42,331 nucleotides of DNA from a virus: the IMG/VR virus record IMGVR_UViG_3300034110_000408, positions 1 through 42,331 of that record, one strand, 5' to 3'. This document shows, one piece after another, positions 1 to 42,331 of the stretch. Below the pieces are notes generated by a model, which saw only the letters and a program-made list of their open reading frames with translations, was not told where the DNA came from and ran no database searches. The translations under genes and the position numbers were made by a program. The first letter of the stretch is position 1; each line of letters starts with the position of its first letter.

Positions 1-2
1 TG

Positions 3-1079
3 TGGACATGGACGGCCCCGGTCACGGCCAACGCGACCAGCCAGAAGATTCTGATCCCCACCGGCAACCCGATCAGCATGTACCTGACCGACGACAGCAA
101 TGCCACGGTCAAGATCACCTGCCCGGTGATCCATGCTGACACCGGCCAGTCTGCCGACGACCGCGTGCGCGGCAACCCCGCCGGCTACTCGATCATTCTG
201 GGCAGCCCCGCCACGGCTGAATCTGCAGGCTTGGCTGCGCAGATCATCAGCGGCTTGGGTGGCGCGGGTTACACCGAGAGCGAGGCCAGCCAAACCGTGC
301 TGCGCAACCTGATTGACCAGGTGCAAGCCTTGGTCGAGCAAGTGAAATCCAACACGGACACCATCCCCGACCAACCAGCGGCCACGGCGTCTGCAGTCTG
401 GAATGAGGCGCTGACCGGCGCGACCCACAACACAGCGGGAAGCGCTGGCCGCCGACTGCGCACACTGGCGGACACGGTGATTTTGATCGAGGGCACAGGC
501 AACAGCATGAGCAACGCTGGCGGCGTCGGTGCCATCACCCTGCCAGACGCATCAACCGTGTGCATCAAGCAAGCTATTCGCGTGGGCAACCAGGTGCGCT
601 ACGTCAAGAGCTTTGACCCCGCAACCAAGGTGGCCACTACAGATGCGCCATGGTGCACGGTGACTTCTGGCGACGTGGAATACACCGTTTTCAGCGGGCG
701 TGAGAGCGAGGGCCCAAGCGCCGAGGAAATCGCGACACAAGTCGAAGTCGCCATCATCAACGACGACGACGGCCGCGCAGTCTTGCAGGCCATCGCCGAC
801 AAGGTGATGGCCGAGGAAATCACCAGCACCGTCATCGCGCAAAGCGTGCGCGCCGAGCTGGCGACAGAACTGGCTCGCATCGATGCGCCGATCAGCAGCC
901 GCAGCACGCTGCAGGCAGCCGACATCCCCGAAGGCCTGACCGCCGAGGAAGTCTGGGCCTACACCGACCGCGAGCTGACCAGCGCCGCAGGCATGACGCC
1001 CGAGCAGGCCGAGGAACTGGGCGAGGTGGTGGCCAATACCCGGGCCACGTTTGCCAGCGTGAACAAGCTGACCCAGTAA
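3..1079 (+). CDS. Virion-associated structural protein, 5' truncated
   Basis: The reading frame is open to the left edge, so the real start lies outside the window. The first ATG at 78 is probably internal. The visible 358 residues have no catalytic motif. They contain Thr/Ala-rich segments and a motif AVWNEALTGATHNTAGSAG (from about residue 117 of the ATG-started frame) of a kind that recurs in phage fibre and baseplate-attachment proteins. A second similar phrase, EEVWAYTDREL, lies near the C-terminus, followed by a short helical tail. It sits immediately before the head protease, where a portal would be expected in lambda-like order, yet it does not look like a portal. A fibrous or decorating virion component is my guess; the function is unknown. 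Confidence 0.5.
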   Translation, partial: WTWTAPVTANATSQKILIPTGNPISMYLTDDSNATVKITCPVIHADTGQSADDRVRGNPAGYSIILGSPATAESAGLAAQIISGLGGAGYTESEASQTVLRNLIDQVQALVEQVKSNTDTIPDQPAATASAVWNEALTGATHNTAGSAGRRLRTLADTVILIEGTGNSMSNAGGVGAITLPDASTVCIKQAIRVGNQVRYVKSFDPATKVATTDAPWCTVTSGDVEYTVFSGRESEGPSAEEIATQVEVAIINDDDGRAVLQAIADKVMAEEITSTVIAQSVRAELATELARIDAPISSRSTLQAADIPEGLTAEEVWAYTDRELTSAAGMTPEQAEELGEVVANTRATFASVNKLTQ

Positions 1080-1105
1080 AACGGCTGCCATATACCGCAA
1101 AAACC

Positions 1106-1139
1106 GTCCGGGGTGTAGAATCCGCAAAACACCCCGGAC
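1106..1139. promoter_or_regulatory. Perfect 11-bp hairpin just before the protease start
   Basis: Arms 1106-1116 (GTCCGGGGTGT) and 1129-1139 are perfect reverse complements around a 12-nt loop. A TAGAAT hexamer (1116-1121) lies at the loop and could be a -10 box, but no good -35 is seen. No T-run follows, so it is not a classical terminator. The hairpin ends six bases before the ATG at 1146, where no Shine-Dalgarno sequence is visible, so it may control translation or be an RNA-processing site. Confidence 0.5.
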
Positions 1140-1145
1140 CCCCAT

Positions 1146-2393
1146 ATGAAACGAGCACTTTCCGCCGTCCTTGCCCATAACTGGGCCATCACGCCCGAGT
1201 ATCTGGAAATCATTGCCAGCACTGCCGAGCGTGAAAACGAATACGCAGGCAACATCGAGGCGCTGCAAGCCAAGCTGGGCCGCCCGCTGGGCAACACCAT
1301 GACCGCCACCGTGCGCGATGGCGTGGCCATCCTGCCGGTGGAGGGCCCGCTGTTTCGCCGCGCCAACATGATGACCGAATACAGCGGGGCCACCAGCTAC
1401 GACACGCTGGCCCGCGACTTCGCGCAAGCCGAGGCCGACCCGATGATCAGCGCCCACATGCTGGTGATCGACAGCCCTGGCGGCGAGGTGAACGGGGCCA
1501 GCGAGTTTGCCGCCATGGTGGCCGCGTCCAAGAAGCCCGTCTGGGCCTACGTGGGCGGCACGGGTGCTAGCGCCGCCTACTGGATCGCCAGCGCAGCCGA
1601 CAAGATCGTGGCCGCCGACACAGCCCAGCTGGGCAGCATCGGCGTGCAGGCGGGCTACACCATGCGCGACGGCAAGCCTGGCGAAAAGGCCTACCGTTTC
1701 GTCAGCAGCCAAAGCCCGATGAAGAACGCCAGCCCCGACACTGATGCGGGTGCGCGACAGATTCAGGCCAACGTGGACGCGCTGGCGCAAGTGTTCGTGG
1801 ACGCCGTGGCACGTAATCGCAACACAGATGCAGATTCAGTGCTAGAATCCTTCGGACAAGGCGCAGTATTTGTCGCCGCCGAAGCTCAAGAGCGCGGCAT
1901 GATCGACAGTATCGGCACCTTTGAAAGTACCCTTCAATCGCTTAGCGAGGAGCTGAAAAGCATGGATTACACCAAACTGAACGTCGCAGCCCTGACGGAA
2001 CACCGCGCCGACCTGGTGGCCGAAATCCAGGCCGCAGCTGTCGCTGGCGTTGAAGCCGTCGACAAAGACGCCATCCGCGCCGAGGGCGCAACCGCCGAGC
2101 GCGAGCGCATCGCTGGCCTCGAAGCCCTGGCTATGCCCGGCACCGAGGACTTGGTGGCGCGCTTCAAGGCCGACGGAACCCAGCCCGCACAGGCTGCAAT
2201 CGAAATTCTCAAGGCCGCCAAGGCTGGAGGCACGGCACAGCCCGGCGCAGCCGCCCACCTGCAGGCCCTGAAAACGACTGAAGACGCGCTGGAACCCCCT
2301 GCCGCTGGTACTGGCGAAGACGCCAAGATTAGCGACCAGGAGGCAGCATCTGCTGCAATCGCACTGGCCCGCAAGGCCGGAATCGACGCTTAA
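1146..2393 (+). CDS. Prohead protease, S49 (SppA/lambda gpC-like), with scaffold tail
   Basis: This S49-family serine peptidase of 415 aa is close to lambda gpC in size and position. The sequence shows the SPGGEV segment (residues 110-115), KPVWAYVGGTGASAAYW with the presumed nucleophile Ser142, the LGSIGV stretch (162-167) and a Lys candidate at 193 (SPMKN). Such proteases mature the procapsid by cleaving scaffold and portal. Residues after about 272 are no longer protease-like; they are Ala/Glu-rich and helical, as expected for a fused scaffold domain, and can also be made from an internal start (next entry). The start lacks a visible Shine-Dalgarno and follows a strong hairpin. The decoration and capsid genes follow directly. 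Confidence 0.9.
   Translation: MKRALSAVLAHNWAITPEYLEIIASTAERENEYAGNIEALQAKLGRPLGNTMTATVRDGVAILPVEGPLFRRANMMTEYSGATSYDTLARDFAQAEADPMISAHMLVIDSPGGEVNGASEFAAMVAASKKPVWAYVGGTGASAAYWIASAADKIVAADTAQLGSIGVQAGYTMRDGKPGEKAYRFVSSQSPMKNASPDTDAGARQIQANVDALAQVFVDAVARNRNTDADSVLESFGQGAVFVAAEAQERGMIDSIGTFESTLQSLSEELKSMDYTKLNVAALTEHRADLVAEIQAAAVAGVEAVDKDAIRAEGATAERERIAGLEALAMPGTEDLVARFKADGTQPAQAAIEILKAAKAGGTAQPGAAAHLQALKTTEDALEPPAAGTGEDAKISDQEAASAAIALARKAGIDA
1962..2393 (+). CDS. Internal in-frame scaffolding protein (lambda Nu3-like)
   Basis: An ATG at 1962, in frame with the protease (codon 273), is preceded by GCGAGGAGC at 1946-1954, a good Shine-Dalgarno about ten bases upstream. It would give a 143-residue protein starting MDYTKLNVAALTEHRADL, Ala/Glu-rich, helical and acidic. 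In lambda the scaffold Nu3 is made from an internal start in gene C in exactly this arrangement. The site and composition are seen; the scaffold role follows from lambda; independent expression is inferred. Confidence 0.6.
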   Translation: MDYTKLNVAALTEHRADLVAEIQAAAVAGVEAVDKDAIRAEGATAERERIAGLEALAMPGTEDLVARFKADGTQPAQAAIEILKAAKAGGTAQPGAAAHLQALKTTEDALEPPAAGTGEDAKISDQEAASAAIALARKAGIDA

Positions 2394-2410
2394 ACCGGAG
2401 GCCCAAAGCC

Positions 2411-2776
2411 ATGACCACAAACTTTCAGCCTGCCTTCGACAACGCAGCAGGCGCTTACACCCCCGACAACCTGCTGGGCGGCGATCTTCGCGCCGTCACC
2501 GAGTCGATCATTGTCGACACCGGCAACCTGACGCGAGGCACTTTGCTGGTGAAATCCGGCACCAAGTTCGTCGCCAACGCCGCAGCCGCTGACGCCACCA
2601 AGGTCTACGCCGTGCTGGCCGAAGACACAGACGCCACCGCCGCCGACAAGACCACCGTGGGTTACACCACCGGCATGTTCAACGTCACCGCGATGACGCT
2701 GGGCGCGACGCTTGCCGAAGTGCAGGACATCCTGCGCGACAAGGGCATCCACCTCAAAACCAACCAGGCATTCTGA
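2411..2776 (+). CDS. Head decoration protein (lambda gpD-like)
   Basis: A 121-aa protein with the gpD pattern: a flexible N-terminus, then a compact beta-rich domain (DTGNLTRGTLLVKSG; AAADATKVYAVLAEDTDA; YTTGMFNVTAMTLG). gpD trimers cap the threefold axes of the expanded capsid and stabilise it against DNA pressure. A strong GGAG Shine-Dalgarno stands ten bases before the ATG. It lies between the protease/scaffold gene and the capsid gene, the lambda order C-Nu3-D-E. No membrane or signal segment is present. Confidence 0.88.
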   Translation: MTTNFQPAFDNAAGAYTPDNLLGGDLRAVTESIIVDTGNLTRGTLLVKSGTKFVANAAAADATKVYAVLAEDTDATAADKTTVGYTTGMFNVTAMTLGATLAEVQDILRDKGIHLKTNQAF

Positions 2777-2788
2777 TCGGAGCACCAC

Positions 2789-3811
2789 ATGGACTTGTAC
2801 AACACCGCCTTTTTGAACCGTGTGGTGGACGAGCTGTCGCCAGCCCCCACCGTTTTCCTCGACCTGTTCTTCCCCGAAGTGCTGACGCACGACACCGAAG
2901 AAATTTATTTCGACAAGGTCACCGACAAGCCGCGCCTGACGCCTTTCGTGCACCCCCTGCACGAAGGCAAGGTTGTGGACGGCCCCGGCTACATCACCAA
3001 ATCGGTGAAGCCCGCCTACCTCAAAGACCTGCGCGTGCACAACCCGCAGAAAGCGCTCAAGCGCCGCGCTGGTGAAGCCCTGACCGGCAGCCTGACGCCC
3101 GCACAGCGCCAGCAAGCCAACGTGGTTGCCGACCTGGCCGACCAGTCGCGCATGTTCACCCGCCGCATGGAAGTCATGGCCATCGAAGCCATCCGCGACG
3201 GCAAGGCCACCATCATCGGCGAAGGCTTCAACGCCGTCATCGACTTTGGCCGCGACGCGAGCCTGACCGAAACTCTGGCCGGTGCCGAGAAGTGGAACGC
3301 CAGCGCCGATGTGGACATCCCACAGCAGCTGGAAGACTGGAGCCAGGAAGTGGCCGACTTTGACGGCAGCGTCGAAGCCGTGATCATGGACGTCAAGTCC
3401 TGGAACCTGATGCGCAACAACACCAAGGTCCAGAAGCTGCTCGACATCCGCCGCGGCGTGGCTGACACCAGCCTGATCATCGAGCCCGCAATGGCCGTGA
3501 AAGCTGGCGTGCAGTACAAGGGCATGCTGGGCAACTTCCCCATCTGGGTTTACACCGGCAGCTACATCGACCCAGCTGACGGCGCGACCAAGAAGTACAT
3601 GCCCGACAACACCGTGGTGTTGGCTGGCCGCCGTGTCGAAGGTGTGCGCCACTTCGGTGCCATCATGGACGTGGACGTGCTGGTGGCCCGCGAGCGCTAC
3701 TCGCAGTCTTGGGTGGAGCGCAACCCCAGCCGTCGCATGCTCATGCTGGAGTCTGCCCCTCTGCTGGTGCCTTACCGCCCCAACAGCTCGAAGAAAATCA
3801 CCGTGGCCTGA
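2789..3811 (+). CDS. Major capsid protein (lambda gpE family)
   Basis: At 340 aa it is essentially the length of lambda gpE (341). Family features are visible: N-terminal LDLFFPEVLTHDTEEIYFDKV, the THD-like PFVHPLHEG region, KPAYLKDLRVHNPQ, RRMEVMAIEAIRDGK and a C-terminal SAPLLVPYRPNSS. It forms the icosahedral HK97-fold shell. GGAG precedes the ATG, and the gene starts 12 bases after the decoration gene. A strong intrinsic terminator follows, as is common after capsid genes, and may hold back transcription of the less abundant downstream proteins. Confidence 0.93.
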   Translation: MDLYNTAFLNRVVDELSPAPTVFLDLFFPEVLTHDTEEIYFDKVTDKPRLTPFVHPLHEGKVVDGPGYITKSVKPAYLKDLRVHNPQKALKRRAGEALTGSLTPAQRQQANVVADLADQSRMFTRRMEVMAIEAIRDGKATIIGEGFNAVIDFGRDASLTETLAGAEKWNASADVDIPQQLEDWSQEVADFDGSVEAVIMDVKSWNLMRNNTKVQKLLDIRRGVADTSLIIEPAMAVKAGVQYKGMLGNFPIWVYTGSYIDPADGATKKYMPDNTVVLAGRRVEGVRHFGAIMDVDVLVARERYSQSWVERNPSRRMLMLESAPLLVPYRPNSSKKITVA

Positions 3812-3828
3812 TAGCCCGGCAGCAGCAG

Positions 3829-3856
3829 AAAAGGCCGGGCAACCGGCCTTTTCTTT
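3829..3856 (+). terminator. Intrinsic terminator after the capsid gene
   Basis: Perfect 10-bp stem (3829-3838 with 3843-3852), GCAA tetraloop, then TTTTCTTTC. It lies 17 bases after the capsid stop codon and before the next start at 3880, so it probably attenuates read-through and keeps capsid mRNA in excess. Confidence 0.85.
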
Positions 3857-3879
3857 CACCTGAAACTCTGGAGACCCGC

Positions 3880-4245
3880 ATGCAAATCAAACTGATCCAA
3901 TCCATCCGCGCCAACGGCCAGCAACACCGCCCGCCTTCTGTGGTGGACACCAAAGAAATCGGCATTTCTGACGCCGAAGCCGAGGTGCTGGTGCGCTCTG
4001 GCGTGGCAGTGATCGTGGCCGAAGCCGAAGCCCCCGCCGAGACCGACGACGAGCGCCAGGCACGCGAGGCCGCCGAAGCGCAAGCCGAAGCCGAGGCTGC
4101 CGCACAAGCCGAAGCCGAGGCCAAAGCAGCCGCCGAGGCCGAAGCCGCTGCCAAGGCAGAAGCCGAAGCGCAGGCCGCCTCCAAAGCTGCAGCCGAAGCC
4201 GAGGCCAAAGCAAAGGCAGAAGCCAAGCCCGCAAAGAAGCGCTGA
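3880..4245 (+). CDS. FI-like Ala/Glu-rich packaging or head-completion protein
   Basis: The chosen ATG at 3880 follows CTGGAGACCC, a usable GGAG site, and lies after the terminator; upstream in-frame starts would read through the hairpin. The 121-aa product has an N-terminal globular part of about 50 residues (MQIKLIQSIRANGQQ... ISDAEAEVLVRSGVAVIV), then some 70 residues of AEAEA/KAAAEAE low-complexity sequence predicted as a single long helix, ending in a basic KKR. Position, size and Ala-rich tail recall lambda gpFI, which helps terminase dock on proheads. That equivalence is positional, not proven by similarity. Confidence 0.65.
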   Translation: MQIKLIQSIRANGQQHRPPSVVDTKEIGISDAEAEVLVRSGVAVIVAEAEAPAETDDERQAREAAEAQAEAEAAAQAEAEAKAAAEAEAAAKAEAEAQAASKAAAEAEAKAKAEAKPAKKR

Positions 4246-4248
4246 CCC

Positions 4249-4563
4249 ATGGCCGTCGAGACGCCCGAAGACCTGGCGGTCTTCTTCAACCCCGACGACT
4301 TTGGTGAGGCCATGACGGCCCACACCGTCGAGGCAGGAGACCTGCCTTTCCAGGGCATCTTCACGACCGGCTACGTGGCCGAAGACCCCGGCACCACGGC
4401 CACCATCAGCATGAAGGTGCCGCGCATTCTGGCCCGCGCCGACCAGCTGGTGGGCCTGCGCCAATCCGACACCATCACCCGCGCCGACGGCACGACGATC
4501 ATCGTCAACGACGTCCACTACAAAGACCGCATGGTCATCATCCACATTCACGAAGTCTGGTAA
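4249..4563 (+). CDS. Head-tail joining protein (Gifsy-2/gpFII-type)
   Basis: A 104-aa protein of the prophage head-tail connector type, with a characteristic pattern: the N-terminal DLAVFFNPDDFGEAMT, the central TATISMKVPRILARADQLVG, and the C-terminal beta strands TIIVNDVHYKDRMVIIHIHEVW. Relatives plug the capsid vertex after packaging and form the interface for tail attachment. It starts three bases after the upstream stop and is followed three bases later by the next gene. Confidence 0.72.
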   Translation: MAVETPEDLAVFFNPDDFGEAMTAHTVEAGDLPFQGIFTTGYVAEDPGTTATISMKVPRILARADQLVGLRQSDTITRADGTTIIVNDVHYKDRMVIIHIHEVW

Positions 4564-4566
4564 TCC

Positions 4567-5223
4567 ATGCACTACCGCCAGCGCATCCGCGACGCCGTGG
4601 CCCAGCGCCTGCTGGACGCCAACACCCTGGCGGGCACCAACGTGTTCACCAGCCGGGCACGCCCCGTGCTGGAGATACTGCAGCGCCAGCAGATGGTGCT
4701 GTCTGTCTACACCAGCGACGAGAGCAGCACAGACAGCCCGGACGGCTACAACCGCGTGCGCACTCTGACCGTGAGCATCGAGGGCATGGCCGGTGGCGGC
4801 GATGACCTGGACGACGTGCTGGACAACCTGGCCGAGCAGGTCGAGGCCGCCATCGATGCCGACGACACGCTGGGCACGCTGCTAACCGAGCCCATGGAGC
4901 TGCAGTCCACCGTGAGCGAGATCACGGCACGCGGCAACCAACAGGTGGGCGCGTTTCGCATGGACTTTTCCTGCGACTACATGACGGCTGCCGCATCGGC
5001 CACCACCACCGAAGACGCGCTGTGGCCCGAGCGCCCGCTGCCGACCGAGATCACCACCAACCTGGTGCCGACACCAGACGCCTACACGCCTGTCATTGGC
5101 GGCATCCGGCCCGCCACCATCGAGCATCACATCGTTTCGCCAGCGCGCCCGCTGATTTCAGACGAGCCCGCCTGTGCAGACGGCACCTGCGCTGTGCCTG
5201 CGTGGACGGGTGACCCCAAATGA
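4567..5223 (+). CDS. Putative tail terminator/neck protein
   Basis: 218 aa. The N-terminal 145 residues resemble lambda gpU-type tail terminators: an initial helix HYRQRIRDAVAQRLL, then NVFTSRARPVLEILQRQQMV and VLSVYTSDESS, a beta strand RTLTVSIEGM and a helix DDLDDVLDNLAEQVEAAID. The last 70 residues are an extra Pro/Thr-rich tail containing two cysteines (CADGTC) and may be disordered. It overlaps the gpV start by four bases (ATGA). Tail terminators cap the tube and join it to the neck. The assignment rests on pattern and position only. Confidence 0.5.
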   Translation: MHYRQRIRDAVAQRLLDANTLAGTNVFTSRARPVLEILQRQQMVLSVYTSDESSTDSPDGYNRVRTLTVSIEGMAGGGDDLDDVLDNLAEQVEAAIDADDTLGTLLTEPMELQSTVSEITARGNQQVGAFRMDFSCDYMTAAASATTTEDALWPERPLPTEITTNLVPTPDAYTPVIGGIRPATIEHHIVSPARPLISDEPACADGTCAVPAWTGDPK

Positions 5224-5936
5224 CGGCCCGCACCGAAGGCTTCGAAGAATTGGCGCTGCCTGACCTGGAGCGCCGGCAGGCCAACGCCATCCGCTACGGC
5301 ACCGTGGCGGCGGTGGACTACGCCAACGCCCGGGTCAAGATCAAATCCGGCAACATCACCACGGCCTGGCTGCCGTGGGCCGCTGGCCGCGCATCAGGTG
5401 CCAAGCGCCGCTGGGACCCGCCCGAGGTGGGCGAGCAGGTGGCCGTCATCAGCCCCGGCGGCGACATGACCCAAGGCCTGGTGCTGCCCGGCGTCTACCA
5501 ATCCAGTGCGGCCGCGCCCTCTGACAGCGCCGACAAAGACAGCACGGTCTACAGCGATGGGACCGTGATCGAATATGACCGGGCCTCCCACGCCCTCACG
5601 GCCGACCTGCAGGGCACCAAGCTCTATGCCGACCGCGACAAGATCGAGCTGACCATTGGCGGCACCGTGCTGACGCTGACGGCTGGCGGCACCACGCTGA
5701 CCACACCCCAGCTGACCGTGGACGCGGCGCAAAGCACGTTCACAGGCGACGTCACCATCGAAGGCCTGCTGGCCTATCAAGGCGGCATGACCGGCAGCGG
5801 CGGCAGCGGTGCCAGCATCCAAGGCCCATTGGCCGTGACTGGCGGCAGCGTCACGCACAACGGCAAGAACATCGGCAGCAGCCACACCCACAGCGGCGTC
5901 GCGCCTGGTGGCGGCACAACGGGAGCGCCCACATGA
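5220..5936 (+). CDS. V: Baseplate spike protein gpV
   Basis: A 238-aa homologue of P2 gpV, the trimeric membrane-piercing spike. Residues about 22-100 form the OB-fold (AIRYGTVAAVDYANARVKIKS; GEQVAVISPGGDMTQGLVLPG). They are followed by a repetitive beta-helix of short strands and Gly-rich turns, and a C-terminal SSHTHSGV motif. The HxH motif is the known Fe-binding apex of P2-type spikes. It overlaps both neighbours by four bases and opens the baseplate gene series V-W-J-I. Confidence 0.92.
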   Translation: MTARTEGFEELALPDLERRQANAIRYGTVAAVDYANARVKIKSGNITTAWLPWAAGRASGAKRRWDPPEVGEQVAVISPGGDMTQGLVLPGVYQSSAAAPSDSADKDSTVYSDGTVIEYDRASHALTADLQGTKLYADRDKIELTIGGTVLTLTAGGTTLTTPQLTVDAAQSTFTGDVTIEGLLAYQGGMTGSGGSGASIQGPLAVTGGSVTHNGKNIGSSHTHSGVAPGGGTTGAPT

Positions 5937-6280
5937 ACTTCACCGGCATCAACGCCGACACCGGCAAACCCATGACCGGTGCCGAACACCTCAAGCAGTC
6001 GATCACCGACATCCTGACGACGCGCATCGGCACCCGGGTCATGCGCCGCCAGTACGGCAGCCGCCTGCCCGAGCTGGTGGACAACCCCATGAGCGAAATC
6101 CTCAAGGCCGAACTGTTCGCCGAATCCGCGCAGGCCATCGCCCGCTGGGAGCCGCGTTTCCGGCTGGACCGGGTCTATCTGGAGTCAGCAAGTGCAGAAG
6201 GCCGCATTGTTATCGGCATCGAGGGTACAATCTTGATTGACAACGAACACATCACCCTCGAAGGCATCGAGATCAAGTAA
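5933..6280 (+). CDS. W: Baseplate wedge protein gpW (gp25-like)
   Basis: A 115-aa member of the GPW/gp25 family. It has the family landmarks GVN-like start (FTGINADTGKPMTG), SITDILTTRIGTRVMRRQYGS, PELVDNPMSE and the C-terminal EGTILIDNEHITLEG strand. gp25-like proteins link the baseplate wedge to the first sheath ring. The start overlaps the gpV stop (ATGA) and the stop overlaps the gpJ start (TAATG), so translation is probably coupled. Confidence 0.92.
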   Translation: MNFTGINADTGKPMTGAEHLKQSITDILTTRIGTRVMRRQYGSRLPELVDNPMSEILKAELFAESAQAIARWEPRFRLDRVYLESASAEGRIVIGIEGTILIDNEHITLEGIEIK

Positions 6281-7185
6281 TGGCAGGCGCATACACCACG
6301 GTCAATCTTGCAGAACTCCAGGCACCCGACGTTGTCGAGACGCTGGAGTATGAGGCCATTCTGGCGGCCATGCTGGCTGACCTGCAGGCCCGCGACCCCG
6401 TGTTTAACGCGCTGGTCGAGTCTGACCCTGCCTACAAGATTCTGGAAATCGCGGCCTACCGCGAAATGCTGCTGCGCCAGCGCGTCAACGACGCCGCCAA
6501 GGCCGTCATGCTGGCGCTGGCTCAGGGCACCGACCTGGACCAGATCGGCGGCACCTATGGTGTCGGCCGCCTGACCATCGACCCGGGAGACCCCGCCGCA
6601 GTGCCGCCCGTGCCGCCCACCATGGAAAGCGACGCCGCCTTCCGTGAGCGCATCCTGCTCAGCCTGGAGGGCTACACCACCGCAGGCAGCGTGGGGGCCT
6701 ACCAATTCCACGCGCTCAGCGCAGACGGCGACGTCAAGGACGTGGGCGTGGCCAGCCCGCCGCTGGTTCCCGGCCAGGTCAACGTGTCGGTGCTCAGCAA
6801 CACCGGCGACGGCACACCCGACGCGGGCCTGATCGCCACCGTGCTGGCGGCCCTGAACGCCGAGACCGTGCGCCCGCTGTGCGACACCGTGATCGTGGAG
6901 GCCGCCGACGTGGTGGACTACGCCATCACCGCCGTGCTCAAGACCTACCCCGGCTCTGGCCAAGAGGCCGTGCTCAGCGCCGCCATCAGCGCCGCCACCA
7001 AATACGCCGCCGACATGCACCGCATGGGCCGCGACATCACGCGCAGCGGCATCTTTGCCGCCCTGCACCAGCCCGGCGTGCAAAACGTGGCGCTGTCATC
7101 GCCCGCCGCAGACATCGTGATCGGCTGGAATCAGGCCCCGTGGTGCACGGCTGTCAACGTCACGCTGGGTGGCACCGATGAGTGA
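6280..7185 (+). CDS. J: Baseplate assembly protein gpJ
   Basis: 301 aa, the length expected for P2 gpJ (T4 gp6-like). Seen are the N-terminal YEAILAAMLADLQARDPVF, KILEIAAYREMLLRQRVNDA, GTDLDQIGGTYGV, ESDAAFRERILLSLEGYTTAGS and the C-terminal ITRSGIFAALHQPGVQNV. gpJ forms the wedge ring around the spike. It is coupled at both ends: TAATG with gpW and an eight-base overlap with gpI. Confidence 0.93.
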   Translation: MAGAYTTVNLAELQAPDVVETLEYEAILAAMLADLQARDPVFNALVESDPAYKILEIAAYREMLLRQRVNDAAKAVMLALAQGTDLDQIGGTYGVGRLTIDPGDPAAVPPVPPTMESDAAFRERILLSLEGYTTAGSVGAYQFHALSADGDVKDVGVASPPLVPGQVNVSVLSNTGDGTPDAGLIATVLAALNAETVRPLCDTVIVEAADVVDYAITAVLKTYPGSGQEAVLSAAISAATKYAADMHRMGRDITRSGIFAALHQPGVQNVALSSPAADIVIGWNQAPWCTAVNVTLGGTDE

Positions 7186-7747
7186 CCCCACACTGCTGCC
7201 CGCCAACGCGAGCCCGCAGGAGCGCGCCATTGAGGCCGCCATCGACCGCATGGCCACGCCAGACGCATCCGGCATTCGCGCCCAATGGAACCCGCAGACC
7301 TGCCCCGAAGACCTGCTGACCTGGCTGGCGTGGGCCTACAACGTGGACGAGTGGGACGCCAACTGGCCCGAGGCGGCCAAGCGCCAGACCATCGCCGACA
7401 GCATCGAGCTGCACCGCCGCAAGGGCACCGTCGACAGCATCCGGCGCGTGCTGCGCAATGCGGGCTACGGCGAGGCGCAGATTTTCGAGGGCCAATACGG
7501 CGAGCTGTACAACGGCACCTTCACGCACAACGGCTTCATCACCCACGGCGACAACACCGACTGGGCAGAATACCGCGTGGTGCTGGAGCGCCCCATGACC
7601 AACACCCAGGCCGAACAGGTGCGCCGCATCTTGCGCTACACCGCCCCGGCCCGCTGCGATCTGGTGTCGCTGATCTACACGGCAGTGCAGCACACCTACA
7701 ACGGCGTCATCAACTACGACGGAACCTTCAACCACGGCACGGCATAA
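7178..7747 (+). CDS. I: Tail protein gpI (baseplate)
   Basis: A 189-aa P2 gpI-family protein. The ATG at 7178, inside the gpJ stop region (ATGAGTGA), is preferred over a GTG nine bases earlier. Typical motifs: LLPANASPQERAIEAA, NPQTCPEDLLTWLAWAYNVD, WPEAAKRQTIADSIELHRRK, GTVDSIRRVLRNAGYG and the C-terminal RRILRYTAPARCDLVSL. gpI is the wedge component that anchors the tail fibres, which are encoded immediately downstream. Confidence 0.9.
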   Translation: MSDPTLLPANASPQERAIEAAIDRMATPDASGIRAQWNPQTCPEDLLTWLAWAYNVDEWDANWPEAAKRQTIADSIELHRRKGTVDSIRRVLRNAGYGEAQIFEGQYGELYNGTFTHNGFITHGDNTDWAEYRVVLERPMTNTQAEQVRRILRYTAPARCDLVSLIYTAVQHTYNGVINYDGTFNHGTA

Positions 7748-7749
7748 AC

Positions 7750-9012
7750 ATGGCAAACCTACCCGAACTCAATGAATTCACGACTGGCATCTACCAGATC
7801 GAAACCAGCGACCCCGTGCTGGGCGGCGTGGACGGCATCACCAACGTGCCGCTCAAAGCGCTGGCCAACCGCACCAAGTGGCTCAAGGCGCAAGTCGACG
7901 CGCTGAACGAAGCTGTTGGAGATGCAATCGACGCCGCCTATGTGCAGGCCGAGCTGAACAAGCTGTCCTACAAGGCCCCGGTGCTGGCAGTCACCACCAC
8001 CAACATCACGCTGTCTGGCCTGCAAACCATTGACGGCGTCTCGCTGGTGGCAGGCAACCGCGTGCTGGTGCGGGCGCAAAGCACGGGCTCGCAAAACGGC
8101 ATCTGGCTGGCGCAGACCAGCGCCTGGGTGCGCGCCGACGACATGAACGCCGACAGCGAGATTCAGCCCGGTGTGGCCGTTGTCGTCAGCAGCGGCAGCA
8201 TCTACGCCGACACCATCTGGACGCTGAACACCGACGGCACCATAACCGTGGGCAGCACTGCCCAGACGTGGAAGTGCCTGACCGAAGACACAGCGCTGCT
8301 GGGCAACCCCACGGCCCCCACCGCCGCACAGTTTGACGACGACACCAGCATCGCCACCACGGAATTCGTGCAGCGCGCCCTGGGCAACACCGCAGGCTTT
8401 ACGGGCGTCACTGCCAACACCACGCTGACAGCAGCCAACGCTGGCAAGATCATCTACGCATCGTCCACCACCGGCACGATCACACTGACCCTGCCAGGTG
8501 CCGCCGCCCTCAAGGCTGGCGCGAAGTATGAGATTTACAACACCGGCGTCAGCGATGTCGTGGTGCAGCGATCCGGCTCCGACACCATCGTGGTCAACAA
8601 CACCACGAACACCGTCACGTCCATCACGCTAAAAGCGGGCGACTCCATTGAACTGGTGAACCTTGGCGCTGGCACGCTTTGGTATCACGCAGGCGGTACG
8701 GCACAGCTGGGAAATGCCACAGGAGCTCCGTTACTGGGTGTCAATCAGACTTGGCAAAACCTTACTGGAAGCAGGGCCGGGTCAACGACTTACTACAACA
8801 CAACAGGAAGACCGATTGCTGTTTCGATCATGGCCAATGGAACGCAAGCCAGCGTGCAAATTTTTGTCAACGGATCAGTTGTTGCTTCTCCGCAATGGGG
8901 TGGAGCGCCAAATTCAAGCTCACAAAGCGCCTTCACGATAGTACCCCCTGGGGCCAATTATTCAGCCACCATTGGTGGTGCTCCGCTCAATTTCTGGAAC
9001 GAACTTCGCTGA
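7750..9012 (+). CDS. Tail fibre protein (receptor-binding)
   Basis: 420 aa from the ATG at 7750, two bases after the gpI stop. The N-terminus (LNEFTTGIYQIETSDPVLGG; PLKALANRTKWLKAQVDAL) matches the baseplate-attachment domain of short P2-type fibres. It is followed by Thr/Asn-rich repeat strands, a TAAQFDDDTSIATTEFVQRAL phage-fibre repeat near residues 195-215, and a distal beta-rich domain. The distal part, from about base 8670 to the stop, is visibly richer in A+T and uses different codons than the rest, a usual sign that the receptor-binding tip was acquired by recombination. The tip is probably trimeric; the receptor is unknown. Confidence 0.82.
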   Translation: MANLPELNEFTTGIYQIETSDPVLGGVDGITNVPLKALANRTKWLKAQVDALNEAVGDAIDAAYVQAELNKLSYKAPVLAVTTTNITLSGLQTIDGVSLVAGNRVLVRAQSTGSQNGIWLAQTSAWVRADDMNADSEIQPGVAVVVSSGSIYADTIWTLNTDGTITVGSTAQTWKCLTEDTALLGNPTAPTAAQFDDDTSIATTEFVQRALGNTAGFTGVTANTTLTAANAGKIIYASSTTGTITLTLPGAAALKAGAKYEIYNTGVSDVVVQRSGSDTIVVNNTTNTVTSITLKAGDSIELVNLGAGTLWYHAGGTAQLGNATGAPLLGVNQTWQNLTGSRAGSTTYYNTTGRPIAVSIMANGTQASVQIFVNGSVVASPQWGGAPNSSSQSAFTIVPPGANYSATIGGAPLNFWNELR

Positions 9013-9024
9013 AGGAATATCATC

Positions 9025-9387
9025 ATGCCGCACTACAAATCTCCTGACAATTCCCTGCACTACATTGACGATACTTCATTGGTGCACTTGCTCCCTAAAG
9101 GCTCCGTTCCGATCACAGAAGATGAAGCTGAGTATCTTCGCCCAAAGCCGAAGCCCGACCCCAAGTGGATCGGCATCGAGTTCGGCGGCGTGATGTGCAG
9201 CGCCACACGCGAAGACCAGAACGGCCTGATGGCCGTGTTGCTGGCCTTCCAGATGCAGGGCGCGGCCTTCAAGCCGACCGAGTTTCACTTTGCCAACGGC
9301 TCGAAACTGGTGCTCAGCGCACAGAACATCCAAGCGTTTACCGCCGTCTGGATGCCTTTTCGCCAAAGCTTCTTCGCTGCCGGATGA
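9025..9387 (+). CDS. Tail fibre assembly-like protein
   Basis: 120 aa directly after the fibre gene. The N-terminal NSLHYIDDTSLVHLLPKG and ITEDEAEYLRPKP segments resemble the start of phage fibre assembly/DUF4376-type proteins (a short fibre-contacting part, then a helical domain). The C-terminal 70 residues (GVMCSATREDQNGLMAVLLAFQ... FANGSKLVLSAQNIQAF) form the DUF4376-like part. Its first 120 bases share the lower GC of the adjacent fibre tip, so tip and partner were probably exchanged together. Fibre chaperone function is inferred from position. Confidence 0.6.
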   Translation: MPHYKSPDNSLHYIDDTSLVHLLPKGSVPITEDEAEYLRPKPKPDPKWIGIEFGGVMCSATREDQNGLMAVLLAFQMQGAAFKPTEFHFANGSKLVLSAQNIQAFTAVWMPFRQSFFAAG

Positions 9388-9413
9388 CACAAACCGGCGG
9401 CGACTGGTAGAAT
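9384..9413 (+). promoter_or_regulatory. Candidate promoter of the sheath operon
   Basis: ATGACA (9384-9389), spacer of 18, TAGAAT (9408-9413). The -35 overlaps the stop codon of the fibre assembly gene. The sheath ATG follows 36 bases after the -10. It probably gives extra transcription of sheath and tube, the two most abundant tail proteins. TAGAAT hexamers also precede genes at 1116, 16206 and 31624. Confidence 0.5.
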
Positions 9414-9448
9414 AACCAAGCAAAACCATTTCCCTGCGAGGACTCCAA

Positions 9449-10963
9449 ATGCCTGAAACCTTCCTGCACGGTGTCGAGGTTGTCGAAATTACCGACGGCC
9501 CGCGCCCAATTCGTACCGTTCGCTCTGGCGTCATTGGCGTCATCGGCACGGCACCCGACAGTCAGCAGGAGGTCAAGGCCACCCTGCAGACCGGCGTGGT
9601 TGCCAACAACAACGCGCTGACCGTCACCAGCAAACTGGCGGGCGAGCTGGGCAACTCCAGCAGCCTGCGCATGGTCAACCCTGGCACCAACAGCGCCGCA
9701 CTGTCTGTGTCGGTGTCTGGCCGTGACGTGACCGTCAACCTGGCTACCAACGCCAGCGGCGTGATCACCACCACCGCCGCACAGGTCAAGACTGCCATCG
9801 AGTCCAACGCCAGCGCCAACGCGCTGCTTCTGGTGGCCAACACCGGGGCCAGCACCGGCGCAGGCGTGGTCACGGCACTGCGCCGCGCCGCGCTGACCGG
9901 CGGCCTCGATGACACCTTCCCACTCAACACCCCCGTGCTGGTGCCAGGCGACGCCGCCATGGCCGCCAAGCTGGGCAAGTCCGGCACACTGCCCGCCGCC
10001 ATGGATGGCATCTTTGACCAGACCGGCGCTGTCGTGGTCGTGGTCCGGGTGGCCGTGGGTGTCGATGACGACGCCACCGTCAGCAACGTGATCGGCGGCG
10101 TGAACGTCGGCACCGGTGCCTACGAGGGCGTGCATGCCTTCCTGGGTAGCGAGTCCAGCAACGGCTTCTGCCCACGCATTCTGTGCGCGCCCGGCTTCAC
10201 CGGTGACCGCGACGACTTCGCCAACCCCGTGGTGGCCGAAATGGTCGGCATCGCCGAGCGCCTGCGCGCCGTGGTCATTGCCGACGGCCCCAACACCACC
10301 GATGCAGCCGCCATCACCTATCGTGGCGACTGGGGCAGCAAGCGCGTCTACCTGGTGGACCCTGCCGCCAAAATCCGCAACAGCCTGGGCGAGATCATTG
10401 ACGAGCCTGTCAGCGCCCGCGTCGCTGGCCTGATCGCCAAGTCCGACAACGACCGTGGCTTCTGGTGGTCGCCTTCCAACCAGGTGATCAACGGCATCAT
10501 CGGCACCGGCCGCGACATCGACTTCACGCTGGGCGACGCCAACAGCCGCGCCAACCTGCTCAACGAGCAGGAAGTAGCCACCATCATCCGCCAGGACGGC
10601 TACCGCCTCTGGGGCAACCGCACCTGCAGCGATGACCCCAAGTTCGCCTTCCTGTCCGTGGTGCGCACCGCCGACATCATCAACGACAGCATCCTGCGCG
10701 CTCACATGTGGGCCGTGGACCGCAACATCACCCGCACCTACCTCGAAGACGTGGCGCAGGGCGTGAACGACTACCTGGCCCGCCTCAAGGCCCAGGGTGC
10801 CATCTTGGGCGGTATCTGCTTCCCCAGCCCCGGCCTGAACACACCCGCCAACATTGCTGACGGCAAAGTGTTCTTCGACGTGGAATTCACGCCGCCCTTC
10901 CCAGCCGAGCACATCACGTTCCGCTCGAAGCTGGTCAATGATTACATCGAGGAGATCCTGTAA
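9449..10963 (+). CDS. FI: Contractile tail sheath protein FI
   Basis: A 504-aa sheath protein, longer than P2 FI (396 aa). The start ETFLHGVEVVEITDGPRPIRTV is typical. An inserted beta-rich domain of roughly 110 residues follows (about 35-145, including KLAGELGNSSSLRMVNPGTNS and SGRDVTVNLATNASGVIT), as found in larger sheaths. The conserved C-terminal core holds GFWWSPSNQVINGIIGTGR, NEQEVATIIRQDGYRLWGNR and DVEFTPPFPAEHITF. GAGG precedes the start. The stop overlaps the tube start (TAATG). The sheath contracts on infection to drive the tube through the envelope. Confidence 0.95.
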   Translation: MPETFLHGVEVVEITDGPRPIRTVRSGVIGVIGTAPDSQQEVKATLQTGVVANNNALTVTSKLAGELGNSSSLRMVNPGTNSAALSVSVSGRDVTVNLATNASGVITTTAAQVKTAIESNASANALLLVANTGASTGAGVVTALRRAALTGGLDDTFPLNTPVLVPGDAAMAAKLGKSGTLPAAMDGIFDQTGAVVVVVRVAVGVDDDATVSNVIGGVNVGTGAYEGVHAFLGSESSNGFCPRILCAPGFTGDRDDFANPVVAEMVGIAERLRAVVIADGPNTTDAAAITYRGDWGSKRVYLVDPAAKIRNSLGEIIDEPVSARVAGLIAKSDNDRGFWWSPSNQVINGIIGTGRDIDFTLGDANSRANLLNEQEVATIIRQDGYRLWGNRTCSDDPKFAFLSVVRTADIINDSILRAHMWAVDRNITRTYLEDVAQGVNDYLARLKAQGAILGGICFPSPGLNTPANIADGKVFFDVEFTPPFPAEHITFRSKLVNDYIEEIL

Positions 10964-11463
10964 TGCTGCCACGTCATCTTCGCAACTTCAACATCATGAT
11001 CGACGGCCTGGGCTTTGCAGGCCGGGCCGATGAAGTCACCCTACCTACGCTGTCTTTGGTCACCGAAGAACACCGCGCTGGCGGCATGGACATGCCGGTC
11101 GAAGCCGACCTGGGCATGGAAATGATGGAGCTGTCCGTGGTCATCAGCGACTACGACGAGTCCGTGATTTCCGGCTTCGGCCTGTTGGGCGCTGGTGTGC
11201 CGCTTCGCATCATGGGTGCCATCCAGCGCCAGGGCGAAGAAGCACAGTCGGTGGTCATCCGCTGCCTGGGGGGCCTCAAGTCCCGCGAGGTCGGCGCATT
11301 CGCCAACGGCGGCAAGCACACGACCACGCTGACCTACAGCCTGCGCAGCTATTCGGAGTCCATCAACGGCACCGAATACGTCAACGTGGATGCAGAAAAC
11401 ATGATCCGCGTCATCAACGGCGTGGACCAGCTGGCCAGCCAGCGCGCCGCCATCGGCCTGTAA
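10963..11463 (+). CDS. FII: Tail tube protein FII
   Basis: A 166-aa P2 FII-family tube protein. Landmarks are LPRHLRNFNIMIDGLGFAG, LPTLSLVTEEHRAGGMDMPV, MMELSVVISDYDE and REVGAFANGGKHTTTLTYSL. It polymerises around the tape measure to form the inner tube. It is translationally coupled to the sheath by TAATG. A terminator follows 15 bases after the stop, so sheath and tube form a separately controlled pair. Confidence 0.94.
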   Translation: MLPRHLRNFNIMIDGLGFAGRADEVTLPTLSLVTEEHRAGGMDMPVEADLGMEMMELSVVISDYDESVISGFGLLGAGVPLRIMGAIQRQGEEAQSVVIRCLGGLKSREVGAFANGGKHTTTLTYSLRSYSESINGTEYVNVDAENMIRVINGVDQLASQRAAIGL

Positions 11464-11478
11464 TCACCACACCACCAC

Positions 11479-11512
11479 GGCGGCCCGGAGTGATGCCCGC
11501 GCCGCCTTTTTT
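11479..11512 (+). terminator. Intrinsic terminator after the tube gene
   Basis: GGCGGC (11479-11484) pairs with GCCGCC (11501-11506), followed by six T residues. It separates abundant sheath/tube transcripts from the low-abundance chaperone and tape measure genes. Confidence 0.75.
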
Positions 11513-11528
11513 CTGAGGACCGCAAACC

Positions 11529-11783
11529 ATGACCACCGAAATCAAACTGGCCCACCCCGTCATCGTCGACGGCACCGAGTATGCCGTGCTGAACATGCGC
11601 CGCTGCAAGGTCAAAGACCGCCGCTTGGCCGCCAAGCAAAAGAGCGACGAAGACCGCGAAATCACGCTGATCGCCAACCTGTGCGAAGTGCCGCCCAGCG
11701 TGATCGATGAACTGGACACCGTCGATTACTCGAAACTGCAGGAGGTGCTGACGGGTTTTTTCGGCATGAATACGGCGCGCTGA
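11529..11783 (+). CDS. E: Tail assembly chaperone gpE
   Basis: An 84-aa P2 gpE-type protein (IKLAHPVIVDGTEYAVLNMR; TLIANLCEVPPSVIDELDTVD). It prevents premature tube polymerisation and recruits tape measure protein. GAGG stands upstream of the ATG. The gene ends with a slippery T_TTT_TTC at 11756-11762, nine codons from its end, that feeds the longer E+E' form described next. It lies between the tube and tape measure genes, the universal position of tail chaperone pairs. Confidence 0.88.
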   Translation: MTTEIKLAHPVIVDGTEYAVLNMRRCKVKDRRLAAKQKSDEDREITLIANLCEVPPSVIDELDTVDYSKLQEVLTGFFGMNTAR

Positions 11784-11917
11784 TGTCCATGGCCCATAAC
11801 CTGGTCAGGCTGGGCTACGCCCACAGCGAGGTCATGGACATGGACGAAGACGACGTCACCGAGTGGCTGCAACACGCCAAGGCCTACAATAAGGCCACCG
11901 GAATTACTGAAAGCTGA
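11529..11917 (+). CDS. gpE+E' tail chaperone made by -1 frameshift
   Basis: The zero frame reads GGT TTT TTC at 11754-11762, so the heptamer T_TTT_TTC (11756-11762) fits the X_XXY_YYZ rule. A -1 slip continues as RHEYGALMSMAHNLVRLGYA and ends at TGA 11915-11917, about 51 codons after the slip site. The extension contains the HSEVMDMDEDDVTEWLQHA stretch typical of E' extensions. P2 makes E+E' by the same mechanism. The tape measure gene starts two bases after this stop. The minus-one extension has no good start of its own. The frameshift is inferred from sequence, not measured. Confidence 0.8.
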
Positions 11918-11919
11918 TC

Positions 11920-13938
11920 ATGAAGGGCTCGACCGCCGCACGCATTGGCATTGAAATCGGTGCCGCATTTTCTGGCAACTTCAAGGCCGTGTTCGGTGCC
12001 GCCAATGGCGAAGTCCAAAAGATCGGTTCATCCATCAAGGCCCTGGAAGCGCGCCAGAAAGAACTTAACGCGACCATCAAGGAGCAGGAAAAGCTGGGGG
12101 CCAAGGGTTCCCCGCTCAAGGCGCTCTATTCCCAGCAGGAAATCGACGGCATCACGCGCAAGATCGCCAAGCTGCGCACCGAGCAAGAACGCCTGACAGC
12201 CGCTGGCGCTGGAATGCAGCGCGGCAAGTCCATGATGGCCAACGCCGGGCTGGCGCTGGGTGCCGTCACGGCTGCAGCGGCCACCGCTGGTGCGCCCATT
12301 GTGCAGGCCGCCAGTTTTGAATCGGCCATGCTGGGCGTGGCCAAGCAGGTCGAAGGTGCCCGCGACGAATCTGGCAAGCTGACCAACGTCTACTACGACA
12401 TGGCCAAGCAGATTCAGATGCTGGGCCGTGAAATCCCCATCGCCACCAACGACCTGGCCGCCATGGTGGCAGCCGGTGCCCGCATGGGCGTGGCCAAGGA
12501 CGAGCTGATCCAGTTCACCCGCACGGCATCCATGATGTCCGAGGCCTTTGAACTGCCTGCCGCAGAACTGGCCGACCAAATGGGCAAGATCGCTGGCCTG
12601 TACAAAATCCCGATCCCGGCCATTGGTGGGCTGGCCGACACCATCAACTACCTGGACGACAACGCCATCAGCAAGGGTGGCGACATCATCGACTTCATGT
12701 CGCGTGTCGGCGGCGTGGCTGGTGCCATCAAGATCACCGACAAAGAAGTGGCGGCGCTGGGCTCCACCCTGCTGACGCTGGGCGAGCGCACCGAGACTGC
12801 TGGCACGGCCACCAATGCCATGTTCCAGAAGTTCGCGGCGGCCGACAAGGGCACCAAGAAGTTCAAGGCGGCCATGAGCGAGCTCGGGCTGTCCACCGCC
12901 GAAGTGCAAAAGGGCATGCAGCAAGACTCCATGGGCACCATGCTCAAGGTGCTGGATTCTGTGGCCAAGCTGGACCCCGAGCAACGCCTGGGCGTGCTGA
13001 CTGAACTGGTGGGGCTGGAGCACAGCGACACCCTGGCCAAGCTGGCAGGCAACACCGGCGAATTGCGCAAGCAGCTGGCGATGGCCAACAGTGAAATGGC
13101 CAAGGGCAGCATGCAGAAAGAATTTGCGGCGCGGCTGGAGACCACCAACGCGCAGTGGGAAATGATGAAGAACCGCGTCACCGAGGTGAGCGTCAATCTG
13201 GGTTCTGTCCTGCTGCCCGCCGTCAATCAGGTCATGGGGGCCATTGGCTCAGTCACGTCAGGCATTGCCGAATTCGTGACCGAAAACAAAACGCTGGTGG
13301 GCAACATTATCACGGTGGTGGGTACGCTGGGCGGCCTGTTCGCGGCCACCAAGATCGCGGCCCTGGGCATCGGTGCCATCACGTTCGCCTTCCATGCGCT
13401 CAAGTTGGCCATGATGACCAACCCCATCGGCCTAGCGCTGACAGCATTGACCGTGGCTGGCGTCCTGCTCTGGAAGAACTGGGACGCCATCAAGGACGGC
13501 ATGGTCGCCATCTGGAACACGGTGCGCGACACCGCCATCGCGGCCTTCGACGCCATCAAGTCGTCGGTCGGTGCCGTCATCGACTGGCTGGCCGAAAAAA
13601 CCGCGTGGATTTTCCAGACGGTGGACAAGGTCAAGGCTGCTGCCAACAGCATCGGCGACGGCATCGGCGGCGCGTGGAGTGGGGCCAAGAACTTGGTCGG
13701 CCTGGGGCCAGACACCCCAGCCGCAGGGGCAACGGCAGCCGCTGCAGGCGTGGCAGCAGTGCCCGCCAGTGGCGGCAACTCAGCCACGGCCAACACCAGC
13801 ATCAACGCGCCGATCACCATCAACGGGGCCACCGACCCGGCTGCCACGGCCAAGGCTGTGAAGGCCGAGTTGGACAAGCGCGAGCGCGAGCAGGGTGCGG
13901 CGCGCCGGGCGATGATGACCGATAAAATGGGATACTGA
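11920..13938 (+). CDS. T: Tail tape measure protein
   Basis: 672 aa. Residues about 20-100 form a charged coiled coil (SIKALEARQKELNATIKEQ; KIAKLRTEQERLTAAG). The PhageMin_Tail core follows (SFESAMLGVAKQVEGARDESG; MVAAGARMGVAKDELIQFTR). Hydrophobic segments at about 455-520 (LVGNIITVVGTLGGLFAATK; MMTNPIGLALTALTVAGVLLW) probably enter the host membrane. The C-terminus is Ala/Thr-rich, with INAPITINGATDPAATA. The protein sets tail length; using about 0.15 nm per residue the tail would be near 100 nm (an estimate). The ATG lies two bases after the E' stop. Confidence 0.93.
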   Translation: MKGSTAARIGIEIGAAFSGNFKAVFGAANGEVQKIGSSIKALEARQKELNATIKEQEKLGAKGSPLKALYSQQEIDGITRKIAKLRTEQERLTAAGAGMQRGKSMMANAGLALGAVTAAAATAGAPIVQAASFESAMLGVAKQVEGARDESGKLTNVYYDMAKQIQMLGREIPIATNDLAAMVAAGARMGVAKDELIQFTRTASMMSEAFELPAAELADQMGKIAGLYKIPIPAIGGLADTINYLDDNAISKGGDIIDFMSRVGGVAGAIKITDKEVAALGSTLLTLGERTETAGTATNAMFQKFAAADKGTKKFKAAMSELGLSTAEVQKGMQQDSMGTMLKVLDSVAKLDPEQRLGVLTELVGLEHSDTLAKLAGNTGELRKQLAMANSEMAKGSMQKEFAARLETTNAQWEMMKNRVTEVSVNLGSVLLPAVNQVMGAIGSVTSGIAEFVTENKTLVGNIITVVGTLGGLFAATKIAALGIGAITFAFHALKLAMMTNPIGLALTALTVAGVLLWKNWDAIKDGMVAIWNTVRDTAIAAFDAIKSSVGAVIDWLAEKTAWIFQTVDKVKAAANSIGDGIGGAWSGAKNLVGLGPDTPAAGATAAAAGVAAVPASGGNSATANTSINAPITINGATDPAATAKAVKAELDKREREQGAARRAMMTDKMGY

Positions 13939-13940
13939 TC

Positions 13941-14891
13941 ATGCGCACTTACATGGCCCGGCTGGGCGACTTCCAATTCGGCATGGACACTGCCGCCTTC
14001 AACGAGCTCAAGCGCGCCAGCGCCTGGCGTTGGGAGGCCAAGAACCGCATCGGCCGCCATCCGGCCATGCAGAACACCGGGCGCGATGCCGACACCATCA
14101 CGCTGTCGGGCACCATTTACCCGCACTGGCGTGGTGGCTTGGGCCAGATGGCCGCCCTGCGCGCCATGGGCGACACGGGCGAGGCACAGCCGCTGGTCTA
14201 TGCATTCGAGAACAACGGCCAGTATTGCGGCCTGTGGTGCATCACGGCCATCGATGAAACCCGCACCGTGCTGTTCGACAACGGCGGGGCTCGCAAGATC
14301 GACTTCAACCTGTCGCTGCGCGAATACGGCGAAGACAGTGACTTGCTGGCGCAGGTCACGCCAGTGCTGGAAGCCCTCGAAGACCAGGTCGATGCAGACG
14401 CCACCGTAGAGCAGGCCGAAGATATGGAGGCCGAGGTGGAGGCCATTGAAACCGAGGTCGAAGCCGTGGCCGCCGCACCCTCTGTGGTAGACACCATCAC
14501 ATCGGTGACGGCATCGATCAGCGACGGCATTTCCAAGGTCATGAACAGCGACGCCGTGAAGCTGGCCAAGACAGCCGTGAGCACGGTCAACGAGCTCAAG
14601 ACACGCGCCGACGCCATGGTCAACGGGGCCAAGGGACTCAAGGCAGCGCTGAACAACCCCAGCCAACTGCCTGCCGCGCTCAGCAGCATGGGCACGGTCG
14701 CCGGTGCCGCCACCGAGGCCATGACCAAGGCAGCGACAGGCCTGGGCCTGACGGCTGGCAAATACGGCGGCTCCGGCCCGGCCACGCTCTACTCCAAGCA
14801 AATCGGCTCAGCCGTGGGCGTGGTCAACAAACTGGCGTCGGCCAGTGACTCGATCAAATCCACCGCCAACAAACTCGGGAGCCTGGTGTAA
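13941..14891 (+). CDS. U: Tail protein gpU with long helical extension
   Basis: Residues 1-135 are a clear P2 gpU domain (MARLGDFQFGMDTAAFNELK; TGRDADTITLSGTIYPHWRG; IDETRTVLFDNGGARKIDF). The protein then runs on for about 180 residues not found in P2 gpU (159 aa): an acidic Glu/Ala helix (about 145-165), two further Ala/Lys/Thr-rich helical parts and a C-terminal GLTAGKYGGSGPATLYSKQ. gpU acts at the baseplate/tube end. The extension may be a separate inner-tail or fused small domain; its role is unknown. The gene overlaps gpX by one base. Confidence 0.85.
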   Translation: MRTYMARLGDFQFGMDTAAFNELKRASAWRWEAKNRIGRHPAMQNTGRDADTITLSGTIYPHWRGGLGQMAALRAMGDTGEAQPLVYAFENNGQYCGLWCITAIDETRTVLFDNGGARKIDFNLSLREYGEDSDLLAQVTPVLEALEDQVDADATVEQAEDMEAEVEAIETEVEAVAAAPSVVDTITSVTASISDGISKVMNSDAVKLAKTAVSTVNELKTRADAMVNGAKGLKAALNNPSQLPAALSSMGTVAGAATEAMTKAATGLGLTAGKYGGSGPATLYSKQIGSAVGVVNKLASASDSIKSTANKLGSLV

Positions 14892-15106
14892 TGCCCGCCG
14901 CCACCTACCTCGCCAGCCAAGGCGACACGCTCGATTACATCTGCTGGAAGTTTTACGGCCAGCAGTCCGGGGCCGTGGAGGCCGTGCTGGCCGCCAATCA
15001 GGGCCTGGCCGACCTGGGCACTATCCTGCCCATCAACACCCGCATCATCCTGCCCGAGCTGTCCAAGCCAGCGCAGGAGGTGCAGCCGATCCGCCTTTGG
15101 AGCTGA
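14891..15106 (+). CDS. X: Tail protein gpX (LysM-like)
   Basis: A 71-aa P2 gpX-family protein: YLASQGDTLDYICWKFYG, then AVLAANQGLADLGTILP and a final IILPELS, a LysM-like fold in a single domain. It probably binds the hub between gpU and gpD. The gene overlaps gpU by one base (TAATG) and precedes gpD by three bases. Both neighbours support the call. Confidence 0.9.
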   Translation: MPAATYLASQGDTLDYICWKFYGQQSGAVEAVLAANQGLADLGTILPINTRIILPELSKPAQEVQPIRLWS

Positions 15107-15109
15107 CCG

Positions 15110-16081
15110 GTGCAAATCGCCTACAAGATCACAGCCGACGGCAGCAACATCACCGACCTGGTGGCCGATCGCCTGCTGGCCTGCGACATCACCGACCAGG
15201 CGGGCGTCAAGTCCGACCGCCTCACCCTCACGATTGACGACCGCGACCAGCGGCTGGAGATACCCGAAACCGGGGCCGAGCTGCAGGTGTGGCTGGGCTA
15301 CGTTGGCGAGGTGCTGGTCAACATGGGCAAGTTCACCGTCGATGAAGTCGAGGTGCGCGGCCCGGCCCGCGAGATGACCATCCGCGCCAACGCCGCCGAC
15401 ATGACGGGCGAGATCAAGTCACCCAAGGAGCGCAGCTGGGACGGCGTGAGCCTGGGCGACGTCGTGCGCAAAATCGCCAGCGAGCATCGCCTGACGCCAG
15501 CGATCAGCCAAGAACTGGCGGCGATACAGTTGGGCCACGTTGACCAGACCGAGAGTGACATGCAGCTGCTCACGCGCCTGTGCTCCGATCAGGGCGCGAC
15601 CTGCAAGGTGGCAGACGGCCGCCTGGTGGTGGCCAAGCGCGCATCGGGCAAGTCCACAGGGGGCAGCGACCTGCCCGTGGCCGCCATCGATGCGGGCGAC
15701 TGCTCAGACTGGTCTGCCAACATCGCCGAGCGGGGCCGCTTCAAGACCGTGATCGCGCAGTGGCACGACCTGAAAACCGGCAAGCGCAGCGAGGAGCGCG
15801 CAGGAAGCGGTAAGCCAGCCATTACGCTCAAGCACACCTACCAAAGTAAGGACGCCGCCAAACGCGCCGCCAAGAGCAAGATCGAGGCGATGAATCGTGG
15901 CGGCTCCAAAATACAAATCAGCGGCCTGGTGGGTGACCCCACAATGAGCGCCGAGCTTGAAGCCGAACTGTCGGGTTTTCGCGACGGTCTCGATGGCGAC
16001 GGCTGGGTCATCAACAGCGTCACGCACAGTTTCACCAGCAGCGGATACACCTGCAATCTGGAGATCGAACAGAAGGAATAG
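15110..16081 (+). CDS. D: Tail hub protein gpD (late control D)
   Basis: 323 aa beginning at GTG 15110, with GGAG seven bases upstream. Typical gpD features: KSDRLTLTIDDRDQRLEIP, EVRGPAREMTIRANAADMTG, KSPKERSWDGVSLGDVVRK, the QTESDMQLLTRLCSDQGA motif and ERGRFKTVIAQWHDL. gpD forms the T4 gp27-like hub ring on which gpV sits. It is the last gene of the tail block. Confidence 0.93.
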   Translation: MQIAYKITADGSNITDLVADRLLACDITDQAGVKSDRLTLTIDDRDQRLEIPETGAELQVWLGYVGEVLVNMGKFTVDEVEVRGPAREMTIRANAADMTGEIKSPKERSWDGVSLGDVVRKIASEHRLTPAISQELAAIQLGHVDQTESDMQLLTRLCSDQGATCKVADGRLVVAKRASGKSTGGSDLPVAAIDAGDCSDWSANIAERGRFKTVIAQWHDLKTGKRSEERAGSGKPAITLKHTYQSKDAAKRAAKSKIEAMNRGGSKIQISGLVGDPTMSAELEAELSGFRDGLDGDGWVINSVTHSFTSSGYTCNLEIEQKE

Positions 16082-16240
16082 CGAATGCCCCCGACCACGG
16101 CGGGGCTGGCGTGATGCGCCAGGGTCATCAGCGCGGCGGTCACCGGCCCGCGTTCGTGGAGTCGGTGACATTTATTTACAACTGCATAAAAGCGGCGCGC
16201 CAGTGTAGAATCCATCGGAATACAATTTTGAGGCGTATCG
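16082..16240 (+). promoter_or_regulatory. Hairpins and candidate promoter before the lysis genes
   Basis: This 159-base gap holds a 6-bp hairpin, CTGGCG/CGCCAG (16106-16111 with 16117-16122, loop TGATG), preceded by a CCCC...GGGG pair, without a T-run. Downstream is TTTATTTACA (16171-16180) and TAGAAT (16206-16211). The TATTTAC box recurs before other operons; its distance of 25 bases to the -10 here is too long for a simple -35, so it may be an activator site. The lysis operon start follows with GAGG. Confidence 0.45.
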
Positions 16241-16702
16241 ATGGAGCCAGCAACAACAACAGCGAGCGGATTTGCCTTGTCAAAAATCTACTATGCACTT
16301 AGCTCGCTATTCATGGCGACGGTCGTTTTGTTTTTGCGCAAGCACCCCACGCTGAAAAATTACAGCCGCACGGCCACTGCAGCCATTGTGGGCGGCACAT
16401 CGGTCGGCGCAAGCATCGTCTTCGGTGGGTCTTTGGCGGTGTGGCTGGGCATGAAGCCAGACGATGCCAACACCGCCATGGCGTTGGGCGGCGCAATCGG
16501 CCTGGTGTCTTTCACAGTCATCCAGGCCGTGGTCCGATTCCTCGACAAGATGGAAGACAAGGACATCATTGAAGTCGCTGGCGAGGTCAAAGCCGCAGTC
16601 ACCACGCTCCGGTCACCAGCACCACCCAAAGCCCAGCCCAAAGCACCGGCCAAGAAGCGCGCACCGCGCAAGACGCCAGCTAAAAGAAAGGCCGCCCCAT
16701 GA
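16241..16702 (+). CDS. Holin-like membrane protein 1
   Basis: 153 aa with three hydrophobic stretches: about 16-32 (KIYYALSSLFMATVVLFL), 50-70 (IVGGTSVGASIVFGGSLAV) and 80-100 (AMALGGAIGLVSFTVIQAVV). A short acidic linker and a Lys/Pro/Ala-rich basic tail (ends PAKRKAAP) follow. Three membrane helices plus a charged C-terminus just before an endolysin fit a class I holin. I do not recognise the family. It overlaps the next gene by four bases. Confidence 0.6.
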   Translation: MEPATTTASGFALSKIYYALSSLFMATVVLFLRKHPTLKNYSRTATAAIVGGTSVGASIVFGGSLAVWLGMKPDDANTAMALGGAIGLVSFTVIQAVVRFLDKMEDKDIIEVAGEVKAAVTTLRSPAPPKAQPKAPAKKRAPRKTPAKRKAAP

Positions 16703-17016
16703 CAGACATGCAGGTCGCTTTCTGGCTGATCGTCATTGGCGCACTTGGCATGTCGTCCGTTTTCGTGGCCGTGTTTATCCTGTTTCCTTCGGCCACCGAC
16801 TGGCACTGGATGCTCAAGACAAGCATCGCGTTTTCTGTGTGCGGACTGGTAGTGCAGTGCGTGCGCACGCTGCATTACCTTCAATTCGGCTTTTACCCAC
16901 CAGACGAATATTTCCCGAGCTGGGCCACCAAAGACATTGGGATCAGCATGCAGATTTATTACTTCACATTCATTCACCCCAAACTCCAACCTCATGAAAA
17001 TCTCAATCATCGATAA
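16699..17016 (+). CDS. Small membrane protein in lysis cassette
   Basis: 105 aa. Two hydrophobic helices are seen at about 5-28 (VAFWLIVIGALGMSSVFVAV) and 40-58 (TSIAFSVCGLVVQCVRTL), then an aromatic-rich C-terminal part. It lies between two other membrane proteins and overlaps both (ATGA upstream; 23 bases with the next gene). It could be an antiholin or accessory holin, but no family is recognised. Confidence 0.55.
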   Translation: MTDMQVAFWLIVIGALGMSSVFVAVFILFPSATDWHWMLKTSIAFSVCGLVVQCVRTLHYLQFGFYPPDEYFPSWATKDIGISMQIYYFTFIHPKLQPHENLNHR

Positions 17017-17248
17017 CCCGGGTCAAGTCTTAGCCCGTGCGTGGAGTGTCTGGCTGGCCGTTTTGGCTGCATTGCTGGCCGCCCTGGATGCCTTCGGCCC
17101 CGAGTTGCTGGCCGCCCTGCCTGGCGTCGACGCCGTGCTGGGCACCGGCTGGGGAAGTAAAGCCGCCGCCCTGCTGGCCGCACTGGTGCCGCTGGCCCGC
17201 ATCGTTCGCCAGGTGTCGCTGGCACCACAAACAGAGGCTGAAAAATGA
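16994..17248 (+). CDS. Holin-like protein 2 (DUF7940-like)
   Basis: 84 aa from ATG 16994, nested in the end of the previous gene. The pattern NPGQVLARAWSVWLAVLAAL, then LLAALPGVDAVLG, then a C-terminal LVPLARIVRQ is that of small phage proteins usually placed next to endolysins. One hydrophobic helix (about 18-32) and a second weaker one (about 55-70) could form a small holin. It overlaps the endolysin start by four bases, which favours a lysis role. Confidence 0.6.
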   Translation: MKISIIDNPGQVLARAWSVWLAVLAALLAALDAFGPELLAALPGVDAVLGTGWGSKAAALLAALVPLARIVRQVSLAPQTEAEK

Positions 17249-17889
17249 TTGTCCTGAGCGCCGCGCAGCTGCAGAAGGCCACCGGCTGCACACCAGCCCG
17301 CGCCGAGCTGTTCCTGCCGTTCCTGCAGGGCGCGATGAAAGCCTACGACATCACCAGCCCCCAACGTGTGGCGGGCTTCCTGAGCCAGATTTCGCACGAA
17401 TCCGGGCGGCTGGAGACGCTGGAGGAAGGCCTGAACTACAGCGTCGATTCCCTGCTGCTCATGTTCGGCAGGCACCGCATCAGCGAGGCAGACGCCCGCC
17501 GTTATGGCCGCAGCGCCACGCAGAAGGCCAACCAGGAAGCCATCGCCAACTGCCTCTACGGCGGCGAGTGGGGCCGCAAGAACCTGGGCAACACACAGCC
17601 TGGTGACGGCTGGCGCTACCGTGGGCGAGGCCTCAAGCAGCTGACCGGGCGCGCCAACTACGCCGCCTGTGGCAAGGCCATCGGCGAGGACTTCGTGGCG
17701 CACCCCGATCGCCTGCTGATGCCCGTCAACGCCGCCCTGAGCGCTGGATGGTTCTGGGGCACCAACGGCCTCAACCCGCTGGCCGACCGTGGCGACGTGC
17801 CCGCGATGACCAAGCGCATCAACGGCGGCGACATCGGCCTCAAGGAGCGCACGGCGCTCTACGGCCAGGCCATTCAGGTGCTGGCATGA
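17245..17889 (+). CDS. Endolysin, glycoside hydrolase family 19
   Basis: A 214-aa chitinase-type lysozyme that cuts the peptidoglycan glycan strand. Landmarks: RVAGFLSQISHESGRLETLE with the presumed catalytic Glu in HES, the GLNYS segment, AIANCLYGGEWGRKNLGN, WRYRGRGLKQLTGRANY and INGGDIGLKER. No signal peptide, so export depends on a holin from the preceding genes. It is coupled to Rz by an ATGA overlap. Confidence 0.93.
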   Translation: MIVLSAAQLQKATGCTPARAELFLPFLQGAMKAYDITSPQRVAGFLSQISHESGRLETLEEGLNYSVDSLLLMFGRHRISEADARRYGRSATQKANQEAIANCLYGGEWGRKNLGNTQPGDGWRYRGRGLKQLTGRANYAACGKAIGEDFVAHPDRLLMPVNAALSAGWFWGTNGLNPLADRGDVPAMTKRINGGDIGLKERTALYGQAIQVLA

Positions 17890-18386
17890 TGACCCGAGCC
17901 CTTGCAGCCGCACTGGCCGCCGCCTTGCTGCTGGCAGGCTGGCAGACCTACCGGCTGGAGCGCGAGCGCACAGCCCACGCCAAAGCCGTGGCAGCCCACG
18001 CCCTGCAGATTGGCAGCCTGGAGGCCGCAGCCCGCGAAGCCGAAGCCGCCGCCAGAACCGAAGAACAACGCCGCACCGCAGAGGTGCAGAAAGCCGCCGA
18101 TGAAGCCCACCAAGCCATGGACCGCGCCCGCGCTGATGCTGCTGCTGCCGCTGATGCTGGTAACCGGTTGCGCCAGCACATTGCCACCCTCACCACCGCC
18201 TGCCGTGGCGGCCCCGGCCATGCCACCGCTGCCGGCGCAGGCACGCCAGCCCGAGCCACCGCCGATCTGCTTGCCGACGTGCAGCGCAGGCTTGATGAGG
18301 CTACGGACGGAATTGCTCAATTCGCTGACAGCGCCCACACCGCAGGCCGCGCCTGCCAGCAAAGCTACAGCGCAGTGAAACGCTGA
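17886..18386 (+). CDS. Rz-like inner-membrane spanin subunit
   Basis: 166 aa. The N-terminal hydrophobic segment (about 4-17, RALAAALAAALLLAGW) anchors it in the inner membrane, followed by a long Glu/Ala/Arg coiled coil (20-95) facing the periplasm. This is the i-spanin layout, which with the lipoprotein partner fuses inner and outer membranes at lysis. It starts inside the endolysin stop codon and fully contains the Rz1 frame. Confidence 0.85.
   Translation: MMTRALAAALAAALLLAGWQTYRLERERTAHAKAVAAHALQIGSLEAAAREAEAAARTEEQRRTAEVQKAADEAHQAMDRARADAAAAADAGNRLRQHIATLTTACRGGPGHATAAGAGTPARATADLLADVQRRLDEATDGIAQFADSAHTAGRACQQSYSAVKR
18100..18378 (+). CDS. Rz1-like outer-membrane spanin lipoprotein, nested in Rz
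   Basis: 92 aa read in the +1 frame within Rz. MKPTKPWTAPALMLLLPLML is followed by the lipobox LVTGC, giving a mature Cys-started protein rich in Pro (STLPPSPPPAVAAPAMPPLP), a hallmark of Rz1. The nested Rz/Rz1 arrangement is known from lambda. It ends eight bases before the Rz stop. Confidence 0.85.
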   Translation: MKPTKPWTAPALMLLLPLMLVTGCASTLPPSPPPAVAAPAMPPLPAQARQPEPPPICLPTCSAGLMRLRTELLNSLTAPTPQAAPASKATAQ

Positions 18387-18417
18387 CCAGTTTTCTCCAA
18401 GGTTGAAAAACCTTTTG

Positions 18418-18445
18418 CCCCGGCCTCACCGCCGGGGCTTTTTTT
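18418..18445 (+). terminator. Intrinsic terminator of the lysis operon
   Basis: CCCCGGC (18418-18424) pairs with GCCGGGG (18431-18437) around CTCACC, followed by C and a run of seven T or more. A smaller 6-bp hairpin with GAAA loop (18399-18414) precedes it. It closes the late transcript before the structured-RNA promoter. Confidence 0.9.
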
Positions 18446-18470
18446 CGTGGTACTATTCACGCCGTCACGA
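18446..18470 (+). promoter_or_regulatory. Candidate promoter/operator for the structured RNA
   Basis: TACTAT (18451-18456) is a plausible -10, immediately followed by TCACGCCGTCACG (18457-18469). The same arrangement occurs at 29407 and 38295 (TACAAT followed by TCACACCGTCAAC), before protein operons. No good -35 is visible, so an activator may be needed. It sits directly after the lysis terminator. Confidence 0.5.
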
Positions 18471-18885
18471 AAGCGGATGCTGTGATGACGCTGGTCCCAT
18501 AGGCCAGAAGGTCGGCAGACGCAGCGATTAGGACAGGCTGGGGGTTCCCGGCTGGTGCTGGTGAAAGCCCAGACGACCACCCGGGTGCAAGGCCTGGGGC
18601 CATCATGAAGGTGGATTGAGATGTAGGCCACATCACTGGCGCTGTTAGCACTGAACCCGCGACAGCAGCAACACAGCCGGGGTGATCCCGGCGGGCCACA
18701 GTCCACCCCCATGATGGTGAATGCGCAGGCTGATGCGCGAAAGACCTGTTGATCGGTGAAACCCTAGGCAACACCAAGCCGGAGATCAGCACCGGCCACC
18801 ATCACCCCGCACGCAAGTGCCCGCGCTTTCCTCCCTGGCGCGGCTGCGCAAGCAGTTTCACCCCGGCCCAGCGCCGGGGTTTTTC
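18463..18885 (+). ncRNA. Candidate large structured RNA, about 420 nt
   Basis: This gene-free block is full of helices. The main one pairs 18600-18607 (CCATCATG) with 18710-18717, then a 2x2 internal loop, then 18610-18618 (GGTGGATTG) with 18699-18707, giving 17 pairs with one G-U. Inside it are GATGT/ACATC (18620-18634), GCTGT/ACAGC (18641-18666) and GCCGGG/CCCGGC (18676-18692). Outside, ACAGG (18533-18537) can pair with CCTGT (18745-18749). At the 3' side are GCAC-GCAA-GTGC (18809-18820), CCGCGC/GCGCGG (18821-18843) and CTGC-GCAA-GCAG (18844-18855), two of them with GNRA loops. An intrinsic terminator follows. GATGGTG (18713-18719) can alternatively pair with CACCATC (18797-18803), suggesting two folds. 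I recognise no known class. Exact ends are estimates. Confidence 0.65.
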
Positions 18886-19940
18886 TTCCAGCCCGCATAC
18901 TTGTCGCCGCGCTGCCTGATGTGGGTGTAGCGCTTCAAGCTCTGCCAGCTGCGATGCCCACTCACTGCCGCCACGTGTGGGATGCTCCAGCCCATTTCAA
19001 ACAGGCGGCTGATGCCGTCGTGCCGCAGGTCGTGGAAGTGCAGGCCGTCAATCCCCAGCATCTTGCAGGCCCGCGTGAATGACGCGCTGATGGCGTCCGT
19101 GCTGGCCGGGAATATGCGCGGGTCCGTGCGCGGCTGGCGCTGGATCACGGCCATGGCCTCTGGCGGCAAATCAAGCCACTGGTCGTTACCGATCTTTTCG
19201 CCAGGGTGCTTCATGTCGCGCACCAGCACGCGGCCATGCTCAGCGTCCAGGTCGGCCCACGTGATGCGCGTGATTTCTTCCTGCCGCCGGGTGCTGAACA
19301 TCGCGAACAGCACGATGTCGGCCATGTGGTTGCTGTCAGAGCGCCGCGCACGGCTGGCCTCAAAGTGCGCCAGCAGCCGGTCGAGTTCATCCAGCGTGGG
19401 CCGCCTGTCGCGCTCCCGGCTCTTGCTGGTGACGCCCAGGCGCTTGGCTACCAGCATGGCGTCACGCATGGCCTGCTGATCCAGCGGGTAGCCCCAGGCA
19501 GGGCGGGCGATGGCGAACACTGACCCCATGTGGCTGAGGTAGTTCTGCACCGTCTGAGGTTTGCGGCCACCGTCATGCAGCCGCCTAGCGAACGCCAGCA
19601 CGTCGGCGCTGGCCAGCGCGCTGCACCGCTTGGCGCTGATCTTGTCGGCCATAATGGCGCGCAGCACCTGCGCCTTGGTACGGCCCATCTGGCGCAGTGA
19701 TTCGCCGATGTACCGCTCAATGACTTCGGCCAGCGTTGGGTCGTTGACCGGTGGCAGCTTGTCGGGCAAGTCGCCGCTGGTCAGTTCATCCTCGCGCCTG
19801 GCGATCCACCCCGCAGCCTCGCGGCGGGCCTGGAATGTGCGGTTCTCGCGGTGCAGGATGCGCCCCGCTTCTTTGATGACGATCTGCGCCAGATAGGCCG
19901 TGCGGCCGTCCTTGCGCTTGCGCGGGATGATGCTACCCAT
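18858..19940 (-). CDS. int: Tyrosine-recombinase integrase
   Basis: 360 aa from the ATG at 19940, chosen because GGAG lies eight bases upstream; an ATG at 19970 has no such site. An arm-binding-like N-terminus (IIPRKRKDGRTAYLAQI), a core-binding domain (about 70-165) and a catalytic domain follow. The active-site set is complete: Arg219 (STRRQEE), Lys244, His303 and Arg306 (HFHDLRH), His329 (SGHRS) and Tyr338. It catalyses site-specific integration and excision. The gene lies between late and early blocks. Its upstream region holds TACAACA repeats, and its last codons contain an opposing terminator. Confidence 0.95.
   Translation of the reverse strand: MGSIIPRKRKDGRTAYLAQIVIKEAGRILHRENRTFQARREAAGWIARREDELTSGDLPDKLPPVNDPTLAEVIERYIGESLRQMGRTKAQVLRAIMADKISAKRCSALASADVLAFARRLHDGGRKPQTVQNYLSHMGSVFAIARPAWGYPLDQQAMRDAMLVAKRLGVTSKSRERDRRPTLDELDRLLAHFEASRARRSDSNHMADIVLFAMFSTRRQEEITRITWADLDAEHGRVLVRDMKHPGEKIGNDQWLDLPPEAMAVIQRQPRTDPRIFPASTDAISASFTRACKMLGIDGLHFHDLRHDGISRLFEMGWSIPHVAAVSGHRSWQSLKRYTHIRQRGDKYAGWKKNPGAGPG
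18861..18885 (+). terminator. Terminator of the structured RNA, nested in the int coding end
   Basis: CCCCGGC (18861-18867), loop CCAGC, GCCGGGG (18873-18879), then TTTTT. The T-run is on the plus strand only. The same bases encode the last residues of the minus-strand integrase (NPGAGPG). It would stop plus-strand RNA from running antisense into int. Confidence 0.8.
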
Positions 19941-19951
19941 TGCCTGTCTCC

Positions 19952-19990
19952 GGTACAACATGCGGTCCAATCAGTGCGATTTGTTGTACC
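19952..19990. repeat. Inverted repeat GGTACAACA...TGTTGTACC before int
   Basis: Perfect 9-bp inverted repeat (19952-19960 and 19982-19990) with a 21-base gap, 12 to 50 bases upstream of the integrase ATG. It may be an operator for int or part of attP (arm-type sites). The same core recurs at 20188-20221, 24980 and 41492-41635. Confidence 0.6.
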
Positions 19991-20187
19991 AGCACCCCGA
20001 AAACGGTTCAACATCGGCGCTCAGGACTGCAAAACGAGTTTCAGGTAGAGGGTAAATAGCTGTGCAGATGCAAGCGGTTAGCAGGCCAAATGACAAATGG
20101 CGATTCAATACCGCGCCGATGATGGACTGGACAGGTTTTCGCTGTAAGTGGCTGCAGCGCCTCAACATTTTTCAGGCGCGGCAGCCA

Positions 20188-20221
20188 TGTTGTATTTTCC
20201 TGTTGTACGCCGTGTTGTACC
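20188..20221. repeat. Three direct TGTTGTA repeats
   Basis: TGTTGTA at 20188-20194, 20201-20207 and 20213-20219, the last two extended to TGTTGTAC. Spacing of 13 and 12 bases is close to one helical turn, so a protein could bind them in register. They lie just past the stop of the XRE gene, in the 283-base gene-free gap before int (19941-20223). In that gap I see no other feature and no convincing tRNA-like attP core. Confidence 0.6.
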
Positions 20222-20223
20222 GA

Positions 20224-20481
20224 TCAGGCCGCCTCTGGCATCCCGATCACTGCCAGCGCGATCATGGCGATGGCCCGCACCTTCACCGGCAGATTGTCGT
20301 TGGCCGGTGACAGCCGCCGCAACTCCATCATCCAGGCGATGGCATTCTGGGCAAACAGCGGGCACTTGCAGCCGCGCCGCCAGTTGCGCCAGGTCTGCCG
20401 GGTCACGCCAATGGCCTGCGCCATCTTGCCGTCCGACAGGCCCAACTCTTTCTGAATGGCAACTATTTCCTCTGGTGTCAT
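20224..20481 (-). CDS. XRE-type helix-turn-helix regulator
   Basis: 85 aa from the ATG at 20481, which follows GGGGGC; an upstream ATG at 20505 has no ribosome site. Residues about 3-45 form the HTH: TPEEIVAIQKELGLSDGKMA, then QAIGVTRQTWRNWRRG, where TRQTWRNW is the recognition helix. The rest is short and helical (LFAQNAIAWMMELRRLS). A Cro-like or phage-early regulator is likely; there is no large repressor domain. It lies between int and a winged-helix protein on the same strand. Confidence 0.75.
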   Translation of the reverse strand: MTPEEIVAIQKELGLSDGKMAQAIGVTRQTWRNWRRGCKCPLFAQNAIAWMMELRRLSPANDNLPVKVRAIAMIALAVIGMPEAA

Positions 20482-20526
20482 TTGATGCCCCCGGTAAAGG
20501 CCCATCGTTGTGAGCCAATACCGGGG

Positions 20527-20958
20527 TTAACGATCACCCTGATTCAGGTCCATCGCAGAAGGGTTCAATTTGGACGCCTGGTGGCACATGGCGCTAATCA
20601 TTTCCATGAGCTTGGCGACGCCTGAAACCACTTTGGGGTCGTCCATGTCTTCGAAGACAAAGCACACCCGAGACCCCGTTTTGACTGTCGCCAGCCTGCG
20701 ATGTTTTGCCACAATCTTGAGCTTGCGGATGACGGTCGGGCGCGGATAGCCCAGATAGTGCCCGATGTCGGTGGCCGTCATGGGCTTGCCGTCTGCCATG
20801 CCGATGACGATGGCCGCTGAGATCAGCGATTCCTCGATGGTGGCGCTCAGACTGGTGGTGCCGAAGTGCAGGCGGCCAAATTCGCGCATGATTTCAATGA
20901 TCTGCTGCGATGCAAACCCTCTGTTGGCGATGGACGTCGAAGGCGCAGGCGGCTTCAT
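20527..20958 (-). CDS. MarR-like winged-helix protein
   Basis: 143 aa from the ATG at 20958; TTG 20973 or GTG 20970 are possible alternatives and no start has a strong ribosome site. Residues about 45-115 look like a winged helix: SLISAAIVIGMADGKPMTAT, then DIGHYLGYPRPTVIRKLKIV and a wing RRLATVKTGSRVCFVFED. It probably binds DNA as a phage regulator. The N-terminus is Pro/Ser-rich. An upstream minus-strand terminator separates it from the HNH gene. Confidence 0.6.
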   Translation of the reverse strand: MKPPAPSTSIANRGFASQQIIEIMREFGRLHFGTTSLSATIEESLISAAIVIGMADGKPMTATDIGHYLGYPRPTVIRKLKIVAKHRRLATVKTGSRVCFVFEDMDDPKVVSGVAKLMEMISAMCHQASKLNPSAMDLNQGDR

Positions 20959-20975
20959 CTCTGGATTCACCAATG

Positions 20976-21000
20976 AAAAATGCCGCCAGGAGTGGCGGCA
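20976..21000 (-). terminator. Intrinsic terminator of the HNH gene
   Basis: On the minus strand an 8-bp perfect stem (TGCCGCCA, loop CTCC, TGGCGGCA; 20981-21000) is followed by five T residues. It lies ten bases after the HNH stop codon. Confidence 0.85.
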
Positions 21001-21009
21001 TTGGGTGAG

Positions 21010-21444
21010 TCAATATGACACAGCTTTGACCAGAGCGTGAGCCTGTTTGTGGTGGGCTGGGCATAGCCACACCACATCAAGCGGCCGGTCATAGTCCGGG
21101 TGGTGTGCCTCGGGTTTTGAGCAGCACTCAGGCATGGCGCAGACCGGCCAAGGGGTAACACGTCCATCGCGCACAGCGTTTCCAAGAATCACTTGAGCAG
21201 CCCTGCGAACCTTGTTTTCGGACTTCCATTTTTCAACGGCCTTGGCGTGGGCCGCTTTGCCGTCTGGAGTTTTAATGTACTCCTTTTGACGGGCCGATCT
21301 AACTGTCTTTTCGCGCTGGTAGCGCTCGGCGTCACGAGCTTTCAGGCATTCTTTGCAAGCTGATGTGAAGCCATCATGGCTTGCTTTTCGCGCCTGAAAG
21401 TTCGTCAGCGGCTGCATAGTTTTGCAAGTGCTGCATTGTTTCAT
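21010..21444 (-). CDS. HNH-type zinc endonuclease-like protein
   Basis: 144 aa. An N-terminal CxxC/CxxC zinc part (CSTCKTMQPLTNFQARK; CKECLKARDAERYQRE) is followed by a basic linker and a C-terminal HNH-like fold: CAMPECCSKPEAHHPDYDRP, then LDVVWLCPAHHKQAH. Phage relatives are nicking or homing-type nucleases, or packaging helpers. It has its own promoter-like TATAAT and an unusual hairpin over its ribosome site, plus its own terminator, so it looks like an independently controlled single-gene unit inserted between SSB and the regulator. Confidence 0.75.
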   Translation of the reverse strand: MKQCSTCKTMQPLTNFQARKASHDGFTSACKECLKARDAERYQREKTVRSARQKEYIKTPDGKAAHAKAVEKWKSENKVRRAAQVILGNAVRDGRVTPWPVCAMPECCSKPEAHHPDYDRPLDVVWLCPAHHKQAHALVKAVSY

Positions 21445-21473
21445 TTGAGCTCCTTTGTAGAGCTCAAATTATA
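21443..21473 (-). promoter_or_regulatory. TATAAT and a hairpin that covers the HNH start site
   Basis: On the minus strand, TATAAT (bases 21473-21468) precedes a 10-bp inverted repeat, ATTTGAGCTC with GAGCTCAAAT (21460-21469 and 21443-21452, 7-base loop). The right arm contains GGAG, and the arm runs into the AUG at 21444. Folding would hide the ribosome site. It could also be a dyad operator. Confidence 0.6.
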
Positions 21474-21487
21474 CAATGGAATATATC

Positions 21488-21949
21488 TCAAAATGGGATA
21501 TCTGAATCATCATCATCAAACCCACCCGGCGCTGGCCGTGCTGCAGGCGCTGGCCGTGGCGCTGGTGCGGCCGCTGCCGGGGCCTGGCGCTGCTCTGGTG
21601 CCGCGCCGCCGGTGTCGCGGCTGCCCAGCATTTGCATGGTGTCGCCCTTGATCTCGGTGGCGTATTTTTCGACGCCGTCCTTGTCGGTGTATTTGCGCGT
21701 GCGCAGGCTGCCCTCGATGTAAACCTGGCTGCCTTTTTTCAGGTACTGGCCCGCGATTTCGGCGGTCTTGCCGAAGAAGCTGATGCGGTGCCACTCGGTG
21801 GCCTCTTTCATTTCGCCGGTCTGCTTGTCCTTCCAGCGGTCGGTGGTGGCCACGGCAATGTTGGCCACGGCGTCACCGCTTGGCAGGTGGCGCACTTCCG
21901 GGTCGCGCCCCAGGTTGCCCACGATGATGACTTTATTCACTGATGCCAT
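21488..21949 (-). CDS. ssb: Single-stranded DNA-binding protein
   Basis: A 153-aa bacterial-type SSB. The OB fold spans residues 1-105 ([60 protein letters not shown]), followed by a Pro/Ala linker and the acidic tip DDDDSDIPF, which recruits host repair and replication proteins. The complete tip suggests full partner binding. It coats ssDNA for the Sak4/exonuclease recombination module transcribed upstream on the same strand. Confidence 0.95.
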
Positions 21950-21963
21950 GATGCTCTTTCAGG

Positions 21964-22170
21964 TTATGCCAGGCCCTGTGCCCGGCGGATTTTTTGTTCT
22001 CGATCCCAGTCCTTGCGGCAGTCGGTCGAGCAGAAATGTTCGGCGGTTTCCTCGCCGCAGTACAGGCACTGGCCCGTCACTGGTGGCAGCCCGTCCGATC
22101 GGGTTTGCTTGGCGCGCAATTCGGCCTCGGCCTCCATGCGGTCTTGGGTCATGTCGGCTTCGTCGGCCAT
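21964..22170 (-). CDS. Small zinc-finger protein
   Basis: 68 aa from the ATG at 22170 (MADEADMTQDRMEAEAELRA). It has one CxxC-x8-CxxxC zinc site: CLYCGEETAEHFCSTDCRKD, which looks like a YacG-like treble clef rather than a DksA finger (spacing is different). It starts two bases after the stop of the upstream gene. The function is unknown; a nucleic-acid or polymerase-binding regulator is possible. Confidence 0.65.
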   Translation of the reverse strand: MADEADMTQDRMEAEAELRAKQTRSDGLPPVTGQCLYCGEETAEHFCSTDCRKDWDREQKIRRAQGLA

Positions 22171-22172
22171 GG

Positions 22173-22763
22173 TCAGGCGGCCAGTCGGTAGGCGATGACG
22201 TCGGAGTCTTCCCGGTCGTGCTGCCACATCAATAGGCCAGCCATGCCGGTAAAGTCGTTGAACGTGCCCTCCGGTCCCTTTCGCAAGCGGTAGCGGACCT
22301 TTGTTTTTGGCGGAACCGGGCACTCGCCGCCATTCCAAGTAATCCAGCCGTCATCGCCGGCCTGCAGCAGTGCGCGTGGTACGCATGGCTTGTTGCAAAT
22401 ATCGGGCATGCCGCAGCATTTCTCGACCGTGGGCGGCGGGTCGCCAGCGGTGCCCGTGACCTCCATAACTTCCTCGCCCTGGGCTTCGCGGGCGATCACG
22501 GCCCCAGCCAGGTACACGATGGCCCCCAGCAGTTCGTTGACGCCACGATCCAGTGGCAGGCGCTGGCTTTCCTCTGATTTCTTGAAGGCCTGAAAAAGCA
22601 GGGAGCCGACGCCGAACTTGCGGGCTCCGATCTGCATGACCTGTTCGTGGAAGGGTTCGCCCTGGGCGTGGCGGTCTTTGCCTTTGCCCTTGGCCGCCTG
22701 GTCAAATGCGCGCTGCAGCACATCGGCCAGCTTTTCGTATCCGGGTTCGTTCATTGGGTTCAT
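22173..22763 (-). CDS. Hypothetical two-part phage protein
   Basis: 196 aa. The N-terminal part (about 8-95) is helical with a conserved-looking KGKDRHAQGEPFHEQVMQIG and NELLGAIVYLAGAVIARE, and could be an all-alpha nucleotide-pool or packing domain. The C-terminal part (about 135-196), DGWITWNGGECPVPPKTKVR and onwards, is a small beta domain seen at the ends of various phage proteins. Three cysteines lie between (KCCGMPDICNKPC). I do not recognise the enzyme. It is in the recombination operon, downstream of Sak4. Confidence 0.6.
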   Translation of the reverse strand: MNPMNEPGYEKLADVLQRAFDQAAKGKGKDRHAQGEPFHEQVMQIGARKFGVGSLLFQAFKKSEESQRLPLDRGVNELLGAIVYLAGAVIAREAQGEEVMEVTGTAGDPPPTVEKCCGMPDICNKPCVPRALLQAGDDGWITWNGGECPVPPKTKVRYRLRKGPEGTFNDFTGMAGLLMWQHDREDSDVIAYRLAA

Positions 22764-22804
22764 GTCATACCCCAGCCCGTTGCCGGGCCGGGTCTCGTTG
22801 TTGA

Positions 22805-23839
22805 TCAGAACACGCCGCCGTCATCGGCGGGTGCAGGGGTGGATTGTGCCTGAGCTTCTGGCGCAGGGGCTTGGGCGGCTTGGGCCGGTGCATCGGCGGG
22901 CTGCTGGGCAGCTGCAGCGGCCGCAGCGTTCAGGCTGTTGAATGCGCTGTTGTCTGGCGCACCAGCCTGAGTGGCGGCAGCGCGCTCGGCATCGTAGGCG
23001 GTGGCGCTGGCGGCGCACTGGTCGCGAAATGCCGTGCCCAGCTGTTTGCGCACGGCTGGGGCCAGTTCATTCCATGCTGTCTTGAAGGCGTCCAGACCCC
23101 GCTCGCAGGTGTTGAGCATCTTGCCACGTGCAGCCTCGACGGCCGGGTCCACCTTTACGGCACCGTCCACCCAGTCACGCAGGGCCTTGCCGTCTTGGGC
23201 GCTGATGTAGCCCTGACCACGGCCCATGATGGCCTGCAGCTCAGCTGGGCATTTCAGCACGTCCTGGCGCTTGCCTTGGTCGTGCATGAGCAGCGAGACG
23301 GTGGCCTCGAAGCTGAAATTCTTTTCCTGAATGGGCTGGATGCCCAGCGGGCGCGGGTTCTTGGGGTCGCTGAAATCGACCTTCTCGCGGGCGCGGGTGC
23401 AGGCGATGATGTGCGCCTGGCTCTGCAGCATGTAGGTCATGAAGCGTTTGTGTTCGGCCTTGGCGCGCTTCCAGTCCGGGAAACGGGTCTGGTTGGCGAT
23501 CCACTCGCAGCCGCCCTCGGATTCCCATTCGTGGGTGACCGAGTCGATCACGATGACTTCGGCACCAGCCTTGCACGCGGCCTCGATCGCCTCGATGTAC
23601 CGGGCCGGGCTGAATGGCGCATAGAAGTCGATGATGTTGAACGGCTGGGGCAGGGCGTTGGCGTACAGGCTGCCGCGGCGGTTCTCGGTGTCGATCAGCA
23701 CGATCTTGCTGGCGTCGCCGCCAGTCATGCCATAGGCCAGCTGCAGGGCGCTGTAGGTTTTGCCGCTGCCGGACACGCCGGACAGCTGAATGAGCAGGCG
23801 CGCACCTTGGCGCTCTGCTTTGCGGACTTGGAAAGTCAT
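22805..23839 (-). CDS. Sak4-like RecA-type ATPase (ssDNA annealing)
   Basis: 344 aa. Walker A GVSGSGKT at residues 21-28 and Walker B EVIVIDSV near 95-102, then HEWESEGG; the core ends at about 235. Such single-domain RecA-fold phage proteins (Sak4 family) anneal single strands during phage recombination together with SSB. The C-terminal 75 residues are low-complexity Ala/Gln/Pro with an acidic end, possibly an interaction tail. AGGAG lies before the ATG. It is flanked by the exonuclease upstream and SSB downstream, the expected partners. Confidence 0.85.
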   Translation of the reverse strand: MTFQVRKAERQGARLLIQLSGVSGSGKTYSALQLAYGMTGGDASKIVLIDTENRRGSLYANALPQPFNIIDFYAPFSPARYIEAIEAACKAGAEVIVIDSVTHEWESEGGCEWIANQTRFPDWKRAKAEHKRFMTYMLQSQAHIIACTRAREKVDFSDPKNPRPLGIQPIQEKNFSFEATVSLLMHDQGKRQDVLKCPAELQAIMGRGQGYISAQDGKALRDWVDGAVKVDPAVEAARGKMLNTCERGLDAFKTAWNELAPAVRKQLGTAFRDQCAASATAYDAERAAATQAGAPDNSAFNSLNAAAAAAAQQPADAPAQAAQAPAPEAQAQSTPAPADDGGVF

Positions 23840-23869
23840 GGGTTTTACTCCTTTGGTGGTTGAAAAAAA

Positions 23870-24898
23870 TTATGCGGCGACTTCATCGCTGATCTGCTTG
23901 ATCGCCCAGCCAGGCAACTCCAGCGGGTTGACGTGCAGCGGGTAGCCGGGCCAGACGCCAGTGGCCAGGCACTGGGCGAACACGCGCAGCAGGCGGCGGT
24001 ACTTCTTGCGGCCAAACTGCACCAGGTCAGAGGGCGCGCTGTAGTAGGCCGTGGCGAATGGCGCGTCACGTTCTTGGCTGAGCCACGCGAACACCGGCGG
24101 CTCTGGTGTCCGGTAGTGGTGCTGGAAGCCGTCGCTGTAGAACGCCGCCTGGAAGTACATCTCGCTGTTCCAGGCATTGCGGGCAAATCCCACTGGCGAG
24201 CTGTCGTCGTTGGACTTGCCGTCGATGATCAGGCCATTGGGAAACATCGGGCAGGGCGGCACGTGGTAGTCGGGCCGGATGCGGCAGGGTGCGCCGGTCT
24301 CGGGGTCGATCCAGAAAATCGAGGCCTCGGCCATGCCACCGGGCAGGCCCATGATCACCTTGGTGACGGGGTGGGCGCGGGCGGCTTCGGCCATGGACTT
24401 CACGGCCTGGAGGTCGTCGGCTGACAGCAGGGTTTTGCCCAGCAGGTCGGGCACCAGGGCGGTGACTTCGGCCAGCTTCGATTCCTCGATGCCGGTCTTG
24501 CCGTCGGCCGCCAGTTCGGCCAGCAGGGCCTTGCCTTCCTTGGTGGTCTTGCTCAGACCGTCGGGGATGGCGGTGTACTTCGCCTGGAAGGCCTCGAAGT
24601 CTTCCAGCGCTTCGGCCAGCAGCTTGGCCACCGTGCTGGCGGCTGAAATGTCGGGCTTGGCCGCATACTCGCCGTCGAACAGGTGCGGCTCGAAAATGCC
24701 AGTGTGCCAGGCCGTGCCCATGACCATCACGCGGCTGGGGTCGCGGCGCTCACGGTCAGGGTTCATCGAGCTGGCGTGCCAGAAGTGCAGCGGGCTGCGC
24801 TCCAGTAGCTTGAAGCCACTGCTGCCGATGTGGGGCAGCGAGTGGTATTCGCCGTTGGGCATGCCCGGCTGCATGCCCTGTAAATAGTTGTCGTTCAT
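23870..24898 (-). CDS. PDDEXK exonuclease (RecE/Cas4-like, DUF3799 type)
   Basis: 342 aa from the ATG at 24898, which follows AGGAGCACC. Landmarks: an N-terminal SGFKLLERSPLHFWHASSMN, a GTAWHTGIFEP motif, and the catalytic stretch PCRIRPDYHVPP ... GLIIDGKSNDDSSP, where Asp of RPD and the DxK of IDGK match the D...(D/E)xK signature, then MYFQAAFYSDGF. It chews 5' ends to give 3' ssDNA for Sak4 annealing. It is the first gene of the minus-strand recombination operon. Confidence 0.8.
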   Translation of the reverse strand: MNDNYLQGMQPGMPNGEYHSLPHIGSSGFKLLERSPLHFWHASSMNPDRERRDPSRVMVMGTAWHTGIFEPHLFDGEYAAKPDISAASTVAKLLAEALEDFEAFQAKYTAIPDGLSKTTKEGKALLAELAADGKTGIEESKLAEVTALVPDLLGKTLLSADDLQAVKSMAEAARAHPVTKVIMGLPGGMAEASIFWIDPETGAPCRIRPDYHVPPCPMFPNGLIIDGKSNDDSSPVGFARNAWNSEMYFQAAFYSDGFQHHYRTPEPPVFAWLSQERDAPFATAYYSAPSDLVQFGRKKYRRLLRVFAQCLATGVWPGYPLHVNPLELPGWAIKQISDEVAA

Positions 24899-25025
24899 GG
24901 TGCTCCTTTTGGGTGGTTGAAGTAAAGCGGGGTGAAGCATAGCATAATTATTTGCATGGTGGCGCATCGTGTGAAAATTTGTTGTATAGTGACGCCTGTT
25001 CATTTGAAACACGGAAAGGATTTAC
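24899..25025. promoter_or_regulatory. Divergent early control region
   Basis: This 127-base, relatively AT-rich gap separates the leftward recombination operon from the rightward operon. Rightward: TATAGT (24985-24990) overlaps a TGTTGTA box (24980-24986), with GGAAAGG before ATG 25026; the -35 is poor. Leftward: a tandem TATGCTATGCT on the minus strand near 24937-24947 could be a -10. The TGTTGTA box over the -10 suggests repression. The first rightward gene encodes a ribbon-helix-helix protein, a natural candidate for autoregulation. Confidence 0.5.
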
Positions 25026-25208
25026 ATGAAACACGCTTACATCAACATCCGGGTGCCCGCCGAGCTGGCGCAGGCCCTGGACCGACTGGCGGAGGCCGAG
25101 GCCAAGCGCACAGGCCTGAATGTCACACGCTCCGAGCTCATACGGCGAGCCATCAACGAGGATTTGGCGAAGCGGGCACCGGAGGAAAAGAAGGGCGGTG
25201 CCAAATGA
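25026..25208 (+). CDS. Ribbon-helix-helix (Arc-like) DNA-binding protein
   Basis: 60 aa. The strand AYINIRVPAELAQALDRLA, then helix AKRTGLNVTRSELIRRAINE and a basic tail is the Arc/MetJ-type layout: a beta strand of alternating residues that enters the DNA major groove as a dimer, then two helices. No toxin gene follows, so I read it as a phage transcription regulator. It is the first gene of the rightward operon and overlaps the next by four bases. Confidence 0.8.
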   Translation: MKHAYINIRVPAELAQALDRLAEAEAKRTGLNVTRSELIRRAINEDLAKRAPEEKKGGAK

Positions 25209-25528
25209 GCGCGCAACCCGAAGCCCTGCGACTGGCCGATGCGGCCGACGATGCTGACCTTTGGCAAACAGCCGCCGAGCTGCGCCGCCTGCACGCTGAA
25301 AATGAGTCGCTGAAAGCAACCCAATACGGAAGCGGCAGGATGCAAGCGCTGCGCGTTCAGCGCGACCAGCTGCTGGAGGCTTTGAGTCTGGCAAACCTGC
25401 TGCTGTCTGGTGCGAACATGAACCGGGCCGTGGTCGAGAAAAAAGTGCTCGCCGCCATCGCCGCCTGCCAGCCACAGCCCACAGTGGCCCACCTGCCCGC
25501 CGATGACACGGAAGGCGGTGCAGCATGA
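25205..25528 (+). CDS. Hypothetical coiled-coil protein
   Basis: 108 aa, ATGA overlaps at both ends. An acidic N-terminus is followed by a likely coiled coil (TAAELRRLHAENESLKATQ; ALRVQRDQLLEALSLANLLL) and an Ala/Pro-rich end. Similar small Leu/Glu proteins with a VEKKVLAAIAA segment are common in phage early operons. No enzymatic motif; function unknown. Confidence 0.65.
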   Translation: MSAQPEALRLADAADDADLWQTAAELRRLHAENESLKATQYGSGRMQALRVQRDQLLEALSLANLLLSGANMNRAVVEKKVLAAIAACQPQPTVAHLPADDTEGGAA

Positions 25529-25740
25529 CCCAATCCCGCCGCATGTCCCTGATTGAAACCTGCGCCAGCATCGCCATCGGCTTCGTGGTGTCGGTCATCA
25601 TCACTGAGCTGGTGATGCCCGCCTACGGCCACCAGGTCACGCTGGCCGACAACATCCAGATCACGCTGATCTTCACCGTGGCCAGCATCGTGCGCGGATA
25701 TGTCGTGCGGCGGCTGTTCGTTCGCTGGGGTCGTGGATGA
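25525..25740 (+). CDS. Small two-helix membrane protein (DUF7220-like)
   Basis: 71 aa with hydrophobic helices at about 9-28 (IETCASIAIGFVVSVIITEL) and 46-58 (ITLIFTVASIVRGYVV), followed by a basic RRLFVRWGRG. The SLIET.....GF...I plus IFTVASI.R.Y..RR pattern is that of a common phage membrane family whose role is unknown. Overlaps both neighbours by four bases. Confidence 0.7.
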   Translation: MTQSRRMSLIETCASIAIGFVVSVIITELVMPAYGHQVTLADNIQITLIFTVASIVRGYVVRRLFVRWGRG

Positions 25741-26474
25741 TCCACTATCACGGCCTGCCGATCACTCCGGCGACTGCTGCCGCCAAGGTGCTGACGGGTC
25801 GGCATGCGTTCGTGTCCTTCGCGCACCGTGACCAACTCGCCATTGCCGTGGAGGTCTGCCAGTCGTTTGCATTGGACAACGGGGCTTTCAGCGCCTGGCG
25901 CAGCGGGCAGCCGGTGAGTGACTGGCAGCCGTTCTACGGCTGGGTGGAAAGCCTCAAGCGCTCGCCCGGGTTCGACTTCGCTGTTGCCCCTGACGTCATC
26001 GATGGCGACGAAGCCGCAAACGATGCGCTGCTGGCGCAGTGGCCGCACGAACCCAGCCTGTCGGCCCCGGTCTGGCACATGCACGAAAGTGTCGAGCGCC
26101 TGCAGCGACTGGCCACCAGCTGGCCCCGCGTGTGCATCGGCAGCAGCGGTGACTTTGCCCAGATCGGCACGTCTGCCTGGTGGAACCGCATGGCTATGGC
26201 CATGAACGCAATCTGTGACAGCCGAGGGCACCCAGCCTGCAAGTTGCATGGGCTTCGGATGCTCAACCCGGAGGTCTTCACCAGGCTACCGTTTGCCAGC
26301 GCCGACAGCACCAACATCGGCCAGAACATCGGCATCGACCAGGCTTGGCGCGGGACTTACCAGCCGCCGGACAAGGACTGGCGGGCCACCGTCATGGCTG
26401 CACGCATCGAGGCGCACAACTCTGCGCCGTCTTGGAATTTTCAACCAACACAGGAGAATCTATGTTTTCAATAA
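25737..26474 (+). CDS. TGT/DpdA-like 7-deazaguanine transglycosylase
   Basis: 245 aa. The order of motifs follows the tRNA-guanine transglycosylase TIM barrel: Asp47 in ALDNGAFSAW (TGT DSGGF), Asp86 in VAPDVIDGDEA (TGT DECTP), GSSGDFAQIG at 135-144 (TGT GGLAVGE), and HGLRMLNPEV followed by FASADSTNIG, with Asp190 as the likely nucleophile. No CxC..C..H zinc site is seen. Phage members called DpdA swap guanine in DNA for preQ0 or related bases, giving resistance to restriction. The next gene is a precursor transporter, which supports this. The alternative is a tRNA-acting or unknown-substrate member. Start overlaps the upstream stop (ATGA); the end overlaps the transporter start by 13 bases. 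Confidence 0.6.
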   Translation: MIHYHGLPITPATAAAKVLTGRHAFVSFAHRDQLAIAVEVCQSFALDNGAFSAWRSGQPVSDWQPFYGWVESLKRSPGFDFAVAPDVIDGDEAANDALLAQWPHEPSLSAPVWHMHESVERLQRLATSWPRVCIGSSGDFAQIGTSAWWNRMAMAMNAICDSRGHPACKLHGLRMLNPEVFTRLPFASADSTNIGQNIGIDQAWRGTYQPPDKDWRATVMAARIEAHNSAPSWNFQPTQENLCFQ

Positions 26475-26947
26475 TTGCCTACATCGCGGCCATCACCGCA
26501 GCAAACCTGTCTATTGCAGCCTTCGGGCCATGGGTTTCACCTATCAATGCTTTCCTGCTGATCGGCCTTGACCTTGCCCTGCGCGATCACCTGCACGACC
26601 GATGGCGAGGCCCGTGGCTGTGGCCTCGCATGCTGGCGCTGATCGCCGTGGCTGGGTTGGCGTCATACGTGCTGAACCCGGCGGCTGGCAGGATCGCGCT
26701 TGCGTCGATGGCTTCGTTCTGCATCGCCGGTTTGGTCGATGCGATTGCCTACCATGCCCTGCGCAAACGCCCGTACCTGCAGCGCTCCAACGGCAGCAAC
26801 GCGGCTGGTGCACTGGCCGACTCGCTGATCTTTCCCGCGCTCGCGTTTGGCGTCTGGCTGCCTGCCATCGTGGCCCTGCAGTTCGCCGCAAAGACCATCG
26901 GTGGATCGGTCTGGGCTTACGCGATCTGGAAGTGGGGGCGGGGATGA
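26462..26947 (+). CDS. VUT/YhhQ-type queuosine-precursor transporter
   Basis: 161 aa from the ATG at 26462, preceded by AGGAG; upstream in-frame starts lie deep in the previous gene. There are about five hydrophobic helices: 2-20, 24-38, 52-68, 78-95 and 118-150. VUT/DUF165 landmarks are AAITAANLSIAAFGPWV, LDLALRDHLHDRWRGP and SNAAGALADSLIFPALAFG. Host YhhQ imports preQ0/preQ1; this copy is shorter than E. coli YhhQ (about 221 aa). Directly following a TGT-like gene, it would feed the deazaguanine to it. It overlaps the next gene by four bases. Confidence 0.75.
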   Translation: MFSIIAYIAAITAANLSIAAFGPWVSPINAFLLIGLDLALRDHLHDRWRGPWLWPRMLALIAVAGLASYVLNPAAGRIALASMASFCIAGLVDAIAYHALRKRPYLQRSNGSNAAGALADSLIFPALAFGVWLPAIVALQFAAKTIGGSVWAYAIWKWGRG

Positions 26948-27150
26948 AACCCATCTGCACCGTCTGCGGCCGTCGCACCACGCCATTCGCGATGCTGGGC
27001 ACCGAGCCGATCGGCCCGAAGTGCGCGGCCAAGATGGGCCTGACGCCCGGCAAGGTCGGCAAGTCCAGCCGCGTGCGATTTACGAAACTCAAGCCCCAGC
27101 GGCGGCCAGCAGGTCCAGAGACTGGGGATTTATTTGAAGGAATGGAATGA
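26944..27150 (+). CDS. Small zinc-ribbon-like protein
   Basis: 68 aa. MKPICTVCGRRTTPFAMLGT, then EPIGPKCAAKMGL provides CxxC and a further single Cys, a partial zinc knuckle (only three cysteines, so zinc binding may use a dimer or His/Asp). A basic middle (KSSRVRFTKLKPQRRP) and an acidic end follow. It sits between transporter and methyltransferase with ATGA overlaps on both sides. Function unknown; a DNA-binding accessory is possible. Confidence 0.6.
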   Translation: MKPICTVCGRRTTPFAMLGTEPIGPKCAAKMGLTPGKVGKSSRVRFTKLKPQRRPAGPETGDLFEGME

Positions 27151-27692
27151 ACACAAGCAAACAAATATTGGACGCCTGCTGTGGCAGTCGAATGATGTGG
27201 TTCGACCGCCAGAACCCAGATGTAACCTTTGGGGACCGCCGCAGCGAAACCCTGACCGTGACCGACAACAGCCGGGGCAACGCATCCGGCACCCGCACGA
27301 TCCGCATTGAGCCCGACACCTTGATGGATTTTCGGGCCATGCCATTTGCCGATGGCACCTTCAAGCTGGTGGCGTTTGATCCGCCCCACTTGGTGCAGGC
27401 TGGCCCAAAATCGTGGCTTGCAGCCAAATACGGAAAACTCAGCGACGACTGGCGCGAAGACCTGCGCAAGGGCTTTTCCGAGTGTTTTCGCGTTCTGGCC
27501 AGCGATGGTGTGCTGGTGTTCAAGTGGAACGAAACGCAGGTGAAGCTGCGGGAAGTCTTGGCACTGACACCGCACCAGCCGCTGTTTGGAAACACCAGCG
27601 GCAAAAAGGCGGGCACACACTGGATGGTGTTTATGAAGCCCGCCAACGACAACCAGCCCCGCGCCGCTGACCTGTTCGGGGGTGCGGCATGA
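27147..27692 (+). CDS. Class I SAM-dependent methyltransferase
   Basis: 181 aa. Motif I is ILDACCGSRMMWFD (residues 6-19), and the catalytic motif is VAFDPPHLVQAG near 75-86, a DPPH variant of the DPPY/W motif of amino-group DNA methyltransferases. Then GFSECFRVLASDGVLVFKW (motif VI-like) and a C-terminal strand THWMVFMKP. It lacks any target recognition domain. Such stand-alone phage enzymes methylate DNA bases or possibly other substrates. The specificity cannot be read from sequence. Coupled to both neighbours. Confidence 0.75.
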   Translation: MNTSKQILDACCGSRMMWFDRQNPDVTFGDRRSETLTVTDNSRGNASGTRTIRIEPDTLMDFRAMPFADGTFKLVAFDPPHLVQAGPKSWLAAKYGKLSDDWREDLRKGFSECFRVLASDGVLVFKWNETQVKLREVLALTPHQPLFGNTSGKKAGTHWMVFMKPANDNQPRAADLFGGAA

Positions 27693-29362
27693 CTATTCAC
27701 CTACGCGACTATCAGCAAAAACTCGCCGACGACGTGCGGCTGTCCTACCGCATGGGCTACCGCTGCCCGCTGGTGGTGGCCAGCACTGGCGCGGGCAAAA
27801 CGATCCTGTTCAGCTACATCACCCACGGCGCGGCCCAGCGGGGCAACCCGGTGCTGATCGCTGCCCACCGCAAGGAAATCATTCGCCAGATCAGCCTGAG
27901 CCTGGCGCGCTTCGGGGTGGAGCACCAGGTGATCGCGGCACCGTCTGCCGTGCGGGCCATCAAGGTGGCGCACTTCAAGGCGTTCGGGCGCAGCTTCGTC
28001 AGCGCCAGCAGCACCACCATGGTGGGCAGCGTGCAGACCATCGTGGGGCGATTCGACATCATCGATGCCACGCTGGCCCGGGTGGCCGCCAAGACCGGCA
28101 AGCCTGCTCGCCTGCTGGTGGTCATGGACGAAGGCCACCACGTCGTGGCCGACACGCAGTGGGGCAAGGTCATGGACCGCTACTGTGGCGACGCTGGGGG
28201 CTTGGGCCTGATCGTGACCGCCAGCCCCGAGCGACTGGACGGGCGCGGCCTGGGCGCTGGCCACGGCGGCTATGCCGACCACATGATCGAGGGCCCGCCC
28301 ATGTCGTGGCTGATCGAAAACGGGTTCTTGTCGCCCTATCGCATCTTCACGGCGGCCCAGCAGATTGACCTGGCGGGCGTGCGCACCCGCATGGGCGACT
28401 ACGTGGCGTCAGACCTGCAGGAGCGTGTCGACAAACCGACAGTGACCGGCGACGCCATCGCGCACTACCGCCGCCACGCCAACGGCATGCGGGCCGTGGT
28501 GTTCTGCGTCAGCATCAGCCACAGCCAGCACGTGGCCGCCGAGTTTCTGGCGGCTGGCATCCCGTCTGCCCACATCGACGGTGCCACGGACGACGCGGCG
28601 CGTGACCAGTCCATCACGGACTTTGCCGACGGCAAGGTGCAGGTGCTCACGCAGGTCAACCTGGTGAGCGAGGGGTTCGACCTGGGCAGCATCGCCCAGA
28701 AGGACGTGACCATCGACTGCATCATCGACCTGGCCCCCACGGCATCGCTGGTCAACGCCATGCAGCGCTGGGGCCGCGCACTGCGCCCCGGCCCGGGCAA
28801 GACCGCCATCTTGCTGGACCACGCGGGCAACGTGCTGCGCCACGGCCTGCCCGACGAAGAACGCCAGTGGTCGCTGGAGGGCCGCAAGAAGACCCGCCGA
28901 AAAGCCGACAACGACAACGAGCCGGATGTCAAAATCTCGACATGCACGCAATGCTTCGCGGTACATGCCCCAGCGCCCGAGTGCCCGGCATGCGGCCACG
29001 TCTACCCGATCAAAGAGCGCAAGGTGGAGCAGCAAGACGGCGACCTGCAGGAGCTCACCGACGAGGCCATGGAGGCGCTGCGTCGCCAGAAGCGCATCGC
29101 CCAGGGCCAGGCCCAGAGCGTCGAGGCACTGGTGGCGCAAGGCGTGAGCCGGTTTCGCGCCGTCAAGATCATCGAGGCCCGCGAAGCAAAGCAGGCGCTG
29201 ATTGGCGAGATCGTGGACGCCCTGCAAGCCAGCCAGCAGCGCACCGGCATGGGCCCATATCAGACGTGCGGGCACACGCTGGCCGACATTCGCCGCATGA
29301 AGCCCAAAGAACTGAAAGAGCTGCAGGCCAAGCTGCCATCGCTGATGACTGTGGCGGCATAG
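27689..29362 (+). CDS. SF2 DEAD/DEAH-box helicase (RadD-like)
   Basis: 557 aa. Motif I VASTGAGKTIL (28-38), motif II MDEGHH (near 147-152), motif III TASP, the second RecA domain with VVFCVSISHSQHVAAEF, motif V TQVNLVSEGFDLG and motif VI MQRWGRALRPG. The C-terminal CTQCFAVHAPAPECPACGHV zinc ribbon (about 417-436) and helical tail resemble RadD/YejH-type helicases. It is likely used for origin opening or recombination. Last gene of the coupled rightward operon. Confidence 0.88.
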   Translation: MTIHLRDYQQKLADDVRLSYRMGYRCPLVVASTGAGKTILFSYITHGAAQRGNPVLIAAHRKEIIRQISLSLARFGVEHQVIAAPSAVRAIKVAHFKAFGRSFVSASSTTMVGSVQTIVGRFDIIDATLARVAAKTGKPARLLVVMDEGHHVVADTQWGKVMDRYCGDAGGLGLIVTASPERLDGRGLGAGHGGYADHMIEGPPMSWLIENGFLSPYRIFTAAQQIDLAGVRTRMGDYVASDLQERVDKPTVTGDAIAHYRRHANGMRAVVFCVSISHSQHVAAEFLAAGIPSAHIDGATDDAARDQSITDFADGKVQVLTQVNLVSEGFDLGSIAQKDVTIDCIIDLAPTASLVNAMQRWGRALRPGPGKTAILLDHAGNVLRHGLPDEERQWSLEGRKKTRRKADNDNEPDVKISTCTQCFAVHAPAPECPACGHVYPIKERKVEQQDGDLQELTDEAMEALRRQKRIAQGQAQSVEALVAQGVSRFRAVKIIEAREAKQALIGEIVDALQASQQRTGMGPYQTCGHTLADIRRMKPKELKELQAKLPSLMTVAA

Positions 29363-29375
29363 GGTAAACACTGAA

Positions 29376-29430
29376 TAAATATTTACAGCGGCAACAAAAA
29401 AGCCGCTACAATCTTCACACCGTCAACACT
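29376..29430 (+). promoter_or_regulatory. Promoter/operator of the small-gene operon
   Basis: TTTACA (29382-29387), a 19-base spacer, TACAAT (29407-29412). A 6-bp inverted repeat AGCGGC...GCCGCT (29387-29392, 29402-29407) lies between -35 and -10. TTCACACCGTCAACAC (29415-29430) follows the -10 and matches the boxes at 18457 and 38301. The upstream AAATATTTAC also recurs at 16171, 32347 and 41568. Confidence 0.6.
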
Positions 29431-29449
29431 TAAACCAAGGAGTTATTTC

Positions 29450-29632
29450 ATGAAACCCTCAAACCTCACCACCCCGCGCCAGCTGTCTGACTGCTGGTTC
29501 CCCACCGGCTTCGCCACCACCCGGTCGATGGCCTACCGCCCAGAATCTTGGGAGGAGTGGGCGGGCTACGCACTGGCGTTCGTCATCGGCTTCGCGTTGG
29601 CCGCCTTCCTGTTCTTCGGCTGGAGCGCATGA
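29450..29632 (+). CDS. Small membrane protein
   Basis: 60 aa, AAGGAG before the ATG. Hydrophilic first 35 residues, then one transmembrane helix (about 38-58, WAGYALAFVIGFALAAFLFF). No recognised family. First gene of the operon that follows the 29382 promoter. Its stop overlaps the next start. Confidence 0.6.
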   Translation: MKPSNLTTPRQLSDCWFPTGFATTRSMAYRPESWEEWAGYALAFVIGFALAAFLFFGWSA

Positions 29633-29973
29633 TGGCCAAGACAAAATTCGCGGGCAGCAAAAACCCCTTCACTGGCGAGTCCAAGCTCAAGCGCGTCGAC
29701 GCCGACCTGATCAGCATCACCAACGACCCGATGCCCGAGCGCCGCGTGCGCGACAGCAAATATGACCACCTGTTTGCCAGCCTCAAGCCGGGCCAGTCGC
29801 TGCGCGTGCCCAGCGCTTCGGTGAGCAGCGTTTCTCAGGGCGTGCGCAAGTGGCTGGAGAAAAACGGCACGGACTCCGTGGGCCGCGTCAAGGCCGCCGT
29901 CAATTACCCCGGCGACGCAGGCTTCGGCCGCATCTGGCTGGTGGAGCCCGGAAAGACTGGGGGCCGCAAGTGA
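29632..29973 (+). CDS. Hypothetical DNA-binding-like small protein
   Basis: 113 aa from the ATG at 29632; the ATG at 29629 would add one Met. A basic N-terminus (KTKFAGSKNPFTGESKLKRV), then a helix-rich body ISITNDPMPERRVRDSKYDH, and SLRVPSASVSSVSQGVRKWL, ending in a basic tail. The SLR.PS.....V.....W/L.KNG pattern suggests a small nucleic-acid-binding domain but no clear family. Overlaps the GTG start of the next gene by four bases. Confidence 0.55.
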   Translation: MAKTKFAGSKNPFTGESKLKRVDADLISITNDPMPERRVRDSKYDHLFASLKPGQSLRVPSASVSSVSQGVRKWLEKNGTDSVGRVKAAVNYPGDAGFGRIWLVEPGKTGGRK

Positions 29974-30347
29974 ACTGCTGCGACGACTTCGGGCGGTGCA
30001 CACGTGGCCCCGGCTGCCCAGCTGGCGAACCCTGCCCGCACTGCCGTGGCCTGGGCTACGACGCCAGCGGCTACACCTGCACCTGCGTCAAGCCTGCCGA
30101 GGTGGCCAAGGTGGGCCGCAAATACCAAGACCGCGACCCGCTGCCGGCATCGCCATGGCGCGCCTACCTGCGCCACCTGGCCTGGGCAATGCTGCTGGTG
30201 GTGGCCGTCACGCTGGTCAGCGGCCTGACCGTCGGGCTGCTGGACCGCCAGAAAGCAGCCGAAAGCCAGTGCCAGGCGCTGGTGAAAGAGTGGCAGGCCG
30301 TGGGCGTGCCGAAGCATATCAAGATCAAATGTGGGGAGTATTTATGA
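29970..30347 (+). CDS. Cys-rich membrane-anchored protein
   Basis: 125 aa from GTG 29970, overlapping the previous stop. The first 35 residues hold eight Cys (NCCDDFGRCTRGPGC, CPHCRG, CTC), two or more likely zinc pairs. A transmembrane helix follows at about 69-88 (HLAWAMLLVVAVTLVSGLTV), then a coiled periplasmic or cytoplasmic end. The zinc-plus-membrane layout could anchor a nucleic acid or protein at the membrane. No family known to me. Confidence 0.6.
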   Translation: MNCCDDFGRCTRGPGCPAGEPCPHCRGLGYDASGYTCTCVKPAEVAKVGRKYQDRDPLPASPWRAYLRHLAWAMLLVVAVTLVSGLTVGLLDRQKAAESQCQALVKEWQAVGVPKHIKIKCGEYL

Positions 30348-30757
30348 GCAACACCGAATTGCGCGGGGCGATCCACGTCCTGCAAGGACTGCTGACAGAA
30401 GCCGTCAGCGTGATCAACACCATTGAGCCTGAAAGCACCGAAGAAAAAGCGATGCTGGACGCCCTGGTCGACCGCATGTGCGCGGCTGCAACGCCGTTTT
30501 GTCAGAAGCCAGCGCTTGCAGCACAACCAGCCACCAGCATGAGCCGAGGCGAAGTGAAGGCGTGGCTGGCCGCAAACGGAGCAGGCCCGGATGACTCTAT
30601 GCCGAACTCATACGAGGCTGTGGTCGATGTGTTCTACAAGTTGGTTCAAAGGGCCACGCAGCCAGCACATGTGCAGTTCGCAATGACTGACAACAACGGC
30701 AACAAACTGAGCTTTGTGAATTGCACGATCGCCGCACAAGAGAAAGGCCAGCTATGA
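30344..30757 (+). CDS. Hypothetical protein
   Basis: 137 aa with GGGGAG before the start. Helical N-terminus (GAIHVLQGLLTEAVSVINTI), then a small C-terminal domain (SMPNSYEAVVDVFYKLVQRA and VQFAMTDNNGNKLSFVNC). No recognised motif. Overlaps both neighbours by four bases. Confidence 0.6.
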   Translation: MSNTELRGAIHVLQGLLTEAVSVINTIEPESTEEKAMLDALVDRMCAAATPFCQKPALAAQPATSMSRGEVKAWLAANGAGPDDSMPNSYEAVVDVFYKLVQRATQPAHVQFAMTDNNGNKLSFVNCTIAAQEKGQL

Positions 30758-30948
30758 AAGCAATCTGGAAATGGCTGGGCACGCCCACGGCATTTAAATT
30801 ACTCAGCATCGTGATTTTTTTGTACATGTGCGTTGGAGCATTTGGCCGCACATCAAGCTGGTGGGAAACCTTCAACGGCGCTCTGTTGTTTTACGTTATT
30901 TGGGGGCTTGGCTATAACAGCGCCGCACCAAAGAAAGGCGGGGCGTGA
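30754..30948 (+). CDS. Small two-helix membrane protein
   Basis: 64 aa. Hydrophobic helices at about 15-30 (KLLSIVIFLYMCVGAF) and 43-54 (ALLFYVIWGLGY), with basic ends. AAAGG lies upstream of the ATG. Function unknown. It overlaps the next gene's start by one base. Confidence 0.6.
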   Translation: MKAIWKWLGTPTAFKLLSIVIFLYMCVGAFGRTSSWWETFNGALLFYVIWGLGYNSAAPKKGGA

Positions 30949-31217
30949 TGAACCTCACCCTTACACTGGCCCAGGTCGAAACGATCACTGCGCCAGCCAT
31001 CCAGCAATACAAGGCCCGGATGGCCATCGAGGCGAACGGCCACGCCATCAAGGTCAAGCGCATTGAGAGCAAGCACCGGCGCAAACTGGACGCGGCAAAC
31101 GCCAGGACGGCGGATTGGAAGGCCAGATACCAGATGACCCGCAAAAACCTGCTGGCCGCCATGACCGAGATTCAAGAACTGAAACGCCGTCTGCGTGATG
31201 GCAAATGGGAGGACTGA
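30948..31217 (+). CDS. Small coiled-coil protein
   Basis: 89 aa from ATG 30948, overlapping the upstream stop. Two basic helical halves: AQVETITAPAIQQYKARMAI and KHRRKLDAANARTADWKARY, then a third helix to the end. Likely a coiled-coil dimer. No known family. Confidence 0.6.
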   Translation: MNLTLTLAQVETITAPAIQQYKARMAIEANGHAIKVKRIESKHRRKLDAANARTADWKARYQMTRKNLLAAMTEIQELKRRLRDGKWED

Positions 31218-31218
31218 T

Positions 31219-31626
31219 ATGACTGCAAAGACCTGGAAAGATGTACCCCGCTGGCAGCGCGTCAGCGTCTACGTGACCGGAGGCCTGCTGGCCGCTGTCG
31301 TGGCGCTGATCGCGGCGGCACCCGAGCCGAAGGCAAGCCCCGAGCAGCTGCAGCTGCAGGCCCAAAAGGCCCAGGGCCTCGATGACCAGTTCAGCCGCTG
31401 GGACGGCAGCCACATCAAGATGACCGAGGCCATCCGAAAAACGATGAACGACCCCAAGAGCTTCGAGCACATCGAAACGAAATACCGGGTCAACACCAAC
31501 GGCACGGTGCGCGTGGTCACCGAGTTCACGGGCCGCAACGCCTTCGGTGGCGTGGTGCGCCAAAAGGTTTCCGGCCTGGTGGACGCAAAGACCGGCGATG
31601 TTTTGGAGTTGGCCGCGATTCAGTAG
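31219..31626 (+). CDS. Membrane-anchored protein with a C-terminal alpha/beta domain
   Basis: 135 aa, GGAGG before the ATG at 31219. A single transmembrane helix near the N-terminus (about 16-33, VSVYVTGGLLAAVVALIAAA) can act as an anchor. A globular part follows: KMTEAIRKTMNDPKSFEHIE, then EFTGRNAFGGVVRQKVSGLV. The same motif set (DP.SFEH... GRNAFGG) is common in short phage and conjugative-element lipoprotein-like proteins. Function unknown. Confidence 0.65.
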   Translation: MTAKTWKDVPRWQRVSVYVTGGLLAAVVALIAAAPEPKASPEQLQLQAQKAQGLDDQFSRWDGSHIKMTEAIRKTMNDPKSFEHIETKYRVNTNGTVRVVTEFTGRNAFGGVVRQKVSGLVDAKTGDVLELAAIQ

Positions 31627-31635
31627 AATCGGGGC

Positions 31636-32013
31636 ATGGCACAGAACCGTGAAACCCGCACCGTCGCGCACCCAGCAATGCTGGCAGTCGGCACGCGCCA
31701 GGACGTCATGGTCTGGAAGCAACCCGTGGGCCTGTTCCGGGCGCTTGAAGACCCAGACCGCAAGGTGCTGGTGGGTACACCCGGACAGTCCGACACCATG
31801 GCCGTGGTGGCCGTCACGATCACGCCCGACATGGTCGGCAAGACCATCGGCGTGGCCGTGGCCCCTGAGTTCAAGACCACCAAAGGCAAGCAAAGCGACA
31901 AGCAAAAGCTGTGGCAGGCCGCCTTCGAAAAACGAGGCGGCGTCTACCAGCTGGTGCGCTCGCCCGCCGAAATGATTGACCTGGTGGAGAGGGTGCAGCG
32001 TGGCAACTGGTGA
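31636..32013 (+). CDS. VRR-NUC domain nuclease
   Basis: 125 aa. The core LVGTPGQSDTMAVVAVTITP, then VGKTIGVAVAPEFKTTKGKQ with the ExK-type catalytic pair in PEFKT (Glu91, Lys93 roughly), then QKLWQAAFEKRGGVYQLVRS. This is the PD-(D/E)XK fold used by VRR-NUC phage nucleases, which resolve branched DNA. TAGAAT (31624-31629) just before it might be a -10. The stop overlaps the GTG start of the next gene. Confidence 0.82.
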   Translation: MAQNRETRTVAHPAMLAVGTRQDVMVWKQPVGLFRALEDPDRKVLVGTPGQSDTMAVVAVTITPDMVGKTIGVAVAPEFKTTKGKQSDKQKLWQAAFEKRGGVYQLVRSPAEMIDLVERVQRGNW

Positions 32014-32200
32014 CCGCATCCACCCCAGCCCCAACGAGCTGCTGACGTTCTGCGCCCGCAAGGACCAGAGCGCCGATTACGTGCGCCGGACAGCCGACTG
32101 GATCAAGACCGAATACCCGGGCAGCGCCGAGGCCCTGCTGCCTAGGCTGCGCAAGATTTACCGCGAGAAGCCGCGAGGGCACCAGTCGGCCACTTCCTAG
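32000..32200 (+). CDS. Hypothetical small protein (DUF7696-like)
   Basis: 66 aa from GTG 32000, with GAGAGGG upstream. It is inside the end of the VRR-NUC gene. PSPNELLTFCARKDQSADYV and ADWIKTEYPGSAEALLPRLR resemble a short phage family with a Trp-containing helix. Function unknown. It is the last gene before a 216-base structured gap. Confidence 0.55.
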   Translation: MATGDRIHPSPNELLTFCARKDQSADYVRRTADWIKTEYPGSAEALLPRLRKIYREKPRGHQSATS

Positions 32201-32335
32201 GGCGCGCACTTCGCCCGAACGACTGGAAAAGTGAGCAGCGCAGGCCCCAGCCGCAAGGCAGTCGCATGGGGCCAATGCACCCGGGCCAGTGTTAGCGCAC
32301 TGGTCCGGGTCGCTGGAATTAGGGTAAGTCCCTAC
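32200..32335 (+). ncRNA. Candidate structured RNA element
   Basis: Several helices in a row: GGGCG/CGCCC (32200-32204 with 32212-32216); GGCCCCA/TGGGGCC (32243-32249 with 32267-32273) enclosing a GCC-GCAA-GGC hairpin (32250-32259); a 12-bp hairpin 32280-32291 with 32298-32309 (loop TTAGCG, one G-U); TAGGG/CCCTA (32320-32334). Strand is uncertain; no T-run follows. It lies after the 32200 stop codon and before the next promoter, so it may be a 3' UTR or a separate RNA. Confidence 0.5.
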
Positions 32336-32346
32336 GCCAACCCCTA

Positions 32347-32400
32347 TATTTATTTACGATGGCAGTAAAACGCCTGTATAATTCTTTACATCGTAAACAC
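32347..32400 (+). promoter_or_regulatory. Promoter framed by a 9-bp inverted repeat
   Basis: TTTACG (32353-32358), spacer 18, TATAAT (32377-32382). TTTACGATG (32353-32361) and CATCGTAAA (32389-32397) form a perfect inverted repeat around the promoter, so a dimeric regulator could cover it. The TTACATCGTAAACAC after the -10 is a relative of the TTCACACCGTCAACAC boxes. Confidence 0.65.
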
Positions 32401-32416
32401 AACCAAGGGGAAACAC

Positions 32417-32698
32417 ATGAGAATAATCCGTACCTTTACCACCTCCGACCTGGGCAAGACTATGCCGGCCGAGTTGCCCTGCAACATCACCGCAGGTGAA
32501 CACTTCTCCAAGTTCTACGCCCTTGACACCTGCGATGTGTGGACTGCGGACGGATGGGTGGTGACTGCTGTGCAGGACGACGGCGTGACGCACCACCTTC
32601 GCAAAGGTCGCGACGTCATGGTGGCTGAGATTCAGGCTGATGCCGTGTTCAGATTCAACCCCACACCGAAGGCTCGTTATCTGCTTGGCCTCGCGTGA
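32417..32698 (+). CDS. Hypothetical small protein
   Basis: 93 aa, AAGGGG before the ATG. A small beta-rich protein (IIRTFTTSDLGKTMPAELPC; VWTADGWVVTAVQDDGVTHH) with no membrane segment. No recognised family. It follows the promoter framed by the inverted repeat and is probably an early function. Confidence 0.6.
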   Translation: MRIIRTFTTSDLGKTMPAELPCNITAGEHFSKFYALDTCDVWTADGWVVTAVQDDGVTHHLRKGRDVMVAEIQADAVFRFNPTPKARYLLGLA

Positions 32699-32766
32699 CA
32701 GCACCAGCTGGAGCCCGGCGTGCCGGGTTCTGGCGGGCGCTGTTGCCCGGTTCACCAAGGAAGAAA

Positions 32767-33453
32767 ATGGACATCAACCTCAAGGCCCGTTTGGTGGCCG
32801 CCATTGCGCAATTCAAAGCCGACCGAGACATTCGCTTTTACCTGAACGGCGTTTACCTGGAGCCGCACCAAAAGGGAGGCGCGATCATTGCTGCCACCAA
32901 CGGCCATGCCATGGGCATCTGGCACGATGAAAGCGCTACAGGCGTCGAGCGGGCAATGATTTTGGGCCTCGATGCCAAGCTGCTGCAGGCCTGCCAGGGG
33001 AGCGACCTAAAGCGACTGGTGGTGCGTGATGGCCGCCTGGCAGTGATACTGGAGCAAGGTGAAAAAGAGGTCTACATCCAGCCTATCGCCGAGCGCAAAA
33101 CTGCTGTGCCTTCGTGGGAGATCGAAGGCAAGTTTCCGGACTGGCGCAGGGTGATACCTGAACCAACCAGCACCCATGGCCTCAAAGGCTTTGTAAACGC
33201 CCAGTACATTGCGGACGTTGACCGCGCACTGAAAATAGGCAGCGTCAATTACAGCAAATTCAATTCGATGCAATTCATGCAACTCGATGCCAATTCAGCA
33301 GTATTGGTGACGGCTGCCATATGCCCAGAGTTTGCGGCCGTGATCATGCCGATGCGGGACGATTGTATGCCTTACCCCGCCTGGCTGGAGCTCGAAAAAG
33401 CCGAGTGGAAGGCAAAGCAGAATGCAAACGCACCCGAAAGCAATGCCGCATGA
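32767..33453 (+). CDS. DNA sliding-clamp-like protein
   Basis: 228 aa from the ATG at 32767, preceded by AAGGAAG; the 68-base gap has two GC hairpins (32714-32727 and 32734-32749). It looks like a short DnaN-type clamp: YLEPHQKGGAIIAATNGHAM, like the ATDGHRLA strand; FPDWRRVIPEP like FPDYxxVIP; and C-terminal VIMPMRDD like VLPMRL. T4 gp45 is also about 228 aa, so a two-domain trimeric clamp is possible. No clamp loader is in the window. Role as a phage clamp or a host-polymerase recruiter is inferred. Confidence 0.65.
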   Translation: MDINLKARLVAAIAQFKADRDIRFYLNGVYLEPHQKGGAIIAATNGHAMGIWHDESATGVERAMILGLDAKLLQACQGSDLKRLVVRDGRLAVILEQGEKEVYIQPIAERKTAVPSWEIEGKFPDWRRVIPEPTSTHGLKGFVNAQYIADVDRALKIGSVNYSKFNSMQFMQLDANSAVLVTAAICPEFAAVIMPMRDDCMPYPAWLELEKAEWKAKQNANAPESNAA

Positions 33454-33560
33454 CCGTCTGGCCCTTCCCCCCACCCGGCGGCCCCGTGCCATGGACGCGC
33501 AAGCAGATCACAGAACACGCCCGCCAGCAGCGCCAGCAACTGCCTGACGCACCGTTTTAA
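33450..33560 (+). CDS. Very small Pro-rich protein
   Basis: 36 aa starting in the previous stop (ATGA). Sequence MTVWPFPPPGGPVPWTRKQI and then a Gln/Arg helix (HARQQRQQLPDAPF). Coupled translation supports it being real. Function unknown. Confidence 0.5.
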   Translation: MTVWPFPPPGGPVPWTRKQITEHARQQRQQLPDAPF

Positions 33561-33580
33561 TCAACCAACCAAGGAAAATC

Positions 33581-34669
33581 ATGTTCGGAAACAAAGTCTA
33601 CGAATTGTCTCTAGTGAAGAACTACGTCAGCCACTGGGGCTTGGCCGAGGCCTGCCGCGAGCTGATCCAGAACGCGCTCGACAGCGATTCCCCGTTTGTC
33701 TATTCGTTCGACCGCAGCGAAGCTGGCACCTACACCCTGCGCTTGACCAGCGAGTTTGCCCGGCTGAGCCCGCAAACCCTGCTGCTGGGGGCCACCAGCA
33801 AAGCAGACAGCAAGGACGCCATCGGCAGCTTCGGCGAGGGCTACAAAATCGCCCTGCTGGTGCTGACACGCATGGGCTACGACGTGGACATGCTCAACGG
33901 CGACGTGCTGTGGAAGCCGCGCTTTCGCTTTAATCGCCAGTTCGGCGAGGAACTGTTGGCCATCGAAGAAAGCCAGGCACCGACACGCGGCAACAAGGGC
34001 CTGACGTTTGTCGTGCACGGACTGAGCGCCGACGAGGTCGAGGCGATCCGGGCGTCCTGCATCCGCATGCAAGACCACATCGGGGCCATCCGCATGACCA
34101 GCTACGGCGACATTCTGCTGGAGCGCCCCGGCGAGCTATACGTGGGCGGCCTGCTAATCTGCCAGACCGGCATGAAGTTCGGCTACAACATCAAGCCAGA
34201 ATTCATCCGGCTGGAGCGCGACCGCCAGACGGTTTCCGATTGGGACCTCAAGTCCATCACCAAGGAAATGTGGTTCGAAACCAAAGAATTCGACGAGATC
34301 GCCCAGCTGGTGCACGACGAAGTCAAGGACGTGGCTTATGTCGAATACGGCTGCCCCGAGCTGGTGAAAGAGGCCTGCTATCAACTTTTCCGCAAGAGCA
34401 ACCCCGACGCGCTGGTGGCGGGTTCGCAGACCGAGCTCAAGGAAATGATCGAGCGAGGCCTGACCAAGACAGTCTATGTAGGCGGCGGTTTCCACTACGC
34501 CGTGAGCAACGCGCCGTCGTACGTCAAAGAAACGCGCCAGCTGGTGGCCGTGCAATCGCCCACCGAGTGCCTGCGCCAGTGGCTGAGCGCCAACCGAAGC
34601 GAAATGCGCAGCAAGTCCATCGAGGCTTTCAAGCAGCTGATCACCGAGTCCAAGGCCTGGAAGGTCTAA
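33581..34669 (+). CDS. GHKL-type ATPase
   Basis: 362 aa, AAGGAAAA before the ATG. The N-terminal third carries GHKL parts: N-box AEACRELIQNALDSD with Glu27 and Asn31, then LLLGATSKADSKDAIGSFGEG with the G2 loop GSFGEGYK at 82-89. The usual DxGxG adenine-binding motif between them is not obvious (SEFARLSPQTL in its place), so nucleotide binding may differ. The rest has no known domain; QETELKEMIERGLTKTVYVG-like helices lie near the end. Relatives in the MutL/Hsp90/MORC group use ATP-driven dimerisation. RdgC follows 44 bases downstream. Confidence 0.7.
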   Translation: MFGNKVYELSLVKNYVSHWGLAEACRELIQNALDSDSPFVYSFDRSEAGTYTLRLTSEFARLSPQTLLLGATSKADSKDAIGSFGEGYKIALLVLTRMGYDVDMLNGDVLWKPRFRFNRQFGEELLAIEESQAPTRGNKGLTFVVHGLSADEVEAIRASCIRMQDHIGAIRMTSYGDILLERPGELYVGGLLICQTGMKFGYNIKPEFIRLERDRQTVSDWDLKSITKEMWFETKEFDEIAQLVHDEVKDVAYVEYGCPELVKEACYQLFRKSNPDALVAGSQTELKEMIERGLTKTVYVGGGFHYAVSNAPSYVKETRQLVAVQSPTECLRQWLSANRSEMRSKSIEAFKQLITESKAWKV

Positions 34670-34713
34670 CCCGCCGCCGGTCGGCCACCGGCAACCTGTA
34701 ACCAAGGAGTTTT

Positions 34714-35619
34714 ATGTTCAAACAAGCATCCATTTACAAAATCACAGGGGTCAACCCGTCCACTCTGGACGCCGACCTCAAAGCCCAAACCTTCATCCCG
34801 TGCGGCGCTTCGCAGGAAAAGTCGGTCGGCTGGGTTCCACCACGCGGCCACGAACACGGCCCCATGGTCGAAACCATTGGCGGCCAGACGATCATCAAGC
34901 TCATGATCGAAACCAAGTCCGTGCCCGGTGATGCCGTGCGTCGTGCCACAGATGAGCGCGTCAAGCTGATCGAAGCCGAAACCGGCCGCAAACCCGGCAA
35001 GAAGGAACGCCGCGACATCATGGACGATGTGCTGCTGTCCATGCTGCCCAACGCCTTCGCAAAGCAAGCCACCGTGACCGGCTGGATCACGAACGATGGC
35101 CTGCTGATCGTGGACAGTACCAGCCAAGGACGCACTGACGAATTCATGTCGGCGCTGATCAACGCCACCGAAGGTGTGAACGTTCGCCTGATCCAGACCG
35201 TCACAAGCCCGCAGGCGGCCATGACGCAGTGGTTGCTCGCCGAGACAGCCGACGAGTGGCCGGACAACCTGAACGTCGAGCGGGAATGCGTGCTGCAGTC
35301 GATCGGCGAAGACGCGGCAACGGTCAAATTCAACCGCCACCACCTGGCGAACAACGACGTGCGCAAACACGTGCTGGAGGGCAAGCTGCCAACGGCGCTG
35401 GCCCTGAGCTGGGACGGCCGCATGGCGTTCGTGCTGACCGACACCTTGAAGCTAAAAAAGCTGCAGTACCTGGATGGCGTGGAAAGCCACGGCGACCAGC
35501 ATGAAGACCGATTCGACGCCGACGTGGCGCTGGCCACAGGGAATCTTCGCCTGCTGATCGAAGACCTGGTGTATGCGCTGGGCGGAGACATGGACGCCCA
35601 GGAAGGCGGTGCAGAATGA
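34714..35619 (+). CDS. rdgC: RdgC-like recombination protein
   Basis: 301 aa, the length of E. coli RdgC (303). Shared motifs: N-terminal MFKQASIYKI, FIPCGASQEKSVGWVPPRG, VMDDVLLSMLPNAFAK-like (DIMDDVLLSMLPNAFAKQAT), NDGLLIVDSTSQGRTDEFM, LPTALALSWDGRMAFVLTD and RFDADVALATGNLRLLIEDL. RdgC forms a ring on double-stranded DNA and limits RecA. AAGGAG lies before the ATG. A 6-bp hairpin (34676-34692) lies in the gap upstream. In a phage it may protect replication intermediates or moderate host RecA. Overlaps the next gene by four bases. Confidence 0.9.
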   Translation: MFKQASIYKITGVNPSTLDADLKAQTFIPCGASQEKSVGWVPPRGHEHGPMVETIGGQTIIKLMIETKSVPGDAVRRATDERVKLIEAETGRKPGKKERRDIMDDVLLSMLPNAFAKQATVTGWITNDGLLIVDSTSQGRTDEFMSALINATEGVNVRLIQTVTSPQAAMTQWLLAETADEWPDNLNVERECVLQSIGEDAATVKFNRHHLANNDVRKHVLEGKLPTALALSWDGRMAFVLTDTLKLKKLQYLDGVESHGDQHEDRFDADVALATGNLRLLIEDLVYALGGDMDAQEGGAE

Positions 35620-36050
35620 GCGCGGCCTACATCGAAGTCAGCGCAGGCGTGCGCTATTGGGAAGACGCCACGATCAACGACATCACAGACGATGACGGCA
35701 AACTCACGCCGCTCAAGAAGGGTGATTGCTGGTGCCCCGTGATTCGCCTTGAAGACGGTCAGGTGATGGACTGGCCCGCAGGGACTACCGCAAACATCCA
35801 CTTCAAGGTTTGTGATGCAGGCGAATACTGGCTGCTTGATGAAGCCAAACAGCGCATTGCAAAGTGGGGCGGGTACTACGTGCCCGATGACTTTCTGTGC
35901 CCTGTTGGCAATGGATACGGCGATTACATCATCATGAAAATCAACGCCGAGGGTGTGATTCAGAAGTGGTCAAAGCCTGCGATTGAATTTGCCTGCGATT
36001 GTGATGGCGAGGATGAAAGCCAACACCGCTGGAAGAAGCTGACCGCATGA
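35616..36050 (+). CDS. Hypothetical protein
   Basis: 144 aa. The start YIEVSAGVRYWEDATINDIT and the body GDCWCPVIRLEDGQVMDWPA, GEYWLLDEAKQRIAKWGGYY, VPDDFLCPVGNGYGDYIIMK form a beta-rich domain of a type often seen in phage early regions. Several conserved-looking Cys. Function unknown. Overlaps both neighbours by four bases. Confidence 0.6.
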   Translation: MSAAYIEVSAGVRYWEDATINDITDDDGKLTPLKKGDCWCPVIRLEDGQVMDWPAGTTANIHFKVCDAGEYWLLDEAKQRIAKWGGYYVPDDFLCPVGNGYGDYIIMKINAEGVIQKWSKPAIEFACDCDGEDESQHRWKKLTA

Positions 36051-36223
36051 CCCGCGCCGCCAACATTCACCAGGCCCGGGTCTATCTGGCCCAGGCCCGT
36101 GTGCGCCGCCACCAGCCGGGCTTTCATGCCGTGCTGCTGGCGTGGGTGGCTGACGCCAGACGGCGGGCCGCCATTTTTTCAATTTCACAACGGGAGCTTT
36201 TCAGTGATCGACACATATTTTGA
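36047..36223 (+). CDS. Small helical protein
   Basis: 58 aa beginning at an ATGA overlap with the upstream gene. The sequence is helical and Arg/Ala-rich (RAANIHQARVYLAQARVRRH, then QPGFHAVLLAWVADARRRA). It overlaps the next start (GTG 36204) by 20 bases. Coupling on both sides supports it. Function unknown. Confidence 0.55.
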   Translation: MTRAANIHQARVYLAQARVRRHQPGFHAVLLAWVADARRRAAIFSISQRELFSDRHIF

Positions 36224-36464
36224 CCGCGTGGATGCGGCTACCGGCTACGAGCCGACACCATCGCGCCCAATCTCAGAGGATCCCCGCCACTGGGGCGGGC
36301 AGCTTTACGCCACGGTCATCGACCGCCAGGTGGCCGAGGCCCGAGCCATCGTGCGGTGGGTCGTCGTCACAACCGCCGCCACCCACAGCGTTGAAATGCG
36401 CCATGGCATCCAACTTGGCAGCCGGCACAGTCAATTTGAGGCCAATGGCCGGTGGAAATCATGA
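36204..36464 (+). CDS. Small hypothetical protein
   Basis: 86 aa from GTG 36204 with GGGAG upstream. Ends with ATGA overlap to the HNH gene. A short alpha/beta protein: DTYFDRVDAATGYEPTPSRP, then VIDRQVAEARAIVRWVVVTT and HSVEMRHGIQLGS. No known family. Confidence 0.5.
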   Translation: MIDTYFDRVDAATGYEPTPSRPISEDPRHWGGQLYATVIDRQVAEARAIVRWVVVTTAATHSVEMRHGIQLGSRHSQFEANGRWKS

Positions 36465-37153
36465 GGCAACGCCACGTCTGGACCGATGACGAACTGCAGG
36501 CCCTGCGCCAGCACTACGCCGGCACGCAGACCAACACGCTGGCGAAGCGTCTGGGGCTGTCAGCCGAGCAGGTCTATCGCCAGGCATCACGGCTCGGGCT
36601 CAAGAAGTCCGAGGATTTCATGGCCAGCGACCGGAGCGGGCGGATCAAGCGCGGGCGCGTCGATCCCCGCATGATCGCCAGCCAGTTCAAGGCCGGACTG
36701 GTGCCATGGAATAAGGGGACCAACTGGGCCGCTGGCGGCCGCAGCGTCGAGACCCGTTTCAAACCCGGGCGCAAGCCAGAGGAGGCCAGAAACTACATGC
36801 CGATCGGCACCACCAGAATGACCAACGACGGGTATCTGGAGCGCAAGGTTACGGACGATCCGAAGCTGGTACCGGCCCGCCGCTGGGTGGCCGTGCACCG
36901 CCTGGTGTGGGAGGCCGCGAACGGCCCGGTACCAAAGGGCCACATGGTCATCTTCAAGCCCGGCATGCGCACCACCGTCGAGGCCGACATTACGCCAGAT
37001 CGTCTGGAGTGCATCAGCCGCGCCGAAAATGCCCGCCGAAACCACCCGCGGACTAAATCCCCGGAGCTGGCCAGGCTTGTCCAACTCAAGGGTGCCATCA
37101 CCAGGCAAGTCAACCGCATCACCCGTGAATCACAAACCAAAGGAAAATCATGA
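36461..37153 (+). CDS. HNH homing-type endonuclease with N-terminal HTH
   Basis: 230 aa from ATG 36461. Residues 1-50 are a SANT/HTH-like start (HVWTDDELQALRQHYAGTQT; LAKRLGLSAEQVYRQASRLG). A linker with GTTRMTNDGYLERKVTDD follows. The HNH_3 fold is AVHRLVWEAANGPVPKGHMV, then PDRLECISRAENARRNHPR. The middle His and the SRAEN segment are typical; the HxxN line is degenerate, as in many phage members. May act as a free-standing homing nuclease or nicking factor. Overlaps both neighbours. Confidence 0.8.
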   Translation: MRQRHVWTDDELQALRQHYAGTQTNTLAKRLGLSAEQVYRQASRLGLKKSEDFMASDRSGRIKRGRVDPRMIASQFKAGLVPWNKGTNWAAGGRSVETRFKPGRKPEEARNYMPIGTTRMTNDGYLERKVTDDPKLVPARRWVAVHRLVWEAANGPVPKGHMVIFKPGMRTTVEADITPDRLECISRAENARRNHPRTKSPELARLVQLKGAITRQVNRITRESQTKGKS

Positions 37154-37440
37154 CGACACCGCACATTGAAGAACTTCGGCAACACCTCATGCAGACGCTT
37201 GCCAGCCTGCGAGACCGCGAGAACCCCATGGAGCCCGACCGCGCCAGAGCAGTCGCCCAGGTTGCGTCCGTTCTGGTGGACACTGCCAAAGTCGAGGTCG
37301 ACTACATTAAGGCGACAGGCGCAGACCGCAGCGACTTTCTTGAGGGGAAGCCGACCACACCGGCCTTGCCAAGCCCAAACGCCGAGCCAGCCGCGCACAA
37401 TCCATTTCCGGTGAGTAAGGTTCACCGCTTGCAGGGATGA
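37150..37440 (+). CDS. Small hypothetical protein
   Basis: 96 aa. Helical N-terminal half (IEELRQHLMQTLASLRDREN; RAVAQVASVLVDTAKVEVDY), then a Pro-rich tail (PTTPALPSPNAEPAAHNPF). The pattern HL..TLA.LRD......P...RA.A.....V.....KVE.. recurs in phage early operons next to HNH genes. Function unknown. Overlaps both neighbours by four bases. Confidence 0.6.
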   Translation: MTTPHIEELRQHLMQTLASLRDRENPMEPDRARAVAQVASVLVDTAKVEVDYIKATGADRSDFLEGKPTTPALPSPNAEPAAHNPFPVSKVHRLQG

Positions 37441-38255
37441 GCCGCCGCAAACCTGCTGCGGCCATCACCACCACCACCGGGCACAAGGCCGAGCTGATCA
37501 AGACCATGCAGGGCCTTGCGCATCGGCATGACCTGTGGCGGGTATTCAGCGACTTTGTGGAGATGGCCGCCGTCAGCATCGCCAACGCCTGCGACACACT
37601 CAACCGCGACCGCGAAGCCCGCGAGGCCCGCTACATGGAAATGATCAAGGCCTACACCCGCGAGGAGTTGGCCGAGTTCCCCAAGATGCTGGGCCAGCTG
37701 ACCATGGCGCTCGAGTGCGGCATGGATGACGTGCTGGGCGAGGTGTTCATGGAGTTGGACCTGGGCAGCAAGTGGCACGGCCAATTCTTCACGCCCTACG
37801 AAATCTGCCAGGTCATGGCCAGGCTGACCATTGGGCCAGAGAACATCCAGGCCGAGATTGACCGCAAGGGATTCATCACCGTCAACGAGCCAGCATGCGG
37901 CGGCGGTGCCATGCTGCTGGCCATGGCCGAAGAACTGCAGCGCGCTGGTGTGAACTACCAGCAGCACATGCACTGCACTGCCCAAGACCTGGACCTGAAA
38001 GCCGTGCACATGGCTTACGTGCAGCTGTCACTGCTGCACATCCCGGCCATCGTCATCCATGGCAACACGCTGGCCTGCGAAGAACGCAGCCACTGGTGCA
38101 CGCCTGCCCACATCATGGGCGGCTGGGCATGGAAGCTGCGCCGTCCGGAAGCCCCGGCCAACGACAATGCGCCGGAGCCAACGCCGGTGCCGCAGCCTGC
38201 ACAATTGGCACCACCGCCACCCCCTGCACAGTGGCAGCAAGCTGGCCTTTTCTGA
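37437..38255 (+). CDS. N6-methylase-like protein without visible NPPY
   Basis: 272 aa. Type I N6-methylase parts are present: KWHGQFFTPYEICQVMARL, NEPACGGGAMLLAMAEELQR (motif I region) and CTAQDLDLKAVHMAYVQLSL, then a HGNTL strand. The catalytic NPPY/F (motif IV) is absent where expected; the chain continues ACEERSHWCTPAHIMGGWAW and ends with Pro-rich sequence. Phage proteins of this shape are common. It may bind SAM or DNA without methylating, or use an unusual catalytic motif. Last of the accessory operon. Confidence 0.7.
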   Translation: MSRRKPAAAITTTTGHKAELIKTMQGLAHRHDLWRVFSDFVEMAAVSIANACDTLNRDREAREARYMEMIKAYTREELAEFPKMLGQLTMALECGMDDVLGEVFMELDLGSKWHGQFFTPYEICQVMARLTIGPENIQAEIDRKGFITVNEPACGGGAMLLAMAEELQRAGVNYQQHMHCTAQDLDLKAVHMAYVQLSLLHIPAIVIHGNTLACEERSHWCTPAHIMGGWAWKLRRPEAPANDNAPEPTPVPQPAQLAPPPPPAQWQQAGLF

Positions 38256-38262
38256 CCAATCA

Positions 38263-38337
38263 TTGCCAACTGACACGGCCCGCCATTTACGCAGTACAAT
38301 TCACACCGTCAACGATTCCGCGCAAGCGATTTACACC
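38263..38337 (+). promoter_or_regulatory. Promoter/operator of the 38338 gene
   Basis: TGACAC (38271-38276), spacer of 18, TACAAT (38295-38300), directly followed by TCACACCGTCAACG (38301-38314), the third copy of the box seen at 18457 and 29415. TTTACG (38286-38291) lies between. The ATG at 38338 is preceded by no strong ribosome site. Confidence 0.55.
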
Positions 38338-38535
38338 ATGAACCAAAAAGAACGACAGGCCGAGTTCAATCGACTGTTCGAGTCGATACCCGGCAAGAAC
38401 ACCGACCGCATCAAGCGCGTCTGTGAAATCCTTTTCTGCCAGCCGAACAGCGTGCGCATCTACCGCATGAAGACCCCGCCGCGCACGATCCCAGAAAGCA
38501 AACTGCGCATCTTGCAGCGGGCGCTGGGCGGCTGA
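38338..38535 (+). CDS. Small HTH-like protein
   Basis: 65 aa (MNQKERQAEFNRLFESIPGK, then NTDRIKRVCEILFCQPNSVR). Residues about 20-45 could be a helix-turn-helix (RIKRVCEILFCQPNSVRIYR), making it a Cro-like or anti-repressor candidate. A terminator follows, so it looks like a single-gene unit under its own promoter. No family recognised. Confidence 0.55.
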   Translation: MNQKERQAEFNRLFESIPGKNTDRIKRVCEILFCQPNSVRIYRMKTPPRTIPESKLRILQRALGG

Positions 38536-38552
38536 CCGGGCTTATACTTTCC

Positions 38553-38592
38553 ATCCAGATCGCTGCGCCCGCACGGCAATCTGGATTTTTTT
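38553..38592 (+). terminator. Intrinsic terminator
   Basis: 8-bp stem ATCCAGAT (38553-38560) with ATCTGGAT (38579-38586) and a run of seven T. It lies 17 bases after the HTH gene stop and shields the replication genes from read-through. Confidence 0.75.
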
Positions 38593-38615
38593 GCAAGTGG
38601 GGGATGGAGAATTGA

Positions 38616-38879
38616 ATGCAATACTATTTTGCGGAAGAAGAATGGCGCGCCAAGCGCCTTCAAAAAGCCTTGCGGCTTGCATCGGCGATGATGGGCACGT
38701 CCATCGGTCAACTTGAGTTGTTGATTTTCGAACTGAGTGATTACAACGGCAAGCTGCACGTTATCTGGAAACATGATCACACGCCGCAGCAAGAGTTGGC
38801 CTTCAAGGCCGCGTGGGCCGAATGCGGAGAAAGCGTCACAAGCCACTTCGACATGCGGGGTGCAAATGCAATTCGCTGA
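38616..38879 (+). CDS. Hypothetical protein before the primase-helicase
   Basis: 87 aa, GGAG before the ATG. Helical N-terminus EEEWRAKRLQKALRLASAMM, then a beta part (ELLIFELSDYNGKLHVIWKH) and AFKAAWAECGESV. It overlaps the primase-helicase start by 14 bases, so it is translated together with it. Function unknown; a helicase or primase accessory is possible. Confidence 0.6.
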   Translation: MQYYFAEEEWRAKRLQKALRLASAMMGTSIGQLELLIFELSDYNGKLHVIWKHDHTPQQELAFKAAWAECGESVTSHFDMRGANAIR

Positions 38880-41430
38880 CCTCCCCGTTGAGACAATCGA
38901 ACTGGCGCTTTCATACATCGACTGCAACTGCGACAGAGACACCTGGGCCCGCGTGGGCATGGCCGTCAAAAACGAACTCGGTGACGCCGGGTTTGACATC
39001 TGGGACGCTTGGAGCCGACGCGCCGACAACTACGACCAACGCGACGCCCGCGACACCTGGCGCAGCGTGAAGGCCCACGGCGGCGTCACCATCGCCACGG
39101 TGATCCACATGGCTCGCGAGGCCGGTTACCAAACCGAGCCGAACCCGCGCACCATCGACCCCGCCGAAGCCGACGCCCGCCGAGAGCGCCGCGAGGCTGA
39201 CGCCCAGCGTGAGGCAGAGGAACGCGAGCGCGCACAGGCACGCGCCGCACAGACTGCGGCCCAAATCTGGGAGCATGCCGAGGCCATCGATGGCCACCAG
39301 CACGCCTACCTGCAGCGCAAGGGCATCACCGCGCCTGGCGCAGTCCGCATCGGCACCTATTGGCGCTGGCATGCCGAGGCCGGTGGCGAGATCGACGTTC
39401 ACAACGCCCTGATCATCCCCATCCGCACACCCGACAAGCTGCTGGCATCGGTGCAGGCCATCTTCCCTGACGACAAAAACCCTCTGGGCCGTGACCGCGA
39501 CTACCTGCCCGGCGGCCGCAAGCAGGGCTGCTATTTCAACATCGGCATGCCCACTGGCGAGGTCGGTGAGCTGGTCATGATCGGCGAGGGTTACGCCACC
39601 TGCGCCAGCGCGCACCAGGCCACCGAGGCCATGGCGGTGGTGGCCTTTGACGGCGGCAATCTGCTGCCAGTGGCCCAAGCTATCCGGGCAAAGATTCCCC
39701 ACGCCACCATCGTGATCTTGGCCGACGACGACCGCTGGGGCAAAACCAACGCTGGCATCAAGGCCGCCAAAGCAGCCGCCACAGCCGTGGGCGGTTTTGT
39801 CGCCGTGCCTGCGTTCGCAAGTGACGAGGGTCAGCCCACAGATTTCAACGACCTGCACCTGCGCGAGGGCCTTGCCGTGGTGCAAGACCAAATCAAGGCG
39901 GCCATGCTGCCAAAGGAAAAGGCAGCCGAACCGGCCAACGACAACATCGAACCGCTGGACATTTTCGCCGAGTGCCCCGCACCACCACTGCGCCGAGGAA
40001 TGCTGCCAAGGGCCATCGAGGACTATGCATTTGAGTGCGGCGAACTTCTTGGCGTAAGCCCCGGCATGGTGGCGATCCCTGCGCTGGTGGCCTGCGCTGC
40101 AGCCCTGCACGACGAGGTGAAAATCAAGGTCAAGCGCCACGAAGACTGGCGAGAGTCAGCGCGGCTTTGGTGCGCCGTGGTCGGTGAGCCTTCGGTCAAG
40201 AAGTCGCCATCGATGGCCAGGGCCACCAAGCGCCTTCGCAAAATCGACATTGACCTGAGCGACGAAAACGCCAGACGCCAAGCCGACTATGCGGACCAGA
40301 TGGAGCAATTCAAGGAGGCCAAGAAGGAGGCCAAAAAGCTGGGCGGCGGCTTCGTCAAGGCACCAGACGCGCCAAAAATCGAGCGCATGGTGGTGGAAGA
40401 CGCCACCGTCGAAGCGCTGTCCGAAGTGCTCAAAGACAACGCCCGTGGCGTGCTGTGCGTGCAAGACGAGCTCAGTGGCTGGTTTGGCATGATGGACGCC
40501 TACACCGGCAACAAGGGCGGCAGCAAAGACCGTGCGGCATGGCTGCAGGCCTACAACGGCGGCGGGCGGGTCGTTGACCGGGTCATGCGTGGGTCTTTTA
40601 AGATTCCGAACTGGTCGGTTTCAATGATCGGCGGCATCCAGCCGGACGCCATTCGCCGCATCGCATCCAACATGACCGAAGACGGCCTGATGCAGCGCTT
40701 CATGATCATCATCGGTGAAAACGCGCCCGAGTTCGATTACCCAACCTCTGGCGAGGCTTACAGCGGGTTTAGTCAGCTTGTGGACCATCTTTATGCCGTC
40801 AGAAGCGGCGGCAAAGACGTCACCATGACTGACGGCGCTCACGTTATTCGACAGGCGCTGAACGCCTATGCAGCCGAGCTGGCGCAATACCCCGCGCTGC
40901 CTGGCGGCCTTCGCTCGCACCTGGGCAAGTGGTCTGGCCTTTTTGCCCGCTTGCTGCTGATTTTCCACGCCATCGAGTGCGCCGATCAGAGCATCCACCC
41001 CGCCGACTTGGAGGTCTCAGCCGAAACGGCATCACGTGTGGATCGGCTGATGCGCAAATTCCTGCTGCCGCACGCCATGGCTTATTACACCGACGTTCTG
41101 GGCAACAGCGGCGATCTGGAGCACGGGCGCTGGATCGCAGGGCACATCCTGAGCAAGAAACTGTCGGTCATCACGAACCGCGACATCACCCAGGCCTACA
41201 AGCAATGGCGCGGCCTTGATGACTGGAGACGCCAGCGCATCATGGCCATGCTGGAGGATATGGGCTGGCTCACGCCCTACACCGAGGAAGGCGCAAAGCC
41301 ATCACGGCGCGGGGCCAATCAGTGGGCGGTCACCACCAGAGTGCACGAAATGTTCGCCGAAAAGGCCCAAGTAGAGGCCACCAGGCGAGACAGGCTAAGA
41401 GCCGAGATAGCGGCCATGCAGGCCAGATAA
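38866..41430 (+). CDS. Primase-helicase (PriCT-2, Toprim, DUF3987)
   Basis: 854 aa from ATG 38866, preceded by GGGG. Residues 1-85 are a PriCT-2-type domain (IELALSYIDCNCDRDTWARV; WSRRADNYDQRDARDTWRSV). A charged linker, then a Toprim-like part (about 175-320) with VMIGEGYATCASAH, MAVVAFDGGNL and VILADDD. From about 365 on, a DUF3987 ATPase/helicase-like region (AIPALVACAAALHDEVKIKV; WCAVVGEPSVKKSPSMARAT; DELSGWFGMMDAY). A VGEPSVKKSPSM stretch stands where a Walker A would be. It probably primes and unwinds DNA for phage replication. No polymerase gene is visible, so host polymerase is likely used. Confidence 0.88.
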   Translation: MQFADLPVETIELALSYIDCNCDRDTWARVGMAVKNELGDAGFDIWDAWSRRADNYDQRDARDTWRSVKAHGGVTIATVIHMAREAGYQTEPNPRTIDPAEADARRERREADAQREAEERERAQARAAQTAAQIWEHAEAIDGHQHAYLQRKGITAPGAVRIGTYWRWHAEAGGEIDVHNALIIPIRTPDKLLASVQAIFPDDKNPLGRDRDYLPGGRKQGCYFNIGMPTGEVGELVMIGEGYATCASAHQATEAMAVVAFDGGNLLPVAQAIRAKIPHATIVILADDDRWGKTNAGIKAAKAAATAVGGFVAVPAFASDEGQPTDFNDLHLREGLAVVQDQIKAAMLPKEKAAEPANDNIEPLDIFAECPAPPLRRGMLPRAIEDYAFECGELLGVSPGMVAIPALVACAAALHDEVKIKVKRHEDWRESARLWCAVVGEPSVKKSPSMARATKRLRKIDIDLSDENARRQADYADQMEQFKEAKKEAKKLGGGFVKAPDAPKIERMVVEDATVEALSEVLKDNARGVLCVQDELSGWFGMMDAYTGNKGGSKDRAAWLQAYNGGGRVVDRVMRGSFKIPNWSVSMIGGIQPDAIRRIASNMTEDGLMQRFMIIIGENAPEFDYPTSGEAYSGFSQLVDHLYAVRSGGKDVTMTDGAHVIRQALNAYAAELAQYPALPGGLRSHLGKWSGLFARLLLIFHAIECADQSIHPADLEVSAETASRVDRLMRKFLLPHAMAYYTDVLGNSGDLEHGRWIAGHILSKKLSVITNRDITQAYKQWRGLDDWRRQRIMAMLEDMGWLTPYTEEGAKPSRRGANQWAVTTRVHEMFAEKAQVEATRRDRLRAEIAAMQAR

Positions 41431-41440
41431 CCACCCCACC

Positions 41441-41462
41441 AACCCGCTTCGGCGGGTTTTTT
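41441..41462 (+). terminator. Intrinsic terminator after the primase-helicase
   Basis: AACCCGC (41441-41447), TTCG tetraloop, GCGGGTT (41452-41458) and a T-run. It closes the early rightward transcript. Confidence 0.9.
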
Positions 41463-41491
41463 GTTGACCAAATCGGAAAACTTACAACCAG

Positions 41492-41635
41492 TACAACAAG
41501 GACAACACAAGCGTAAAAATGTTGTCGATGTTGTATGCGTGCGAAATAGATAATTCACATCTATATATATATTTACAATGTAAATCAAAACACAATATAT
41601 ATTTTTTCGCGCACACGTATACAACAAAGGCAACA
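41492..41635. repeat. AT-rich region with three TACAACA-type 16-bp elements
   Basis: Element 1 TACAACA-AG-GACAACA (41492-41507) and element 2, its inverted copy TGTTGTC-GA-TGTTGTA (41520-41535), are arranged head-to-head around a 12-base gap. Element 3 TACAACA-AA-GGCAACA (41620-41635) is a third copy. Between them lies a very AT-rich stretch with a perfect 15-base palindrome ATTTACA-A-TGTAAAT (41571-41585). Could be a replication origin with iterons or a late operator. No gene is seen in 41431-41670. Confidence 0.6.
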
Positions 41636-41670
41636 TTTGAAAATCAGCCCAAAACGGGCAAAATCCCCCC

Positions 41671-42234
41671 ATGATCCAAATCACCGCCCAACTCGAAAAC
41701 GACCTGGCCGACCTGGCAGGCCGCCAACTGCCATTCGTCACCAGCCTGGCCCTGAACAAGACCACGGTGGAGGCCCGTGATCTGGTGCGCGGCAACCTGC
41801 CCACACGGTTCAAGCTGCGCAATAACTGGACCAAGAACGGCATCCAGGCCCAGACATCCAACAAGCGCAACCTGCTGGCCCGCGTTGTGGCCCCTGGCTA
41901 CATGGGTATTCAGGAGACAGGGGGTACACGTACCCCTGAGCGCTCTAAGCTGCTGGCTGCACCATCTGAGGCCCTGCAAGGGAATAGGGTGATCCCCAAG
42001 GCCAAGCGTCCACGTGCATTGCTCAATGGCAAAGGCTTCATCATCGACATGAAGGGTGGAGAAGCGGGCATCTTCCAGCGACAGGGCAAGAAGGGCAAGA
42101 TCAGGCTCATGTACTGGCTGGGCCAAGAGCAAAGCTATGAAGAACGATTCGAGTTTGAAGATGATGTGCGCACCAGCGTGCAGGCCAGCTTCAGTGATAA
42201 CTTCATTCGTGCTTTGGCTGTGGCCCTGCGGTGA
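41671..42234 (+). CDS. Putative head-tail morphogenesis protein
   Basis: 187 aa. The N-terminal LENDLADLAGRQLPFVTSLA and LNKTTVEARDLVRGNLPTRF look like small virion assembly proteins (HK97 gp10 or gpZ-like); the middle has KLLAAPSEALQGNRVIPKAK and the C-terminal a basic strand (KKGKIRLMYWLGQEQSYEER). There is no ribosome-binding site; the gene starts after the AT-rich control region, so it may open the next late block. GC is somewhat lower than in the structural block. Assignment uncertain. Confidence 0.45.
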   Translation: MIQITAQLENDLADLAGRQLPFVTSLALNKTTVEARDLVRGNLPTRFKLRNNWTKNGIQAQTSNKRNLLARVVAPGYMGIQETGGTRTPERSKLLAAPSEALQGNRVIPKAKRPRALLNGKGFIIDMKGGEAGIFQRQGKKGKIRLMYWLGQEQSYEERFEFEDDVRTSVQASFSDNFIRALAVALR

Positions 42235-42302
42235 TGGTCAAGGCGCTTTGTGCTTCATTGCATGATTGTTGTCGGTTTTGATACTTTTGGGTCCTTTGGC
42301 CG

Positions 42303-42325
42303 CCCCTAGGGCCTCGGGGGTTTTT
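42303..42325 (+). terminator. Weak candidate terminator at right edge
   Basis: CCCC (42303-42306) can pair with GGGG (42316-42319), or CCCTAGGG can self-pair, followed by TTTTT. Partly palindromic and cut off by the window edge, so its role is uncertain. A TGTTGTC half-box lies just upstream (42267-42273). Confidence 0.4.
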
Positions 42326-42331
42326 CGAAGC

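Follow-up and report, generated by a model that had tools for sequence, protein, structure and literature searches.

The gene-free block at positions 18446 to 18885 of the viral record IMGVR_UViG_3300034110_000408 (IMG/VR; the whole stretch of 42,331 nucleotides [nt] is termed the window herein) is probably a phage-borne non-coding RNA gene, with a putative free-standing transcript of ∼420 nt that contains a conserved three-way-junction core with kissing loops and an insert. As judged from sequence comparison, the core represents a widespread RNA family that is missing from Rfam and that combines a near-constant frame with a different insert in almost every phage. Many Beta- and Gammaproteobacteria have phages or prophages that carry a member of the family, which, if expressed, would constitute a common prophage RNA that has so far been overlooked, probably because its short constant halves stand apart around an unrelated insert. 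Polymorphic toxins and CRISPR spacers likewise combine a fixed frame with non-homologous inserts; we know of no other structured RNA that does so.

Structure and borders of the block

The block is flanked on one side by genes for a GH19 endolysin and then an Rz-like spanin (both on the plus strand) and on the other by a convergent phage integrase gene. The following features were assigned (window coordinates):

18417 to 18445, plus strand: intrinsic terminator of the lysis genes (GH19 endolysin/Rz-like), the upstream border (terminator scan)
18451 to 18456, plus strand: TACTAT, weakly −10-like, in a promoter presumed from the sequence, with a start near 18462
18462 to 18599, plus strand: 5′ domain of phage-specific hairpins without known homologue (folding z of −1.0, no match)
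18600 to 18618, plus strand: strand a, the 5′ arm of the 17-pair helix P0, the first 8 nt of which pair with 18710 to 18717
18619 to 18698, plus strand: inner multi-hairpin core of the P0 domain, which differs between phages
18699 to 18719, plus strand: strand b, the shared switch strand, made up of the P0 3′ arm (18699 to 18717) and the overlapping P1 5′ arm (18712 to 18719)
18712 to 18804, plus strand: outer stem P1, 18712 to 18719 (TGATGGTG) with 18797 to 18804 (CACCATCA, strand c) (covariation)
18720 to 18722, plus strand: linker AAU, present in 127 of 127 cores but largely fixed by the search patterns
18723 to 18738, plus strand: hairpin P2, GCGCA-GGCUGA-UGCGC, whose loop pairs with the P3 loop (loop covariation)
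18739 to 18777, plus strand: hypervariable insert, 39 nt in the window and roughly 12 to 190 nt in other copies
18778 to 18796, plus strand: hairpin P3, GCCGG-AGAUCAGCA-CCGGC, directly followed by strand c
18809 to 18855, plus strand: 3′ hairpins, two of them with GCAA loops (18809 to 18820 and 18844 to 18855)
18860 to 18885, plus strand: intrinsic terminator at which the RNA presumably ends, back to back with the integrase gene
18858 to 19970, minus strand: convergent integrase

The original prediction had described a 420-nt RNA with its own promoter-like site, running from one terminator to another. Terminators were indeed found at both borders (18417 to 18439 and 18860 to 18881); of the promoter, a strict sigma-70 scan found nothing, leaving the weak TACTAT. 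The 17-pair helix was present (18600 to 18607 with 18710 to 18717 and 18610 to 18618 with 18699 to 18707, separated by a 2x2 internal loop, AA/CC), as were the two GNRA hairpins. That these complementarities exceed chance held for the 120-nt helix domain (18600 to 18719; z = −4.4, with 0 of 200 shuffles folding as well) and for the 83-nt 3′ tail (z = −3.7, 0 of 200), but not for the 5′ domain (18466 to 18603; z = −1.0), which folded no better than its shuffles and gave no match in a search of phage records. The entire 420 nt scored z = −2.6 (1 of 100 shuffles), compared with −1.9 for the antisense strand. Two antisense open reading frames of 115 and 111 amino acids overlap the block; the core evolves as RNA. 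No tRNA or tmRNA was detected in the window by ARAGORN or Rfam, and no cloverleaf or T-loop domain was seen.

A conserved frame with kissing loops

In blastn comparisons with phage records, only ∼90 nt of the block (18715 to 18807) matched, among otherwise unrelated phages, and the alignment of these matches consisted of two constant halves flanking a changing middle. When viral contigs were searched with the pattern of the first half only, at least 120 stretches were obtained, most of which also contained the second half and the outer stem. The core of the window is 94 nt long (18711 to 18804) and comprises, in order, the outer stem, the linker GUG-AAU, GCGCA(GGCUGA)UGCGC, the variable insert, and GCCGG(AGAUCAGCA)CCGGC, so that all of the features by which we define the new family (outer stem, GUG-AAU, P2 and P3 with complementary loops, and a variable joint) are found in it; the P2 loop GGCUGA is complementary to the P3 loop. 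The core would fold as a three-way junction of P1, P2, and P3, with the two loops kissing through 5 to 6 pairs and the hypervariable segment in the P2-P3 joint.

We collected 127 distinct cores from phages and mostly beta- and gammaproteobacterial genomes. They contained 38 different outer-stem (X) sequences, and a single position showed as many as six pair types; the inner outer-stem pairs were formed in 115 to 127 of the cores, and both P2 and P3 varied with compensation. Since this set had been selected partly by pairing, the test was repeated on 134 units found by the two loop sequences alone. Although no stem conditions had been imposed, the six X pairs were formed at a frequency of 0.82 (mean of 1,000 shuffles, 0.58; maximum, 0.62), and the inner four at 0.91 to 0.96. 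These shuffles leave relatedness in, but many unrelated X sequences contribute: a member pairing at five or more of the six positions was found in 32 of 51 X classes. Loop variants that were searched for separately kept the kiss by two-sided changes (GGTCGA/TCGAC, GGTTGA/TCAAC, and GTGCGA/TCGCA), the exception being GGATGA, one with a mismatch. On one strand, G·U pairs outnumbered A·C pairs about fourfold (77 versus 20), indicating that the core folds as RNA on the plus strand. Such comparison among copies shows the frame, the loop-loop pairing, and the folding strand, and likewise the variability of the insert and the accessory status described below.

Among pattern matches in genomes, 60 of 119 loci passed the full-structure test, with titles mostly from Beta- and Gammaproteobacteria; matches in other groups mostly failed it and served as an informal negative control. 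In Escherichia coli, the half-frame alone occurred in 1,256 of 5,426 complete genomes, and no annotated feature lay under it among the E. coli matches listed.

Compensatory changes in the stems of homologues and the outcome of the Rfam scans, in which thresholds were not reached, support the proposal that the block contains a new class of phage RNA. The proposed 420-nt unit stands as a structured RNA but not as the conserved unit, which is a constant frame of ∼55 nt plus the variable insert and measures 94 nt in the window. This unit is usually preceded by a competing helix; what remains of the 420 nt is specific to the phage of the window.

A probable upstream competitor of the outer stem

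The alternative pairing originally described between 18713 to 18719 and 18797 to 18803 was found and is actually one of 8 pairs (18712 to 18719 with 18797 to 18804). It would break the 17-pair helix as proposed but, far from being a side feature, it closes the conserved unit as its outer stem. In the window, 18600 to 18607 rivals 18797 to 18804 for 18712 to 18717, and in the predicted folds the 17-pair helix and the alternative pairing are the two competing states.

Such competition is common. For 73 of 105 units, the stretch immediately before the core paired with a partner farther upstream better than 95% of shuffles did, which puts a helix competing for the outer stem in about 70% of copies. 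When the partner was located without using X, 72 of 95 paired at five or more of the six positions by Watson-Crick pairs, and with one unit per distinct X, the competing strand scored 4.76 (shuffle maximum, 4.17). The interior of the upstream helix was as diverse as the inserts described below (87 regions in 78 clusters). The median difference in predicted energy between the two exclusive folds was 0.55 kcal/mol (quartiles, −2.4 and 3.4; n = 88), with the kiss left out of the count and the near equality due in part to the similarity in sequence of strands a and c; in the window, the two values were −78.6 and −75.4. These models strongly suggest that P0 and P1 share one strand, so that the RNA has two mutually exclusive folds whose predicted energies are close. 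In the growing transcript, P0 would be the first to form and could later be displaced by P1.

The insert differs in almost every copy

The 124 inserts that were compared fell into 113 clusters, 105 of them singletons, between nearly identical flanking halves, and near-identical inserts recurred behind different upstream helices. Forty-six percent of the inserts folded with z below −1 against mononucleotide shuffles, and a T-loop-like motif was present above the level of such shuffles but rarely (6 of 127). One insert (L096:3978-4026) contained a tRNA covariance match, which was tRNA-like with the acceptor stem missing.

We read the block as an RNA gene in which the insert would be the working part. 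The putative ∼420-nt transcript, separate from those of its neighbors, would end at the 18860 terminator; the constant frame would confer stability or bind a common partner, and the insert would be a payload under diversifying selection, for example, a decoy or inhibitor in conflicts with the host or between phages. We tentatively consider that the family may act in trans as a conflict RNA, an “RNA moron,” whose frame displays the variable payload. More doubtful is an elaborate version, a polymorphic RNA effector system in which unrelated payloads from a very large set, directed against factors of the host or rival phages, are swapped within a constant kissing-loop frame shared by phages of Beta- and Gammaproteobacteria and the three-strand exchange times the formation of the frame; swapping of payloads between phages would then resemble the exchange of the tips of polymorphic toxins.

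Genomic placement and the possibility of a leader

A close relative of the phage (L489) has kept both flanks of the block (17892 to 18367 and 18894 to 19994 align at about 77% identity), with only about 165 nt between them and the block absent. Since both flanking genes are there without it, the RNA block is accessory. The empty site (L489:4029-4194) contains a small hairpin that shares GGGGGTTCCCGGC with the 5′ domain of the window and may be a remnant or another small RNA.

Copies follow Q or cI, lie between lysis genes and an integrase gene, or belong to tRNA operons, as cargo would; others stand alone. Genes upstream often encoded Q-like antiterminators or CI-like repressors, and those downstream included genes for holins, endolysins, methyltransferases, an N-like protein, or an integrase. 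One locus (L074) had the same placement as the window, with Rz on one side and an integrase on the other. Two first-type cores stood in tandem, 427 nt apart, in L043 (3148 and 3575), followed by tRNA-Met.

Many copies lie at the starts of operons (after cI, after Q, and some by boxA/boxB-like sites), a placement that a cis-acting leader would explain no less well than an RNA gene would. A leader is the main rival reading, although we consider it rather unlikely. By analogy with HK022 put or a nut site, the element would act on polymerase or on the downstream mRNA: the frame would touch the elongation complex and protect untranslated or early and late operons from termination, with the insert as a tolerated loop. 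HK022 put RNA is a compact phage leader with two stem-loops that lies immediately after an early promoter (PMC9378689). Several placements agree with a leader. In E. coli prophages (O157:H7, O111:H8, and PMV-1), the core lies between a CI-like repressor gene and yfdP-yfdQ-yfdR, on the same strand; among upstream genes of known role, those for Q-like antiterminators are the most frequent apart from repressors, with holins and endolysins downstream, as in phiEt88 (Q - core - tRNA-Phe - holin); and tRNA operons are untranslated. A boxA-like sequence (CGCTCTTTAACA) lies just upstream of the core in L049, L055, L023, L441, and L464, in some of them with a boxB-like hairpin, and these nut-like sites precede copies without an upstream helix. 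Terminators within 200 nt downstream were three times as frequent as at random places (19% versus 6%), in favor of an RNA gene, but most copies have none nearby. The promoter of the window itself is weak, and a −10 site at a constant distance was poorly supported ahead of copies lacking P0, with 3 of 23 sharing the best offset. Against a leader, a terminator and a convergent integrase gene lie downstream of the RNA in the window, so that nothing there could benefit; a cis element offers no reason for non-homologous inserts; and the early and late region of HK022 (27000 to 40751) contained neither the core nor the loops of its sibling (see below). Unlike put, the core has two kissing hairpins under a common stem and a large insert, and it also occurs in free-standing units with a terminator.

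Comparison with known RNAs

Rfam scans of the block down to an E value of 5 gave sub-threshold matches only, mostly terminator-like, with no family at the curated threshold in the window, and no family covered the core in the related loci scanned. The match to anti-hemB reached 41.6 bits (cutoff, 49.5) and concerned only the 3′ tail (18819 to 18887). A tmRNA call by ARAGORN over the core in L002 looks false. Proteo-phage-1 (RF03044), unlike the core, is a separate 82-nt domain; it precedes the core by about 150 nt, on the same strand, in L001 (2764 to 2843) and L120 (676 to 756), where it may form part of a longer RNA, and Rfam detected it neither in the window nor in the other loci scanned. 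We found no description of the core family in the openly licensed literature; one may exist elsewhere.

The covariance models of GOLLD and ROOL gave no match in the window or in the related loci scanned, in keeping with the original prediction, which had recognized neither. GOLLD and ROOL are RNAs of phages and prophages that often lie close to tRNA islands; they have kissing loops, and their linkers, which in GOLLD sometimes contain tRNAs, are weakly conserved (PMC12286853). The core resembles them as a phage and prophage non-coding RNA of unassigned function with tRNAs nearby, kissing loops, and poorly conserved segments, and its way of working may be like theirs or like that of put. Assembly of RNA alone, in which loops would pair between molecules to form rings or cages showing the variable segment, is suggested by these parallels and by the tRNA-like insert of L096, but it is unlikely: the core has about 94 nt rather than 600 to 800 or more and, unlike GOLLD and ROOL, is a single three-way junction with a nearly always non-homologous insert and a shared-strand upstream domain, and a kiss between two 5-bp hairpins of one junction can form inside a single molecule. 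Purine riboswitches contain hairpin loops at one junction that kiss in this way. In both tRNA and purine riboswitch folds, an outer stem carries two hairpins with touching loops, the 3′ hairpin being stacked on the outer stem. The core shares the outer stem, the two contacting loops, and the 3′ hairpin directly on the outer stem; unlike tRNAs and purine riboswitches, it gives no such score, its loop contact consists of 5 to 6 Watson-Crick pairs, and its joint spans roughly 12 to 190 nt.

T4 RNAs C and D are small stable RNAs of a phage tRNA operon, a setting that some copies of the core share; we know of no function for them, and the core was absent from their sequences. The type III antitoxin RNAs (abiF and ToxI) were rejected as candidates, as no toxin gene adjoins the block, whose neighbors are the endolysin, the Rz-like spanin, and the integrase. 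The abiF RNA is a 37-nt motif without structural likeness to the core and was found by a core in one case (L125:1269-1305; 55 bits), 4 nt after it and between terminase genes. No abiF gene was seen in the 4 kb of that phage contig examined, and the RNA is possibly an orphan antitoxin. In another locus, a SIB antitoxin RNA match (L051:1709-1862, minus strand) had a core about 230 nt downstream. These two single cases hint at counter-toxin cargo.

Neighboring tRNA and integrase genes

Among tRNAs within 500 nt of a core, 32 of 33 were on the same strand, and in four cases the next tRNA started 5 to 18 nt after the core. These arrangements would suit a processing unit or insulator of tRNA operons that secondarily spread to other transcripts, a reading that we regard as very unlikely, since no more than 19 of the 127 cores lie within 500 nt of a tRNA and the window has none. 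The agreement in strand, together with the excess of G·U pairs, would fit a core that is expressed as RNA. Both observations argue against a structure in single-stranded DNA, for example, a site of recombination or replication, an explanation that we consider highly improbable. In its favor, recombination appears to occur between frames and inserts, and the copy in the window adjoins an integrase gene, but integrases are a minority among the genes neighboring copies. Six relatives of the integrase that were examined had no core nearby.

A sibling type and a repeat-rich phage region

A sibling type has the same frame start as the core (GUG-AAU-NNN-GCUAAGCGCA-NNN-GG, insert, CCUGG-AGGCA-CCAGG, and outer stem). 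It was found at L004:3336-3420, from L127:2585 on, and in L249 to L364, its carriers being P1/P7, SfV-like phages, and many E. coli prophages (the ymfH region in K-12 strains). In Klebsiella phage UPM 2146 (L005), the sibling has a small stem, UCU/AGA, in place of GCG/CGC. Both core types occur in a region of this phage (L005:890-4088) that extends over about 3 kb without an annotated gene and contains many long inverted repeats, with adjacent hairpin domains sharing a strand (for example, 2919-2939/3025-3045 and 3031-3054/3224-3247).
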